A stretch of 49,069 nt of DNA from a virus. Location: positions 1 to 49,069 of IMG/VR virus record IMGVR_UViG_3300025325_000039. One strand, 5' to 3'. Of this stretch, positions 1 through 49,069 are shown in pieces; positions within the stretch are counted from its first letter, which is position 1; every line of letters begins with the position of its first letter. The notes below the pieces were generated by a model. That model was not told the DNA's origin. It did not search any database and was given only the letters and a program-made list of their open reading frames with translations. The position numbers and the translations under genes were made by a program.

Positions 1-143
1 TGGCGGCGAAGGCGGCGAGGGAGGCGAGGGAGGCGGCGAGGGAGGCGGCGGCGGCGGCGGGGGCGGTGGCGGCGGCGGCGTCGGCGGCGGTCGACCTGGA
101 TCTGGCCGCGATAGCCCAAGAGGCAGTGGGGGTGCCAGCATGA
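1..143 (+). CDS. C-terminal end of an Ala-rich protein (cut by the window edge)
   Basis: An open frame enters from the left edge (codons from base 3) and ends at the TGA at 141-143, giving 46 residues. It starts as Ala/Arg/Glu repeats (AAKAAREAREAAREAA) and ends DLAAIAQEAVGVPA. At the DNA level it is a run of GCG, GAG and AGG codons. Such stretches form long helices or coiled coils, for example in linkers of virion or scaffold proteins, but the missing N-terminus prevents assignment. The stop overlaps a downstream ATG (ATGA at 140-143). Confidence 0.5.
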   Translation, partial: AAKAAREAREAAREAAAAAGAVAAAASAAVDLDLAAIAQEAVGVPA

Positions 144-302
144 GCGACGCCTCGACAGCTCAGCGATGTCGAGCGAGGGCGGACTACCCTCGCCGAACTG
201 GAGGCGCAGCGATGACCCTATGAGTGTCAGCAGAGGTGGAACCTAGAGTCAGCGCGGGAATATCTGCGCGAACTGGAAAGGAAATCGCTAGAACATGAGT
301 GA
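140..302 (+). pseudogene. Disrupted or unclear small coding stretch
   Basis: No single frame explains this stretch. An ATG at 140, overlapping the previous stop, gives only 27 residues (stop 221-223). The most protein-like reading is the frame of the upstream Ala-rich gene, with TTLAELEAQR before an in-frame TGA at 213-215 and then RWNLESAREYLRELERKS up to the TGA at 300-302. That frame has no usable start codon after 143. Possible explanations are a decayed or frameshifted gene, a sequencing error, or readthrough of the two TGA codons. The 143-aa gene starts inside its last codons at 295. Confidence 0.3.
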
Positions 303-726
303 GCTCGACGAGCTCGACGACATCACGGCGGACCGCGACGCCATCTCCCTCGGGAGGGCGCTGGTCTGGGCTCGGCATCAGGCCAAACTCTGGGACACAC
401 AAGCTCGGGATCTCCAGCGCGTCCTCCTCGATCGCCACGGCCGCGAGTTCCCGCTCAGCCTGCGGGAAGGCCGGCAGGACTATACACTCCGCCCCGTGCA
501 CCCCGTGCAGCAAGTCTACGATCTGGCCAATGTCCGTGGACGTGCCGGCGAACTGCTCGCCGCAGCTAGTCTCAGGGTGGAGTTCTGGGCGCCGCTGGGC
601 GAGCTCATTCTCGGCATCCGCACCCTCGATCCGAAGCTCGGGGAGCCGTGGTCAGCCTATCGAACGAGCGAGCCGAAGGCCCCCTACATCACCATCCGCG
701 AGATCCCGCAGGAGTTCCCGATATGA
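295..726 (+). CDS. Hypothetical protein, 143 aa
   Basis: Acidic N-terminus (MSELDELDD) followed by a helical stretch with Trp and Arg, then a mixed C-terminal half. I recognise no family. The start at 295 follows GGAAAGGAAA and overlaps the preceding open stretch in an ATGAGTGA arrangement. The stop at 724-726 overlaps the ATG of the next gene (ATGA), so the two are probably translationally coupled. It belongs to the short plus-strand group that faces the main minus-strand block. Confidence 0.65.
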   Translation: MSELDELDDITADRDAISLGRALVWARHQAKLWDTQARDLQRVLLDRHGREFPLSLREGRQDYTLRPVHPVQQVYDLANVRGRAGELLAAASLRVEFWAPLGELILGIRTLDPKLGEPWSAYRTSEPKAPYITIREIPQEFPI

Positions 727-836
727 AAGCGCGCATCTCAGCGATCCTGCTCATGTTTGCACTCGGGCCCTGGCTCCCCGTCCTGCGCGATGCAGGCATC
801 CTCGACGCCTGGAGAGCGTGGCATAGCCGCAGCTAA
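723..836 (+). CDS. Small hydrophobic peptide, 37 aa
   Basis: Starts MKARISAILLMFALGPWLP, that is two basic residues followed by a ~15-residue hydrophobic stretch, then a short polar tail rich in Trp, Arg and Ser. This fits a single-span membrane peptide or a short signal-anchor. The start overlaps the previous stop (ATGA at 723-726). The stop TAA at 834-836 interleaves with the TAG (833-835, other strand) of the convergent transglycosylase gene. Function unknown; a role in lysis is possible but unproven. Confidence 0.5.
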   Translation: MKARISAILLMFALGPWLPVLRDAGILDAWRAWHSRS

Positions 837-1300
837 TGGGTCCACGGCCACTGCCACCATGCCGGCTGGCCGCGCTCCAGATCATAGAGGTAGACAGAGA
901 GCGCACACGTCGCATTCGCGAGCGGATCGAAGAGCGCCTCCCGGTCGACCCCGCAGTACGGGCCCCACGTATCGGCGTGCAGCTGGAATAGCCCGAGGCA
1001 AGAGGGGCACTCGTAACCCCTGGCATAGGGAGACCAGCGGCTTTCGACCCAGGCAACCCTGAGAGCCTCGTCCGTGAGCTCCTCCGGCCATCCTGCCAGA
1101 GCTAGGATGTGCCGCATTTCGTCCTCGCTGAGTTGGCCCCCGATTTCCCGGACGCGGCCTGCTGCAGTTGCCACAATCTCGCCGGGCGTCGGCGCTGGAT
1201 CAGCAGCAGGGACCAAGTCTGCGAGCGCAGACCAGGCAGAGAGAAGGATTGCCACGACGGCGCGTAGCAGCCATGGCGCGGCGGAAATCGTCGGATTCAC
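833..1300 (-). CDS. Secreted lytic transglycosylase-like protein (lysin candidate)
   Basis: 155 aa. Residues ~8-28 form a hydrophobic signal-like segment ending in AWSALA. The mature part has a lysozyme/SLT-like core: WVESRW around residues 84-89 with Glu86 as probable catalytic acid, then GLFQL at 103-107, the usual motif after the catalytic Glu in soluble lytic transglycosylases. It also has four Cys (98, 101, 116, 132) that could form disulfides outside the membrane. The start is GTG at 1300, preceded by CTGAGG 8 bases upstream. It would cut peptidoglycan glycan strands, either as a secreted endolysin or at DNA entry. As the last gene of the minus-strand block it is well placed for lysis. 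Residues 118-150 show no extra wall-binding domain. Confidence 0.75.
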   Translation of the reverse strand: MNPTISAAPWLLRAVVAILLSAWSALADLVPAADPAPTPGEIVATAAGRVREIGGQLSEDEMRHILALAGWPEELTDEALRVAWVESRWSPYARGYECPSCLGLFQLHADTWGPYCGVDREALFDPLANATCALSVYLYDLERGQPAWWQWPWTH

Positions 1301-1402
1301 AGGTTGGGCCTCAGAAGAAAGGGGCTCCGGGCCGCCAGCGCCGCTAGGGCGCGTCAGGGCAAGTAGCGAGCTAGCCCGGGCGAGAAGGCGTCTGGGCTCA
1401 CC
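1301..1402. other. Intergenic gap of 102 bases
   Basis: No convincing gene. On the minus strand a GTG at about 1398 opens a 15-codon frame ending at 1354, too short to support. There is no clear hairpin with a T run and no recognisable promoter. Confidence 0.4.
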
Positions 1403-4400
1403 TTAACATCGGCGCGTGACGGGCGGCCACTTCTCCCAGGGCGCCCAGCCCACGTGGATGGGCCACCAGTAGCCCGGCCGGTAGGCGCGCTGAATGCAGG
1501 TGACGAGCACCCATCCATGAGCGGCAGCCTGTGTGCCCGCGACATGGATGGAGACGCCCACGGGTACTCCGACGAGAGTCCCGGTGGCCGCAGGTTGCGC
1601 GCCCGCGAGCGAGCGATAGAGGGTTTGCTGGGCCGCGAGCGTTCCTGTGGGAGATGGCTGCACGCCCGCCAGGTGCCTGCTGATGATCGCGACAGTGAGA
1701 GAGCCCGTGCCCGGAAGTTGCGCGCCTGCGAGGTGGGTGCTTGTGATCTGGACCGAGAGGGTGCCGCTCGGGGCGGGTTGCGCACCGGTGAGGAGTTCGA
1801 ACTCTCGCGTCGCCAGCGTGCTGGATGCGGATGGCTGGGATCCCGAGAGGGAGCGCGACAGCTCCTGATGGATAGCGAGGCTACCCGTCGCTGCTGGCTG
1901 GGCGCCTGCCAGGGTTTCGAAGGTGCCGATGCCGAGGACGCCCGTGGGTGCGGCTTGAACGCCAGAGAGCGAGACGTGCGCGAACGACCAGCTGAACGTG
2001 AGGGCACCTGTGGGGGCGGGCTGGGCGCCGGCAAGGTGCTTCGCGGTGAACTGCGATGCGAGCGCACCAGTCGCGGCAGGCTGCACACCGGCCAGTCGAA
2101 TCCCCGTCCCGATCGAGATCTCGCCGGTGGCGCTGGGTTGAGCTCCGGCTAGATGTTTGGCAGTGAAAAGCGGGACGAGGGCGCCTGCGGGAGCGGGTTG
2201 AGCGCCAGCCAGGGCCACTAGGCGGACCGCAGCCAGAAAGCCGACGGCCGCAGGTTGTGAGCCGGCAACGGCGATATGGACCAGGGGACGGGTGAAGGCT
2301 AGCGTGCCGGTTGACGCCGGTTGGGATCCCGCCAGCGCCTTGAGCCGCCTCTGGGTGAGCGTACCGACCGCAGACGGCTGTACTCCCTCCAGGTGCTTGG
2401 CGGTCACGAGCGCGACGAGAGCACCCGCCGCTGCCGGTTGGCTGCCCGAGAGATGGCGCGATGTGATCTTGAGGGTGAGCGCGCCCGTGGCGGCTGGCTG
2501 CGTTCCCGCGAGGGAAACGGTTGTTCCGACAAAGATCGTGCCGCTGGGAGCCGGTTGGTTGCCCGCCAGATGCTTGCTAATGAACAGTGGCGTGAGCACG
2601 CCCGACGCGCTCGGCTGCTCACCAGCCAGGTGCTTAGCTGTTAACAGGGCCGTCAGGGTGCCGGTAGCGGCAGGCTGGGAGCCGGAGAGTGCGACGAAGA
2701 GGCCTGCCTGAAGCTCGCCCGACGGGGCGGGCTGACTGCCGGCGAGATGCTTGGCCGTGAAGAGCGGAGTGAGAGTCCCCGTGGCCGCTGGTTGTGCCCC
2801 AGCGAGCGCCACGAGGCGAAGAGCCGCGAGCGTTCCTGTGGCCGCCGGTTGAGAGCCTTCGAGGTGCTTCGACGTGTAGAGCGCGATGACCGCACCAGTC
2901 GCGGCAGGTTGGACTCCGGCGAGGTGCTTCGATGTGAACTGGGGTGTGAGCGCACCAGTCGCGGCAGGTTGGGAGCCTGCCAGGTCGACGAAGAGCTTGG
3001 CCTGGACTTCGCCGGTAGCGGCCGGCTGGGCGCCCGTCAGGGTGACCTGAACTGGCCCCGTCTGGGCGGAGATGGATCCCGTGGCCGCCGGCTGGCTGCC
3101 CGCCAGGGCCACGTGAACGAGCGTGCGATCGAAAGCAACCGTTCCCGCCGCAGCGGGTTGCACGCCCGTCAGGTCGATGAAGCGCTTGACGTGAAGCGCG
3201 CCCGTGCCGGCCGGCTGCGCGCCGGCGAGGTGTTTGCTCGTGAACTGCTTGCCGAGCGCTCCGGCGGCTGCGGGCTGAGTGCCGGCGAGGCTGACACTCA
3301 CACCACCAAGGGCGGCCGAGAAGCCGACGAGGCAGCGATCCTGCACCGTCCCTGTCCCAGCCACCGTCGTGAAGTCGAGGTTCACCGTCCGGGAGGCTCC
3401 GGAGGTGAGCGCTTTCATCTTGAAAATGCTTATGGGAGCCAGATCGGCCGTCGCCCACACACATGGTGGCGGCTGGTCATCACCATAGGCGGGATCGGAG
3501 CCCATGCTGCCGTCGTCGTCGTCCTGTAGCCGAACACTCACCCTATCCGTGACGGCCACGGGATCGAAGATGACGGAGCCGATGTAGAACCAGTTGCCGG
3601 TCACGGAGGGCGTCACCGAGAAGGTGGCCTCCGTCTCCCAGCTGCCCCCCCCGCTAGGGGCATCGGCGGCCGCCGTATACACCCCAGCATGCTGACTGAA
3701 CTTGTTCAGGCGGATGGCGACGATGGCTGTACGTGCCACATCGAAGGCGTTCGTACCTGCATGCGACATGCGCACTGAGATGGTGTGAGATGCTGCCGAG
3801 AGCGCGGGGAAGTATCTCGCCATCAGCCAGGCCCGTGTCTCGTCCCCGGCCGACGTATCCTCGCCTTCCATGCGCGTGGCGGGAGCAGTGGCCCCCCCCA
3901 CGCTCTCGTGGATCTGAGCCTGAATGGCCTGGCCCGCCGCGGCGGATCTGGCGATTAGCTCGTGTACGGCGCCAATGACCAGCCAGTCGTCCGTTCCGTT
4001 CGGCGTGAACGTGACAGCGGCCTGAGCGGTTGGGGTGGTCGTCGTGGTGTAGTCGGCTGTGACCTCGTTCCAGAAGAAGTCCGTATTCTCGGTGAAGTCA
4101 TCACTCAGCTTGAAGGCGAAAAGTTGCGACCAATCGCAGGTCGCAGTGGTCACTCCCTCTGTACCGATTTGCAGCTTCACCAGCTCGGTAGTTCCCGGCT
4201 GAGTGAAGCGATACATGTAAGCGATGATGTTGCCGTTGTCGGCTGCGTCTAAGTCGTAGCAGGCATCGCCATCTGTGAACACGGTAGGAGTGGTGCCGTG
4301 TACGAGTCGGGCGTGGTACTCGGCAGACCCGCTCGAGAAGCGTACCGCCGCGAGCGCGATGATCAGGTACTCTTTGTTCGCCGTGAACGATCCAGCCGCG

Positions 4401-4486
4401 ATGCTGGCGCAGTCAGTCCAACTCCCTGCGCCAGTTGCGGTGAGATCGCTGACCGTCTCCGCGTAGAGCATCTGGGCGCTGGTCAT
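1403..4486 (-). CDS. Repeat-rich tail/fibre-like protein, 1027 aa
   Basis: Residues 1-~395 form a beta-rich N-terminal part, apparently made of related sandwich-like units (GSW...YLIIALAAVRF near 21-50; GSWETEATFS...NWFYIGSVIF near 281-307). Residues 400-~991 are 30 consecutive degenerate copies of a 19-22 residue unit with core LAGxQPAATGxL, often closing with LFTAKH. The last 36 residues are Trp/Pro-rich (YWWPIHVGWAPWEKWPP). Its place after the tail-tip genes fits a fibre or appendage that extends from the virion. The repeats probably fold as a beta-solenoid or a string of small beta units. No enzymatic motif seen. A surface-binding role is inferred. Confidence 0.75.
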   Translation of the reverse strand: MTSAQMLYAETVSDLTATGAGSWTDCASIAAGSFTANKEYLIIALAAVRFSSGSAEYHARLVHGTTPTVFTDGDACYDLDAADNGNIIAYMYRFTQPGTTELVKLQIGTEGVTTATCDWSQLFAFKLSDDFTENTDFFWNEVTADYTTTTTPTAQAAVTFTPNGTDDWLVIGAVHELIARSAAAGQAIQAQIHESVGGATAPATRMEGEDTSAGDETRAWLMARYFPALSAASHTISVRMSHAGTNAFDVARTAIVAIRLNKFSQHAGVYTAAADAPSGGGSWETEATFSVTPSVTGNWFYIGSVIFDPVAVTDRVSVRLQDDDDGSMGSDPAYGDDQPPPCVWATADLAPISIFKMKALTSGASRTVNLDFTTVAGTGTVQDRCLVGFSAALGGVSVSLAGTQPAAAGALGKQFTSKHLAGAQPAGTGALHVKRFIDLTGVQPAAAGTVAFDRTLVHVALAGSQPAATGSISAQTGPVQVTLTGAQPAATGEVQAKLFVDLAGSQPAATGALTPQFTSKHLAGVQPAATGAVIALYTSKHLEGSQPAATGTLAALRLVALAGAQPAATGTLTPLFTAKHLAGSQPAPSGELQAGLFVALSGSQPAATGTLTALLTAKHLAGEQPSASGVLTPLFISKHLAGNQPAPSGTIFVGTTVSLAGTQPAATGALTLKITSRHLSGSQPAAAGALVALVTAKHLEGVQPSAVGTLTQRRLKALAGSQPASTGTLAFTRPLVHIAVAGSQPAAVGFLAAVRLVALAGAQPAPAGALVPLFTAKHLAGAQPSATGEISIGTGIRLAGVQPAATGALASQFTAKHLAGAQPAPTGALTFSWSFAHVSLSGVQAAPTGVLGIGTFETLAGAQPAATGSLAIHQELSRSLSGSQPSASSTLATREFELLTGAQPAPSGTLSVQITSTHLAGAQLPGTGSLTVAIISRHLAGVQPSPTGTLAAQQTLYRSLAGAQPAATGTLVGVPVGVSIHVAGTQAAAHGWVLVTCIQRAYRPGYWWPIHVGWAPWEKWPPVTRRC
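1514..3289 (-). repeat. 30 tandem ~60-base coding repeats
   Basis: In-frame repeats encoding [L/V]-[A/T/S/E]-G-x-Q-[P/A]-[A/S]-[A/P/S]-x-G followed by ~10 variable residues. Unit length alternates among 19, 20 and 22 codons. The DNA of the copies has diverged, so they are old rather than recently amplified, yet LAG, Q and G positions stay almost invariant. The repeats also produce long spurious open frames on the opposite strand. Confidence 0.85.
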
Positions 4487-4533
4487 GTGTGCACACGCAG
4501 CGAGATCGGCCCAGCGTCAGGCCCGGGCCGAGG

Positions 4534-4635
4534 TCACGCCGCCGGCGGCCCGCCCTTCTTGATGATCTTGGCGCTCAGCGTCCCCGTAGGCTGCCCCTGC
4601 TGAGCCGGCTTCGGAATCTCATTCGGCGTGCTCAT
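4534..4635 (-). CDS. Small hypothetical protein, 33 aa
   Basis: Starts MSTPNEIPKPAQQGQPTG and ends with a basic stretch followed by GGPPAA. It is Pro/Gln-rich and probably unstructured. The start is supported by AAAGGA about 9 bases upstream. It sits alone between the repeat protein and the 313-aa structural protein. Function unknown. Confidence 0.5.
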   Translation of the reverse strand: MSTPNEIPKPAQQGQPTGTLSAKIIKKGGPPAA

Positions 4636-4737
4636 GCGCTACGTCCTTTATGTGGGCATCTCCAGTCGATCCGTTTGACTTTGCCTGGCACAACGTCCTC
4701 CTTCGAGGATCATTGTACCATGTAGAATGCACCAAGG
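4636..4737 (-). promoter_or_regulatory. Intergenic gap with a possible minus-strand -10 element
   Basis: The minus strand contains TACAAT inside GGTACAATGATCC (about 4708-4720), which resembles a sigma70 -10 box, but no good -35 lies 16-18 bases upstream. A short hairpin TCCTC-CTTC-GAGGA lies next to it. It could drive the 33-aa and repeat-protein genes. Weak evidence. Confidence 0.2.
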
Positions 4738-5679
4738 CTAGGCCTCGGGCGCCTTTGTGATCTCGTACGTATATTCAACGACATCGAGATTGACCACTGC
4801 TTGGCCGCCGGTGAGGCTGCGGTCCATGAGTGCCACTCCCGTCGTGTTGTTGAATACTCCGTGTTCGTTCCAGGTTTCGGTGGTGTCAGCGGTGATGCTG
4901 GCTACGGTGCGGTAGATGGGATCAACGTCGGTGGGGGTACCGGTGGCGCGCGCGATGCCGGTGGTGACGATGAGTGCGGTGTCATTGTTGTCCTCGGCCT
5001 GTGCCGAGGTGCCAACCTCGTGGTAATCGAAGTCGGCATACTCGGTGCCGACACCACTGACGAGCTCGTCAATCTCCTCGCTCACGAATGCGTCGGTCAC
5101 CTTCGCCCCGGAGAGCCAGCCGAGGTCCTCGACGAAGCCCCACTGCCGCGAGGCCAAAGCGACGAGCGCGGCCGGATCAGGCCAGGTGCGCGCCGGGCAC
5201 TGCGGCAAGTCGCAATCGTGCGCGGCCCAGTGGGTCGCGACGAGCGTGGTGAACCTCGGATCGAGCGAAGCATCACGACGGTCGGGGTCGAACGGGTTCG
5301 CCCAGCCGCGATGCCAGTGGCGAGCGTAGAGATCGCCGAACGTCGAGACGTGGAGGTCGTGGCCCAGCACTGCGTAGTAGTAGCGCTCCGAGAAGTGCGG
5401 GGACATGTGTTTGTTGCCCCACTCCAGCACCCAGCGCTGCCAGGTCGTCCGCGGCGGGCCAGAGCGCGCGCCCGGCCGGTAGACGCGGCCGCCGGGTGTC
5501 TGCCGCCACATGTCGCGCTCGAGGAAGTGGGTCGGGTCGGAGATGCGGTCGACGGGGATCGCGAGGGGCTCTCCGCGTTCGGTGACGAACAGTCCGCGGC
5601 GGATCTGGCGAGCATGAGTCGGCTCGTCGAGCGGAACCGCCCGGTAGGGCACGTTGGGATGGCGCTTGGTTGCGAGCAT
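4738..5679 (-). CDS. Phage structural protein, probably tail-tip or appendage, 313 aa
   Basis: The start MLATKRHPNV at 5679 is chosen because AGGAGG lies 7 bases upstream; the ATG six bases earlier sits too close to it. The N-terminal ~200 residues are rich in Trp, Tyr and His (HMSPHFSERYYYAVLGHD; RHWHRGWANPFDP). The C-terminal ~90 residues are a beta-type domain with TSAQAEDNNDTALI, TADTTETWNEHGVFNN and LMDRSLT, a pattern I associate with phage virion proteins of unknown exact role. No enzyme motif is evident. Confidence 0.65.
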   Translation of the reverse strand: MLATKRHPNVPYRAVPLDEPTHARQIRRGLFVTERGEPLAIPVDRISDPTHFLERDMWRQTPGGRVYRPGARSGPPRTTWQRWVLEWGNKHMSPHFSERYYYAVLGHDLHVSTFGDLYARHWHRGWANPFDPDRRDASLDPRFTTLVATHWAAHDCDLPQCPARTWPDPAALVALASRQWGFVEDLGWLSGAKVTDAFVSEEIDELVSGVGTEYADFDYHEVGTSAQAEDNNDTALIVTTGIARATGTPTDVDPIYRTVASITADTTETWNEHGVFNNTTGVALMDRSLTGGQAVVNLDVVEYTYEITKAPEA

Positions 5680-5707
5680 AGTCATGCCTCCTGATCTGGG
5701 CTGCCGG

Positions 5708-5947
5708 TTAGGGCAGGGGTGCCCCGATTGCCTCGGCGGCTTCGCCGAGCAGTCGCACGAGACGCGCCTTGACGTCTCGTGCTTCGTTGAGGACCGCGTC
5801 GAGCGTGGCATCGCCGACCCTGATGGGAGCAGTTGCCAGCCCGACCGCCAGATCGCCGGCGGCCCCGAGCACATCGAGGGCGTTTTCTACGGTGGCATCA
5901 GCGAGATTGATGGCGCCCTTGAGGGCACCGGTGACAATGTCGGACAT
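5708..5947 (-). CDS. Small helical protein, 79 aa
   Basis: Almost wholly Ala, Leu, Val, Asp and Glu (LADATVENALDVLGAAGDLA), predicted helical with an amphipathic middle. AGGAGG lies 8 bases before the ATG. No family recognised. It lies between a structural protein and the lysozyme-like protein. Confidence 0.6.
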   Translation of the reverse strand: MSDIVTGALKGAINLADATVENALDVLGAAGDLAVGLATAPIRVGDATLDAVLNEARDVKARLVRLLGEAAEAIGAPLP

Positions 5948-6012
5948 GGGGAAGCCTCCTGAAGACCCCCCTTAGGCGGGAGTGTACCGCAGGATGCGCG
6001 TTCGCATCAGCC

Positions 6013-6741
6013 CTACTCGTCGGTATGCTTGCCATAGCCTCCGATGGCGGAGCCCCCGAACGGATCTCGAGCGAGACCCGGAACCCAAGCGCCGACGCTG
6101 GTGGCCTGCAGCCCCGCGATCATCGAGGACAGATTGGCCACCTCCTGCCGGAGCGAGCCAACCGCCTCCTGGAGCTCGCCCAGCGTGGTCTTGAGGGTCG
6201 TGGGGGCGTTGAACTGCACCCACTCATCGATTCCACTCACCCGGAGCTTCTCGAGAATCCCGTCTACTCGCGGATCTGCCACTTCCAACTCCTGCATGTA
6301 CTGGATGAGGGCGGAGGCGTATCCCGAACTCCCAATCCATCGCGTGAAATCATCGAGCGCTTCCGGGTATCCCTCTTCATCCTCGAAGCACCGGATGAGG
6401 TCCGGGTAGTGCCCGTTTCGGATGGTCTCGGCTGTGGCCGCGGCGCCAGCCTCGGGAGTCGCAAACACCTTCACCCCGCGGTAGATCTCGAGCCCGCCGG
6501 CCCCGACGTTGTTCCAGCGCCCGGGACCGTAGCCGATGTCGAACGAGAAGTCTAGGCCGCCGTTCTCGAAATACCGCGCCGGCTGGGTCGTTGCGAATGG
6601 ATTCCAAGAGGTAATCGGGAGCCCGCCAGGCTTGCCCCATCCTTCGTACTCGGACCATCGATACATGCTCGCGATGCGCCAGGGACTGGCGAGCCAGCCA
6701 GCGTTCACGCAAATCAATCCAAAAAGCCCTTCAGGATCCAT
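6013..6741 (-). CDS. Lysozyme-superfamily-like hydrolase with C-terminal coiled coil
   Basis: 242 aa from the ATG at 6741. Residues ~1-150 resemble muramidase/glucosaminidase-like domains of phage and actinobacterial proteins: an acidic segment (RWSEYEGW, Glu31/Glu33), NPFATTQPA at 47-55, then GVKVFATPEAGAAATAETIR and RWIGSSGYA. In that family the early Glu is catalytic; I infer it here. Residues ~182-215 form a heptad-like coiled coil (TLGELQEAVGSLRQEVANL). The tail is Gly-rich. It could be the endolysin or a virion-associated wall hydrolase. Membrane proteins encoded next to it favour lysis. There is no signal peptide, which fits a holin-dependent enzyme. Confidence 0.6.
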   Translation of the reverse strand: MDPEGLFGLICVNAGWLASPWRIASMYRWSEYEGWGKPGGLPITSWNPFATTQPARYFENGGLDFSFDIGYGPGRWNNVGAGGLEIYRGVKVFATPEAGAAATAETIRNGHYPDLIRCFEDEEGYPEALDDFTRWIGSSGYASALIQYMQELEVADPRVDGILEKLRVSGIDEWVQFNAPTTLKTTLGELQEAVGSLRQEVANLSSMIAGLQATSVGAWVPGLARDPFGGSAIGGYGKHTDE

Positions 6742-6743
6742 CG

Positions 6744-7013
6744 CTACGGCCGCCTTCCGCCCAGCACGGCCAGAAGCGCCAGCAGGAGTCCGGTCGCGCC
6801 TACGGCGGCATGGAGATGGATGACATGTGCCTGCGTGCTCTGGGTCGCCCAGGCCGCCGCCCCCAGACCCGAGGCCGAGATCACCGTCAGCAGGATTGCA
6901 ATCGGATTCCGCGGCCGGCGGTAGATCACGAGCGGCCACACGATGAGAGCCGCGAGAGCGGCGCAGACGAGGATGTAGCCATCAATGATCTGCTCGATCG
7001 AAACGGCGAGCAT
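6744..7013 (-). CDS. Three-span membrane protein, holin candidate
   Basis: 89 aa with three hydrophobic stretches (about 13-31, 38-54 and 66-85) separated by short basic or polar loops (YRRPRN, GGRRP end). Size, three spans, charged C-terminus and position directly upstream of the lysozyme-like gene fit a class I holin. The 3' end lies two bases from the next gene's start. Confidence 0.6.
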   Translation of the reverse strand: MLAVSIEQIIDGYILVCAALAALIVWPLVIYRRPRNPIAILLTVISASGLGAAAWATQSTQAHVIHLHAAVGATGLLLALLAVLGGRRP

Positions 7014-7197
7014 GGGGCCCCCTCAACGACTCGCCCGCCTGGTCGGTCTCATCGTGGTAGCGGTCCGCGAGTGTTTCCAGTAGACGGTCGGCGGCCAAGG
7101 AGAGTTCGTGAACGTCCTGCCGCAGGTTGTGGAGCTCGGCCACGGCCGCCATGGCGAGGAAAGGAAGCCCTATCAACTCACTTGGCAGGATGGGCAT
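6982..7197 (-). CDS. Small coiled-coil protein, 71 aa
   Basis: The start at 7197 is fixed by AGGAGG 6 bases upstream. It has a short hydrophobic N-terminus (LPSELIGLPFLAMAAVAEL), then a helical acidic segment (HNLRQDVHELSLAADRLLE) and a His/Arg-rich tail. It overlaps the holin-like gene by 32 bases and the upstream membrane protein gene by 20. It may be part of the lysis module; function unknown. Confidence 0.5.
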   Translation of the reverse strand: MPILPSELIGLPFLAMAAVAELHNLRQDVHELSLAADRLLETLADRYHDETDQAGESLRGPHARRFDRADH

Positions 7198-7492
7198 AGC
7201 CAGCCTCCTCTCGATGTGCAATCCGTTCTGCCGCTGTGTGGATTTTTTGTGCGGCATTGGTGAGCTCCTTTACCACCGGGACGAGCTCGCCCTGGTAAAG
7301 CTTGAGCAGCGTGACCATGCTATCGAACGTGAGTTTGGCATCAGCAGTCAGGACGCTCCCTGACTGGGCGCGCTTGGCGTTCCGGTAGGTCAGAATGGCA
7401 TTGATTCCCGCCATGATCCCGCCGATGCCCCCAATCATCGCCGTGAACAGAGCGGGAATGATGAAGTACCACGCCACGCCTACTCCATACAT
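7178..7492 (-). CDS. Membrane-anchored coiled-coil protein, second holin-like candidate
   Basis: 104 aa from the ATG at 7492, which shares a base with the preceding stop (TGATG). Residues 9-38 are hydrophobic and Gly-rich (FIIPALFTAMIGGIGGIM), then a basic patch (RNAKRA), then an amphipathic helix to the end. One or two spans with a long cytoplasmic helix is seen in holin-like and antiholin-like proteins. Assignment is by topology only. Confidence 0.5.
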   Translation of the reverse strand: MYGVGVAWYFIIPALFTAMIGGIGGIMAGINAILTYRNAKRAQSGSVLTADAKLTFDSMVTLLKLYQGELVPVVKELTNAAQKIHTAAERIAHREEAGYAHPAK

Positions 7493-7740
7493 CAGTTGTG
7501 CACGATCTTGCCGAGCACGATCCATGCCCCCCCGCCTGTAAGGTCCAGCATCAGCACCTCGTCGTCAGCGATTACCGTCACACCGCCCAGCTTCGGGTAG
7601 CTCTGGCCGTCCGCCGTCGAGAATCCCAGGCGCCGCACGGATACCTGATCGGTATCGTTCCCCGTCACGATCGCACGGATGAATCGGGCCCGGTGGTTCT
7701 CGTCCACCACCCGCGTGATGGCGTCATGGATCGTGGTCAT
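7492..7740 (-). CDS. Small beta-barrel (OB-like) tail protein, 82 aa
   Basis: The start overlaps the tail-hub stop by four bases (ATGA). After a short helix the protein is beta-rich with regular turns (RAIVTGNDTDQVSVRRLG, GGVTVIADDEVLMLDL, GGAWIVLGKI). This resembles the OB-fold unit of tail hub/spike proteins, and the position just after the hub gene agrees. Family assignment is inferred. Confidence 0.55.
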   Translation of the reverse strand: MTTIHDAITRVVDENHRARFIRAIVTGNDTDQVSVRRLGFSTADGQSYPKLGGVTVIADDEVLMLDLTGGGAWIVLGKIVHN

Positions 7741-9170
7741 GGCGTCACCGTTCGGAGCGTGGCAGCCTGCGCTCGACCGATTCGATGGACCATCGTCGTC
7801 CCAACCTTCATTGAGAGCGACCAGCCGAACACCCTCCATTTGGTCGAGTCTTCGACGCCGGCGATGGTAAGAGTATATGTCTCGTGTCCGGTACGGCGCG
7901 GGTCGAACATGGTCACGAGTCTGGCTGGCTGACTGGAGGCGATGGCATGCCCGAGCCAAAAATCCGCGATGGCTATGAGTTCATCGCCCGAGGGGGCCGA
8001 CTCCTCCGCCCGCTGCTCCAGGATGATGGGCTGGTTCGCGGTCGAAATGCGCACGTTCGGGTCGTAGTTCTCCCGGATGTAGCCGGTCGCGTCCTGGCGG
8101 GCGTCGGACCAGTAGGCGTTGACGCGATTCGGATGCCGGCCCTGTGTCCGCTCTCGGCGGAAGGGCGCCACGATCAGCCGCGGCTCGGCCAGCGTCGTGT
8201 AGGCGACGTCCGGGAATTCATCGGCGGGCTTCAGGCGCTCCCGCGTACGCAGCGTGCCGCGAGCGTCAGCGTAGATCGGGTAGTGATTGATGGCGCGGAG
8301 GAGGTTATTGACGACGTCGAGCCGAGATGCCTCGGGCGGCCAGGTGCGGTCAAACGGTAGCACGCGATCATCATCGGGCAGGTCATGACGTAGCGGGAGC
8401 ACGGCTCCGACGAAATCCGGGAGGGTGACCGCGTCGATGACCGCCCTGGCAGCGATGATGATATTCGTGTTGGCATCCACGGTGTAGGGGGCACCCAGGC
8501 AGGAACGATGGAGGTGCACGACGACGTCGGCGCCATCCGCATCGAGGATCGTCGTGAACTGAGGCGGATCGGAGTCGACCACGGTCGAGAGCGGGTCGCC
8601 GGCGGGGCTGAACTCCTCATCGTTGACGTCGAGCCGGAAGAGGCCGAGAGGAAAGAGGAGCTGTCCGCCGCCCTGGATGAACGATGCATTGATGGCTACG
8701 TGGTCGCTCTCGGGATCGAACGTGGCCGGGAGTAGGCGCGGGTCGATGGAGAGCCGCGCCGAGCGCGTGATCAGGCGGTCGTTTTCGAGCTCCACCGACG
8801 CCGCAAACACAGAGGGCGTGATGTCAGCGATGAAATTGTAGCGGTGATCTCTCCACTCGTAGACGAACTGGAGAGAAACGACGGAGGCCGTAAGGTCCAA
8901 CTCGGGAGTAGGAGCCTCGACGTCGAAACTGGTGTCCGTGGGGTTCGCAGCGCCATCGTAGACGCGGATGGAGCGCGTGTTGGTGACGCCCTCGACGATG
9001 AACGTGTCCACGACGACGAGGGTTTCGACGATGGCATCGGTCGCGCGGCCGCTGGCGATGACGTCGCCCGCGCCGGCAGCAGCGTTCCGGATTTCGTAGA
9101 ACAGCTCGTCGGTGTCGGTGGAGCGCGCGTCGTGCGGCGTGAATGTGAGGGTATAGGTCCGGGTGGCCAT
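7737..9170 (-). CDS. Tail-tip hub / minor tail protein, 477 aa
   Basis: A beta-rich N-terminal Ig-like region (~1-90) is followed by a hub-like part with FVYEWRDHRYNFIADIT, a conserved-looking helix SRLDVVNNLLRAINHYPIYA, RTRERLKP, then HPNRVNAYW. This combination is typical of siphophage tail-hub proteins (gp27/Tal-like, often annotated minor tail protein), which close the tail tube and carry the fibre proteins. It is preceded by the lectin-like protein with a one-base gap and followed by coupled tail genes. Confidence 0.7.
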   Translation of the reverse strand: MATRTYTLTFTPHDARSTDTDELFYEIRNAAAGAGDVIASGRATDAIVETLVVVDTFIVEGVTNTRSIRVYDGAANPTDTSFDVEAPTPELDLTASVVSLQFVYEWRDHRYNFIADITPSVFAASVELENDRLITRSARLSIDPRLLPATFDPESDHVAINASFIQGGGQLLFPLGLFRLDVNDEEFSPAGDPLSTVVDSDPPQFTTILDADGADVVVHLHRSCLGAPYTVDANTNIIIAARAVIDAVTLPDFVGAVLPLRHDLPDDDRVLPFDRTWPPEASRLDVVNNLLRAINHYPIYADARGTLRTRERLKPADEFPDVAYTTLAEPRLIVAPFRRERTQGRHPNRVNAYWSDARQDATGYIRENYDPNVRISTANQPIILEQRAEESAPSGDELIAIADFWLGHAIASSQPARLVTMFDPRRTGHETYTLTIAGVEDSTKWRVFGWSLSMKVGTTMVHRIGRAQAATLRTVTP

Positions 9171-9171
9171 C

Positions 9172-11247
9172 TCAGGCCGTCACCGCGATAGCCGTCGCGG
9201 CTGTGGGGTTCACATCGTCCCGGCGGAGAGTGAAGCTGCAATCATCCCCGACCACGGGAGGGGTATCGCCGTCGTCGAGCGATAGATACAACGTCTGGTC
9301 GCCATCGATGAGACCGGAAGCGTTGTAGGCGATGGAAACGCTGTTCGCACCGACGGCGCAGACTCCCGAGGCGACGAGCGTTCCGCCGCGACTCGCGGCC
9401 GTGCGGATCTGGTAGTTCGCGGGCGAGACGTCCCCCGCGCTGGCGAGAAACGAGAGATGCCAGGGCGTGTTCAGCGGTCCGGTGCGCGTCCAGGCGCCGT
9501 AGGTGACCGAAAGAGCGGAACAGGCTGGCGGAACGGTGGTGTCTGCCTCCGCCCAGACGAAGACGTACACGACCGTGCAGCGAAGGCCGGAGGCATCATT
9601 GCCCTTGACCGGACCAGCCTCGAGCGCGTTGAACAGCGCAGGTGACCATGCGGCGGATGCCTGTGGCTCCGCTGCGAACAGGTAGTGCCGATTGATGTAG
9701 GTGGTCCCGGAGGCACTATCGATATAGTCGGAATCCAAATCTGCCCCATTGCTCCGGAAACGGACTGCTGCCAGAGTCGTGGTCGAACTCTCCTCACGGA
9801 CGCGTGTGCAGGGCCGTACGGATGCGATGTCCCCCACGATGCCAATCGCAGCCGCGGTCTGGAATGTGAAGGTATGGCCGACATTGACGGCGACCGTGTT
9901 CTCGCCGATATATGTCGTCGTGTCTGGGGGCACCTCGTCGCACTCGGCGAACGTGGCACCGGTGCCGCTATTCCAGCTGGAGTAGGTGCCCGCACCGGTC
10001 GGCACAGCCATCAGAGCGGCGTATGTTTTGTTTTGGCTGAATGCCCGGGTTGCGATGCCCACGTCATCGAAGTAGAGGTCGTAGGTTTCCGTGGCGCCGG
10101 ACTCGGTGCCCAGGCGTAGGCGCTTCATAACCGTGCCAGCGCCACCAGTCGCGGTCTGCTCCGATCCGCCGTCTACTCGCGCGCCACAAGTGGAGGCATC
10201 GCAGGTGACGCGGAGGTCGATGCGATACCAAGTGGTTCCAGCAGCCAGGGTGGCGATCGGCGTCGGATTGGACCCGATGAGCAACTCGCCAGTTGTCTTG
10301 AGCTGGAGAGCAATTAGGTTGTTGTTAGACGAATCCTGCACCTTGATGATGTTCGCGTCAGCGAGAGGCAGCGAGGCCACGCGCAGATAGATGAGGAAAT
10401 AAGTCTCGGTCGCCCGGCGTATCAATCCTGATGCGGATCCTGCCCCGTCTCCAGCGCCCCATCCCTGGATGTCCGCGCTGCCGGCATCAGCAGCAGGATT
10501 GAGCCGCAGTGCATAATTGCCGCTTCGCTTCACGGCCGACTGGATGCTGACTCCGGGCCCCGTCGTCGCAAAGAAATCGACTACCGCCCCAGCCTCGAAT
10601 CCCGTGAAGTCGACCAAGAACGGGTTACCGAGGAATAGGAAATCATCCCCAAACTCGAACCAGGGCGGCCGCGTGCTGAGAAGTTCCCCGTCTAGTGCTG
10701 GGGCTTCTCCGATGGTGGCCGTGTTTCCGGGATTGTAAAAGATTTCCCAATCGTGGCGTGATGTACCTGACGGATCTCCACCGAGCCCCATTTCGATGAT
10801 CAGGTGATCGCCTGCTTGCACGCCCGCCAGGGCAGCCGTGGCGGTTGTGAAGTGGCGCGACAGGACCTGCACGCTATTCAGCTCCGTATCATCGCGAGCT
10901 AGCGCTAGCAGTGTGCCGCGAACCGTCGAACCGTCCGCCGACACGACCTTGATGACGTATGAGAAAACCAAATTACTCGTGCTGAGGCCCTCACGGGCGC
11001 CAAACACGGCCTCGAATGTGGAGGCGGGGAGATCCTGCCCGGCGAGAGGCGGCGAGATCCACTGATAGATGAGGAGGTCCTGATCGTTGGAATCTCCATT
11101 GTCCGTATCGAAGCGGCTGACGTTATCCTCATGGGATAGCACCAGCAGCATCTGACGCCGCAGAGCGTCCGTCGTGACATCCCATGCACCATCGTAGGAC
11201 GGCGTGATGATCGTGGGTTGGTCGGTCGGATAGAAGCGGGTAACCAC
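9172..11247 (-). CDS. Tail protein with lectin-like (LamG/concanavalin-type) domain, 691 aa
   Basis: Start is GTG at 11247, immediately after the previous TAG. Residues ~205-405 have the signature of a concanavalin-like jelly roll: GFEAGAVVDFF, NYALRLNP, ETYFLIYLRVASLP, WYRIDLRVTCD, then LYFDDVGIA. Such domains bind glycans. The flanks are beta-rich, with an Ig-like C-terminal part (LNTPWHLSFLA...SLDDGDTPPV). Several Cys pairs are present (CDASTC). Probably a receptor-contacting tail-tip or fibre component. Confidence 0.65.
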   Translation of the reverse strand: MVTRFYPTDQPTIITPSYDGAWDVTTDALRRQMLLVLSHEDNVSRFDTDNGDSNDQDLLIYQWISPPLAGQDLPASTFEAVFGAREGLSTSNLVFSYVIKVVSADGSTVRGTLLALARDDTELNSVQVLSRHFTTATAALAGVQAGDHLIIEMGLGGDPSGTSRHDWEIFYNPGNTATIGEAPALDGELLSTRPPWFEFGDDFLFLGNPFLVDFTGFEAGAVVDFFATTGPGVSIQSAVKRSGNYALRLNPAADAGSADIQGWGAGDGAGSASGLIRRATETYFLIYLRVASLPLADANIIKVQDSSNNNLIALQLKTTGELLIGSNPTPIATLAAGTTWYRIDLRVTCDASTCGARVDGGSEQTATGGAGTVMKRLRLGTESGATETYDLYFDDVGIATRAFSQNKTYAALMAVPTGAGTYSSWNSGTGATFAECDEVPPDTTTYIGENTVAVNVGHTFTFQTAAAIGIVGDIASVRPCTRVREESSTTTLAAVRFRSNGADLDSDYIDSASGTTYINRHYLFAAEPQASAAWSPALFNALEAGPVKGNDASGLRCTVVYVFVWAEADTTVPPACSALSVTYGAWTRTGPLNTPWHLSFLASAGDVSPANYQIRTAASRGGTLVASGVCAVGANSVSIAYNASGLIDGDQTLYLSLDDGDTPPVVGDDCSFTLRRDDVNPTAATAIAVTA

Positions 11248-13038
11248 CTACTCAACCGCCTCATCGAAGTAGGTCTCCGTGAATCGCAAGGACTGCCGGT
11301 AGTCCTTCTGCCCCTCCTCGCGTTCGGCGGCGTTCATCGTGACGAAGTAGAGTTCGTGACCGCGCCCGAATCGCAGGCACAGCACGGCCGCAGCGTCTCG
11401 CTGCAGCCGGCTCAGCTCACGGATCCTGGCCCAGCGCGTGCTGTCCGTGAGCAGCGAGGGATGCACGGGCACATCGATCTCGTGGTAGAGGGCATGACCG
11501 ACATAGGTCGTCGGCGTCGCCCGCCCCCAGGGCTGAACGTACCGCACGTCCTGCCGAAGTTGCTTCCGTGGCTCCCAACTGTCGAGGCGGACCGAGGTGA
11601 AGTTTGAGTCGTCGCTCTGAATGTTTGCCGTGTGCAGCCAGTTGAACTCGAACGTGGTTCGCCCCGCCGGCAGAGTGGTTTGATTCGCCGACATGAGGAC
11701 CGAAGCGCCCGATGCAGCCTGCCAGACCACGGCATACTCGTACGTCTCCCGCGACTGCACGTTGTGGTCCGTGTAGGCGTTGTCGCTCTGGTCCAGGAGC
11801 TCGGCCATGTTGATGAACGCATCCCCGCTCCCGCGCACGCGTCGCCGGATCAAGTAGCGGACGAACGTTTCGCCCGCGCCCGGCGTGATGGGCGTCCAGG
11901 TGATCCGGAGCCCCGGCAGCGTGTTCGGAAAGTCGCACTCGCCGATTTCTGCAACGGCCACGCCTCCCACGTTCACGCTCGTGGGGAAGAGTGTCTGAAA
12001 GCAGGTCAGCGCGCTCGAGCCTGTAGCGCCGGCATCGTTGGTCACGCTGATGCGGACGTAGAGAGTCTCCGGGGCCGGCAGCAGCCCCGCGGGGATGATG
12101 TGCTGAGTCGTCGAGGAGCCCACCTGCCCGGAGTCATAGACGAGATTGGCCCCACCGGCATCCGAGAAGACCTGCACGCGATAGCCAGCCTGAGAGCCTG
12201 CTGTGATGGTCCAGGCGACGGTCATCGTAGCGCTGGTGATGCTCGGACACCCGGCAGCCGGCGAGGTGACCGCTACCCCGAAGCCAACGCTCGCCTTGAA
12301 TTCGACATCGGCGAGCGTCTCGTGGAAGACGGAGGCGAGGAACACAACCCCCAGTCCCGGGTTGGCCACGGATGCCAGGAAGGCTACGTCGGCCGTGACC
12401 GTTGCGGGCGGGCTATAGACGATTTCGAGATAGAGCGCGGCGACCGTCACATCAGATGTCCACACCGGCGAATAGGCCGGCGGCTCGCCGGCCGCCAAGG
12501 CGCACCCGAACTGCGAATCGTTCACGACTGCCGGCGTCAGCGCCAGACCGAAGAGGCTAGGTCCCCATGTGAAATGAGCGAACTGACTGTCCTGAGCCGG
12601 TGGACTGGCAATTGTCGTACTTTGGGCCCCATCTGGCCATCCCGCCGCGTCGCCCCATTGGGAGTACTTCGACTGTGAGAGGTCATCGCCCTGAACGCTA
12701 TTGGCGACGATCAGCTTAACGCCGGCGGCGCGGACCTTCTGGGTGCCATCCCATGGCGCCGAGAAGGTCTGATGACTGACGAAGATGAGAGCGTGGATAA
12801 TGACGCCCGTAATGATTGCTCCGCCAGGGATGCTGAAATTGAACCCTGTGACGCGGAGCCATCTGCTCTGTTCGTTATCGACGGTCGTGAGCTGTTGGAT
12901 GACGGCTCGCTGGCCATCATCTTGAGCGAGGATGCCCGCGGGATTGGTCCACGCCCTCACCGCCGTGCCCGTCACAGGTGCCGTCAAGGCGTCCGTGCTC
13001 TCGGAGGCGTTGTTGCCGTAGGCGATGACACTGACCAT
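11248..13038 (-). CDS. Tail-tip protein with fibronectin-III/Ig-like domains, 596 aa
   Basis: The N-terminal ~200 residues form a beta domain (WLRVTGFNFSIPGGAIITGV). The middle has FN3-like units (TMTVAWTITAGSQAGYRVQV; LRITWTPITPGAGETFVRYL). The C-terminal ~140 residues include WARIRELSRLQRDAAAVLCL and LYFVTMNAAERE, close to a region seen in distal minor tail proteins. The start shares bases with the preceding stop (TGATG at 13036-13040). It is likely a structural part of the tail tip; no enzymatic motif. Confidence 0.65.
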   Translation of the reverse strand: MVSVIAYGNNASESTDALTAPVTGTAVRAWTNPAGILAQDDGQRAVIQQLTTVDNEQSRWLRVTGFNFSIPGGAIITGVIIHALIFVSHQTFSAPWDGTQKVRAAGVKLIVANSVQGDDLSQSKYSQWGDAAGWPDGAQSTTIASPPAQDSQFAHFTWGPSLFGLALTPAVVNDSQFGCALAAGEPPAYSPVWTSDVTVAALYLEIVYSPPATVTADVAFLASVANPGLGVVFLASVFHETLADVEFKASVGFGVAVTSPAAGCPSITSATMTVAWTITAGSQAGYRVQVFSDAGGANLVYDSGQVGSSTTQHIIPAGLLPAPETLYVRISVTNDAGATGSSALTCFQTLFPTSVNVGGVAVAEIGECDFPNTLPGLRITWTPITPGAGETFVRYLIRRRVRGSGDAFINMAELLDQSDNAYTDHNVQSRETYEYAVVWQAASGASVLMSANQTTLPAGRTTFEFNWLHTANIQSDDSNFTSVRLDSWEPRKQLRQDVRYVQPWGRATPTTYVGHALYHEIDVPVHPSLLTDSTRWARIRELSRLQRDAAAVLCLRFGRGHELYFVTMNAAEREEGQKDYRQSLRFTETYFDEAVE

Positions 13039-13394
13039 CAGCCCGCTCCCGTGAGATGGCGCACCATGCGCTCGTCAATATGCTCCGGCGGGCAAGGCCT
13101 CGTAGAGCCATCCCAGAACCAGAGCTGGCTCTGGCCGTCGGCACTTGCCCGCCCTAGAACCACTCCATCGCAGCGAGGCCCGAGGCCATTCAATTCCAAC
13201 GAGAATCGCCGGTACCAGATGGGACGGTCGAACTCATGGGAGAACTGGATCCTGAGCATGGGCCGGAGTCCCCTGAGCAGTACGAGCGCTCTGGGATAGG
13301 GCCGCGCGGCCAGAATCGACAGTCCGTCCTGCGGCTCATCCTGCGACGAACCGTCCGCGTAGACGGTCCGCCATCTGGGCTCCGCGCCTCCCAT
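13038..13394 (-). CDS. Small tail protein, 118 aa
   Basis: Start ATG at 13394 overlaps the preceding stop (TGATG); a TTG one codon earlier is possible. It contains a mixed beta region with Trp/Tyr/Arg (FDRPIWYRRFSLELNGLG, QSQLWFWDGSTRP). It sits between the tail protein at 13394-13924 and the FN3-like protein, so a minor tail role is inferred. No family recognised. Confidence 0.6.
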   Translation of the reverse strand: MGGAEPRWRTVYADGSSQDEPQDGLSILAARPYPRALVLLRGLRPMLRIQFSHEFDRPIWYRRFSLELNGLGPRCDGVVLGRASADGQSQLWFWDGSTRPCPPEHIDERMVRHLTGAG

Positions 13395-13924
13395 CAACCT
13401 TCGCTCCAGGTCCAGCGGCCGGTCGTCACGCTCACCCCCGTCCCGGTCATGGTGGCCGTGCCATCGACGCCGAGCACGATCTCTACCAGGTTGCCTTTCT
13501 GCCCTGTCGTCGCAAATGGCCCAGCGGCATAGGCGGCCGGTGGCGTCGTAATCAAGCCAAGGGCGCTACCCGCCGCCCCGTTGATGGTGGGAGCGGTGAC
13601 GTTGTTGTCCCCAGTGTCGCCTGGTGCGCTCGCTGCCTGGACATAAGAGCCGAGCGCGTGGCTCGTGACATGCCAGAACTTGTAACCCGTCTGGGCCTCG
13701 TTAGCTGACTTGCCTACTCGGATGCTCGTCATCGAAAGGCCGCCAGTGGCGGAGATGTTCACGATGAACGTCTTCACCCACGAGAACTTCGTGCCTGGAT
13801 TCGTGGGAGTGGGGATGGCAGTCGTTCCGTTGACGGTGTCCTCACGGCTGAACACCACGCTGCTGACGTCGGTTGACGTCGGGCCTGCCCCGGTCAGGCA
13901 CTGGATTGCTACCGTCATCGGCAT
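13394..13924 (-). CDS. Tail structural protein, 176 aa
   Basis: Strong ribosome site AAGGAGG 8 bases before the ATG. Sequence is Thr/Ser/Gly/Ala-rich beta (TFIVNISATGGLSMTSIRV, TATMTGTGVSVTTGRW), resembling small Ig-like or jelly-roll virion proteins. It is the first gene after the tape measure gene, where distal tail components usually lie. Confidence 0.6.
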   Translation of the reverse strand: MPMTVAIQCLTGAGPTSTDVSSVVFSREDTVNGTTAIPTPTNPGTKFSWVKTFIVNISATGGLSMTSIRVGKSANEAQTGYKFWHVTSHALGSYVQAASAPGDTGDNNVTAPTINGAAGSALGLITTPPAAYAAGPFATTGQKGNLVEIVLGVDGTATMTGTGVSVTTGRWTWSEG

Positions 13925-13938
13925 CTAATCGCCCTCCT

Positions 13939-16900
13939 TTACCTGGCGCCAGCCAGGAACGCCTCGCGCCCCAGCTGTCGCGCTATTACATCACGCATCC
14001 GACGCTCGATGGCGGCCGCATTGTCCTCGGGTGAGCCAGCAAAGCTCGAATACCGCATGTCCGCGACGACGGAGACCGTGCTCGTCGACCGCTGGTCCGG
14101 CTGGCTGAGCTGGATCAGCGGGACGCTCGTGGGCATCGTCCAGCCATGCGCGGGCACGATGCCGCTCGCGCGCAGAATCTCGGCGTAGGCGCGCGGGATG
14201 ATGGCCTCGCCCTCATGGATCATCGCCAGCTGGTCGCGTGGCACGTACGGCGTGCCGATGGCGTAGCCCGTGACGCCGGCCTGATGCAGGAGGTCAGCCC
14301 GCAGGAAGGCGGACATCCTCGCGAAGTCGGCGTAGGTGACGACTCCGCCACCGGGGAGAGTGAGGGAGGTCGCCTGGCCAGTCATGCCGACCTTGTTGGC
14401 CAGTTTGACCCACTGCGCATCCAGGGTGTCCGCCGTGGCGGCTGCCGTGGCGGCTCCCTGTGCTGCCTTGAGGGCCGTAGCACGATCATCAGCGGACATC
14501 GCGTTCCACTGCTCCCAGGTCAGCGCGGAGTTCGGAGCGAGCGAACGAAACAGTGCGAAGTCGGCGTCGGACTGGGAGCCACCGGTCATGACAGCCGTAG
14601 CGCCCCCTCCGCCCGTGCCCGCCGGAACCACTTTGATCTGGGACGCCAGTTCCTGGAGCCGCTGTATGGAGGTCGCCGTCGAGATGAGTCCGTTCTGAAG
14701 ATCCGTCAGGATGCGGGTGACTGCCTCAGCGATTGATGGAGCGATAGCGTTCACGCCATCGAGGACTGCCGTCAGTCCCGATTGCACCAGGAGTCCGACT
14801 TCGGTAGCGATGTTCGCCCCGGTGAGCCGGAAGGTATCCACGATGACCTTGAGTTCATCCGCCAGGAGGACTGTCTTGGTCTTGGCATCGTAGATGCCTC
14901 CATCAAGAACGGCGCCGACGTCGCGCATGACCTCCTCGAAGGCCGCGATGGCGTCGGGCGACTTCTCGTCGACAGCGCGCGCGAGGGCGTCCATGAAGTC
15001 TCGGCCGAGGGCGCTGGCGTCTTCGGGGGGCATATCCTCGCGGAGCTGCTCTACGATGTCAGCCGCGTTCTCGGACACCGTGGCGAGCGCGTTCTTCCCG
15101 CCGTCTTTGAGGGCCTTGTCCAGAGTGTCCATGAAGCGCGCGCCGGCCTTGCCGAACTCGAGCTCCGCAGCCTTCTGAGCCTCTCCCTCGGCGATAGCGC
15201 CAGCTATGCCTCGCATGAGGTTGTCGCCAGTCAGTTTGCCGGCGGCCTCGATCTTGTCCTGGTTCGCCTGAATCGCGCCGGTAACGGCCGAGAGCGCTTC
15301 GAGGGCGGCCTGCTGGGCCTCCGGAGTACGTTCGGTGAGGGCGCGAGCAAAGGCCTCCATGAGATTCGAGCCCAACGCTTCGGCGTTGGGAATCTCATCT
15401 TCTCGGAGCTGGTCGAGCAGATCATCGATGGCGCGTGCGGCATTCTCGCCTGCGCGGGGGCTGTTGGTTCTGATGGCCTCGCCCAGGGCATCGGCCGCCT
15501 TGGCGCCCGTCTCTCCGAACTGCTTGACCAGCCCTTCGAGCTCAGGTGCGAGAGCCTCGCGGAAAGCATCGATGGCGCTTTGGGCTGAGTCCTTGAGTGC
15601 TTTGCCGGCGCCACCTCCGGCGCCACCACCACCGAGATTCACGGTCCGCGTCGGAGTGGTAGGGCCGGTCGGGGCAGCGCCCGCTACCGGTCCTGTTATC
15701 AGATCCCACCAGGCAGCGCCCGGCTGAGCAGCGATGATATCGAAGAAATCGGGGCCATGGCCCGGCAGTTGAGGTAGCACCGGCATCTGCGGCATATGGG
15801 ACAGGTCGAGTGCCGCCCCCGAGAGCCCGACCAGGGATGCCTGTATCTGATTCGCGAAGCTGATGACCTGCTGCCCGAGAGCCTGCATCCTCGCAAGGAG
15901 GCTCGGCGTCTGGTTCGAGATTCCCATCTCGATCCCCTGCACGATGGCCTCGCCCACGGGGATCATGCTTAGCGCGGGACTGCTGACGCCGAGAACACGT
16001 CCCGGCAGGTCCTTGAGGTCCTCTAGCCGATCCTCGAACCAGTCCGTGAAATTGTCCCAAGCTCCCGCGATGCCGTCCTTGATGCCATCAACGATGGCCT
16101 CCCCGATTCCCGTGAACCAGTCGTAGACGTCCCCCGGGAACGCGATGGCCCAGTCAAATATGCTTTGGGCAAAGTCGCCGACAGCTTGCAGGGCGTCATC
16201 GAGCGCTTCCGCCACGGATTCCGCCGCATCCCAGACGGCGGCGCCAAAATCGCCCACTGCGCGACCAGCATCCTCCACTGCGCCGACAGCACTGGCAACC
16301 GCTCTCTCCGTGGCCCAGAATGCCGCCTTCAGGTCATCCCAATGTCGAATGATCTCGATGGTGGCAGGGATCATGCCGAAGCTGACGACACCCGCCAGAA
16401 TTTCCAGCCCCAGCTTGAACTGGTCGGCGTGCTCGCGGACGAAGTTGATGGCATCGCCCATCCTGTGGAAGGCCTCGACTGCCCCACCTGCCAGGGCCTC
16501 CAGAATGGTGGCCGTCGTGTCAAACCACTCGTATCTCTCCCGGAGTTCGTCCCATTTCAGGATGAGGTAGGTGATGCCCGTCGTGATGGCCACGGTTGCC
16601 AGCAAGGCTGCCGTGAACGGGTTCACGAGCGCGGCGGCGAGCGCGGCGGCTGTGTAGGCAATCGTGGCCGCGGTGACGATCCCGATGGCAATCGCGAAAG
16701 CCTGCACGAGATCCGGATCGAGGGAGCCGTGCAACTCCCCGGTTGCTTCGACCACTGGCCCCAATACCTCAGCCATGGCGAGGAAAGCCGGCCGCCACGT
16801 CTCGCTGAGGTAGTTGATGGCGTTCGGCAACTCGTCGGCGAGGAAATCGGCCAATGCTGTGAGCGCCGGCGCGAGGACGCTCGTGAACTGAATCCCGAGC

Positions 16901-18006
16901 GTCTCGATGGTTCCCGTCAGCCGTTCCCAGGCGCCCGCGAGATTGTCGGTGCGCTGGCGAGCGATCTCGGCCGCGTCCGAATTCTTCATGGCGTCGGACA
17001 TCGAGACGAACGCGTCTTGTCCCATCTCCATGATGCCGATGGCCGTACGCATCGCGTCTCGGCCAAAGATGGTCTGGAGAGCCTGAGCACGTTGCTCGTC
17101 GGAAAGTCCCGTGAAAGCCGTCTTGAGGATGCCCGCAATCTGGGAGAGCGGCTTCATCTGGCCCTGAGCATCGAAGAACGCGAGCGAGCCTTCTTTGGTT
17201 CGGAGGCCGAGGCCTTCCATGGCATCTTTCGCGGCGTCCGTGTTCGGGATGAGCGTGTTCAGAAACTGCTTGAAGGACGTGCCAGCGTCGGATCCCGACT
17301 GAAAGAACTTGGCGGTCCCCGCGATGGACGTCGAGAAGTCAGCAAAGCTAATCCCCGCCGCCGCAGCAGCGCCACCGCCTTGCGCAATCGCCTGCGACAT
17401 GTCGTCGACGTCGAACCGCGAGACGTTGGCTGCCCCAGCGAGACGGTTGACATACTCCGTCAGGTCTGATGTCTTCGCTCCCCAGACCGCCATCGACGTA
17501 GAGACGGTGTCCGCAGCCTGAGCGAGATTGGTGCCACCAGCCGCCGCGAGGTTCGCGGCCGCATCGGCCGCCCCGATCATGATGTCCTCGGCGCTCAAGC
17601 CCGCCTGAGAGAGGATGACCATCGCGCCCGAGACCTCGCGGGCCGAAAACATCGTGTCCGACCCGATGCGAAGTGCTGTCTCCCCCAGGCCGTCGAGTTG
17701 ATCCTTTGAGGCGCCAGAGACGGCCGCTACCGCGGAGAGATTCTTTTCGTAGGTGGCGAAGGCCCCCACGCTGCCGGAGAGGGCCGCCTTGATTCCACCA
17801 ATTGCGAGTTGAGCGGCGCCGAATCCGAGAGCCGTGCTAGCGATCTGTCTGCCGAAGGATGTGAATCCACCACCAGCCGCCGCGGCCTGCTGCCCTGTCG
17901 CAGCAGTCGCCTGCTGCATGCGCTTGAGGTCGTTGAGATAGCTGTTGAGTCCTTCGACGACGGCCTGGACGCCAGCCTTCTCCAGGGGCACGGAAACCTC
18001 CGGCAC
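13939..18006 (-). CDS. Tape measure protein, 1355 aa
   Basis: Residues ~75-400 match the TP901-type tape measure core (YEKNLSAVAAVSGASKDQ, REVSGAMVILSQAGLSAEDI, FGRDAMRTAIGIMEMGQDAF). Several hydrophobic segments follow (for example AALAAALVNPFTAALLATVA), then long Ala/Glu/Asp/Leu helices. The C-terminal part has GTPYVPRDQLAMIHEGEA, the usual end motif. It spans the tail lumen and sets tail length; by the common rule of ~0.15 nm per residue this implies ~200 nm. The helical region near residues 840-1100 contains a diverged internal duplication. The gene lies after the tail chaperones, as expected. Confidence 0.93.
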   Translation of the reverse strand: MPEVSVPLEKAGVQAVVEGLNSYLNDLKRMQQATAATGQQAAAAGGGFTSFGRQIASTALGFGAAQLAIGGIKAALSGSVGAFATYEKNLSAVAAVSGASKDQLDGLGETALRIGSDTMFSAREVSGAMVILSQAGLSAEDIMIGAADAAANLAAAGGTNLAQAADTVSTSMAVWGAKTSDLTEYVNRLAGAANVSRFDVDDMSQAIAQGGGAAAAAGISFADFSTSIAGTAKFFQSGSDAGTSFKQFLNTLIPNTDAAKDAMEGLGLRTKEGSLAFFDAQGQMKPLSQIAGILKTAFTGLSDEQRAQALQTIFGRDAMRTAIGIMEMGQDAFVSMSDAMKNSDAAEIARQRTDNLAGAWERLTGTIETLGIQFTSVLAPALTALADFLADELPNAINYLSETWRPAFLAMAEVLGPVVEATGELHGSLDPDLVQAFAIAIGIVTAATIAYTAAALAAALVNPFTAALLATVAITTGITYLILKWDELRERYEWFDTTATILEALAGGAVEAFHRMGDAINFVREHADQFKLGLEILAGVVSFGMIPATIEIIRHWDDLKAAFWATERAVASAVGAVEDAGRAVGDFGAAVWDAAESVAEALDDALQAVGDFAQSIFDWAIAFPGDVYDWFTGIGEAIVDGIKDGIAGAWDNFTDWFEDRLEDLKDLPGRVLGVSSPALSMIPVGEAIVQGIEMGISNQTPSLLARMQALGQQVISFANQIQASLVGLSGAALDLSHMPQMPVLPQLPGHGPDFFDIIAAQPGAAWWDLITGPVAGAAPTGPTTPTRTVNLGGGGAGGGAGKALKDSAQSAIDAFREALAPELEGLVKQFGETGAKAADALGEAIRTNSPRAGENAARAIDDLLDQLREDEIPNAEALGSNLMEAFARALTERTPEAQQAALEALSAVTGAIQANQDKIEAAGKLTGDNLMRGIAGAIAEGEAQKAAELEFGKAGARFMDTLDKALKDGGKNALATVSENAADIVEQLREDMPPEDASALGRDFMDALARAVDEKSPDAIAAFEEVMRDVGAVLDGGIYDAKTKTVLLADELKVIVDTFRLTGANIATEVGLLVQSGLTAVLDGVNAIAPSIAEAVTRILTDLQNGLISTATSIQRLQELASQIKVVPAGTGGGGATAVMTGGSQSDADFALFRSLAPNSALTWEQWNAMSADDRATALKAAQGAATAAATADTLDAQWVKLANKVGMTGQATSLTLPGGGVVTYADFARMSAFLRADLLHQAGVTGYAIGTPYVPRDQLAMIHEGEAIIPRAYAEILRASGIVPAHGWTMPTSVPLIQLSQPDQRSTSTVSVVADMRYSSFAGSPEDNAAAIERRMRDVIARQLGREAFLAGAR

Positions 18007-18033
18007 CCCCCGACCGTCAATCGAGAGTGTAGT

Positions 18034-18495
18034 CTACGATTTCCGCCGGCGCGCGGCCGGCCGCGGCTGCGCCGTAGCGCGTGCCAACTCTCCCGGCATG
18101 AAGTACTCGACGGCCTGGATAACCTCGCGTTCCAGATAGCCACAAGCCTCTGTGACTGCGCGGATGACAGCCGCGAGATCCCGTTGCTCCGCGAGGGCAT
18201 AGCTCTCAACCCACTCGCGATAGCGAGCCCCGGGATTGGGGTCGATGGGCACGCCGGCGAGCGCCAGCTGCTCGACCCAGCCGTCGTCGGCTGGTGCCAT
18301 CGTGCCAGGGGGAGCAGCGTCGAACTCCGTCCCCAGCAGCAGCAGCACACGCGCCACGGCCATGATCCGATTGGAGTGAAGCTCCGTAGGGTCCGCATCG
18401 TCCGTAGGGTCCGCATCGATTGTGACGGCATCGATGGCGCGACGGAGCGCTCCCCGAGGGACGGCTCTGACGCGGAGCGTGATGCCGTTGCTCAG
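18034..18495 (-). CDS. Second tail-chaperone-like protein (paralogue of the gene at 18760-19293)
   Basis: The core aligns with the upstream chaperone: APPGTMAPADDGWVEQLALA here against TPPDVAPPENDSWIEELAAA there, with N-terminal agreement around TLSNGITLRVRAVPRGALRR. It ends in a basic tail (PRPAARRRKS). The start is unclear: homology begins near ITLSNG at ~18500 and no ATG, GTG or TTG is available there. A CTG at 18495 overlapping the preceding TGA (CTGA) is the best guess. The next ATG (in NRIMAV) would remove much of the conserved part. It probably acts with the tape measure protein during tail assembly. Confidence 0.6.
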   Translation of the reverse strand: MSNGITLRVRAVPRGALRRAIDAVTIDADPTDDADPTELHSNRIMAVARVLLLLGTEFDAAPPGTMAPADDGWVEQLALAGVPIDPNPGARYREWVESYALAEQRDLAAVIRAVTEACGYLEREVIQAVEYFMPGELARATAQPRPAARRRKS

Positions 18496-18794
18496 GGTGA
18501 TCCGGCGCGCGCTTTCCGCAGCGCCATCTGGCGTTCCTGGTGTTTCGCCATTGCGTCGCTGCGATGGATCTCGATCAGTCGCTGGAATCGCCAATGTGCC
18601 ACCGCCTCGATTCGCTGCTCGCGGGCCAGTCCGTCCCATTCGGGCCAGGGAATGCAAGCATGCCGTGCCGCCTCGCGTTCGTCGCGCTCCGGCACGAAGC
18701 CTGGAATGTCCGGCTCCGTGGCCAGCCCGAGATCGACCTGTTGCGACGTGAGAGGATGCTCAAGCAGCGACTCCCCGTCCCTCCAGGCCCGGAA
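18492..18794 (-). CDS. T-like extension of the tail assembly chaperone (frameshift product)
   Basis: The frame is open from 18824 and protein-like well upstream of its first start codon (GTG at 18695): LLEHPLTSQQVDLGLATEPD precedes VPERDEREAARHACIPW. The body, with WDGLAREQRIEAVAHWRF and LIEIHRSDAMAKHQER, is typical of second tail-chaperone segments made only as fusions. It overlaps the end of the upstream chaperone in the +1 frame. A slip at TTT-C (18795-18792) would give a ~266-residue fusion. Independent translation from GTG 18695 (67 aa) cannot be excluded. Confidence 0.65.
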   Translation of the reverse strand, partial: FRAWRDGESLLEHPLTSQQVDLGLATEPDIPGFVPERDEREAARHACIPWPEWDGLAREQRIEAVAHWRFQRLIEIHRSDAMAKHQERQMALRKARAGSP

Positions 18795-18824
18795 AGCACG
18801 ACATCCGCGCCAGGACCTCGCTCT
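18760..18824 (-). promoter_or_regulatory. Probable programmed +1 (or -2) frameshift region
   Basis: The two chaperone frames overlap here, between the last stop of the downstream frame (18827-18825) and the TGA of the upstream one (18762-18760). Passing from one to the other needs a +1 or -2 shift. The best +1 candidate is TGC TTT CCG at 18798-18790: tRNA-Phe on TTT can re-pair with the overlapping TTC. G runs near 18780-18772 are an alternative. Siphophages commonly make chaperone G and G-T proteins this way, though -1 is more usual. Confidence 0.55.
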
Positions 18825-19293
18825 CTAGGATACCTATGGCAGAGCGGCCGAGATTGAAAGCGGCCGTGAGGTCGGCGTCTGTCCGGCAGGCGTAGAGTTC
18901 CAGCCAGTCGAGACGGCGCGTCCACCGGCTGCGCACGTCGACGGCGATACCGGCAGCCGCGAGCTCCTCGATCCAGCTGTCATTCTCTGGAGGCGCAACG
19001 TCCGGCGGGGTGGTCACGATTTCGAGGCCACGCGCCAGAAACAATCGCGTGAGGGCGCGCATGCGCTCAGCTTGTGCTTGTTCCTGCGCGGCGCCGTAGT
19101 CCGGGTCTGAGGGGTTCTCCTCGATGTGACCATCCTCAAACGTGATCTTGGGAACCTCGGGATCGGCCACACTGCTGAGAGCGCGCCGGACGAGCGCCCT
19201 CGGAATCGGGAGGGAAGCGAGGACGACCCTTGTCGAGAGAGTCGTGGACTGGATCCCTTCCGCGTCAGTCCAGAGCAGGGGATCGTCAGCCAC
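18760..19293 (-). CDS. Tail assembly chaperone (G-like), 177 aa
   Basis: Starts at GTG 19293 (encoding MADDPLLWTDAEG). Position between the tail tube gene and the tape measure gene, modest size, helical composition and an overlapping second frame identify it as the major tail chaperone. It coats the tape measure protein before tube assembly. The segment TPPDVAPPENDSWIEELAAA recurs in the gene at 18034-18495. Normal termination gives 177 aa; frameshifting adds the T-like part. Confidence 0.7.
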   Translation of the reverse strand: MADDPLLWTDAEGIQSTTLSTRVVLASLPIPRALVRRALSSVADPEVPKITFEDGHIEENPSDPDYGAAQEQAQAERMRALTRLFLARGLEIVTTPPDVAPPENDSWIEELAAAGIAVDVRSRWTRRLDWLELYACRTDADLTAAFNLGRSAIGILESEVLARMSCFPGLEGRGVAA

Positions 19294-19311
19294 GGCCGCA
19301 GTGTATCACCG

Positions 19312-19521
19312 TCACGCGGAGCGCGTGCTCGGGCATGATGAGCAATACAACCATCGACCAGGAGTCAGGCTCAGCAGATATGGCTTCTCGCGGAGGTCCG
19401 TGACTGTGAATCGGTAACTGTGTCCGCAGTAGAGGAGAACGTCCAGTCCCCAGACGTCGGCCCGAAGCTGGCGAATGGCCGAGCGCCCGGGCCGGTGGGG
19501 CCTTCGGGAGATCCTCACCAT
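19312..19521 (-). CDS. Small putative zinc-binding protein, 69 aa
   Basis: Contains LYCGHSYRF and WLYCSSCPSTRS, a C-x-H...C-x-x-C arrangement that could bind one zinc ion, like many tiny phage proteins. The N-terminus is Arg-rich. The start at 19521 has only a weak upstream site. It lies between the tail tube and chaperone genes. Function unknown. Confidence 0.5.
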   Translation of the reverse strand: MVRISRRPHRPGRSAIRQLRADVWGLDVLLYCGHSYRFTVTDLREKPYLLSLTPGRWLYCSSCPSTRSA

Positions 19522-19610
19522 TGGAGTAGGCGACTCTCAGGGAATGCCCAGTCCAGCCACCGCGCAGCCCAGCATCGCCACCAGCTCAGGAGCCAGGCGA
19601 CGCAGACCAT
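19515..19610 (-). CDS. Possible Trp-rich membrane peptide, 31 aa
   Basis: Reads MVCVAWLLSWWRCWAARW then LDWAFPESRLLQW. Seven Trp in 31 residues is unusual. It overlaps the ends of the genes on both sides. Codon third positions are G/C-rich. There is no strong ribosome site, so it may be a chance frame. Confidence 0.25.
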   Translation of the reverse strand: MVCVAWLLSWWRCWAARWLDWAFPESRLLQW

Positions 19611-19726
19611 GGCGGGATCCACTCGGGATCCTCGGGCACATCGGCGGACCGCCACTCGTTGCGCTCCCACTCGGCGCGGCCGATCCCCCGTAGTTCACCC
19701 AGCGTTCGTCCGTCATCGCAGCTCAA
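19586..19726 (-). CDS. Small acidic/Trp protein, 46 aa
   Basis: A TTG at 19726 overlaps the stop of the upstream membrane protein gene (TTGA), giving a product with GELRGIGRAEWERNEWRSAD and EDPEWIPPWS. The amphipathic acidic/Trp composition looks coded rather than random. An alternative frame from an ATG nine bases after the stop is less protein-like. No family recognised. Confidence 0.4.
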   Translation of the reverse strand: MSCDDGRTLGELRGIGRAEWERNEWRSADVPEDPEWIPPWSASPGS

Positions 19727-19920
19727 TCGCTCATGATTAGCCTCGTGAAGCCTAGCAGGCTTGCCCCCACCGCAGCTGCTAGGCCGGTCACGAGGCCGAC
19801 GAGCCATTCACGTGGCTCGAGGAGGTCCGCGGCGTCGAGCTGAACGAGAGCGTTTGCCATCGATGCCAGAATGGCCACGCCCACCGTCACCGCCAATTGC
19901 TCGAGCCGCTTCGTCAACAT
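19723..19920 (-). CDS. Two-span membrane protein, 65 aa (holin-like)
   Basis: A basic N-terminus (LTKRLEQ) is followed by two hydrophobic helices (VTVGVAILASMANALV and LVGLVTGLAAAVGASLLGF) separated by an acidic loop (DAADLLEPRE). Size and topology match small class II holin-like proteins. It starts two bases after the tail tube gene and lies far from the lysis candidates, so a virion or membrane role is equally possible. Confidence 0.55.
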   Translation of the reverse strand: MLTKRLEQLAVTVGVAILASMANALVQLDAADLLEPREWLVGLVTGLAAAVGASLLGFTRLIMSD

Positions 19921-19922
19921 CG

Positions 19923-21440
19923 TCAAGCGGCCTTGATCAAGCGGCCATCTGAACCGTCGACGGCAAGCCCACCCCAGAGGCTCACGTTCTCGACGCCGCG
20001 CGCCGTCGCTGCGACCACGGCATTGAGCTGCCGGGACGTGGGCCAGGTGACGGCTTGCTCTGGCAGCCGATACCACGAGTAGCCGCCGTCGATTGTCCGG
20101 TAGGCATGGCCGCGGAGGTTTCCGGTGTCGTTCCAGATCAAGTAGCCGACTTCCCGCGTGGCGAAGCAGATATCGGCGACGCTGCCAGTCCCGGAGCCCT
20201 GAAAGGTCTTTGCGTCCCAGTTGTCGCCGCCATCAATCGTGTAGTAGACGTTCCCGTCCGCGGCGCCGATCCACCAGATCTGATCGGTGACCATCCAGAC
20301 CGTATTGAGAACGGTAGCTGCGATGGGTCCGGTGACCGCTGCCCAGGTCGAGCCGCCGTTCGTCGTTACGAGGACGGCATTGGCGTTCCCGACGGCGACG
20401 ACATTGTCGCGGTCGACAGCATGGATCGCATTGAGGTCCTGCGCCGTGACGCTGCCAGCCTCCTGAACCGTCACGCCCTGCGTGGCGTCCGTGAGCAGGT
20501 AGATGTAGCCGCCGTCCCCGACGATGTAGGTGCGATCCGCACCAAGCGAGACGAGATCGTTGGGAGGGCCCGAACCGACGTATCCCGTCGTGACCTCGGT
20601 CCAGCCGCCGAGGCCGGCGATGAGGTCCGCGGTCCGCAGGTAGTGGTGACTGATGGAGGCGTTGGAGACGACCACCAAATAAGGCCCGACGCAAGACATC
20701 GCTGACGGCGCCTCGGCGAGCCCGAGCGATGTGATGGGTGACGTCGCCCAGGTTGCGCCCCCATCCGTCGTGTAAACCACCTTGGCGGGGAGGCCGGGCG
20801 AACCCGAGGAATCGGAGACGAGTGCGAAAAGATGCTGGGCGCCATCGGAGGCGGGTCCGCAGCCACCGCAGCTGATGCTGTCGCAGATCGCGACGTCGAT
20901 CACCTCATCGGTGACCTGCGTGTCTGCCTGGATTGCCGGCAGGACGGGCTTGATCTCGTATGCCGTCCGCCCCGTGACGGCGAGGTTCTCGGGAATGATG
21001 GCGCGCTGTGAGGAATCGAGAGCGCCGACTTCGCCTGTGCTGTAGGTCGTGACCACGCCCTGGCTGATGACCAGCACCTTGCCATCGGACCAGCCAGAGT
21101 TATGGTCTCGCGGGTCCTTGCAGCTCCCAAAGTGGAACATCGGGGTGATCTCGCAGCGCCGGCGCGCAAGCGCGAACATGTCGCTGTAGGCCAGCGGGTA
21201 GCGGAACTCGAGCGGGATCGAGGGAAGTCCCTCTTGGCCCTGGATGATGTCGGTGACGTCGAATTTGTCGTACTCGGTCTCGCTGGGGGAGTAGACCGGT
21301 GTCAGGTCTCCGAGGTCCCAGGTGAGGGCACCTCCGCGAGCCTGACCTTTGTAGCTGGGAGCGTTCGTGGGCCCGGCGACTCCATCGATAACCCAGAGCC
21401 GGGAGAAAGTCGTCTTGGCGATCTTCTGGTTAGCGACCAA
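19923..21440 (-). CDS. Major tail tube protein fused to an Asp-box (BNR-like) beta-propeller
   Basis: 505 aa, from a TTG at 21440 with GGAGG 7 bases upstream. Residues 1-~185 look like a tube protein (LTPVYSPSETEYDKFDVTDI, LEFRYPLAYSDMFALARRR), and the gene stands directly before the chaperones, where the major tail protein is found. Residues ~205-500 have four Asp-box motifs: TTDGGATW (224-231), TTNGGSTW (359-366), TIDGGDNW (401-408), TIDGGYSW (449-456). These mark blades of a sialidase/YCF48-type propeller. If this is the tube protein, every subunit would display a propeller. Alternatively it is a separate tail decoration protein. No sialidase Arg triad could be identified. Confidence 0.65.
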   Translation of the reverse strand: MVANQKIAKTTFSRLWVIDGVAGPTNAPSYKGQARGGALTWDLGDLTPVYSPSETEYDKFDVTDIIQGQEGLPSIPLEFRYPLAYSDMFALARRRCEITPMFHFGSCKDPRDHNSGWSDGKVLVISQGVVTTYSTGEVGALDSSQRAIIPENLAVTGRTAYEIKPVLPAIQADTQVTDEVIDVAICDSISCGGCGPASDGAQHLFALVSDSSGSPGLPAKVVYTTDGGATWATSPITSLGLAEAPSAMSCVGPYLVVVSNASISHHYLRTADLIAGLGGWTEVTTGYVGSGPPNDLVSLGADRTYIVGDGGYIYLLTDATQGVTVQEAGSVTAQDLNAIHAVDRDNVVAVGNANAVLVTTNGGSTWAAVTGPIAATVLNTVWMVTDQIWWIGAADGNVYYTIDGGDNWDAKTFQGSGTGSVADICFATREVGYLIWNDTGNLRGHAYRTIDGGYSWYRLPEQAVTWPTSRQLNAVVAATARGVENVSLWGGLAVDGSDGRLIKAA

Positions 21441-21495
21441 CGGGGAGCCTCCGACATGGAGATCACCCCCCGGTTTCAGGCTGGAGTGTAGAGGC

Positions 21496-21750
21496 TCAGG
21501 CCGCTGGCGTCACGTGGGCGAGGAAAACTCGCGCTTGCGGCCAGCCGTGCCGACTCATGCCAGTGTACCTGAAGAGCGAGAATCGGCCCGAGCGCGCGGC
21601 TCCATGCCACCAGAGCCAAACTCCATCCCGCAACGCGAGCAGATGACGATCACGGTATGATCTCCTCGGATCCGTTAGAACACGCCGCGCCGTATCCAGT
21701 CGGCTCCCCCTGTGGTCCGGCGGTGATGGGGGACGTAAGCCATAGACCAT
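21496..21750 (-). CDS. Uncertain small protein, 84 aa
   Basis: One frame from ATG 21750 gives a basic, Trp/Arg-rich protein ending RHGWPQARVFLAHVTPAA. The same DNA also holds a chain of three shorter frames linked by 4-base overlaps: 21650-21763 (37 aa), 21555-21653 (32 aa, with ICSRCGMEF) and 21496-21558 (20 aa). G/C at third positions does not decide between them. A gene is likely here, but its frame is not settled. Confidence 0.35.
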   Translation of the reverse strand: MVYGLRPPSPPDHRGSRLDTARRVLTDPRRSYRDRHLLALRDGVWLWWHGAARSGRFSLFRYTGMSRHGWPQARVFLAHVTPAA

Positions 21751-21759
21751 AACGGATCC

Positions 21760-22065
21760 TCATGGGGGGTTTCCGTCGGTGCTGGCCAGCGCGAGGATGC
21801 GTTGCGCGTCCACCCGGAAAGCAGCCAGGACGGCATCTCTCACATCTCCGATGTGGCGCTCGAGGTCCTGTTGGGTGATGAGCCCACGATGCCAGAGCTG
21901 GTGATTAAGCCGAATTTCAGCGTCGAGCGGTAGCCCCAGCGCCTCCAGTCGAGGCGGCCCGAGGAGGATGCCATGGGGAGCCTCCCGGTCCGGCGCATCC
22001 ATGGGGATGATGGACCGAAAGCGCCGGCCGAGCTCGTCTGTCCAGTCGACGGTGCGCGTGTTCAT
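21760..22065 (-). CDS. Hypothetical connector-region protein, 101 aa
   Basis: Begins MNTRTVDWTDELGRRFRSII and contains a helix-rich middle (LDAEIRLNHQLWHRGLIT). The start overlaps the stop of the Acb2/Tad1-like gene by four bases (ATGA). The location between connector and tail tube genes suggests a neck or tail-terminator role, but I recognise no family. Confidence 0.6.
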   Translation of the reverse strand: MNTRTVDWTDELGRRFRSIIPMDAPDREAPHGILLGPPRLEALGLPLDAEIRLNHQLWHRGLITQQDLERHIGDVRDAVLAAFRVDAQRILALASTDGNPP

Positions 22066-22289
22066 GCGGGCGCACCGTCTGGTTCATTGATGGCGATCGC
22101 CGCGTTTGCCCACATGGTGGCCTGCTGCAGCGCGCGAATGGCGAGCGTCTGTTCCGCGGATTCTGGTGTGTTGATCTCTATCAGGCGCGCGAAGGCCAGG
22201 GCCCCCTCTCGCAGATGCTGATACCGCGTCGCCTGGTAGGGCGACGGCGGATGATACGTAAAAATGCGAACAAGATCCAAATAAGGCAC
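22062..22289 (-). CDS. Acb2/Tad1-hairpin-like small protein, 75 aa (possible anti-CBASS/anti-Thoeris sponge)
   Basis: GTG start at 22289 with AGGGGGG just upstream. The sequence follows a pattern I recall from the Acb2/Tad1 hairpin (DUF7681) family: FTYHPPSPYQATRY, a helix LREGALAFARLIEI, then PESAEQTLAI and ATMWANAAIAINEP. Characterised members are phage proteins that sequester cyclic nucleotide or gcADPR signals of bacterial CBASS and Thoeris defences. The match is from memory of the pattern, and many family members are untested. It is embedded among structural genes and coupled to the 101-aa gene. Confidence 0.55.
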   Translation of the reverse strand: MPYLDLVRIFTYHPPSPYQATRYQHLREGALAFARLIEINTPESAEQTLAIRALQQATMWANAAIAINEPDGAPA

Positions 22290-22298
22290 GTTCCCCCC

Positions 22299-23558
22299 TT
22301 ATGGCATCACTGCCGAGCGCACGATTGCTGTCTCAGGGTCCCTCACGCGGCGCCAGGCGGCAATGGCACCGCGCCGCGTGCCAAACGGGTTATCCAGGTC
22401 CTGAGCCGAGACATTGTAGGCCGAGAACTCCTCACCCCCAGAGCGGAAGGCGAGATCCGTCTGCCACCGGTTCATGCCCGCTGCACAGACGCAGCCCGGG
22501 CGATCGAGCTTCGCGGCCGCGAAGCGCGCGATGACGCGTTCCCAGTCGCGGTCCATCTCAATGGTCGGATGCTGGCGCTTCTGATCCTGCCAGCCGGCGC
22601 GGTAATAGAGCCGAGCGACGTCCGGCATACGCCCGACGATCCACTCGGCCCGGTCGAAATCCTCATCCGTAGCGTTCCAGTCTCCGGGAGCATACGAGAG
22701 CACACCCAGCGCTCGATCTCGCATGAGGAGGCAGCCGGTCTGCGTCTCGTAGGAGCACTGCACGCAACTGCCGCTTTCGGAGCAGCTGCAGCCACCTGCC
22801 GGCTCCCACAGGAACGACACCTGAGTCTGCGGGTCGTTGTAGATGCGGTAGACGTCGACCTCAGCGAGGAAACTTGCGTCCACCGAGGCGTCCTGGGCCT
22901 CCCAGCCGAGCGCCTCCTGAAGATCCTCCAGCACCGCGAGCTCGCGCCGGAACGTGATCGTGGAGACGCCCGACGCGATCACCACGTGGATCGGCCGGAT
23001 CTCCCATTCGGGCGCGCCGTCTTTGCCGGGATAGAACGCATGTACCTCCGCCGCATCGACCACGAGCGAGCCCGAGGCTACGGTCACGGTGCCGGTCTCA
23101 TCGTAGCTGTCGCCGTCTTCATCCGACCAGGTGATCGCACTGCCCTCCTCAAGCACTGTCGCAGCCTTGATGCCACCGGTGAGGATGTGGCCCCAGCGTG
23201 CTTTCACGATGTTGTGGAGGCCACGCACATCGAAGGACGGGCGCATTACAGCTTCGGGGCGGAAATACCGCTCGATGTGGGCCCATTCGTCGAACTCCCA
23301 GGTCGGGAGCAGGCGATAGCCGATGTAGCGCTCGAGATCGCCTTCGGCTTCGGCGATGGCCTCGGCGACGTCCTCGCGGGAGACCGCATCCGATGCCTGC
23401 CATGAGTGCTGAGCCCAGGCCTGGCCGCAGCTGACATTCTGGGTGTTCGGGAGCCCACTTGAGCCGTCGAGCTGCAGGCCGGCGCCATGAAGCGGATTGA
23501 CGCCGACGAGCTGAAACCATCGCCAGAGCGGGAGTTTGGTCGGGGTCGATGCTCTCAT
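22299..23558 (-). CDS. Head-tail connector/adaptor-like protein, 419 aa
   Basis: Residues ~60-85 (SREDVAEAIAEAEGDLERYI) look like the helical core of HK97-gp6-type connectors, followed by a beta-rich part and WIVGRMPDVARLYYRAGW. The protein is much longer than usual adaptors (~100-200 aa), so extra domains are present. A Cys cluster (257, 259, 265, 268, 276) in a Gly/Ser-rich loop and a further CVCAAG near the C-terminus could hold metal or disulfides. Position downstream of the capsid module and upstream of the tail tube gene supports a neck role. Confidence 0.6.
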   Translation of the reverse strand: MRASTPTKLPLWRWFQLVGVNPLHGAGLQLDGSSGLPNTQNVSCGQAWAQHSWQASDAVSREDVAEAIAEAEGDLERYIGYRLLPTWEFDEWAHIERYFRPEAVMRPSFDVRGLHNIVKARWGHILTGGIKAATVLEEGSAITWSDEDGDSYDETGTVTVASGSLVVDAAEVHAFYPGKDGAPEWEIRPIHVVIASGVSTITFRRELAVLEDLQEALGWEAQDASVDASFLAEVDVYRIYNDPQTQVSFLWEPAGGCSCSESGSCVQCSYETQTGCLLMRDRALGVLSYAPGDWNATDEDFDRAEWIVGRMPDVARLYYRAGWQDQKRQHPTIEMDRDWERVIARFAAAKLDRPGCVCAAGMNRWQTDLAFRSGGEEFSAYNVSAQDLDNPFGTRRGAIAAWRRVRDPETAIVRSAVMP

Positions 23559-23571
23559 GGCGCCAGTGTAC

Positions 23572-23862
23572 TCAAATGCTCCGCGATAGGCGCTCCAGCA
23601 TCAGCGCCAGCCCCGCGACGGCCGCGACCGCGAGAGGCCAGGTCGGCGCATCGAGTCGCAGCCACGCATACGCTCCCGCAGCCGTCCAGACCGACGTACA
23701 GCCGACGCAGTGCAACACACTCGCCAGGGGCAGAGGATTTCCGTCGCGCCAGAGCGCGGCTCGCAACCGCCGAATGGCCTCGAACGGCCCATCGTCCTCG
23801 ACCAAGAGCACGGCGACCCTCCACGCGGCCAGGCCGGCAAGCGCGAGGGATAGCCATGTCAC
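23572..23862 (-). CDS. DUF1360-like membrane protein, 96 aa
   Basis: GTG start at 23862 overlaps the glycosyltransferase stop (GTGA). Two or three hydrophobic segments enclose the family-like features VLLVEDDGPFEAIRRLR and LHCVGCTSVW (C-x2-C-x-S-x-W). DUF1360-type proteins of unknown function occur in phages and sporulating bacteria. As the last gene of the glycosylation cassette it could anchor or assist those enzymes at the membrane. Confidence 0.55.
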   Translation of the reverse strand: MTWLSLALAGLAAWRVAVLLVEDDGPFEAIRRLRAALWRDGNPLPLASVLHCVGCTSVWTAAGAYAWLRLDAPTWPLAVAAVAGLALMLERLSRSI

Positions 23863-26585
23863 GGCTGACGAGTAACCGACGCGAGCTCGGGCGCGGAGCG
23901 AGCCGGCATCGAGGCCACCTGCTCCACCGTGTATCGCGACATGCCCCGCAGGTTCAGCAGCCAGTCGACGTCATCGTTCTTGACGTAGGCCCAGCTGCCC
24001 TTCTTGAAGTAGTACCGCGTGCTCGTCTTCGGGCTCCGGTAGCTGTGCTCCGAGGTCAGCGGGCCATCATAGAGGATGGCCGTGAGTCCGTTCGGCGAAC
24101 TCCCCGCAGGCGCCGCCTGAACGCGTGATTCTGGCGATGGGAGCGAGGTCGACGCTGCCCCCTTGCGACATCCTGAGCAGGCCATGAATCGTTCGCCCCC
24201 TTTCCAGAGTCGGTCCCATTGTCGCAGGATAGCAGCCTTCGAATCCTCGAACGCCGCCATGTTTTCCTCGCGCCGGCGGCCCGTGTACTTCCGATAGGTC
24301 CAGAGCGGCAGCGGAATGCGCGTCGAGCAGTACCCGCGATCCGCGAGCGCGATGTGAAACGCCCAATCCTCCCAGGCCGGCAACTGCTCGTCATAACCGC
24401 CGACGGTGCGCCAGGCGTCGACGGGGATCAGCTGCGTGACGGCGCCGATCTGGCCGATGCGGACGAGCAATTCCGGATCCCAGTCCGGATTCCGGAACAC
24501 CTGCCACTGCCCGGGGCCGCTGGGATCCTCCCAGAAGTCGGAGTACGCCACGATGCCCGGCTGTTTGCGGATGACCTCGAACATGAACTCCAGGCACTCC
24601 GGCTCCAGCATGTCGTCCGCATCGAGGGGCAGGTAGTAGCGCGCCCGAGCAGCGGCCACGCCGACGTTGCGAGCATGGGCGACGCCCGTCCTGCCCTCGG
24701 TCTCGATGATTCTCACCCAGGACGGCAACGGAGCGAGGGATTTGCCCGAATCATTGACTACAATGATCTCCCAGCCCCGGAACGTCTGGGCCTCTACAGA
24801 GTCGACAGCGTCGGTGACGAGCCGTTCGTGGCCCGGGCCGACAGGGATGACCACGGAGAGCGCCGGAGGATCGAGAGATGGTACGGGGGGTATTGACCTT
24901 GTCCCCGCTCCTGCCGGCGCTCTCCGCGAGTCTCCGCCGTGCCAGGGGAACCAACGGTGCCACTGCACGGGAGCCTCGAGACGGGACATGGAGGATTCGC
25001 GGTTGCGATAGATGAGAGTGTCCGCTGTCGTGACCATACGCGCGCGGAATCCGTACGACGCCAGCCGGCACCAGAGGTCCGCATCCTCGGCGGTGCGGCA
25101 GCGGCCCCGATAGCCGCCAGTGAGTCGCCACGCCTCCCGCGTGAACATTGAGCAGTAGGGCATGAGATTCTGCCCGCTGAGTTGCCGTTCCCAGACGAAC
25201 TGCTCGGGCCAGCCGCTGTTGCCAGCCGGCAGATCGCGCCGGTAGACGACGGGAGTCCGACCGTCTTCCTCGGTGAAGCGCACGTTGCCGTAGACGGCAT
25301 GCACCGGTTCGAACTCGTCCGGCCGGCCGATCTTCGGGAGCACGCGTTCGTCGAGGGCCGCGGCCAGGTGCGCGAGCGTGTGGGGCGTGAGTTGATCGTC
25401 AGCATCGAGGGGGATGATGTATCGCCCGCGCGCGGCCGCGATGCCTGTGTTGCGCGCGCCCGCGAGGTACTGGTTCGTCTCGTTGTGAATGACCCGAAAC
25501 CGTTTGTCCTTCGCCGCGTAGGCGTCGGCGATGGCGCCGCAGTCGTCTGGCGAGTCGTCGTCGACGACGACACATTCCCAGTCGGGGTCGGTCTGAACCT
25601 CCACGGAGTCGAGAGCATCGGGCAGGTACTGGGCGAGCTTATAGGCAGTGACGACGATGGACGTCCGCGGGCTCGACTCCTCGGCAGCGCGCCGCTCTGC
25701 CAGCTGCCGGTAGAGGCCCGCGTACTGCGCAGCGGCGCGCTCCCACGACCACCGCGCGGCGGTCTCGCGGCAGGCTGCGGCCATCGAATCTCGCTCCACC
25801 ATCGCCTTCTCAAGGGCTACGGCGAGCGCCGCGTAATCGTGAGGGCGCACGAGGAACCCGTCGACGCCGTCGGTCACGATTTCGGCCGCGCCTCCCCAGC
25901 GCCAGCCAACGACAGGCACCCCGCAGGCGAGCGCCTGGAGGATGGAGACCCCGAAGGTCTCGCGCGCCGTCGAGAGATAGGCGCTCGCGCCCTGATGGAG
26001 CAATGCGGCTTCGGCGTAGGATTTGTGCCCGACGATCGTCACGTTGGGCGCCGCTCTCCCGAACGTAGAGACGAACTGCCGTTCGGGTAGGAGCTTGGCC
26101 ACTTCGTTCATGTGATCCGGATCGCAGACCGGATCCGGACGAGTCTTGTCCCAGAGGATGTAGGCCGGTGACACCGGCCTGCCCTGCCACTGGCTAGCGT
26201 CAATGCCATGCCCGATGACGACGGGATCCCGTGCCGTGTGCCGACGGATGGCGCGCGCTACCCAGTCCGTGGGCACGGTGACCGCATCTGCGGATGTGAT
26301 GGCCGCAAGCACCTCGCGGTTCGCATCGTGGCACCAGGACGGCCACTCGAACTCTGACCAATAGAGCCCGTGGCAATGCGCCACGAAGAGCTTTCGCGGC
26401 CATTTTCGCAGCCACTCTCGCGGCATTGTGATGTGGCAGGCGAGGATGTCGGCGTCGGCGGGATTGCCCACAAGCTGGATACCCTGGGCGGGCAACGAGT
26501 TCTGGAGCCCTTCCACGACCCGACGAACGCCACCCTGGCCATCATCCTGGCCGCGCGCTTCCGGCCACATGTGAACCCTGATCAT
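23859..26585 (-). CDS. Triple glycosyltransferase (GT4-GT2-GT2) with C-terminal phage-type domain, 908 aa
   Basis: Residues 1-300 are a GT-B (GT4-like) unit with ARETFGVSILQALACGVPVV at 207-226, the E-x7-E-type donor site. Residues ~308-545 are a GT-A (GT2) unit: TSIVVTAYKLAQYLPDALDS, VDDDSPD at 341-347, PLDADD at 392-397. Residues ~576-795 are a second GT2: LSVVIPVGPGHERLVTDAVD, VVNDSG, PLDADD at 653-658. Residues 801-908 start MACSGCRKG and contain YYFKKGSWAYVKNDDVDWLL, resembling a small phage structural protein; an AAGGGGG site precedes that internal ATG (24185). It probably adds three or more sugars in sequence. The start at 26585 overlaps the 25-aa peptide gene by ATGA. Confidence 0.85.
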   Translation of the reverse strand: MIRVHMWPEARGQDDGQGGVRRVVEGLQNSLPAQGIQLVGNPADADILACHITMPREWLRKWPRKLFVAHCHGLYWSEFEWPSWCHDANREVLAAITSADAVTVPTDWVARAIRRHTARDPVVIGHGIDASQWQGRPVSPAYILWDKTRPDPVCDPDHMNEVAKLLPERQFVSTFGRAAPNVTIVGHKSYAEAALLHQGASAYLSTARETFGVSILQALACGVPVVGWRWGGAAEIVTDGVDGFLVRPHDYAALAVALEKAMVERDSMAAACRETAARWSWERAAAQYAGLYRQLAERRAAEESSPRTSIVVTAYKLAQYLPDALDSVEVQTDPDWECVVVDDDSPDDCGAIADAYAAKDKRFRVIHNETNQYLAGARNTGIAAARGRYIIPLDADDQLTPHTLAHLAAALDERVLPKIGRPDEFEPVHAVYGNVRFTEEDGRTPVVYRRDLPAGNSGWPEQFVWERQLSGQNLMPYCSMFTREAWRLTGGYRGRCRTAEDADLWCRLASYGFRARMVTTADTLIYRNRESSMSRLEAPVQWHRWFPWHGGDSRRAPAGAGTRSIPPVPSLDPPALSVVIPVGPGHERLVTDAVDSVEAQTFRGWEIIVVNDSGKSLAPLPSWVRIIETEGRTGVAHARNVGVAAARARYYLPLDADDMLEPECLEFMFEVIRKQPGIVAYSDFWEDPSGPGQWQVFRNPDWDPELLVRIGQIGAVTQLIPVDAWRTVGGYDEQLPAWEDWAFHIALADRGYCSTRIPLPLWTYRKYTGRRREENMAAFEDSKAAILRQWDRLWKGGERFMACSGCRKGAASTSLPSPESRVQAAPAGSSPNGLTAILYDGPLTSEHSYRSPKTSTRYYFKKGSWAYVKNDDVDWLLNLRGMSRYTVEQVASMPARSAPELASVTRQP

Positions 26586-26659
26586 TCCGCAAGTCTCCAG
26601 AGCGCCAAGCCCAGCCCGAGAATGACCACGTAGATGATCAGCAGGTCGATGTACCTCAC
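26582..26659 (-). CDS. 25-aa single-span membrane peptide
   Basis: Starts at GTG 26659, overlapping the methyltransferase stop (GTGA). It reads YIDLLIIYVVILGLGLALW with a short RLAE tail and ends inside the ATG of the triple glycosyltransferase (ATGA at 26582-26585). Perfect four-base overlaps on both sides argue that it is translated. It may tether a partner to the membrane or only serve coupling. Confidence 0.55.
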   Translation of the reverse strand: MRYIDLLIIYVVILGLGLALWRLAE

Positions 26660-27204
26660 AGGCTCCCTCCCAGATAGGTACCACCCCAGCCCATTCCCCG
26701 GCGGGACCATTCCGCAAGCGTCCCGCTTGCGATGAATGGGGCCAGTGCCAAGGCCACTCCCGGATAGGCATCGGTGTGATCATGCAACCAGACGGGAGAA
26801 CGAGCGCGCAGCGACGGCAACCAGAGCTTGAGCTCCATCGCTGTATCGGCTTGCTCATGCGAAGTGTCGAGCAGCAGTCCGTCGAAGAGGCAACCGTTCC
26901 GGGGCCCATTGGAGGTGTGCGAGCACCAACTTTCCCAGCGATGGGCCCAGCCGCAATTCTTGACGGCTTGCTCCGTCCAGTTCAGTGCATCCTGGCTTCG
27001 ATCCACGCTCATCACGCGCGTGTCATCCGGAAAACGCTCAAGGATGGCGAGCGCTGTGGTGCCGCTGCCCGCTCCGAGATCTGCCACCCAGCGCGGGCGC
27101 TGGGCTCGCCAGTGTGCCTCGAAGAGAGACTGAATCAGGTCGACATCGTCAACAGTCAGGTACTTGCGGGACCGAGCGAGGTCGCGGGCAGGGGATTGCG
27201 TCAT
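26656..27204 (-). CDS. SAM-dependent methyltransferase, 182 aa
   Basis: The start MTQSPARDLARSRKYL at 27204 overlaps the upstream stop (ATGA) and follows a GGAGG-like site. Motif I is VADLGAGSGTTALAI, with the acidic end of beta2 at RVMSVDRSQ; LLLDTSHEQ and VWLHDHTD follow. The short Rossmann core resembles Methyltransf_24-type small-molecule or sugar methyltransferases. In this cassette it probably methylates a sugar. No DNA-methyltransferase motif. Confidence 0.75.
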   Translation of the reverse strand: MTQSPARDLARSRKYLTVDDVDLIQSLFEAHWRAQRPRWVADLGAGSGTTALAILERFPDDTRVMSVDRSQDALNWTEQAVKNCGWAHRWESWCSHTSNGPRNGCLFDGLLLDTSHEQADTAMELKLWLPSLRARSPVWLHDHTDAYPGVALALAPFIASGTLAEWSRRGMGWGGTYLGGSL

Positions 27205-27878
27205 CGTTGATCCGCCCTCGCCTGGATGCTGCCGATGTGCGCGAACAGGTCTCCCACCGGCCGCAGGTTGAGGGGCCAGAGCACCCGCTGACGAGCGGCA
27301 GGCCGGCCGCACCATTCGCGCTCGGTGCTTCCAGGATCGAGTCCCTCCGTCCATGGCCCGACAGCCCGCGCCCAGCGCACAGTTTCGAGCCGTGGATGGC
27401 CCGCTGCGATGTGATGCTCTGCACTCGTGGGATCGAGATGGAGATAGGTCGCGCCGTCGATGTTGAGGACCTCGGCGCGGAGTTGGGCGAGAAATCCCAG
27501 ATAGCCCAACCTTACGCAGCCCCATCCCTCCCGGAGCGGCCGCACGAACTCCTCGGCGTCGAAAAGTCGGAGACACTCCCAATCGTCCTCAAGCGGCAGG
27601 ACCCAGGTCGACTGAGGATGGATTTGCTGCATGGCCAGGTTGTAGGAGGCACCGTAGCCGCGGCGCTCGCTGTTGCTCGTGCGCACCGGCAGTCCGAACG
27701 CATCGCTTGCCAGGTGCGCCAGACATTGGCGATACTCGTCGGCGCTCCCGTCATCGGCGATATGCACGACCAATCGACTGCTCCAGCGGAGGTATTTCGC
27801 GAGGGACGATATGGTCCGGGCAGCGTAATCCCAACGGTCATAGGTCAGAACGGCCACCCCGAGCGTCTCCTCAGCCAT
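27201..27878 (-). CDS. GT2-family glycosyltransferase, 225 aa
   Basis: A GT-A fold is indicated by LGVAVLTYDRWDYAARTISS, the nucleotide-binding acidic site VVHIADDGSADEY, and LEDDWE as the DxD-like metal site. The C-terminal part is short. The start at 27878 overlaps the kinase-methyltransferase gene by eight bases. Donor and acceptor unknown. Confidence 0.75.
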   Translation of the reverse strand: MAEETLGVAVLTYDRWDYAARTISSLAKYLRWSSRLVVHIADDGSADEYRQCLAHLASDAFGLPVRTSNSERRGYGASYNLAMQQIHPQSTWVLPLEDDWECLRLFDAEEFVRPLREGWGCVRLGYLGFLAQLRAEVLNIDGATYLHLDPTSAEHHIAAGHPRLETVRWARAVGPWTEGLDPGSTEREWCGRPAARQRVLWPLNLRPVGDLFAHIGSIQARADQR

Positions 27879-28956
27879 GAGCAACGCGCCAGACCGTCCG
27901 GCTGGCCCGCCGTCCAACGACGGGAATGGTCACGATGGGCGCAGCCTCGCAGCCCAAACCATTGAGCCAGGATTGAACGGCCTCATCGCTGGGGAGCCAG
28001 GCGGGCCCAGGCCCATCCCCGGCGAGTTGCGTCTCGAAGTACAGGATGCCGCAATCCTGCGCAATCTCCATCAGCTTCGCCTCAGCAGCTGCTCGCCCGT
28101 AGTCGCGCACCATGTAGGCGAACGTCGAGAACAGGAGCACGACGTCGAAGTTGAAAGTGTCCAGGTCCATGATGTTGGCCTGGTCGAACTTGACGGGCAT
28201 GTAGCTCCAGAGCTCTCGAGCGATAGCGATGGAGTTCTCCCCGGTGTGGAATCCGCCCGTATCGATGCCTGAGGCGCGCATGCCCTCGCACGCTGCCGCC
28301 GCCACGAAGTCGCCTTGAAAGCACCCGAGATCGCAGAACGTCTTGCCCTTGAGTGGAAGCGCGAGATCCGTGTGCGCCCCCAGGTCCCGCAAGACGGCCC
28401 GCCATCGGCGCGCTACGCGCGGCGTGTCCCCCACCTCTTGACCATCGGCCGGCCACTCCGCAATCGTGCGAAAGCAGAGCCCCGAATCCGACCATGGTTG
28501 CTTCTGCGGAGCGGGTTCGCCGATGAAGTGTGCCTCCTGGAAGTCGATGAGGTACGGCCAGTCGCGTTTGAGGATGATATTCGACGAGGTCATATCCCCA
28601 TGGCGGACGTTCCGGCTACGGAGCTCCCAGAGCAGGCGGATCATGTTGCGGCGAAACAGCTCGCCATCGAGGGGATGATGATCGGACCGCCCCAGGTCAT
28701 TGGACTGGAAGGCGTAGGCTTTGCCCTCGTGCTCACGCACGACCCCTACCCTCGGAGTCGGAGTCATCCCGGAGCCCGCCATCTCATCCAGAAACCGGAT
28801 GTCGTTCTGGAGCGCCCGCCGGTTGTGCGCGTCGAGCGCCACCTTTTCGATGATTCCGCCAGGCAGGCGGTAGACCTCCATGCCGGCGTGGCCGCCGATG
28901 AGCGGGTACGCCTGCAGTTGAGCGCGATGCGCCGCGACTGCCACTGCTAGGCTCAT
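27871..28956 (-). CDS. Kinase-methyltransferase fusion, 361 aa (WbdD-like logic)
   Basis: Residues ~15-170 are a small-molecule kinase-like domain: catalytic loop HGDMTSSN (119-126) and metal-binding LIDFQ (136-140), as in aminoglycoside/LPS-type kinases. Residues ~200-361 are a SAM methyltransferase with CDLGCFQGDF (208-217) and FNFDVVLLFSTFAYM (268-282). A kinase plus methyltransferase in one chain recalls WbdD, which phosphorylates and methylates the end of an O-polysaccharide to stop its growth, but the domain order is reversed. I infer a glycan-capping role. The start at 28956 overlaps the upstream stop (ATGA). Confidence 0.75.
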   Translation of the reverse strand: MSLAVAVAAHRAQLQAYPLIGGHAGMEVYRLPGGIIEKVALDAHNRRALQNDIRFLDEMAGSGMTPTPRVGVVREHEGKAYAFQSNDLGRSDHHPLDGELFRRNMIRLLWELRSRNVRHGDMTSSNIILKRDWPYLIDFQEAHFIGEPAPQKQPWSDSGLCFRTIAEWPADGQEVGDTPRVARRWRAVLRDLGAHTDLALPLKGKTFCDLGCFQGDFVAAAACEGMRASGIDTGGFHTGENSIAIARELWSYMPVKFDQANIMDLDTFNFDVVLLFSTFAYMVRDYGRAAAEAKLMEIAQDCGILYFETQLAGDGPGPAWLPSDEAVQSWLNGLGCEAAPIVTIPVVGRRASRTVWRVAHG

Positions 28957-29645
28957 GAATACCTCCCCCACCGCGGCGGCTTCCAATCCCGGGTCAGGAT
29001 GTTGCGCGTCTCCAAGATGACGCTCTGCCATGGTCCGCGCTGCGCCGTATCCGTGTCCGGATGCGAGCGGTAGTTGTAGAGCGGAGCGCCGTTCGCGATC
29101 GGGCGCAGGGCGCCAACGTCGGGATGCGTCATCAGGATTGAGATGAGTGCGCTGTCTGGAGCTCCCGATGCCGTCTCGACGGGGAAGCCCCCTGTGCGGT
29201 CCCAGAGGTGCTTGTGAACGACGGCCGCGTTGCACGGCACGGTCTGCGTTTCGCCGCTCTCCATGTAACGCACGCCGTAGTACCAGTACGTGCGTTCCGC
29301 TTCCTGCTCGGGGATCTGATGCGCGGACTCCCACCATGCCTCGATGGCCGTGGGCTCCAGCGTGTCATCTGCACCGAGCATCAGAATCCACGATCTGGAA
29401 GCCAGCGCCACGCCGCAATTGAAGGCGGAGGCCACCCCGATATGCCAGGGGGCACGCCAATAGCGTAGGAGGCTCTCTCGGCGTGGCAGATACTCGGATG
29501 GAATCGGAGCCACGTCGTCTACGATGAGAATCTCGTAGGGATGGGTCGTTTGCGCAGCGACCGAGTCCAGGCATTCCTCGATCCAGCGCTGATGTGCCTC
29601 CAATGGACCGAGCGGAATCACGACCGTCATGGGCGCGGTCGTCAT
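28953..29645 (-). CDS. GT2-family glycosyltransferase, 230 aa
   Basis: The start MTTAPMTVVIPLG at 29645 overlaps the reductase stop (ATGA). GT-A motifs are CLDSVAAQTTHPYEILIVDD and LMLGADDTLEP. The rest has GGFPVETASGAPDSALI, typical of the acceptor side. A single catalytic domain without membrane spans, so probably cytosolic or peripheral. Confidence 0.8.
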   Translation of the reverse strand: MTTAPMTVVIPLGPLEAHQRWIEECLDSVAAQTTHPYEILIVDDVAPIPSEYLPRRESLLRYWRAPWHIGVASAFNCGVALASRSWILMLGADDTLEPTAIEAWWESAHQIPEQEAERTYWYYGVRYMESGETQTVPCNAAVVHKHLWDRTGGFPVETASGAPDSALISILMTHPDVGALRPIANGAPLYNYRSHPDTDTAQRGPWQSVILETRNILTRDWKPPRWGRYS

Positions 29646-30472
29646 TCGTCGGCTCCATCGCGCCGAAGCGCCTCCTCGAGCGACGGCAGCGTCCAAAGCG
29701 GCCCGCTGGGCAGAAGCGTGCGGTTGATGCGCGGCTCCGGCAGCAGCCGAATCACGGAGACCGCCCCATCGTGGCGCGCCAAGGATTGCAGCGCCGCCGC
29801 TTTGCAAATGGGGAACTCGGTCGCTAGGTGCACGATCCGTCGGCTGTCTCGCGGCACTCCCTCCGCCTGGATAGCCCGGAGCAGCTGCACGGCGACGGCG
29901 CGCACGGTCGAGCCCGACCAGTAGGCATGAGTCCAGCCGTCGCCGGCGTAACCGACATCCCGCCACCAGCGCCAAAGCCCATGTCGCGTCGTCACGAAGG
30001 ACGTTCGCACGATGAGGCCCGCAGGAACCTGCTCCCCGAGCGCCTTCGTCCAGCCGTAGGGATCGATGGGCGCTAATGGGCTATCGACTCTGTGCCCCGG
30101 GCCCGCTCCGAGTCGATCGTTTGGCGCTGATGCGAGCCCGCTTGGCGGCCATATGGCCCGGGCCCAGGCGTCGGCCCCGACGCCAAACACGCAGTCGGTG
30201 GAGATGCCGACATAGCCGGCACCGCACCTTTGGGCTTCAGCGCTAAGGCGAAGGGGTATCGCCGCATTCGATTCAATCTGCTCGGCGGCGGGAGCACCTG
30301 GCAGTCTACCGATGCAGTTGATGACGATGTCATCTGCCCCATATGGGCCCATGCCAGTCGGCAGCAGCGAGTCAGCCATCAGCAACTCCGAAGGCTCCTC
30401 GTCCGCGCGGTCCCAGGCCCAACGAAGCGCCGTGCCGAGCGCCCCACGGTGGCCGAACAGATAGATGGTCAT
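29642..30472 (-). CDS. RmlD-like nucleotide-sugar reductase (extended SDR), 276 aa
   Basis: The N-terminal Rossmann motif is FGHRGALG. VINCIGRLPG, VGISTDCVFG and the catalytic PYGWTKALGE (Y-x3-K) follow, all characteristic of dTDP-4-dehydrorhamnose-reductase-type sugar-nucleotide enzymes. It would reduce the 4-keto intermediate made by the dehydratase next to it. The ATG at 30472 overlaps that gene's stop. Exact substrate unknown; an epimerase role is the alternative. Confidence 0.75.
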   Translation of the reverse strand: MTIYLFGHRGALGTALRWAWDRADEEPSELLMADSLLPTGMGPYGADDIVINCIGRLPGAPAAEQIESNAAIPLRLSAEAQRCGAGYVGISTDCVFGVGADAWARAIWPPSGLASAPNDRLGAGPGHRVDSPLAPIDPYGWTKALGEQVPAGLIVRTSFVTTRHGLWRWWRDVGYAGDGWTHAYWSGSTVRAVAVQLLRAIQAEGVPRDSRRIVHLATEFPICKAAALQSLARHDGAVSVIRLLPEPRINRTLLPSGPLWTLPSLEEALRRDGADE

Positions 30473-32445
30473 ACGTGCTCCGCCTCGTCGAGTGCTGCCG
30501 CGATCTCCGCTGCGCTCCAGTTCCCGGCCAGTGGTCGATCGCTCCGGAGCTCGAACCGCTCAGCGGGATGGAGCGCCTTCACCGTCGGCGCCAAAACCGT
30601 CCAGAACGGCCCCTCCTTCAGGGCCCGCTTAGCCTCACTCGAGGTCAGCAGGGTCTCGTGGGCTTTCTCACCGGCACGGTCCCCAACCTGGACGTACTGC
30701 ATGTCGCCCACGGCACCGTGCACGGCCGTGAGAAGCGACGACGCGCGCGCGGAGTACACCGTCACCGTCCCGCTCGGTGCATCCGCCGCGGCCAGGATGG
30801 TGTCTATCGCCTCGCCGCTTGTCATCCAGAACCGCGTCATGTCCGGGTTCGTGACCGTCACCTGCTCGCCTGCCCGCACCTGCTGGCGCATGCGAGGGAG
30901 CGCGGAGCCCGTCGACCCGATGACGTTGCCGTAGCGAGCGACAACGAAGCGCGAAGCAGCGTTCCAGCGCGCCGCCTCCTGCCAGAGCCGCTCCATGAGC
31001 AGTTTCGTTGCGCCGTACGTGTTGACCGGCATGCAGTTGTGGACGATGACCCCCCCTGCAACAAAGTTGTGAGTACCCTCCACATCGAGACAGTAGACAT
31101 TACGCCGAGGCCGATCCCCCTTCGTGACCTTTACCGGAGCAATGTACGGGAGGGACGGGCCGAACCTCCAGTGACGTTCTTCATAAGGCGGAGCCCAATC
31201 CGGCAGCTTGCGACGCATGTGCCCCATCACATATGGACCGATCGCAGCAAAAAAGCGAGCGCTTGCGTCGGCCGTGAGTCGCGTCTCTGGATAAGGGCCC
31301 CACTTGCCCACGCGGACCATGAGGACGTGCGCCGGGAATCCATGTAAGGTCAGTTGGTCCGCCAACCATTGCACATCCTCAACTGAGAATCCGTGGGTTG
31401 CCAAGCGCGCGTGATAGGTACGGCCCCCATTCGTGCGACTTACACAACCGTCATCCATGTACCACGCGGCCAACATTTGGGCTGACCAAGCATCGAGAAC
31501 GTCTCGGCGGCAGACAATCTTCTTGCCGCTTGGATACCAATGCTCCCTCATCTGACCAAGGGCCGCTCCTGCGGAATGGGGAAGCCGGGCGACGATATCT
31601 TGCCACTCCTGGTCTCGATTGCCGTGGCTCGTTTGTAGCCGAGCACGGCCTGACCCATTGCGTGTCAAGAAAGCATCACCCAACAGGCACCCCACGGTCG
31701 TGGCGAATTGCCGTGCATTCGGTGCTTCTTCGCCGGTGACGATATGATCCCCGGTCCTGAGTGCAGCTGCTGGTATCCATCCATCAGGAGTCAGGACGAG
31801 ATGATCCTCCGTCAGCCATGCTCGCTGCGATTGCCCGCGATGCTGGTGCGCATGTTCGTAGCTGAGACCGAGCATTGTTCGGCCCGCCCTCTGATTCTTA
31901 TGCCATCCCGTGATTCGGGCGGTCCGAAGCCCGTCGTTGGCGAGTGTGACGACCTCCCCGTCACACTGATCGTGCACCAGCTTGGCGATGCGGACCGTGC
32001 GGCCGTTTGCCAGACGAACGGGCGCAAAGTAATCCAAACAGGCCTTGTCTGTTGAGATGGCGATGGCGAGCGGCGTCTGGGCGCGAGCACAGGCGAGTGC
32101 CACGCTGGCACTCCCCAGCACATTGACCCGGTAGGTGTCCCAGGCATTGCTCTCTGAGAGGTCGACATATTTTGATGCCGCAGCATGGATGACGGCATCG
32201 GGCTGCACTTCGGCCATGGCGAGATCGAACGGCGTCAGGCCATCACCGCTGTAGCGGAAGCAGACGTCCCCCCGGATCGCTTTCGTGACGTTGGGGAAGC
32301 GCTCGAGGACCGGACGGTGTTTGCCGTCGTCGCGACTGTAGATGACGAACTGGGCCGGCCAGTGTTCGTTGAGTGCTCGCTGGTAGAGAGCCCGCGCGAT
32401 GAATCCCGCGCCTCCCGTGACCAGCACCGTGCCGCGAAGCTGCAC
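30469..32445 (-). CDS. Nucleotide-sugar 4,6-dehydratase (FlaA1/PseB-like) interrupted by an intein
   Basis: 658-aa precursor from GTG 32445 (GGGGGG 5 bases upstream). Removing the intein (residues 136-470) leaves ~323 aa. The extein is an extended SDR: VTGGAGFIA, GDV, HAAASKYVDLSE, AISTDKA, then PVNTYGATKLLMERL with the Y-x3-K pair, and FWMTSGEAID. This set is typical of polysaccharide-biosynthesis dehydratases that convert UDP-GlcNAc-type sugars to 4-keto-6-deoxy forms. The intein separates STDKA from the YGATK active-site motif, so activity requires splicing. It is the first gene of the cassette, 179 bases downstream of the capsid gene. Confidence 0.88.
   Translation of the reverse strand: MQLRGTVLVTGGAGFIARALYQRALNEHWPAQFVIYSRDDGKHRPVLERFPNVTKAIRGDVCFRYSGDGLTPFDLAMAEVQPDAVIHAAASKYVDLSESNAWDTYRVNVLGSASVALACARAQTPLAIAISTDKACLDYFAPVRLANGRTVRIAKLVHDQCDGEVVTLANDGLRTARITGWHKNQRAGRTMLGLSYEHAHQHRGQSQRAWLTEDHLVLTPDGWIPAAALRTGDHIVTGEEAPNARQFATTVGCLLGDAFLTRNGSGRARLQTSHGNRDQEWQDIVARLPHSAGAALGQMREHWYPSGKKIVCRRDVLDAWSAQMLAAWYMDDGCVSRTNGGRTYHARLATHGFSVEDVQWLADQLTLHGFPAHVLMVRVGKWGPYPETRLTADASARFFAAIGPYVMGHMRRKLPDWAPPYEERHWRFGPSLPYIAPVKVTKGDRPRRNVYCLDVEGTHNFVAGGVIVHNCMPVNTYGATKLLMERLWQEAARWNAASRFVVARYGNVIGSTGSALPRMRQQVRAGEQVTVTNPDMTRFWMTSGEAIDTILAAADAPSGTVTVYSARASSLLTAVHGAVGDMQYVQVGDRAGEKAHETLLTSSEAKRALKEGPFWTVLAPTVKALHPAERFELRSDRPLAGNWSAAEIAAALDEAEHV
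31036..32040 (-). mobile_element. Intein with LAGLIDADG homing endonuclease, 335 aa
   Basis: It begins with Cys (CLDYFAPVRLANGRTVRI, block A) and has TEDHLVLTPDGWIPA (block B, T-x-x-H). It contains two LAGLIDADG helices, VGCLLGDAFL and MLAAWYMDDG, each with its Asp. It closes with NVYCLDVEGTHNF (block F) and VIVHN followed by extein Cys+1 (block G). All splicing residues (Cys1, block B His, penultimate His, terminal Asn, Cys+1) are present, so splicing and homing both look intact. G+C on sampled lines is lower (101/180 at 31381-31560) than in the flank (83/120 at 30481-30600), consistent with recent arrival. Confidence 0.92.
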
Positions 32446-32624
32446 GTGTCCCCCCGTGTAAGCGCCGAGCAGCGCCGCTGTCCTCTGGGCGGCGATAGAT
32501 CGTTTTGTCAGCGCTGCTCGACGTCGCGCGCACCCTATCACAACCCAGGGGACATAGGGAAGGCCCCCCGGCGAGGTAGTAACCGGAAGGCCTTCCGAGG
32601 CAGCTCCGGGCCGATTGGCTCAGT
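32446..32624 (-). terminator. Intergenic gap with a GGAAGGCC hairpin after the capsid gene
   Basis: The 14-base palindrome CGGAAGGCCTTCCG (32584-32597) lies ~30 bases past the capsid stop. Its GGCCTTCC arm (32589-32596) can also pair with GGAAGGCC at 32558-32565. No T run follows, so a pause, processing or Rho-dependent site is as likely as a terminator. Further on, TGTGATAGGGT and CTGACAAAA are weak promoter-like pieces. The rest holds no gene I can support. Confidence 0.35.
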
Positions 32625-34094
32625 TTACCATGGATAGTAGGGGCTTGGGCCGGGCCGCGAGGTCTCACCACCCGCACGGTAGTACGGGTCAGACGGGAAC
32701 GGCTGGTCCGGGTTCTGAAGCGGGCAGTAGCTCACGTTCTTGAGCCGGCCTGCCAGCTGCGGCGTGCGCATGATCAGCCGAGGCTCGATCTTGGCCTGCC
32801 AGATCACGCACCAGTTCGTCTGGCGGATGGTCTCCATGAATGCGCCGTTGCCCTGGATGGTGAACAGCCCCAGCGGCGTGCCGGCCAGGGAGCGAATGTC
32901 CGGATTGTTGTAGTCGAAGTGCTCGAGGTAGGTCACGGCCAGGCCGCCGGCCACCGAGAACGGAATCAGGTAGATGTCGGAGCAGAAGCAGCCGGACGAA
33001 ACGGTCTCGCCTGACGGCGGCTCGCCGTTGTTATGCTCGGTGATGGCGTCGTCCAGGATGACGTCGATCCGTTCGCCGTCGACCAGCAGGTAGCGTCCCA
33101 CACGCATCTCGTCGCGCAAGCGCGCTTGCGCGGCCAGCTCGACGTTGTAGGTGTAGTTCGAGTTCGTGGACTGGCAGACGTACGTGATGTACGAACACGG
33201 CCAGACGTTCGTGATCTCGTAGAAGGCTGAGGGGCGCATGACGAAGGCCCAGCGCACCGGCACGAGTCCCTGCCGTTCAGCCTTGTCTTTGAGGTAGCGG
33301 ACCATGTAGGTGATGTAGCGCACGAGGAGCGTGCCGTTCGCCTCGCTGTCGATCCGCGCGCAATGAAAGTCCTTGATGTCGGGCGCCGTCGCTGCGCAAG
33401 CCGAGCCGGTTTCGGCGTCATCCCAGCCGTCCGTGCGGTTGAGCAGAATCTCGATGCCTGCGAACTCCCTGTAACCGGTGCCGGCGTTATTTGAGGGATT
33501 CCCGGTCCAGAGCATCAGGTTGAGTTTGCGCGCGAACGAGACGGCTCGTTCGTAGAACAGCCGCTCAGCATCCGAGTTCAGGAAGTTCGCCGCGGGTGGG
33601 AAGTTGGCGCTCTGCCAGGGTGTCCCGAGTGTCGCTCCGCCGACGAGTCGCAGATCGATCGGCTCGGAGCGGTTGATGAGCTGGCCGAGCCTGTTGATCT
33701 CGACCTCTCGCGTCTGCCGCTCCACGCGTCCGAATGGGAAGGTGTGCTTACAGCCGCTCGTGATGCCACCCACAATGGCGGGGTCACAGGCGTCGCGGGT
33801 CTCGCTCCCAGAGTCGGCGCCGATCCCGGTGATCGTTTCGAAGACGGGATTCATATAGCGCGACGCGCGGGTCGGCAGCTGGTTGATGAGCCCAGGGAGC
33901 GTGCCGATGATCGTCGAGATGACGGTGGGGTCGACACCGGGATAGGTGAGCAATCCCCCCGGCCCATGGTAGAAGCCTGAAGTGGAGCCGACCCCCGTGG
34001 CGTCGTGCTTGAGGGCGTAGCCGCCCTGCTTCAGCGCGATGGCCAGTTGCAGCAGCTCATCGATAGAGAGATCTCCCAGATCGCGCGGCGGCAT
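32625..34094 (-). CDS. Major capsid protein, 489 aa
   Basis: Position after the protease/scaffold gene, size, and segments such as ASRYMNPVFETITGIG, NRLGQLINRSEPIDLRLVGG, ERAVSFARKLNLMLWTGNP and LVDGERIDVILDDAI fit an HK97-fold capsid protein. AGGAGGG lies before the ATG. Ten Cys are spread over the chain (DAC, SGC, SAC, FHC, WPC, YVC, SGCFC, NWC, SYC), unusual for this family and suggestive of disulfides or metal. It forms the icosahedral shell. Confidence 0.85.
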   Translation of the reverse strand: MPPRDLGDLSIDELLQLAIALKQGGYALKHDATGVGSTSGFYHGPGGLLTYPGVDPTVISTIIGTLPGLINQLPTRASRYMNPVFETITGIGADSGSETRDACDPAIVGGITSGCKHTFPFGRVERQTREVEINRLGQLINRSEPIDLRLVGGATLGTPWQSANFPPAANFLNSDAERLFYERAVSFARKLNLMLWTGNPSNNAGTGYREFAGIEILLNRTDGWDDAETGSACAATAPDIKDFHCARIDSEANGTLLVRYITYMVRYLKDKAERQGLVPVRWAFVMRPSAFYEITNVWPCSYITYVCQSTNSNYTYNVELAAQARLRDEMRVGRYLLVDGERIDVILDDAITEHNNGEPPSGETVSSGCFCSDIYLIPFSVAGGLAVTYLEHFDYNNPDIRSLAGTPLGLFTIQGNGAFMETIRQTNWCVIWQAKIEPRLIMRTPQLAGRLKNVSYCPLQNPDQPFPSDPYYRAGGETSRPGPSPYYPW

Positions 34095-34106
34095 GGTGCC
34101 CTCCTG

Positions 34107-35693
34107 TTAGGTGTTCTGTGCGGGAGCGCCCAGACTGATCGCCCCCTGCCCATTGAAAAGTCGCGAGAGCATCGCGAACTGCTCTTTCGCAGCCTCCGGG
34201 ACGCCCTCGATCGCTGGAGCCGACGCGCCCTGGCCCACGCCAGCGTCCTTCGCCGCCTTCACATCCTGGCCGCGGCCGTCAGCCACGGTGGAGTCGGCCT
34301 TCGAAGCGATGAACTGCCCGTTCCGCGGCGTCATCAGGTCGGCAATGGTCTGCCTCGCAGCCGCGAGGTCCGCCACGGCCTTGTCTGTGGCATCGAGCCG
34401 CGTCACGAGTGAGTCGAGCTTCGCCGAGAGAGGAGCCATTGCCTGGGTCAAGGCCGCTGCCACGTCCATTGCGGGGGAAGGAGGAGGAGGATCGGGAGCA
34501 GGTTCAAGGGCGGCGAGCACGTCCTTGAAGGCGATGCCCTGCTCCGTCGCTTTGGCCCGGGCAGCGGCCAATTGACCCTCGAGGAGGCCCACGGCGTCCG
34601 CGCCAAGAACGCGGCTCAGAAATTCTTTCTTTTCCGGCGAGAACATGGATGCTGCCTCCTGGCTTAGGAATGTGGTCCATTGATTGGCTGCTGCCTCCAT
34701 GGGCAGCGGCGAGATCTCGTTGGTGCGAATGCCTCGATAGACGCCGTCGTAAAGGTCCTCGTAGGAGAACCCGTGGCTGACACCGAGGTCGGCGATGGCG
34801 GCGAGGGCCTTCGCTGCGGACTGCTTGTCCGCATCGAAGGTGCCCGAGGCGACGGCAAAGCCCTCCGAGGTGACGTCGAGAAGGTCCGCCTGGCCGACAC
34901 GCGTTCCGGGCGTGTGCCAGAGCCAGAGCTCGGGATAGCCCCTGGTGGCGTCGGCCCAGGCCACGTACTCCTTGTGCTCCTCGAGGGGAATCACCTCGCC
35001 TTCGCGGTCGTACAGGTTGTTCGAGTAGACCGCGAGCCAGCGCCACGCGCCGGAGGCGTCCTTGAAGACCCGGAAGGCGCCCTCTTTGCGGTCGCCCATG
35101 CCCTCGGCCGAGGCGTGACGCTTGAGATGGGCCGCAGCACGGCCGCGCATTTCCGCCGGCATCGTCTGGTTCATGCGCGCCATAGCATTCCGCAGGTGCG
35201 GCATGTCGATGGCACCGTCGGCGTCGTGATGCGGCAGGTGCCGAAGCGAACGAGGGGTGGTCCTCCCCTCGCCATCCTTTTTGCCGCCAGGCTCGATGAC
35301 TGCGAACGCTGAGTCCGGGAGGGAATTGATGTAGGCCGTGGTCCATTCGGCCTTGTCCCCGCGACTGAAGAGCCGCGAGAACAGCCCCTCTTTCTTGGCG
35401 GGCTTCATCATCTCGTCCATGCGCCGGCGCATGTCGGCTGCGGCCTTCTCGACGGCGGCAGCCTTGGCAGCCGGCTCCATCTCGTCATCCGACATGATGT
35501 TTTGCATCAAGGCCGAGAACTGTGCCCCGCTCTCACGCAACGCCTGTTCGGCGTGCATGGCGTCCATGTAGGCATCTAGTTCGGCGTATGAGGTGGCTCC
35601 ACCGAAGGGGCGATACATGCCCATCTCGATGCCACACTTCGTGGCATCGCCAGCGGGAGCGCCTGGGGACGGGGGAGCCGCGGGATCGGACAC
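34107..35693 (-). CDS. Fused prohead protease and scaffold protein, 528 aa
   Basis: Residues ~200-340 are a prohead-protease-like domain: WRWLAVYSNNLYDREGEVIP, ELWLWHTPGT (His) and LGVSHGFSYEDLYDGV (Ser of the S-x-G-F type). The C-terminal ~150 residues are Ala/Pro-rich with a coiled-coil stretch (MAPLSAKLDSLVTRLDATDK), as in scaffolding domains. The N-terminal ~100 residues are charged and helical. It cleaves and organises the capsid precursor. The start is uncertain: GTG 35693 (AGGAG 11 bases upstream), TTG 35726 or ATG 35624. Confidence 0.78.
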   Translation of the reverse strand: MSDPAAPPSPGAPAGDATKCGIEMGMYRPFGGATSYAELDAYMDAMHAEQALRESGAQFSALMQNIMSDDEMEPAAKAAAVEKAAADMRRRMDEMMKPAKKEGLFSRLFSRGDKAEWTTAYINSLPDSAFAVIEPGGKKDGEGRTTPRSLRHLPHHDADGAIDMPHLRNAMARMNQTMPAEMRGRAAAHLKRHASAEGMGDRKEGAFRVFKDASGAWRWLAVYSNNLYDREGEVIPLEEHKEYVAWADATRGYPELWLWHTPGTRVGQADLLDVTSEGFAVASGTFDADKQSAAKALAAIADLGVSHGFSYEDLYDGVYRGIRTNEISPLPMEAAANQWTTFLSQEAASMFSPEKKEFLSRVLGADAVGLLEGQLAAARAKATEQGIAFKDVLAALEPAPDPPPPSPAMDVAAALTQAMAPLSAKLDSLVTRLDATDKAVADLAAARQTIADLMTPRNGQFIASKADSTVADGRGQDVKAAKDAGVGQGASAPAIEGVPEAAKEQFAMLSRLFNGQGAISLGAPAQNT

Positions 35694-35757
35694 GCGCAGG
35701 GCGCTCCTGCTCTCCCCCCGGTTCAAGCCGTAGTGTCGACGCGACCTCAGCGAACTG

Positions 35758-36522
35758 TCAAGGCACGGCGAGGAGGATGGGCTCTCCGCTGGGTACGTTC
35801 CAACAGCGGCAATTTACGTGGGCTGCCTCAAACGAGGTAGCCATCACGAACTTTTGGCCGTCAAGCGCGGCGCAGATCGGGCAGACACGCTGATCCATCG
35901 CCGTCCGCCATTCCCAGTAGCGGTAGCCCATGGCCTGAAACGCTACCTGCGCACCATGGCCGAGGAGGTTCGTCATCTCGGTGACAGCGATCATTCGCGC
36001 TCGCTGTGGGCCGAACAGCTCCTCTATCTGCTCAGCTACCCAGCGGGAGCCTCGCCCTTCGGCGCGTGCCTGCAGGATGGCCGCGCGAAGGGCATCCCGC
36101 CGAGTCGACGTCAGTTGTTGCCACCAGCGATTCGTGTAGGAGCGCGCTGCCCCGACGAAAGCCTCCTCAGGATTCACGCCGAACAGTTCCTCCATCGGCG
36201 GCAGCACGTAACCTTCATCCCCGAGCGCCTTCATGGCGTCGCTGTCGTTCTGGGCCAGCCAGGCGCCGAGGAGGATGATGCTCAGGGCCGCCTGAAAGAG
36301 CTCCTGCTCGACCTCCATCCGCATATCATCCCAGAGACGATCGTCGTGAACGACATCCTCAAGCGCCTTCACCGTGCCGTTCGCGATCCGGAAGGCCCGC
36401 CCCTCATCGTGGGTGTCTGCGTAGACCGAATTCCAGATGGCCACCCAGCGCCGGCGCTTGGGAACCGGCATCCGGCGCACGCGCTCCGGCAAACTTGGAT
36501 CGGTAGGACCGCTATATGGCGT
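35758..36522 (-). CDS. Mu-F/SPP1-gp7-like minor head protein with ChaB-like N-terminus
   Basis: The C-terminal half has the Mu-F signature: MIAVTEMTNLLGHGAQVAFQ, YWEWRTAMDQRVCPICAALD, then AHVNCRCWNVP. The N-terminus (SLPERVRRMPVPKRRRWVAI) resembles ChaB-type segments. AGGAGG sits six bases before an ACG (36522) that would give TPYSGPTDPSLPERV as the N-terminus. TTG, GTG or ATG codons further in (ATG at 36462) lack a good site. The stop of the portal gene lies two bases upstream. The protein is ejected or attached near the portal in related phages. Confidence 0.75.
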   Translation of the reverse strand, partial: TPYSGPTDPSLPERVRRMPVPKRRRWVAIWNSVYADTHDEGRAFRIANGTVKALEDVVHDDRLWDDMRMEVEQELFQAALSIILLGAWLAQNDSDAMKALGDEGYVLPPMEELFGVNPEEAFVGAARSYTNRWWQQLTSTRRDALRAAILQARAEGRGSRWVAEQIEELFGPQRARMIAVTEMTNLLGHGAQVAFQAMGYRYWEWRTAMDQRVCPICAALDGQKFVMATSFEAAHVNCRCWNVPSGEPILLAVP

Positions 36523-36523
36523 G

Positions 36524-38002
36524 TCAGTCCTCCTCGTCGAGCCGGCCGCGGAGACGACGGAACATGCGTCCCAGCACGGAACCGTAGAACGCCGTGGCCT
36601 CGTCCTCAGCAGCGAGGCGTTCCTCAGTGGGGCCAGCCCGAGAGAGGATGCCCTTCTCGACGGCGGTCTCCTCGTTTCGCGACGGCTCCTCACCCGCTCC
36701 CTCCGGCCCGGCTCCCTGTGGTTCCTCCGGCGCTTGGGCCGCAGCCTCCGCCTCCCGGGCAATGAGCGCGTCGTAGATCTCTTGCGTCAGCCGGCCTTCG
36801 GCGAGGGCGATTTCGCGGGCCGCCTGGGCGTCAATCTCGCCTGAGTCGATGCGCAGCTTCGTTGCCTCCGCCTGGAGCTTCGACGTCTCCGCGCGCCGTT
36901 TGCTCTCGTCGATGTCCTCGGTTTCGAAGCTGAACGTGACGTTTGCGGGGAGGATTTGGTTGATCATCTGGGAGATGTTCTTGCGCCAGATGGCGGCGCC
37001 CTTGAGGCGCGCTTTTTGGTCCAGCGTCTCGCTCTGGGCACCGGAGCCCATGTCTCCCCGCGGGAGGGGCGCGAACTCCTGATACTCGCTCAGGAAGGCG
37101 AGGGAGAGCAGGGTCAGGTACTCCCGGAACTGCTGGTCGCGGTCGAAGCCGTCCGGGAGGCTCGCGAGCTCCAGCGTCGCCACATTGGCCGTGAGCTTGT
37201 CGCTTACCGTCGTCAGGATGACGGGGGGCTGATACCGCAGAAGCCCGCGCGAGTCTGCGAGGTTCTTCGCCAGCGTCACGGCCGATTCGAGCTCCGACCG
37301 GGTGACGCCGGAGAGCACGTGGATGGCTCGACCATGCCGGCCGCCCACTTTCTCGTCGGTATAGCGCTCGATGCTCTGCCAGGTTTTCGCGCCCTCGAAT
37401 AGCCGGCTCATGGCCGACATCTGCAGGCCCGAGTAGATGGGATGTGAAACCGGCATCTCGAGCAGGTGGTACACCTGAAACCATTTCAGCCGATGGTACT
37501 TCCCGCGCCGGTCGAGGAAGATCACCGGCACCTCGGCGTCTCCGGTCACGAAGCAATTCGAGCTCGGGAGCACGCTCAGGCCCACGAGCGGAGCCTCAGG
37601 GCGGTCAGCCGTCCGGATCAGCTCGACGAAGGCGCCCACATCCTGGCTGAGATAGTTCAGACCCAGCTCCATGCAGAACGGTACCCAGCCACGACCAAAC
37701 GACGCGGAGTCCAGCAACTTTCGCGAGGCCTCGCTGGCTCCCTCATCCTGGCTTTCGAGCTTCCAGGAGTAGCCCGCGTTCCGCGCGCAGATGGACGCCG
37801 CGGCTGAGCCCGCGAATGGTTCGATGGTCAGAAAGCGCTGGAGGAGCCAATCCCGCTGGTAGATCTGGGTGCCCCACTCGGGGATTTCGGTGCCATAGGT
37901 GCCCGTGAACATGAGGGCCAGAGCGGCCGGGCCCGCGGTGACGCCGAGGTCCTGGTCATTGACGCTGTAGCGCTGGGCCTGGAGGGCGATGGGGTCGGCC
38001 AT
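36524..38002 (-). CDS. Portal protein, 492 aa
   Basis: Located between the large terminase and minor head genes. Contains EIPEWGTQIYQRDWLLQRFL, GWVPFCMELGLNYLSQDVGA, KWFQVYHLLEMPVSHPIYSG and the C-terminal helix with EDIDESKRRAETSKLQAEAT, features of the SPP1/HK97-type portal clip and stem. The last ~100 residues are Glu/Ala/Pro-rich. It forms the dodecameric DNA channel at one vertex. Confidence 0.82.
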   Translation of the reverse strand: MADPIALQAQRYSVNDQDLGVTAGPAALALMFTGTYGTEIPEWGTQIYQRDWLLQRFLTIEPFAGSAAASICARNAGYSWKLESQDEGASEASRKLLDSASFGRGWVPFCMELGLNYLSQDVGAFVELIRTADRPEAPLVGLSVLPSSNCFVTGDAEVPVIFLDRRGKYHRLKWFQVYHLLEMPVSHPIYSGLQMSAMSRLFEGAKTWQSIERYTDEKVGGRHGRAIHVLSGVTRSELESAVTLAKNLADSRGLLRYQPPVILTTVSDKLTANVATLELASLPDGFDRDQQFREYLTLLSLAFLSEYQEFAPLPRGDMGSGAQSETLDQKARLKGAAIWRKNISQMINQILPANVTFSFETEDIDESKRRAETSKLQAEATKLRIDSGEIDAQAAREIALAEGRLTQEIYDALIAREAEAAAQAPEEPQGAGPEGAGEEPSRNEETAVEKGILSRAGPTEERLAAEDEATAFYGSVLGRMFRRLRGRLDEED

Positions 38003-38031
38003 GCGACGGCTCCCGCTCCCCCCGGACGCCG

Positions 38032-38559
38032 TCAGTGTAACGTGGCTGGGCGTTCCTGCCGACGACGCAGATGATAGGCCCGCATGTAGTCACGTGTGGC
38101 CTGGACTTGCTCCGGAGTCCTTGAGGCCCGCGCTCTTGCATCGACAAGCCGCTTGCACATTCGGCATTGCCGCCATCCGTTCTGGCCAATCCTGGTATTG
38201 GTGGGGCTGAACTCGTGCCCGTGATCACAATGAGTCTTACGCGCGTTGATGGCATTGGCGCTCATGCCGCGCCTCTTATTCTCCGCCAAGGTCACCGCCT
38301 CAAGATGGTCAGTCCGCACGCAACGCCGATTGCGACAGAGAGGATCCAGGGTCATGCCCTCTGCAATCGGCCCCCTGCCCAGCTCGTAGCCGAAGCGATG
38401 TGCCAGGGAAAGATTGCCCGTGCGGACACAGAACGCACCATACCCATCTGCCCTGACCGCTCCCTGCCATTCCCAGCATTCATCGCCGGACCCATGAGCT
38501 ACCTTGCGGGCGAATCGTTCGCAGGCATCCTGACGGTAGTAAACACGTGGCATGACCAC
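38032..38559 (-). CDS. HNH homing-type endonuclease, 175 aa
   Basis: Has CWEWQGAVRADGYGAF, LAHRFGYELGRGPIAEGMTL, CRNRRCVRTDHLEAVTLAEN, which is the HNH_3 pattern with paired Cys. A second Cys/His set (HCDHGHEF...QCRMCKRL) suggests a zinc-finger DNA-binding tail. It lies between terminase and portal, a common place for free-standing phage HNH genes that assist packaging or act as homing elements. Base composition dips here (32/60 G+C at 38221-38280). The start is GTG 38559 or ATG 38553. Confidence 0.82.
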   Translation of the reverse strand: MVMPRVYYRQDACERFARKVAHGSGDECWEWQGAVRADGYGAFCVRTGNLSLAHRFGYELGRGPIAEGMTLDPLCRNRRCVRTDHLEAVTLAENKRRGMSANAINARKTHCDHGHEFSPTNTRIGQNGWRQCRMCKRLVDARARASRTPEQVQATRDYMRAYHLRRRQERPATLH

Positions 38560-38571
38560 ATGTCACCACGG

Positions 38572-40131
38572 CTAAACGTTTAGTTCCAGGATCCTCTTTA
38601 CCGCCATGCTGGCCGCGACGGCGAGGTCGACCTTCTCAGAGGCGCGCCGCTTGACGATCCTCATCTTCGAGTCCTCGTCCTTCTGGAGGCGCGCCTTGGC
38701 GTTCCCGATGTGCTCCCGCAGCGCAGGATCGCCGTTGTGCCACACCTGGCCCGCCATCGCCAGCTGGAAAAGCATACCGTCCGCCACGAGGCGCTCGGCG
38801 CCTTGATCGAACTCCGAGATCCAGCAGAGCCCGTCCTTGCGCATGCGTTGCACCATCTGCTCTAGCTGGGTCGGGTCGTAGGTGAATTGCACGACGTTGT
38901 GAGGAGCGAGCGGCCAGTCCTTGGCCTTGCAACCCGCACATCCTTGATTCGGAAGGGATCGCGGGTGCCCAGCCGCGCAGCCTCCCTCGATGATGAGCCG
39001 AATCCAGCGCTCGCACTCCTCCAGGTCGATGCGCCCGGCGGGAGAATCCTGCGGACGCCAACGCTTGCAGGCCCGAATCGCCGCCTGATCGTGGCGCTTT
39101 GGGTGACGGGTGACGGCGACTACGCCGAAATTGTCGTATGTCACGGCCGCATCGGCTGCTAACACGATCGGCTCGTTCCAGCCCGGCCGGAGTGGCGGAA
39201 GTTCAGGATCGTGGAGTTGGTCCCAGCGGTCCAGCGGGATGTATTCAGCCTCGGGGTCGCCGGCGAGCGCATCGTCCGCCGTCTCCGGGGCGAAATACGA
39301 CAGACCGAGCGGCGTCATGGTGCCCACGAGCGACTCGCGCCAGATGGCATCTCGTCCCGGGCGGCCCGTGTAGGGCACGAACAATGGATGGAGCCGGCTC
39401 CCTCCTGCTACAGCCTCGTGCCAGAGATCCGCCGAGTAGCGGTCTGGGCCACGGCCGCGAGTGATCACATGGCAAGTCCCTCCGGGCGCGACGGTCGAGA
39501 CGACGCCGTTCCACAGCGCCTCCGCATCATCGATCTGGCTGAGTTCGTCCACGTGGGCATGCTGGCACGTCTGGTCAATCGAGGCATGGCCTACGGCCGG
39601 GTAGCTGACAATAGTCCGCACATCATCCGGGCCCATCCACGCTCCGCGCACGATGAGCGACTGGCTCGTCACGCCGCCAGCGCGCGCGACCTCGAATGTG
39701 CAGGCCAGGGCCGGCGGGAGGTGCTCTAGCCCGAAACGCACATAACCCAGCAGCGCCTGGCTGGCCCGCTGGTCAAGCGAAAACATGTGGACGCGAGTGT
39801 TTTCGGCCCCGAGGAGCAGGCGCCAGCCGTCGAAGGCGCATTCGAGCTCCGTGAATCCCTGTTTGCCTGCCTTCAGTCCGTACACCCACGGGTGCGCCTC
39901 GGCGGCGGCGGCGAGCTGGCGCTGTCCCTCCCAGAGGCCAGCCGCTATGCACTGGCAGCCCGGCCGCGAGCATGGCTCCTCGGGTTCGCGGTAGGTCGAA
40001 ACGGCGCCGGTCTCGCGGTTTTTGAAGTGCCAGAATCGCAACCAATGCCGAAACGAACGTGTGCAGAGCACGCGGCGGACGAAGGCCGGGTCAGGGAGCG
40101 CTGAGAGCCGGGGGGCTGTTGCCGTTGCCAT
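38572..40131 (-). CDS. terL: Terminase large subunit, 519 aa
   Basis: The ATPase domain has a deviant Walker A (YGLKAGKQGF) and Walker B with catalytic Glu (AHVDELSQID). The nuclease domain starts at VLAADAAVTYDNFGVVAVTR (first metal Asp) and ends with VDLAVAASMAVKRILEL (last metal Asp). A Cys-rich insert (EPCSRPGCQC near 50-60; GCAGCK) may bind zinc. It pumps and cuts DNA at the portal. The start overlaps the small subunit gene by 41 bases. Confidence 0.85.
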   Translation of the reverse strand: MATATAPRLSALPDPAFVRRVLCTRSFRHWLRFWHFKNRETGAVSTYREPEEPCSRPGCQCIAAGLWEGQRQLAAAAEAHPWVYGLKAGKQGFTELECAFDGWRLLLGAENTRVHMFSLDQRASQALLGYVRFGLEHLPPALACTFEVARAGGVTSQSLIVRGAWMGPDDVRTIVSYPAVGHASIDQTCQHAHVDELSQIDDAEALWNGVVSTVAPGGTCHVITRGRGPDRYSADLWHEAVAGGSRLHPLFVPYTGRPGRDAIWRESLVGTMTPLGLSYFAPETADDALAGDPEAEYIPLDRWDQLHDPELPPLRPGWNEPIVLAADAAVTYDNFGVVAVTRHPKRHDQAAIRACKRWRPQDSPAGRIDLEECERWIRLIIEGGCAAGHPRSLPNQGCAGCKAKDWPLAPHNVVQFTYDPTQLEQMVQRMRKDGLCWISEFDQGAERLVADGMLFQLAMAGQVWHNGDPALREHIGNAKARLQKDEDSKMRIVKRRASEKVDLAVAASMAVKRILELNV

Positions 40132-40591
40132 TGGCCGCCACTTTGTTCAGGAGCCGGTCCAGGTCCGCGAGTTCGTCCGTGGAGAGCGCGTCGAGCTGCA
40201 TCACGGGCATGATCATGATGGGCCCGTCGTTGGGCCCAGTCAGGGCGATGGTGGCCCGGTCCAGTCCGAGGAGTTTGGCTCGGCGTTCCATGATCTTGAG
40301 GATGCGGTCAACGGCTGCGACATCGCCTCCTCGCGCGACAGACCAAAGAGAGCGTTGAAGCGTGTCCAGGCGGTCGAGCTCAAGATCACGGAGCTGCTCA
40401 GTCGGCTCGCGGATCATCCTCGTCAGGGCTCGATGGACCGCATGCGATGCTCCGGACTTCGAGGCGTAGCCCAGCTGCTCCGCGATGGAATCATATGTAA
40501 AGCCCGCCATCCGGAGTTCAATGGCCCGGGCGGTGCGTCGCTTCTCGGCGATCGCCTTTTCAGAGGTGCGGTTATTCGGTGTACTTGGCAT
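40091..40591 (-). CDS. terS: Terminase small subunit-like DNA-binding protein, 166 aa
   Basis: The helix-turn-helix FTYDSIAEQLGYASKSGASH near residues 31-50 is followed by a helical oligomerisation region (LDTLQRSLWSVARGGDVAAV) and an acidic C-terminal helix. Position directly upstream of the large subunit and length support terminase small subunit, which recognises the packaging site. Confidence 0.78.
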   Translation of the reverse strand: MPSTPNNRTSEKAIAEKRRTARAIELRMAGFTYDSIAEQLGYASKSGASHAVHRALTRMIREPTEQLRDLELDRLDTLQRSLWSVARGGDVAAVDRILKIMERRAKLLGLDRATIALTGPNDGPIMIMPVMQLDALSTDELADLDRLLNKVAANGNGNSPPALSAP

Positions 40592-40600
40592 AGGGTGTAC

Positions 40601-41803
40601 TCAGCCCTTGGCGGCCGTCTGGCCTGTGTACTTTTCCCAGCGGGCCAAGACGACATCCGCATACTGGGGTTCGATCTCCATGGCATAGCATCGGCGACCG
40701 AGCATCTCGCAGGCGATCAGGGTGGTTCCGGAGCCGACAAAGGGGTCATAAACGGCCTCGCAATGATGATTCCGAATAGGTCTAGCCATGCACTCGACGG
40801 GCTTCTGCGTCGAGTGTCCGCCCTCAACATTCTTATCAAGAGTGATTTCCCAAAGCGTCGTTTGGGTACGATCATCGGTGCGGCCTGCGCCCTTGCCCTT
40901 TCGGACGGCATACCAGCATGGTTCGTGACGGACATGATAGTCCCCTCGACCTATGGGGAAGTGACTTTTGGCCCATATGATTTGCATACGAATCTCAAAC
41001 CCCGAGCCTTGGATGGCCGCGGCGTGGACGAGGCTCGGGGCACCCGCCGGGTGCCCCGAGTACAGCACGTCGCCGGGGAACAGTGCCCATGCCGCGCGCC
41101 AGTCCGCACGGTCATCATTGGTGACCTCGCCTATTCGGCTCGGCGAATAGGCGAGCAATCCCTTTGCGGCGGCCTCGTTTCGCCATGCCGGCTCATAGTT
41201 CACGCCGTAGGGCGGGTCGGTGACACATAGAAAGGGCATGGCTCCGTCGAGGAGCCGGGCTACATCCGCCGCGTTCGTGCTATCCCCGCAGACCAGCCTA
41301 TGATCGCCTAGTACCCATAACTCCCCACGTCGACAGCGCGGTGCTATTTCAGCTGGGCACGGAAGATCATCCTCGGTTCCGACGCGTTCAGCAGCTCTTG
41401 CTCGCGCTAACAGCGAGGTCACCTCCTCCCTATCGAAACCCAAACTGGCGATGTCTCGCCCTTCGGCTTCTAGTGCCGCCAAAACGGCGGCTAGGTCGTC
41501 TTTGACCCACTCGCCCCACTGTTGGTTGTCCCGAAGGGCGCGCTCACGAGCCAGCTGGTCGGGCACGTCCTCTACGATCGCCGGGATCGTCTCCATGCCG
41601 AGGTGCTGGGCTGCGCGGAAGCGCATGTTTCCGGCGTAGATGGTTCCGTCTGCCTGGGAGAGGACGGGGCGGCGCCAGAGGAACTCGGGGTCGGCTTCGA
41701 TGCTCCGGCAGAGGTTCTGAAATCGGGCGTCGCTGATGGTACGCGGGTTCCAGGCCGCGGGACGGAGGGCAGTCAGCCCTACCGCTTGAACATGCCCTTC
41801 CAT
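40601..41803 (-). CDS. ParB-domain / DNA N4- or N6-methyltransferase fusion, 400 aa
   Basis: Residues 1-~130 are ParB-nuclease-like (LRPAAWNPRTISDARF, GTIYAGNMRFRAAQHLGM, ALRDNQQWGEW). Residues ~150-400 are a beta-class DNA methyltransferase: catalytic DPPYGVNY (DPPY), then HSTQKPVECMARPI and SAM-binding DPFVGSGTTLIACEMLGRR. Such fusions are common in phages and may protect DNA from restriction. G+C is low in its core (31/60 at 40921-40980), suggesting transfer. The start overlaps the upstream stop (TGATG). Confidence 0.85.
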   Translation of the reverse strand: MEGHVQAVGLTALRPAAWNPRTISDARFQNLCRSIEADPEFLWRRPVLSQADGTIYAGNMRFRAAQHLGMETIPAIVEDVPDQLARERALRDNQQWGEWVKDDLAAVLAALEAEGRDIASLGFDREEVTSLLARARAAERVGTEDDLPCPAEIAPRCRRGELWVLGDHRLVCGDSTNAADVARLLDGAMPFLCVTDPPYGVNYEPAWRNEAAAKGLLAYSPSRIGEVTNDDRADWRAAWALFPGDVLYSGHPAGAPSLVHAAAIQGSGFEIRMQIIWAKSHFPIGRGDYHVRHEPCWYAVRKGKGAGRTDDRTQTTLWEITLDKNVEGGHSTQKPVECMARPIRNHHCEAVYDPFVGSGTTLIACEMLGRRCYAMEIEPQYADVVLARWEKYTGQTAAKG

Positions 41804-42201
41804 CAGCCCCGCCGAATCCCTCCCTGAAGGATGCCGCTGAGCTTACCCTCGAGGGCCTTGCCCTGGCGATGCGCGACCTCCCCGAGCCGCGGCCAGCGCC
41901 GCCGTTTCATTTCGTCAGTCTGCGTGTCCTCGGTCTCCCTCTCCTCACCGGAGCCACCGACCCAGCGCGCATAGGAGATGCGGTTCTCGACCCCGAGCCC
42001 GTCAGATACCTGCGTCGCCGCCCAGAACTGGCCATAATGCCCCGTGCGCACGTAGTTCGTTGGCATCTGAGCCGGGTAGGTCGAGACCTCGCGGAGAACG
42101 CTGCCCTGCCAGGAACGCAGCGCCTGCGCGACCTGCGCTTTCGTCTGCGGGTTCAGCTGGAGGTTGGGTTTGATGGGGATGAACTTGATGGAGACCGTCA
42201 C
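41803..42201 (-). CDS. HK97-gp10-like minor structural protein, 132 aa
   Basis: The pattern YVRTGHYGQFWA followed by VENRISYARWVGG resembles HK97-gp10/tail-completion proteins (Y-x-R-T-G then a conserved N-x-x-x-Y-A). The C-terminus is basic. It is encoded upstream of the terminases, away from the other neck genes, which is unusual. The ATG overlaps the preceding stop (ATGA). Confidence 0.5.
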   Translation of the reverse strand: MTVSIKFIPIKPNLQLNPQTKAQVAQALRSWQGSVLREVSTYPAQMPTNYVRTGHYGQFWAATQVSDGLGVENRISYARWVGGSGEERETEDTQTDEMKRRRWPRLGEVAHRQGKALEGKLSGILQGGIRRG

Positions 42202-42680
42202 GGCTTTGCCTCCTGCTGCGCCGCCCGAGCCGCAGCCTCAAGCAACCTTGAGGCTGTGTATGGCGTCATCCCGGTTTTCTTCGCGAGCTTCTGGATGGCC
42301 CGCTGCACCTGCTGCGACGTCGAGTTACTCACGGCCGGCGCTCCCTGCGCATTCAGTGTCCGGATGAGGAGCCCTTCGCGGGCCACGAAGCGAGCGAGAT
42401 CCGACGGAAGGCGCCGCCGCTCTGCGCGATCTGGGCGGTAGAGTTCGTACGCTGGCGCCATCTCGCCGTCATCGACGATGTAGGACACCGATGCTCGCCC
42501 AAGGCATGTCGGCCGCGGACAGGGAATCGGCTGCGGCAATGCGCCATCGACGGCGTAGCGCACCGGATATGCCTGCCGACACGGCACCGAGCATGTGCAG
42601 GTGAGAGTCGGCGGCCGACACTCGGGGCTTAACCCGTAGCAGGTCGCACAGCGGTAGATAGCCTGTCTGCCGTAAGGCAC
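42198..42680 (-). CDS. Cys-rich protein with C-terminal helix-turn-helix-like segment, 160 aa
   Basis: The N-terminal ~65 residues hold CATCYGLSPEC, TCTCSVPC and CPRPTC, enough for one or two zinc sites. The C-terminal ~45 residues (QVQRAIQKLAKKTGMTPYTA) form a helical DNA-binding-like unit. It may be a transcription regulator or replication accessory protein; no family recognised. It overlaps the VRR-NUC gene by 52 bases. Confidence 0.55.
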   Translation of the reverse strand: MPYGRQAIYRCATCYGLSPECRPPTLTCTCSVPCRQAYPVRYAVDGALPQPIPCPRPTCLGRASVSYIVDDGEMAPAYELYRPDRAERRRLPSDLARFVAREGLLIRTLNAQGAPAVSNSTSQQVQRAIQKLAKKTGMTPYTASRLLEAAARAAQQEAKP

Positions 42681-43012
42681 GCCTCAATCTCCTCCCAATC
42701 CCGCGGCCGCCACACCGCGACATCGCCGCCGTTCTCCTCTAACGCCGTGATCCATTGTCGTTGAACTTTCGACGGATAGTTGTCATCTGCCTTCAGCTCG
42801 CGGTAGAGGATGTGCCCGTGGCCCACGAGCACAAGATCCGGCCAGCCGCGGACGAGCGGGTCGCCAATCATGGCTCCCCTGCCGACGAACATCCGGGAAT
42901 CCGAGACGTGAAACACGCGCCAGCCGCAGCGCGTCGCCAGATCGATCACGGCCGACTGGAACGCCGACTCCGAGACCCGGAACAGGTGTGACTGCAGCGG
43001 CATCGCCATCAT
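42629..43012 (-). CDS. VRR-NUC domain nuclease, 127 aa
   Basis: Matches the small phage VRR-NUC pattern: helix ESAFQSAVIDLATRCGWRVF, then VRGWPDLVLVGHGHILYREL with the G-x-P-D and E-L-K catalytic residues, then VQRQWITALEENGGDVAVW. These PD-(D/E)XK enzymes cut branched DNA and are linked to replication or recombination. The start overlaps the upstream stop (ATGA). Confidence 0.85.
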   Translation of the reverse strand: MMAMPLQSHLFRVSESAFQSAVIDLATRCGWRVFHVSDSRMFVGRGAMIGDPLVRGWPDLVLVGHGHILYRELKADDNYPSKVQRQWITALEENGGDVAVWRPRDWEEIEACLTADRLSTAVRPATG

Positions 43013-43227
43013 GATAGCCGACCGTCAAAGTAGTCCAGGTCCGGGATCGAATTCAGGAACATGCGCTCGCTGCCGCAGATCCGACACTCGCCCCGGGCTT
43101 CGGGGCCGTTGGGCTCCTCAAGGCGCCATCGATGTACGTGCCCGTTCGGCGACGGCTCGGGTCGCACGTGCGGCTTGGAGTCGCGATGTGCCCAGCGGCG
43201 CACGGTGAGCGCCTTGCCTGCGGTCAT
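43009..43227 (-). CDS. Small zinc-ribbon-like protein, 72 aa
   Basis: Starts MTAGKALTVRRWAHRD at 43227. It contains HVHRWRLEEPNGP and ECRICGSERMFLNSIPDL: two His followed by a C-x-x-C pair, a plausible zinc site frequent in tiny phage proteins. Both ends overlap neighbours by four bases. Function unknown. Confidence 0.6.
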   Translation of the reverse strand: MTAGKALTVRRWAHRDSKPHVRPEPSPNGHVHRWRLEEPNGPEARGECRICGSERMFLNSIPDLDYFDGRLS

Positions 43228-43379
43228 GCTCCCTCCGTGAGGCCATGTGCGGTCTGTATACGCTCCCGTTGGCGTTTGAGTGCCGAGATTTCGCCCTGCA
43301 GTCGCATGTTCTCTGCCTCCAGTTTCAAGAGCTGAGCCTGAAGCTCTCGGATACGATCGAAGTCCTTCGCGCTCGTCAT
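43224..43379 (-). CDS. Short coiled-coil protein, 51 aa
   Basis: Reads as a leucine-type heptad coil (DRIRELQAQLLKLEAENMRL, EISALKRQRERI). The start at 43379 shares a base with the preceding stop (TGATG). It probably dimerises; function unknown. Confidence 0.55.
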   Translation of the reverse strand: MTSAKDFDRIRELQAQLLKLEAENMRLQGEISALKRQRERIQTAHGLTEGA

Positions 43380-43597
43380 CACACGTCCTCCTCGCGGACA
43401 TATCCGCCCGCCACCATCCACGACGCCGCGCTGTCGCCGAGATGGGAGACTGGATGCCTATCCCCCCGTTTCGGGTCTCTGGTCATGTCGAGACCCCAGA
43501 AACGCTGACAGTCCACGCAGAAGGCGCCTGTCCCCACCGTTTGATGAGTCCCGCAGCGACGATCTAGGAAGCCCGCGAAGGTCCCCCGTGGCTTCAT
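43379..43597 (-). CDS. Small Cys/His protein, 72 aa
   Basis: Starts MKPRGTFAGFLDRRCGTHQT and contains AFCVDCQRFWGL: C-x2-H plus C-x2-C, likely one zinc site. The C-terminus is acidic (GGYVREEDV). The ATG overlaps the preceding stop and follows GGAGGG. Confidence 0.55.
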   Translation of the reverse strand: MKPRGTFAGFLDRRCGTHQTVGTGAFCVDCQRFWGLDMTRDPKRGDRHPVSHLGDSAASWMVAGGYVREEDV

Positions 43598-43758
43598 CTC
43601 CGGGCCCTCCCTCGCCGGCCAGCCAGCGCCGGCGTCTTCGTCTGTTCTACTCGGGCAGCGACCCACTCTCGCACCCTGGCCGCCGCGCAGTCGTTGCAAC
43701 GCATGCCGTCCTGAGGGCATTCGGGGGTCTCGGCGCCACAGTCCACGCAGCTGCTCAT
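43594..43758 (-). CDS. Zinc-ribbon mini-protein, 54 aa
   Basis: MSSCVDCGAETPECPQDG followed by RCNDC gives a classic two-knuckle ribbon (C-x2-C...C-x2-C). A basic helical tail ends in GRRGRARR. Four-base overlaps on both sides. A nucleic-acid or protein-binding adaptor role is plausible but unproven. Confidence 0.6.
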   Translation of the reverse strand: MSSCVDCGAETPECPQDGMRCNDCAAARVREWVAARVEQTKTPALAGRRGRARR

Positions 43759-44192
43759 GGCAACAGCCCCCAATCCTGCGCCAGTGTCCGAGCCCCGTTC
43801 CGGGTCACGTGGTCGGGGCAAACCACCTGCCACCAGCCGCTCGCCCGTGGCTCCCCCGGGTGGCAATCCGGGCACCATCCCGGCCGGTCGGAGAAGTGCC
43901 GCAGCCAGTTGATCTGATTTCCGCACAGCAGTGCCCGATCATACAGCCAGAGCAACCGCGGCAATGGTGGCCATGTTCGCGGGTCGCTCTCCGGTTCGGG
44001 GTCTTCCCATTCCCATCGCTGCCCCAAGTAGAGCACCATCCCGCGCGCGAAGCGACCAAGCGTTTCCTCCAGATCCTTACGAAGACCTTCGAGTTGGAGC
44101 AGGCCGGCCTGCTCGCGCGCACGCGTCAGTTCTTCCCCCGTGGGCGCGGGCAGTTCCTGCTGCTGCCCGGTTCGGCGCAGTGTCACAGCCAT
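43755..44192 (-). CDS. Hypothetical protein with helical N-terminus and Cys/His C-terminus, 145 aa
   Basis: Residues ~15-65 are helical (TRAREQAGLLQLEGLRKDLE). A Trp/Pro-rich middle (WEWEDPEPES) is followed by PGWCPDCHPGEP and VVCPDHVTRNG, a four-ligand zinc-like site. The start shares a base with the helicase stop (TGATG). Co-transcribed with the helicase. Confidence 0.6.
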   Translation of the reverse strand: MAVTLRRTGQQQELPAPTGEELTRAREQAGLLQLEGLRKDLEETLGRFARGMVLYLGQRWEWEDPEPESDPRTWPPLPRLLWLYDRALLCGNQINWLRHFSDRPGWCPDCHPGEPRASGWWQVVCPDHVTRNGARTLAQDWGLLP

Positions 44193-45781
44193 CAGATCAG
44201 CTCCTTCCAGTGGGTCGGCGTCGCCGACGAAAGATGGATCACGCGCTCTTTGGCTCGCGAAACGGCAACGTAGAACACGCGCCGTTCCGGCTCGGGGTCC
44301 CGGATGGCCTCTCGGGTCGCGGCAGGAGGCATGCCGGACATGAGCACTACCGTGTCCGCCTCCAGCCCTTTGAATGCGTGGATGGGGCCTACCGAACACA
44401 CCTCGGCCGCCCGGCGCGGATCGAGGTACTCCTCGCCATAGTTCCGTTCAACTCGCCGCAGGTACTCCAGCCGGTCGAGCGAGACGCGCGAGAGTGGCTC
44501 GACCGAGCCTGAACCAATGGCGCTGACGAGCATCTCTGTTGCGCCGAAGTCCACGAGTTGCGGCAGCTTGACGTGCCAGCTACGACGCTGCTCGCGGTCC
44601 ATGTCGTGCAGCAACTTCTTGGCTCCGTGCATCAGCCATGGGCCCCGCGATGGGATCGCCTCGTAGAAGAGCCGGAGCTCCTCCAGGCTGATGCTGCCGT
44701 GGCGCAAAGCGACGAACCTGTAATATGTCACGGCTCCGTTTCCCGACACGCCGCGAGCGCCTCGCCTGTCCGCGAAGGGGTATCCACGCGCCTCGAGCTC
44801 GTCCATCACGGGATCCGTCATGTAGTGGGCCCGGCCCATCACGAACGTTGACCGGAGCTCGAGGTCCGGGAGGTCACAGACATGCGTGATGGATCCGCCA
44901 TCGCGCAAGGCCACCGTGTGCTTTTCCTGGCGCTGTGTGTTCCGGCCGATGATATCCTCGGCCTCTGCCACCACCTCGCTCGCCGACCTGTGGTTCACGT
45001 GCAGGATATCCCTCGCGCGCGTGCGCGCGTGTAGGAAATTTTGCGCGTCGGCCCCTATGAATGAGTAGATTGCCTGATCGTCGTCGCCGGCCAGGTAGGC
45101 GACCTCGGCGTTGGCTGCGAAGGCCTGCGCGACCTGCCACTGCAACGGCGTCGAATCCTGGGCCTCGTCCAGGACGAAGCACGCCAGGGGCAGCCGCGGC
45201 GGGTGCATGACGGCATACTCCAGCATGTCGTCGAAGTCGTAGAGGTCTTCCTCTGCCTTCCAGGCCCGGTAGGTGACGAAGATCTGCTCCATCCGGTTAC
45301 CGACCCACAGGTAGGCGATCTCCGGCACGGGCGGCCTGTCGCGGAGGGCCTGAGCGATGGAGATCAGCCGGTTCCGCGCATAAGACCAGACCCCCTGGAT
45401 TACCCCGCCGGGGCTGCGTGTGTCCTTTTCGGTCGATGCCCATTCCTCGGATGCCGTGTGCCGCGAACGGCGGTACGGGATGCCATGGGCCGCGAAGAAC
45501 TCCCCAATCTGGGTGTCGGCCATCCGGCCGTCGAACGAGTAGTGGCGCTTGCAAAGGGCATGCAGGGTCGTGTGGTGCCGGCCGGGCTCGCCGTCTGGGT
45601 TGACTCGGCGAGCGATGTCATGGGCGGCTGCCCGGGTGAAGGAGACGATGGCTGCTTCGGGCAGACGGAAGTCGCCGGCAGCGACATGGTCGCCGAGGAT
45701 TCGGACCACCTCGCGGGTTTTGCCACTGCCGGGCGGCCCAAAGATCGTCAGGCTGTTCGGGTGTTCGAACAGCATTTTCAT
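44192..45781 (-). CDS. UvrD/PcrA-like SF1A helicase, 529 aa
   Basis: Motif I GPPGSGKT (~15-22), Ia VSFTRAAAHDIA, II CFVLDEAQDSTPLQW, III YLAGDDDQAIYSF, IV-like HVNHRSASEV, V PIHAFKGLEADTVVLM and VI RVFYVAVSRAKERV are all present in order, so it should be an active 3'-5' translocase. It is shorter than bacterial UvrD (~720 aa), with reduced 1B/2B subdomains, as usual in phages. It presumably acts in replication with the primase-polymerase encoded upstream. A GGGGG site lies before the ATG. Confidence 0.9.
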   Translation of the reverse strand: MKMLFEHPNSLTIFGPPGSGKTREVVRILGDHVAAGDFRLPEAAIVSFTRAAAHDIARRVNPDGEPGRHHTTLHALCKRHYSFDGRMADTQIGEFFAAHGIPYRRSRHTASEEWASTEKDTRSPGGVIQGVWSYARNRLISIAQALRDRPPVPEIAYLWVGNRMEQIFVTYRAWKAEEDLYDFDDMLEYAVMHPPRLPLACFVLDEAQDSTPLQWQVAQAFAANAEVAYLAGDDDQAIYSFIGADAQNFLHARTRARDILHVNHRSASEVVAEAEDIIGRNTQRQEKHTVALRDGGSITHVCDLPDLELRSTFVMGRAHYMTDPVMDELEARGYPFADRRGARGVSGNGAVTYYRFVALRHGSISLEELRLFYEAIPSRGPWLMHGAKKLLHDMDREQRRSWHVKLPQLVDFGATEMLVSAIGSGSVEPLSRVSLDRLEYLRRVERNYGEEYLDPRRAAEVCSVGPIHAFKGLEADTVVLMSGMPPAATREAIRDPEPERRVFYVAVSRAKERVIHLSSATPTHWKELI

Positions 45782-45945
45782 TGCCCCCAGTCATGGACCT
45801 GGCCATGCTAGAAGCTAGAGCTAGAATGGCCGTATGGCCACCGTGCGGAGCCTCTAGCACTAGCAGGAATCTATTTGCGCTAGGATTGGTCTCCGTCTCT
45901 AGTGTCAGGCGACATAAGTCGTGTGTCGCCCTCTAGCCCATCTAG
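45782..45945 (-). promoter_or_regulatory. CTAG-rich gap with inverted repeat before the helicase gene
   Basis: The 98-base gap 45782-45879 has an inverted repeat TGGCC-GTAT-GGCCA (45827-45840) and CATGG...CCATG (45792-45807). Nine CTAG tetramers occur within 138 bases (45808, 45815, 45821, 45854, 45860, 45880, 45899, 45933, 45942), several 6-7 bases apart, running into the 3' end of the primase gene. This looks like an operator array or protein-binding site. No clear -10/-35 pair was found. Confidence 0.4.
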
Positions 45946-47277
45946 GCTTTTATCGGCCGGGAAGCCCCATGCCCATTGCTGTCTGTTGTTAATCCTCACG
46001 TTGCGCTTCTCGGCGCCGTGGCGCACGGCGACCGCCCAGAGGGCCCGCTGGTCCACGCGCACGATGCCCCGACTGATCAGGGCCTGCCGCAGCATCCGCC
46101 CCGTCGTGTGGATCCACCCATCGCGCTCCAGTGGCTGTCCGTGTGCGAAGTCCTCGGCCGTCTCTGACGCTCCCCGCAGGTACTCCTGCGTGATGGCCCA
46201 GAGGATCCCGGGCTCCGAGGCATCTTCGGGAGACTCGACGTGTTCGATTTTGTCGATGAGGTCGGCGAGGATCTCATCCCAATCCGTCTCTTTAAGGCGT
46301 GGGATCAACAGATCCGCCTGCTCGGCGATTGCCATCCGGACTGTTCGGTGCGCCACGAGCTGGGTCATGGTCAGGCGGATGGTAACACCTGTCACGACCA
46401 GTTCATAGGAGGGGGGCTCGGTCGCGAGCTTGTGCAATCGCTCATAGGTTGCTCGCTGCACGCGGACCAGGACCTCGTGCCCGGCCGGATAGCCGGCCAC
46501 CGACCGGGCGATCTTCTGCACCTCCGCGGCCGACATCGGCGATGGATGCCGAGCATTCTCGATTTCTGCGGCTGCTAGCATCGACTCGTAGCCAGCCCCA
46601 CGGGCTCGCATCGCTCCGAGGAACGATGTCAGCGAAACGTTGCGCTGACCATCCTGCATAACCTGCCGGCTATCCCGCGGGCGCCTGGCCTCGAGCAACT
46701 CCACGGCCCAGGCCGGAAGATCTAGCAGGGGAGCATCCCGAACGGTTCGCTCCCACTCGTAGATCCGGCCGCTGGCGTGGAGACTCGGCGGGGCCACGAT
46801 GTACCCGCCATCGCCCCGGATATCAAGCCCGGGGCCCAACAGTCCGCTGCTGTTCGCGATGCGCCTTCCGACCGGAGCTCGGAAAACATAGTGTCCTCCG
46901 CCACCGCCCGTGAGGGATGTCGCGGTGTCCAGCCATTCCGTCCCGTGCTTCGCCTTCAGGTCAGCGAGGGACTCGTCGCCGCCGTGGCGAGGGTCGACAT
47001 CAAGAGCCACCAGTCGCGAGGGCCCGCAGGCAATAGCAATGTTGGCCGTGGGCCAACCATGCCACCAGCCCCGGATGATGGCCTCGTCGACCGTCGCATC
47101 CTTCAGTCCGTTACGGGTCCGAGGATGCTTGCCGACGTTCTCACAGGCAGGCTTCCGGCAATCGCACTGCCCGTTCGGTAGCGGTGTGTGGAGAGGAAAC
47201 ACGTGCCATTCGCGCTTGATGTACGCGAGTGCGGCACTCAATAGCCTGCCTTCCTCTCCTGCCGCTGGTTGAGCCAC
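45880..47277 (-). CDS. Primase-polymerase (AEP/Prim-Pol) protein, 465 aa
   Basis: The N-terminal ~210 residues match bifunctional primase/polymerase domains: HVFPLHTPLPNGQCDC, CENVGKHPRTRNGLKDAT, WPTANIAIACG, metal-binding LDVDPRHGGD (92-101), SLTGGGGGHYVF and LDIRGDGGYIVAPPSLH. The C-terminal half is helical with no complete helicase motifs, so unwinding probably comes from the neighbouring SF1 helicase. It would make primers or copy DNA at phage origins. Confidence 0.87.
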   Translation of the reverse strand: MAQPAAGEEGRLLSAALAYIKREWHVFPLHTPLPNGQCDCRKPACENVGKHPRTRNGLKDATVDEAIIRGWWHGWPTANIAIACGPSRLVALDVDPRHGGDESLADLKAKHGTEWLDTATSLTGGGGGHYVFRAPVGRRIANSSGLLGPGLDIRGDGGYIVAPPSLHASGRIYEWERTVRDAPLLDLPAWAVELLEARRPRDSRQVMQDGQRNVSLTSFLGAMRARGAGYESMLAAAEIENARHPSPMSAAEVQKIARSVAGYPAGHEVLVRVQRATYERLHKLATEPPSYELVVTGVTIRLTMTQLVAHRTVRMAIAEQADLLIPRLKETDWDEILADLIDKIEHVESPEDASEPGILWAITQEYLRGASETAEDFAHGQPLERDGWIHTTGRMLRQALISRGIVRVDQRALWAVAVRHGAEKRNVRINNRQQWAWGFPADKSLDGLEGDTRLMSPDTRDGDQS

Positions 47278-47282
47278 TGGCT

Positions 47283-47810
47283 TTACCAGTCGCTCTCGGC
47301 GTTTGCCGGCCGTCGTTGCCGTGGACGTTCACCAGGCGGCCGACTCGTCCCTCGCTGAGCAGCAGGCCGTCGTTCGAGGGGTAGCAGGGTCTCGATCCGA
47401 GGGCGAATCTGGCCGGCGTTCTGGCCCTTCTCGATTTTCTTGTTCTTGACGACGAGCTGGGCGCGCTTGCCGATCCAGTCATCGGGCTCGATTTCAGGCT
47501 CCTCCATGTCGTAACCGATCGCGGACATCAGCATGTACAGGTTAGATTTGTCGTTCAGAACTGGAGGGTCTTCGTAGAGGCCGTCGGGGATGCGTACGAA
47601 CTGTGCCAGCGTCGCCGGGGCTCCGTCTTCCTTGAGGTAGTCTTTCAGTTCCCACTCGACGATGTACTGGTCGAAGCTCTGTCCGTCCCACTCGCCTACA
47701 CGATCTCTGACGTCTTTGATGCTGGCAGGGTACACCCCATCGTCCACCTGAGGGATTTCGAAGTTTCCACCTTGGCCGATTTTGGCTCTGCCGAAGCTTT
47801 TGGCGCTCAT
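47283..47810 (-). CDS. Putative ssDNA-binding (OB-like) replication protein, 175 aa
   Basis: A beta-rich core (GVYPASIKDVRDRVGEWDGQ, FDQYIVEWELKDYL, KRAQLVVKNKKIEKGQNAG) is followed by a Pro/Arg-rich linker and an acidic-aromatic end (NAESDW). That plan, OB-like core plus flexible tail ending in acid and aromatic residues, is typical of phage SSB-type proteins. The gene sits between a nuclease and a primase. No direct family match recalled; a DUF669-like annotation is possible. Confidence 0.55.
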   Translation of the reverse strand: MSAKSFGRAKIGQGGNFEIPQVDDGVYPASIKDVRDRVGEWDGQSFDQYIVEWELKDYLKEDGAPATLAQFVRIPDGLYEDPPVLNDKSNLYMLMSAIGYDMEEPEIEPDDWIGKRAQLVVKNKKIEKGQNAGQIRPRIETLLPLERRPAAQRGTSRPPGERPRQRRPANAESDW

Positions 47811-47823
47811 GGTTTCATCCTTT

Positions 47824-48624
47824 CTATGCTTTGTGTGCGCCGTTGATGGTTCTGTGAGGCATGCAACGCTCTAGGTATGGGCAGCTCCTTCCGCATAGAA
47901 ATGACCCGGGATTCGCGGGGAACGTGCCGGTCTCGAAACCGCGCTCGACTCCCGCGAGAATCTCGCCGTACCAGGTTGCATCTGCCCGCGAGCGTTCCGT
48001 ATAGACGAACTCGCTCGAGACGTTGCGGCCCGTGTCGATGGCTCGCGCGTAGGCGAACAGGATCGGCTCATCGAGCATGTACCCGTAGGCAAACGGCTGG
48101 AGCTCACGATCGACCTTGTCCGATGCCATCCGGCGTTTGCCGGTCTTGTTGTCGCCGATGACCTCGGCGCCGTTGACCGTCCCCTGCCAATCGATGTAGC
48201 CGACGAAGTCGCGGCCGGAGGGCAGGGGACGATGATACTCGATCTGAACAGCCGAAGGCCGGATGTGAGGCTGTAGATTGATGGCCCATTCCTCAGCGAG
48301 ACGAAGAGCTGAACCGAGGGATTTCCGAGCAGAGCCATCCTCTCCCCAGTCAATTGCCGCCGCACCACCCTCGGCATACACTCGGTCGCGGAACGATTGC
48401 TCCGCGACCTCCTGGACCATGGTGGATCCGAGATCGATTTCAATTTCGAGCTTAGTCTGAAGGGCGTAGTTCCACGCCTCATCGCAGGCCGAGCCGATGA
48501 TCAGGGCGGGCACGGGCGGGCTCGGGATCTCCTCGATGTAGCGGAACCATGCTTTGCGTGGGCAGTCGAGGTAGGTCGAGACCAGGGAGTGGGAGAAGCG
48601 ACGCATGCGGGAGGTCGTCGTCAC
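47824..48624 (-). CDS. Cas4/RecB-like PD-(D/E)XK exonuclease, 266 aa
   Basis: GTG start at 48624 overlaps the upstream stop (GTGA). SHSLVSTYLDCPRKAWFRYI is the usual RecB-family N-terminal helix with the first Cys (21). Catalytic residues lie in FVGYIDWQ and VIGDNKTGKRR (D-x-K). FLCGRSCPYLERCMPH near the end supplies three more Cys, giving the four ligands of a Cas4/AddB-like Fe-S cluster. No CRISPR array or Cas1 is present, so replication/recombination end-processing is more likely than adaptation. Confidence 0.87.
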   Translation of the reverse strand: MTTTSRMRRFSHSLVSTYLDCPRKAWFRYIEEIPSPPVPALIIGSACDEAWNYALQTKLEIEIDLGSTMVQEVAEQSFRDRVYAEGGAAAIDWGEDGSARKSLGSALRLAEEWAINLQPHIRPSAVQIEYHRPLPSGRDFVGYIDWQGTVNGAEVIGDNKTGKRRMASDKVDRELQPFAYGYMLDEPILFAYARAIDTGRNVSSEFVYTERSRADATWYGEILAGVERGFETGTFPANPGSFLCGRSCPYLERCMPHRTINGAHKA

Positions 48625-48914
48625 GGCTTTCCGCCGGCCAGCGCTCGCCACTCCGCCTGGCACCTCTCGTGCAGGCCATGGCTTACGGGTAGGCGCCCCT
48701 CGGCGATGATCTGATCACAGATGATGCAGACGACCTTCTGGGGAAGGGAATGCAAATCGTGATGCTCGGCTTCGAGCTCGTCAAACGACCATTTCATCAG
48801 CTCGGGGAGGGGGAGAATGACACGGGCCCGATGCCCATCGAGGGGGAGCCCAACATGAATAGCAAGAGCGGACTTGGTCAGTGGGGCAGGGTGCGGATGG
48901 CTCACCGTCGCCAT
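48621..48914 (-). CDS. Small protein with zinc-ribbon-like C-terminus, 97 aa
   Basis: Contains VVCIICDQIIAEGRLPVSHG and LHERCQAEW: C-x2-C...H...C, a single zinc site. The N-terminal half is unremarkable (ARVILPLPELMKWSFDELEA). It is coupled to the nuclease gene by GTGA. Function unknown. Confidence 0.6.
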   Translation of the reverse strand: MATVSHPHPAPLTKSALAIHVGLPLDGHRARVILPLPELMKWSFDELEAEHHDLHSLPQKVVCIICDQIIAEGRLPVSHGLHERCQAEWRALAGGKP

Positions 48915-48973
48915 CCCACGAGCACGCCGATCACGGTGAGAACCAAGGCCGCCTGGAGAAGAATGGTTGCCAA
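48902..48973 (-). CDS. Possible 23-aa membrane peptide
   Basis: From TTG 48973 (GGGAG 9 bases upstream) the frame reads ATILLQAALVLTVIGVLVGW and ends RR, a single membrane span with a positive end. It overlaps the next gene start by 13 bases. The frame stays open further upstream to a TGA at the window edge but has no other start. Similar in kind to the 25-aa peptide at 26582-26659. Confidence 0.4.
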   Translation of the reverse strand: MATILLQAALVLTVIGVLVGWRR

Positions 48974-49069
48974 TGAAACACGCTCCCGAGATATGTGCGG
49001 CCCGGGCCGTCGGTCCCGCTCTCGGGAAACGGTCCTGGACGCTTTGCCTACAGCTTCGGGCCCTGATCA
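48974..49069. other. Right edge of window
   Basis: 96 bases with no start codon I can support. Any gene here continues beyond the window. Confidence 0.4.

Follow-up and report, generated by a model that had tools for sequence, protein, structure and literature searches.

The window, i.e., the whole stretch of 49,069 nucleotides of IMG/VR virus record IMGVR_UViG_3300025325_000039 analyzed here, contains on its minus strand a gene with an ATG start (1403-4486) that encodes a protein of 1027 amino acids, composed of an N-terminal head (residues 1-393; 3310-4486), an array of 30 short repeat units (1511-3289), and a Trp-rich C-terminal end (1403-1510; YWWPIHVGWAPWEKWPP). A second gene on the same strand (4738-5874, conserved part 4741-5679), the product of which ends in LMDRSLTGGQAVVNLDVVEYTYEITKAPEA, is referred to below as the partner gene, and is regarded as adaptor-like on the basis of its co-occurrence with the array and the predicted fold of its homologue in contig L118. 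The genes for a tape measure protein (13939-18006) and for a tail protein (7737-9170) lie ahead of both, and the array gene is itself followed by a minus-strand gene for an SLT-domain transglycosylase (833-1300; PF01464, E 5.5e-5, above the cut-off), likely a lysin or virion hydrolase.

Besides these genes, the window encodes several other proteins of recognizable type on the minus strand. These include a nucleotide-sugar epimerase/Polysacc_synt_2 protein (30469-32541) that is interrupted by an intein-like insert containing a LAGLIDADG endonuclease domain, a 1016-residue protein that combines two GT2 domains with one GT1 domain (23859-26909), and an N6/N4 DNA methylase fused to a ParB N-terminal domain (40601-41803). 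Further GT2 domains lie at 27528-27857 and at 29316-29588, the latter in a minus-strand gene at 28953-29975, and double-GT2 proteins resembling the 1016-residue protein are present in the related records G006 and G007. At its left end, the contig contains a short tandem repeat rich in GC (2-90), as reported by Tandem Repeats Finder.

The 30 units conform to LxGxQPAATGxL followed by 7-10 variable residues, measure 19-22 residues each, and together occupy residues ~400-1005, unit 1 starting at window position 3289 and unit 30 at 1543. Gly at position 3, Gln at position 5, Leu or Val at position 1, and Leu, Val, or Ile at position 12 are found in all 30 units, while Gly10 is found in 29, Pro6 in 27, and Thr or Ser at position 9 in 23. 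The G.Q pattern has 31 matches in the protein, the one at residue 410 lying outside the units, and the array HMM detects 29 of the units. These counts bear out the initial annotation, which had described a 30-copy LAGxQPAATG array with units of 19-22 residues and invariant Gly and Gln, making up ~58% of the protein (1514-3289 equals 592 codons, or 57.6% of 1027). The Trp-rich cap noted there is present in this protein, but nothing similar was seen on the arrays of relatives that were read. In 684,140 bases of control DNA read in six frames the motif was encountered in 3 open reading frames, once in each, and this rarity rules out a chance origin of the array. Assignment of the protein to DUF1720 (PF08226) was rejected; the match reached 21.2 bits against a curated cut-off of 21.4, no stretch passed alone, and the similarity amounts to a low-complexity QPxxTG resemblance. 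A collagen-like stalk was rejected as well, since Gly is confined to positions 3 and 10 of the units, which contain no Gly-X-Y triplets.

Repetition in the array resides in the protein and not in the DNA. Identical residues in different window units are encoded by identical codons at a frequency of 0.369, versus 0.368 expected from the codon use of the gene, the similarity of units does not decrease with the distance between them, and within the array Tandem Repeats Finder detected no more than two rows, one of 10 bases and one of 60 bases (1.9 copies). The same holds for relatives: in 13 of 13 arrays the observed synonymous identity differed by at most 0.10 from that expected, the largest excess being found in L122 (0.458 versus 0.359), and amino-acid identity between units over the first 12 positions was 0.49-0.75. 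This combination of amino-acid identity and saturated synonymous sites implies strong purifying selection on the units, and the array is old and kept by selection at the protein level, since its codons are randomized and unit similarity is flat with distance. The randomized codons also leave little sign of recent unit duplication, and recent expansion by slippage or recombination was therefore rejected as an explanation of the array. The initial annotation had suggested a length adjustable by recombination between repeats, which these data do not support. The comparison of copy number that it proposed did reveal variation, the 13 arrays having 8, 9, 10, 10, 13, 13, 14, 14, 16, 19, 22, 30, and 30 units (counts by a strict pattern, and lower bounds where units are degenerate), but little trace of present-day gain or loss. 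Array length has changed over deep time, recent change having left little sign. In the array of 30 units in L132 (10789-14565, plus strand), similarity recurs with a superperiod of four units (z 3.0 at lag 4), of which there are hints in L116 (z 2.0) and L124 (z 2.3), among 11 arrays and 4 lags considered.

The head was modeled with AlphaFold2 from a 12-row alignment, in which residues 1-393 are predicted to be all-beta and mostly with confidence, regions ~181-220 and 311-350 being weaker. Alignment of residues 3-394 with VIA-align identified single-chain C1q, adiponectin, and APRIL-BAFF trimers as matches over 325-346 residues (Z 23-26, 3.5-3.7 A), i.e., 5kca (Z 26.2, 346 residues aligned), 5hzf (24.5), 5hkj (24.4), 4dou (23.7), and 4zch (23.0). 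The predicted head thus consists of three tandem C1q/TNF-type jelly rolls in one chain; a jelly-roll domain of ~130 residues was confirmed in the model for residues 2-134 (Z ~13), and the three domains are placed in a threefold arrangement. Next in rank come matches to individual domains of TNF-like lectins, BC2L-C and PLTL, at Z ~13; with the exosporium proteins BclA and ExsF/BxpB included, single-domain fold matches (to the N-domain in the case of BC2L-C) range over Z 9.8-13. Among BFVD models the best match was a 401-residue Caudovirales protein (E 8e-17), and giant-virus proteins of 373-404 residues (Terrestrivirus, Hyperionvirus) came next for the three-domain head. No C1q/TNF profile was found for the head in Pfam, the head profile had 0 matches among PDB sequences at E 10, and the 1027-residue protein retrieved from the PDB by sequence only 3hiu_A (E 0.92). 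We therefore speak of a C1q-like fold and not of a member of the C1q family.

According to this model, the head would represent a natural, phage-encoded, single-chain version of the C1q/TNF-type trimer. It has the same three tandem jelly rolls as 5kca and as the engineered single-chain trimers of the C1q and adiponectin globular heads (5hzf, 5hkj, 4dou), with which it shares 8-9% identity. The head is probably sugar-binding, glycan binding being what we infer for it. The predicted one-chain pseudo-trimer would bear a single C-terminal chain, which argues against a homotrimeric shaft. A C1q-like knob and a long repeat stalk are also combined in BclA, the stalk of which is collagen-like (Gly-X-Y) and N-terminal, whereas the array in the window is C-terminal and not of the Gly-X-Y type.

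Relatives of the array gene and of the head were collected separately. DNA-pattern scans added five contigs (G001-G005) with arrays of the LAGxQPAATG type, two array genes being present in G001; the scan of 76 stretches contained, beyond the window, only four with arrays (L017, L023, L033, and L043), and 48 other records of that scan, ~15 kb or longer, served as controls. The heads of the array genes in G001-G005 differ from that in the window and mostly also from one another. Laminin_G_3, in L118 and L130, was the only Pfam family above cut-off on array-gene heads; those in L115, L116, L122, and L132 are other sequences without a Pfam match, and L124, L127, L131, and L146 are nearly headless, the array beginning within about the first 50 residues. 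In the second array gene of G001 (L115:5360-7027, minus strand) ~90 residues of other sequence interrupt the array.

Protein searches for the head among viral contigs yielded ten distinct contigs, with head homologues at 37-54% identity and with identical proteins in L079 and L157 and in L083 and L162. Behind this same head, the protein ends in SPSAS repeats in L002, in units of ~21-22 residues in L079 (GxYxLxG) and L083, in ~32-residue IDESYDEEHDY units in L081, in ~21-residue FTMLRSTGK units in L156, and in ~900 residues of ~13-residue FTADAHI units in L163 (5989-10755, plus strand); the endings in L080 and L161 have no repeats, and the protein in L084 stops early, at 276 residues. The FTADAHI array of L163 is broken up by repeated WSxTWSMDV segments. 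None of these same-head relatives has the LAGxQPAATG array, as judged with the array HMM for five records and by eye for the rest. Heads have been exchanged in front of arrays, and endings have been exchanged behind one and the same head.

The partner gene accompanies the array and not the head. A partner profile built from five members had matches in 6 of 6 array records, in none of 5 records that combine the same head with a different ending, and in 0 of 48 controls, and in the six array records the partner lies beside the array or within ~2.6 kb of it, adjoining it directly in G000, G002, G003, and G005, with small genes in between in G001 and G004. Searches with the partner alone retrieved 20 distinct contigs, 13 of which have an array within ~3 kb, the distance reached in some records. 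Of those lacking an array, L125, L126, L128, L134, and L135 end 6 to ~1,270 bases past the partner, while L153 and L155 are remote relatives that match only the C-terminal half of the partner and have no LGHDLH half. The partner was found in 0 of 396 and 0 of 398 bacterial genomes of two phyla and in 0 of 4 others, an empty answer that is uninformative by itself. The capsid genes of array-type records are assigned to several PHROGs (major head: 10 near L116 and L118, 267 near L115 and L119, and 212 near L126; portal: 2662 or 113), and array and partner therefore seem to move as a module, the shared ancestry of which may inflate their co-occurrence.

The AlphaFold model of the L118 partner, computed with 15 relatives, has a pLDDT of 77.7. 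Its best structural match is the tail chain 9h4p_BD of HFTV1 (953 residues, Z 10.3), followed at Z 6.4-6.9 by the Sf14 neck (9c39), the GP4 fiber-tail adaptor (8jou), the Bas63 connector, the phi812 arm (9fko), and A511 gp105 (6hhk); all matches except HFTV1 remain at Z <8, which could reflect a common arrangement. The likeness to the GP4, A511, phi812, Sf14, and HFTV1 proteins concerns the ~78-244 part of the partner and is not accompanied by any match to these adaptor or arm proteins in sequence. BFVD matches of the model are tail-fiber and tail-collar-fiber proteins. The partner model thus weakly resembles virion fiber adaptors, and "adaptor-like" is meant in this weak sense. For 11 of 16 members the C-terminal half matches PHROG 5417, of unknown function (E 3e-5 at best), while the N-terminal half, which contains LGHDLH, lies outside this match.

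Unlike these phage adaptors and arms, some partners bear one array unit at their N-terminus. It was found on 5 of 19 partners (L118, L130, L131, L135, and L143), with a degenerate one in L127, and is disordered in the AlphaFold model of the L118 protein. The six unit-bearing partners form one clade (90/95), and confinement to this clade indicates a single event. Position 5 of the partner-borne unit is hydrophobic in L130, L131, and L143 and Gln in L118 and L127, and where the array of the same contig is known it is of the same kind (Gln with Gln; Leu or Met with Trp, Leu, Met, or Phe), an agreement that the tree reduces to one change instead of several. A 70-codon open reading frame after the partner in L126 (8798-9007, plus strand) also ends in one array unit, THTQPSATGNLSVKVIRKDAD.

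The label "tail protein" given to the array gene product in the initial annotation is uncertain. It agrees with the position of the window gene behind tail genes, but several relatives lie among head genes: in L116 and L119 the partner and the array gene, in this order, lie between the portal gene and the genes for the head protease and the major head protein, and L115, L117, L118, L126, L130, L131, and L132 have a portal, protease, terminase, or major-head gene in the stretch.

No earlier description of these proteins was encountered in the sources covered. A tblastn search of array gene and partner against 50,697 phage records gave nothing, annotated phage records had no match for either apart from two weak partial hits, and family searches, including Pfam and PHROG, returned no named family spanning the whole array or the whole partner. 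The literature search, from which subscription papers and preprints were mostly outside coverage, found no description of the array or of a one-chain C1q-like phage trimer; it turned up PMC12494034. An adaptor with a repetitive appendage and a binding head is a known kind of structure, and what is new is the form seen here.

The shape of the array can be read in more than one way. The "long solenoid or stalk" of the initial annotation is possible, but AlphaFold (12 rows) gave the array a pLDDT of ~30-53, about 40, with short strands only and no confident fold, so that for one unassisted chain the prediction gives the disorder that the initial annotation had named as evidence against its reading. 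A rigid beta-solenoid rod, in which each unit forms one coil or rung and the partner adds an end rung, would suit the regular spacing of 19-22 residues and the two-residue step between the commonest lengths (among 217 units in 15 arrays, 47 of 19 and 126 of 21), a step suited to strands. Position 5 is moreover uniform per array in a ladder-like manner (Gln in 29 of 29 units in the window, Trp in 12 of 14 in L130, Leu or Met in 15 of 17 in L131; for these position and length counts only windows of 17-24 residues were taken as units), and the single partner-borne unit resembles its own array at this position (L118, L127, L130, L131, L143). However, besides the low pLDDT, adjacent units have no general excess similarity: among the 15 arrays only L131 is clearly above shuffles (3/500), and L117 and L132 are below them (6/500 and 3/500), which leaves such a rod as a possibility that we hold tentatively. 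The disorder-like model would rather fit a flexible chain in which each of the 30 units is a docking peptide able to bind one partner molecule, forming a multivalent, partner-coated stalk, as would the strict co-occurrence of the two genes and the single unit that tags some partners and ends the L126 open reading frame. Yet the model does not place the unit at the N-terminus of the partner in a docked position on the body of that partner, only 5-6 of 19 partners have one, and no binding pocket was identified, and we consider this chain rather unlikely.

Other readings concern the composition of the array. With Thr or Ser at position 9 of most window units, this Thr/Ser/Pro-rich array could receive sugars from phage glycosyltransferases, and would then shield the virion or make it sticky. 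GT2 domains are present in the window (4), G006 (4), G007 (2), and G002 (1, borderline), i.e., in 4 of 11 related records versus 1 of 48 controls above cut-off, and the glycosyltransferase genes of G006 directly follow the head gene. However, 7 of the 11 records have none, including 4 of the 6 with arrays, and those in the window are ~20 kb from the array gene; sugar acceptance is improbable, and as a general function it was rejected, GT2 genes being limited to 2 of the 6 records with arrays. That the units are low-complexity filler, persisting by drift and without specific function beyond spacing, could be argued from the other low-complexity tails that substitute behind the same head and from the two same-head proteins that lack any, but this is very improbable in view of the strong purifying selection in 13 of 13 arrays and the co-occurrence with the partner gene.

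The explanation favored here, to which we assign a probability of about 0.5, is a two-gene virion appendage, consisting of an adaptor and a repeat stalk with exchangeable N-terminal heads. The N-terminal binding head would sit on a stalk, located C-terminally and made of 30 short, beta-prone units, and the end of this stalk, rather than the head, would belong with the neighboring adaptor-like protein, because the array is common to phages with different or near-missing heads and the partner is present in every array record. Both products would be virion components in contact with each other, with the partner acting as the adaptor. The array, and not the head, co-occurs with the adaptor gene, and for this reason we favor a stalk that is anchored at one end, its array side facing the adaptor and its head pointing outward. 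In classic phage tail fibers an adaptor gene likewise neighbors a gene whose product combines a repetitive stalk with a binding domain, but the polarity proposed here would be the reverse, since the variable head is N-terminal and the conserved, putatively virion-linked repeats are C-terminal; moreover, the predicted head is a one-chain pseudo-trimer. Beyond this two-gene appendage, it is conceivable, although we would not expect it, that the proteins represent a new class of freely recombining appendages built from separate head, stalk, and adaptor cassettes, with a natural single-chain-trimer head in the window, a C-terminally anchored stalk, and an adaptor that in one clade bears a repeat unit, attachment to the virion being achieved by addition of this unit to the stalk.

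The near-identity of the repeats in protein combined with fully diverged codons indicates long-term selection on each unit instead of repeat turnover. If the predicted head fold is true, it would provide a natural one-chain C1q-like trimer, a form that protein engineers built by hand. Moreover, a repeat family tied to one adaptor family would constitute a directly testable docking system, and, if the two-gene appendage is right, phages would assemble attachment appendages from swappable modules with reversed polarity.
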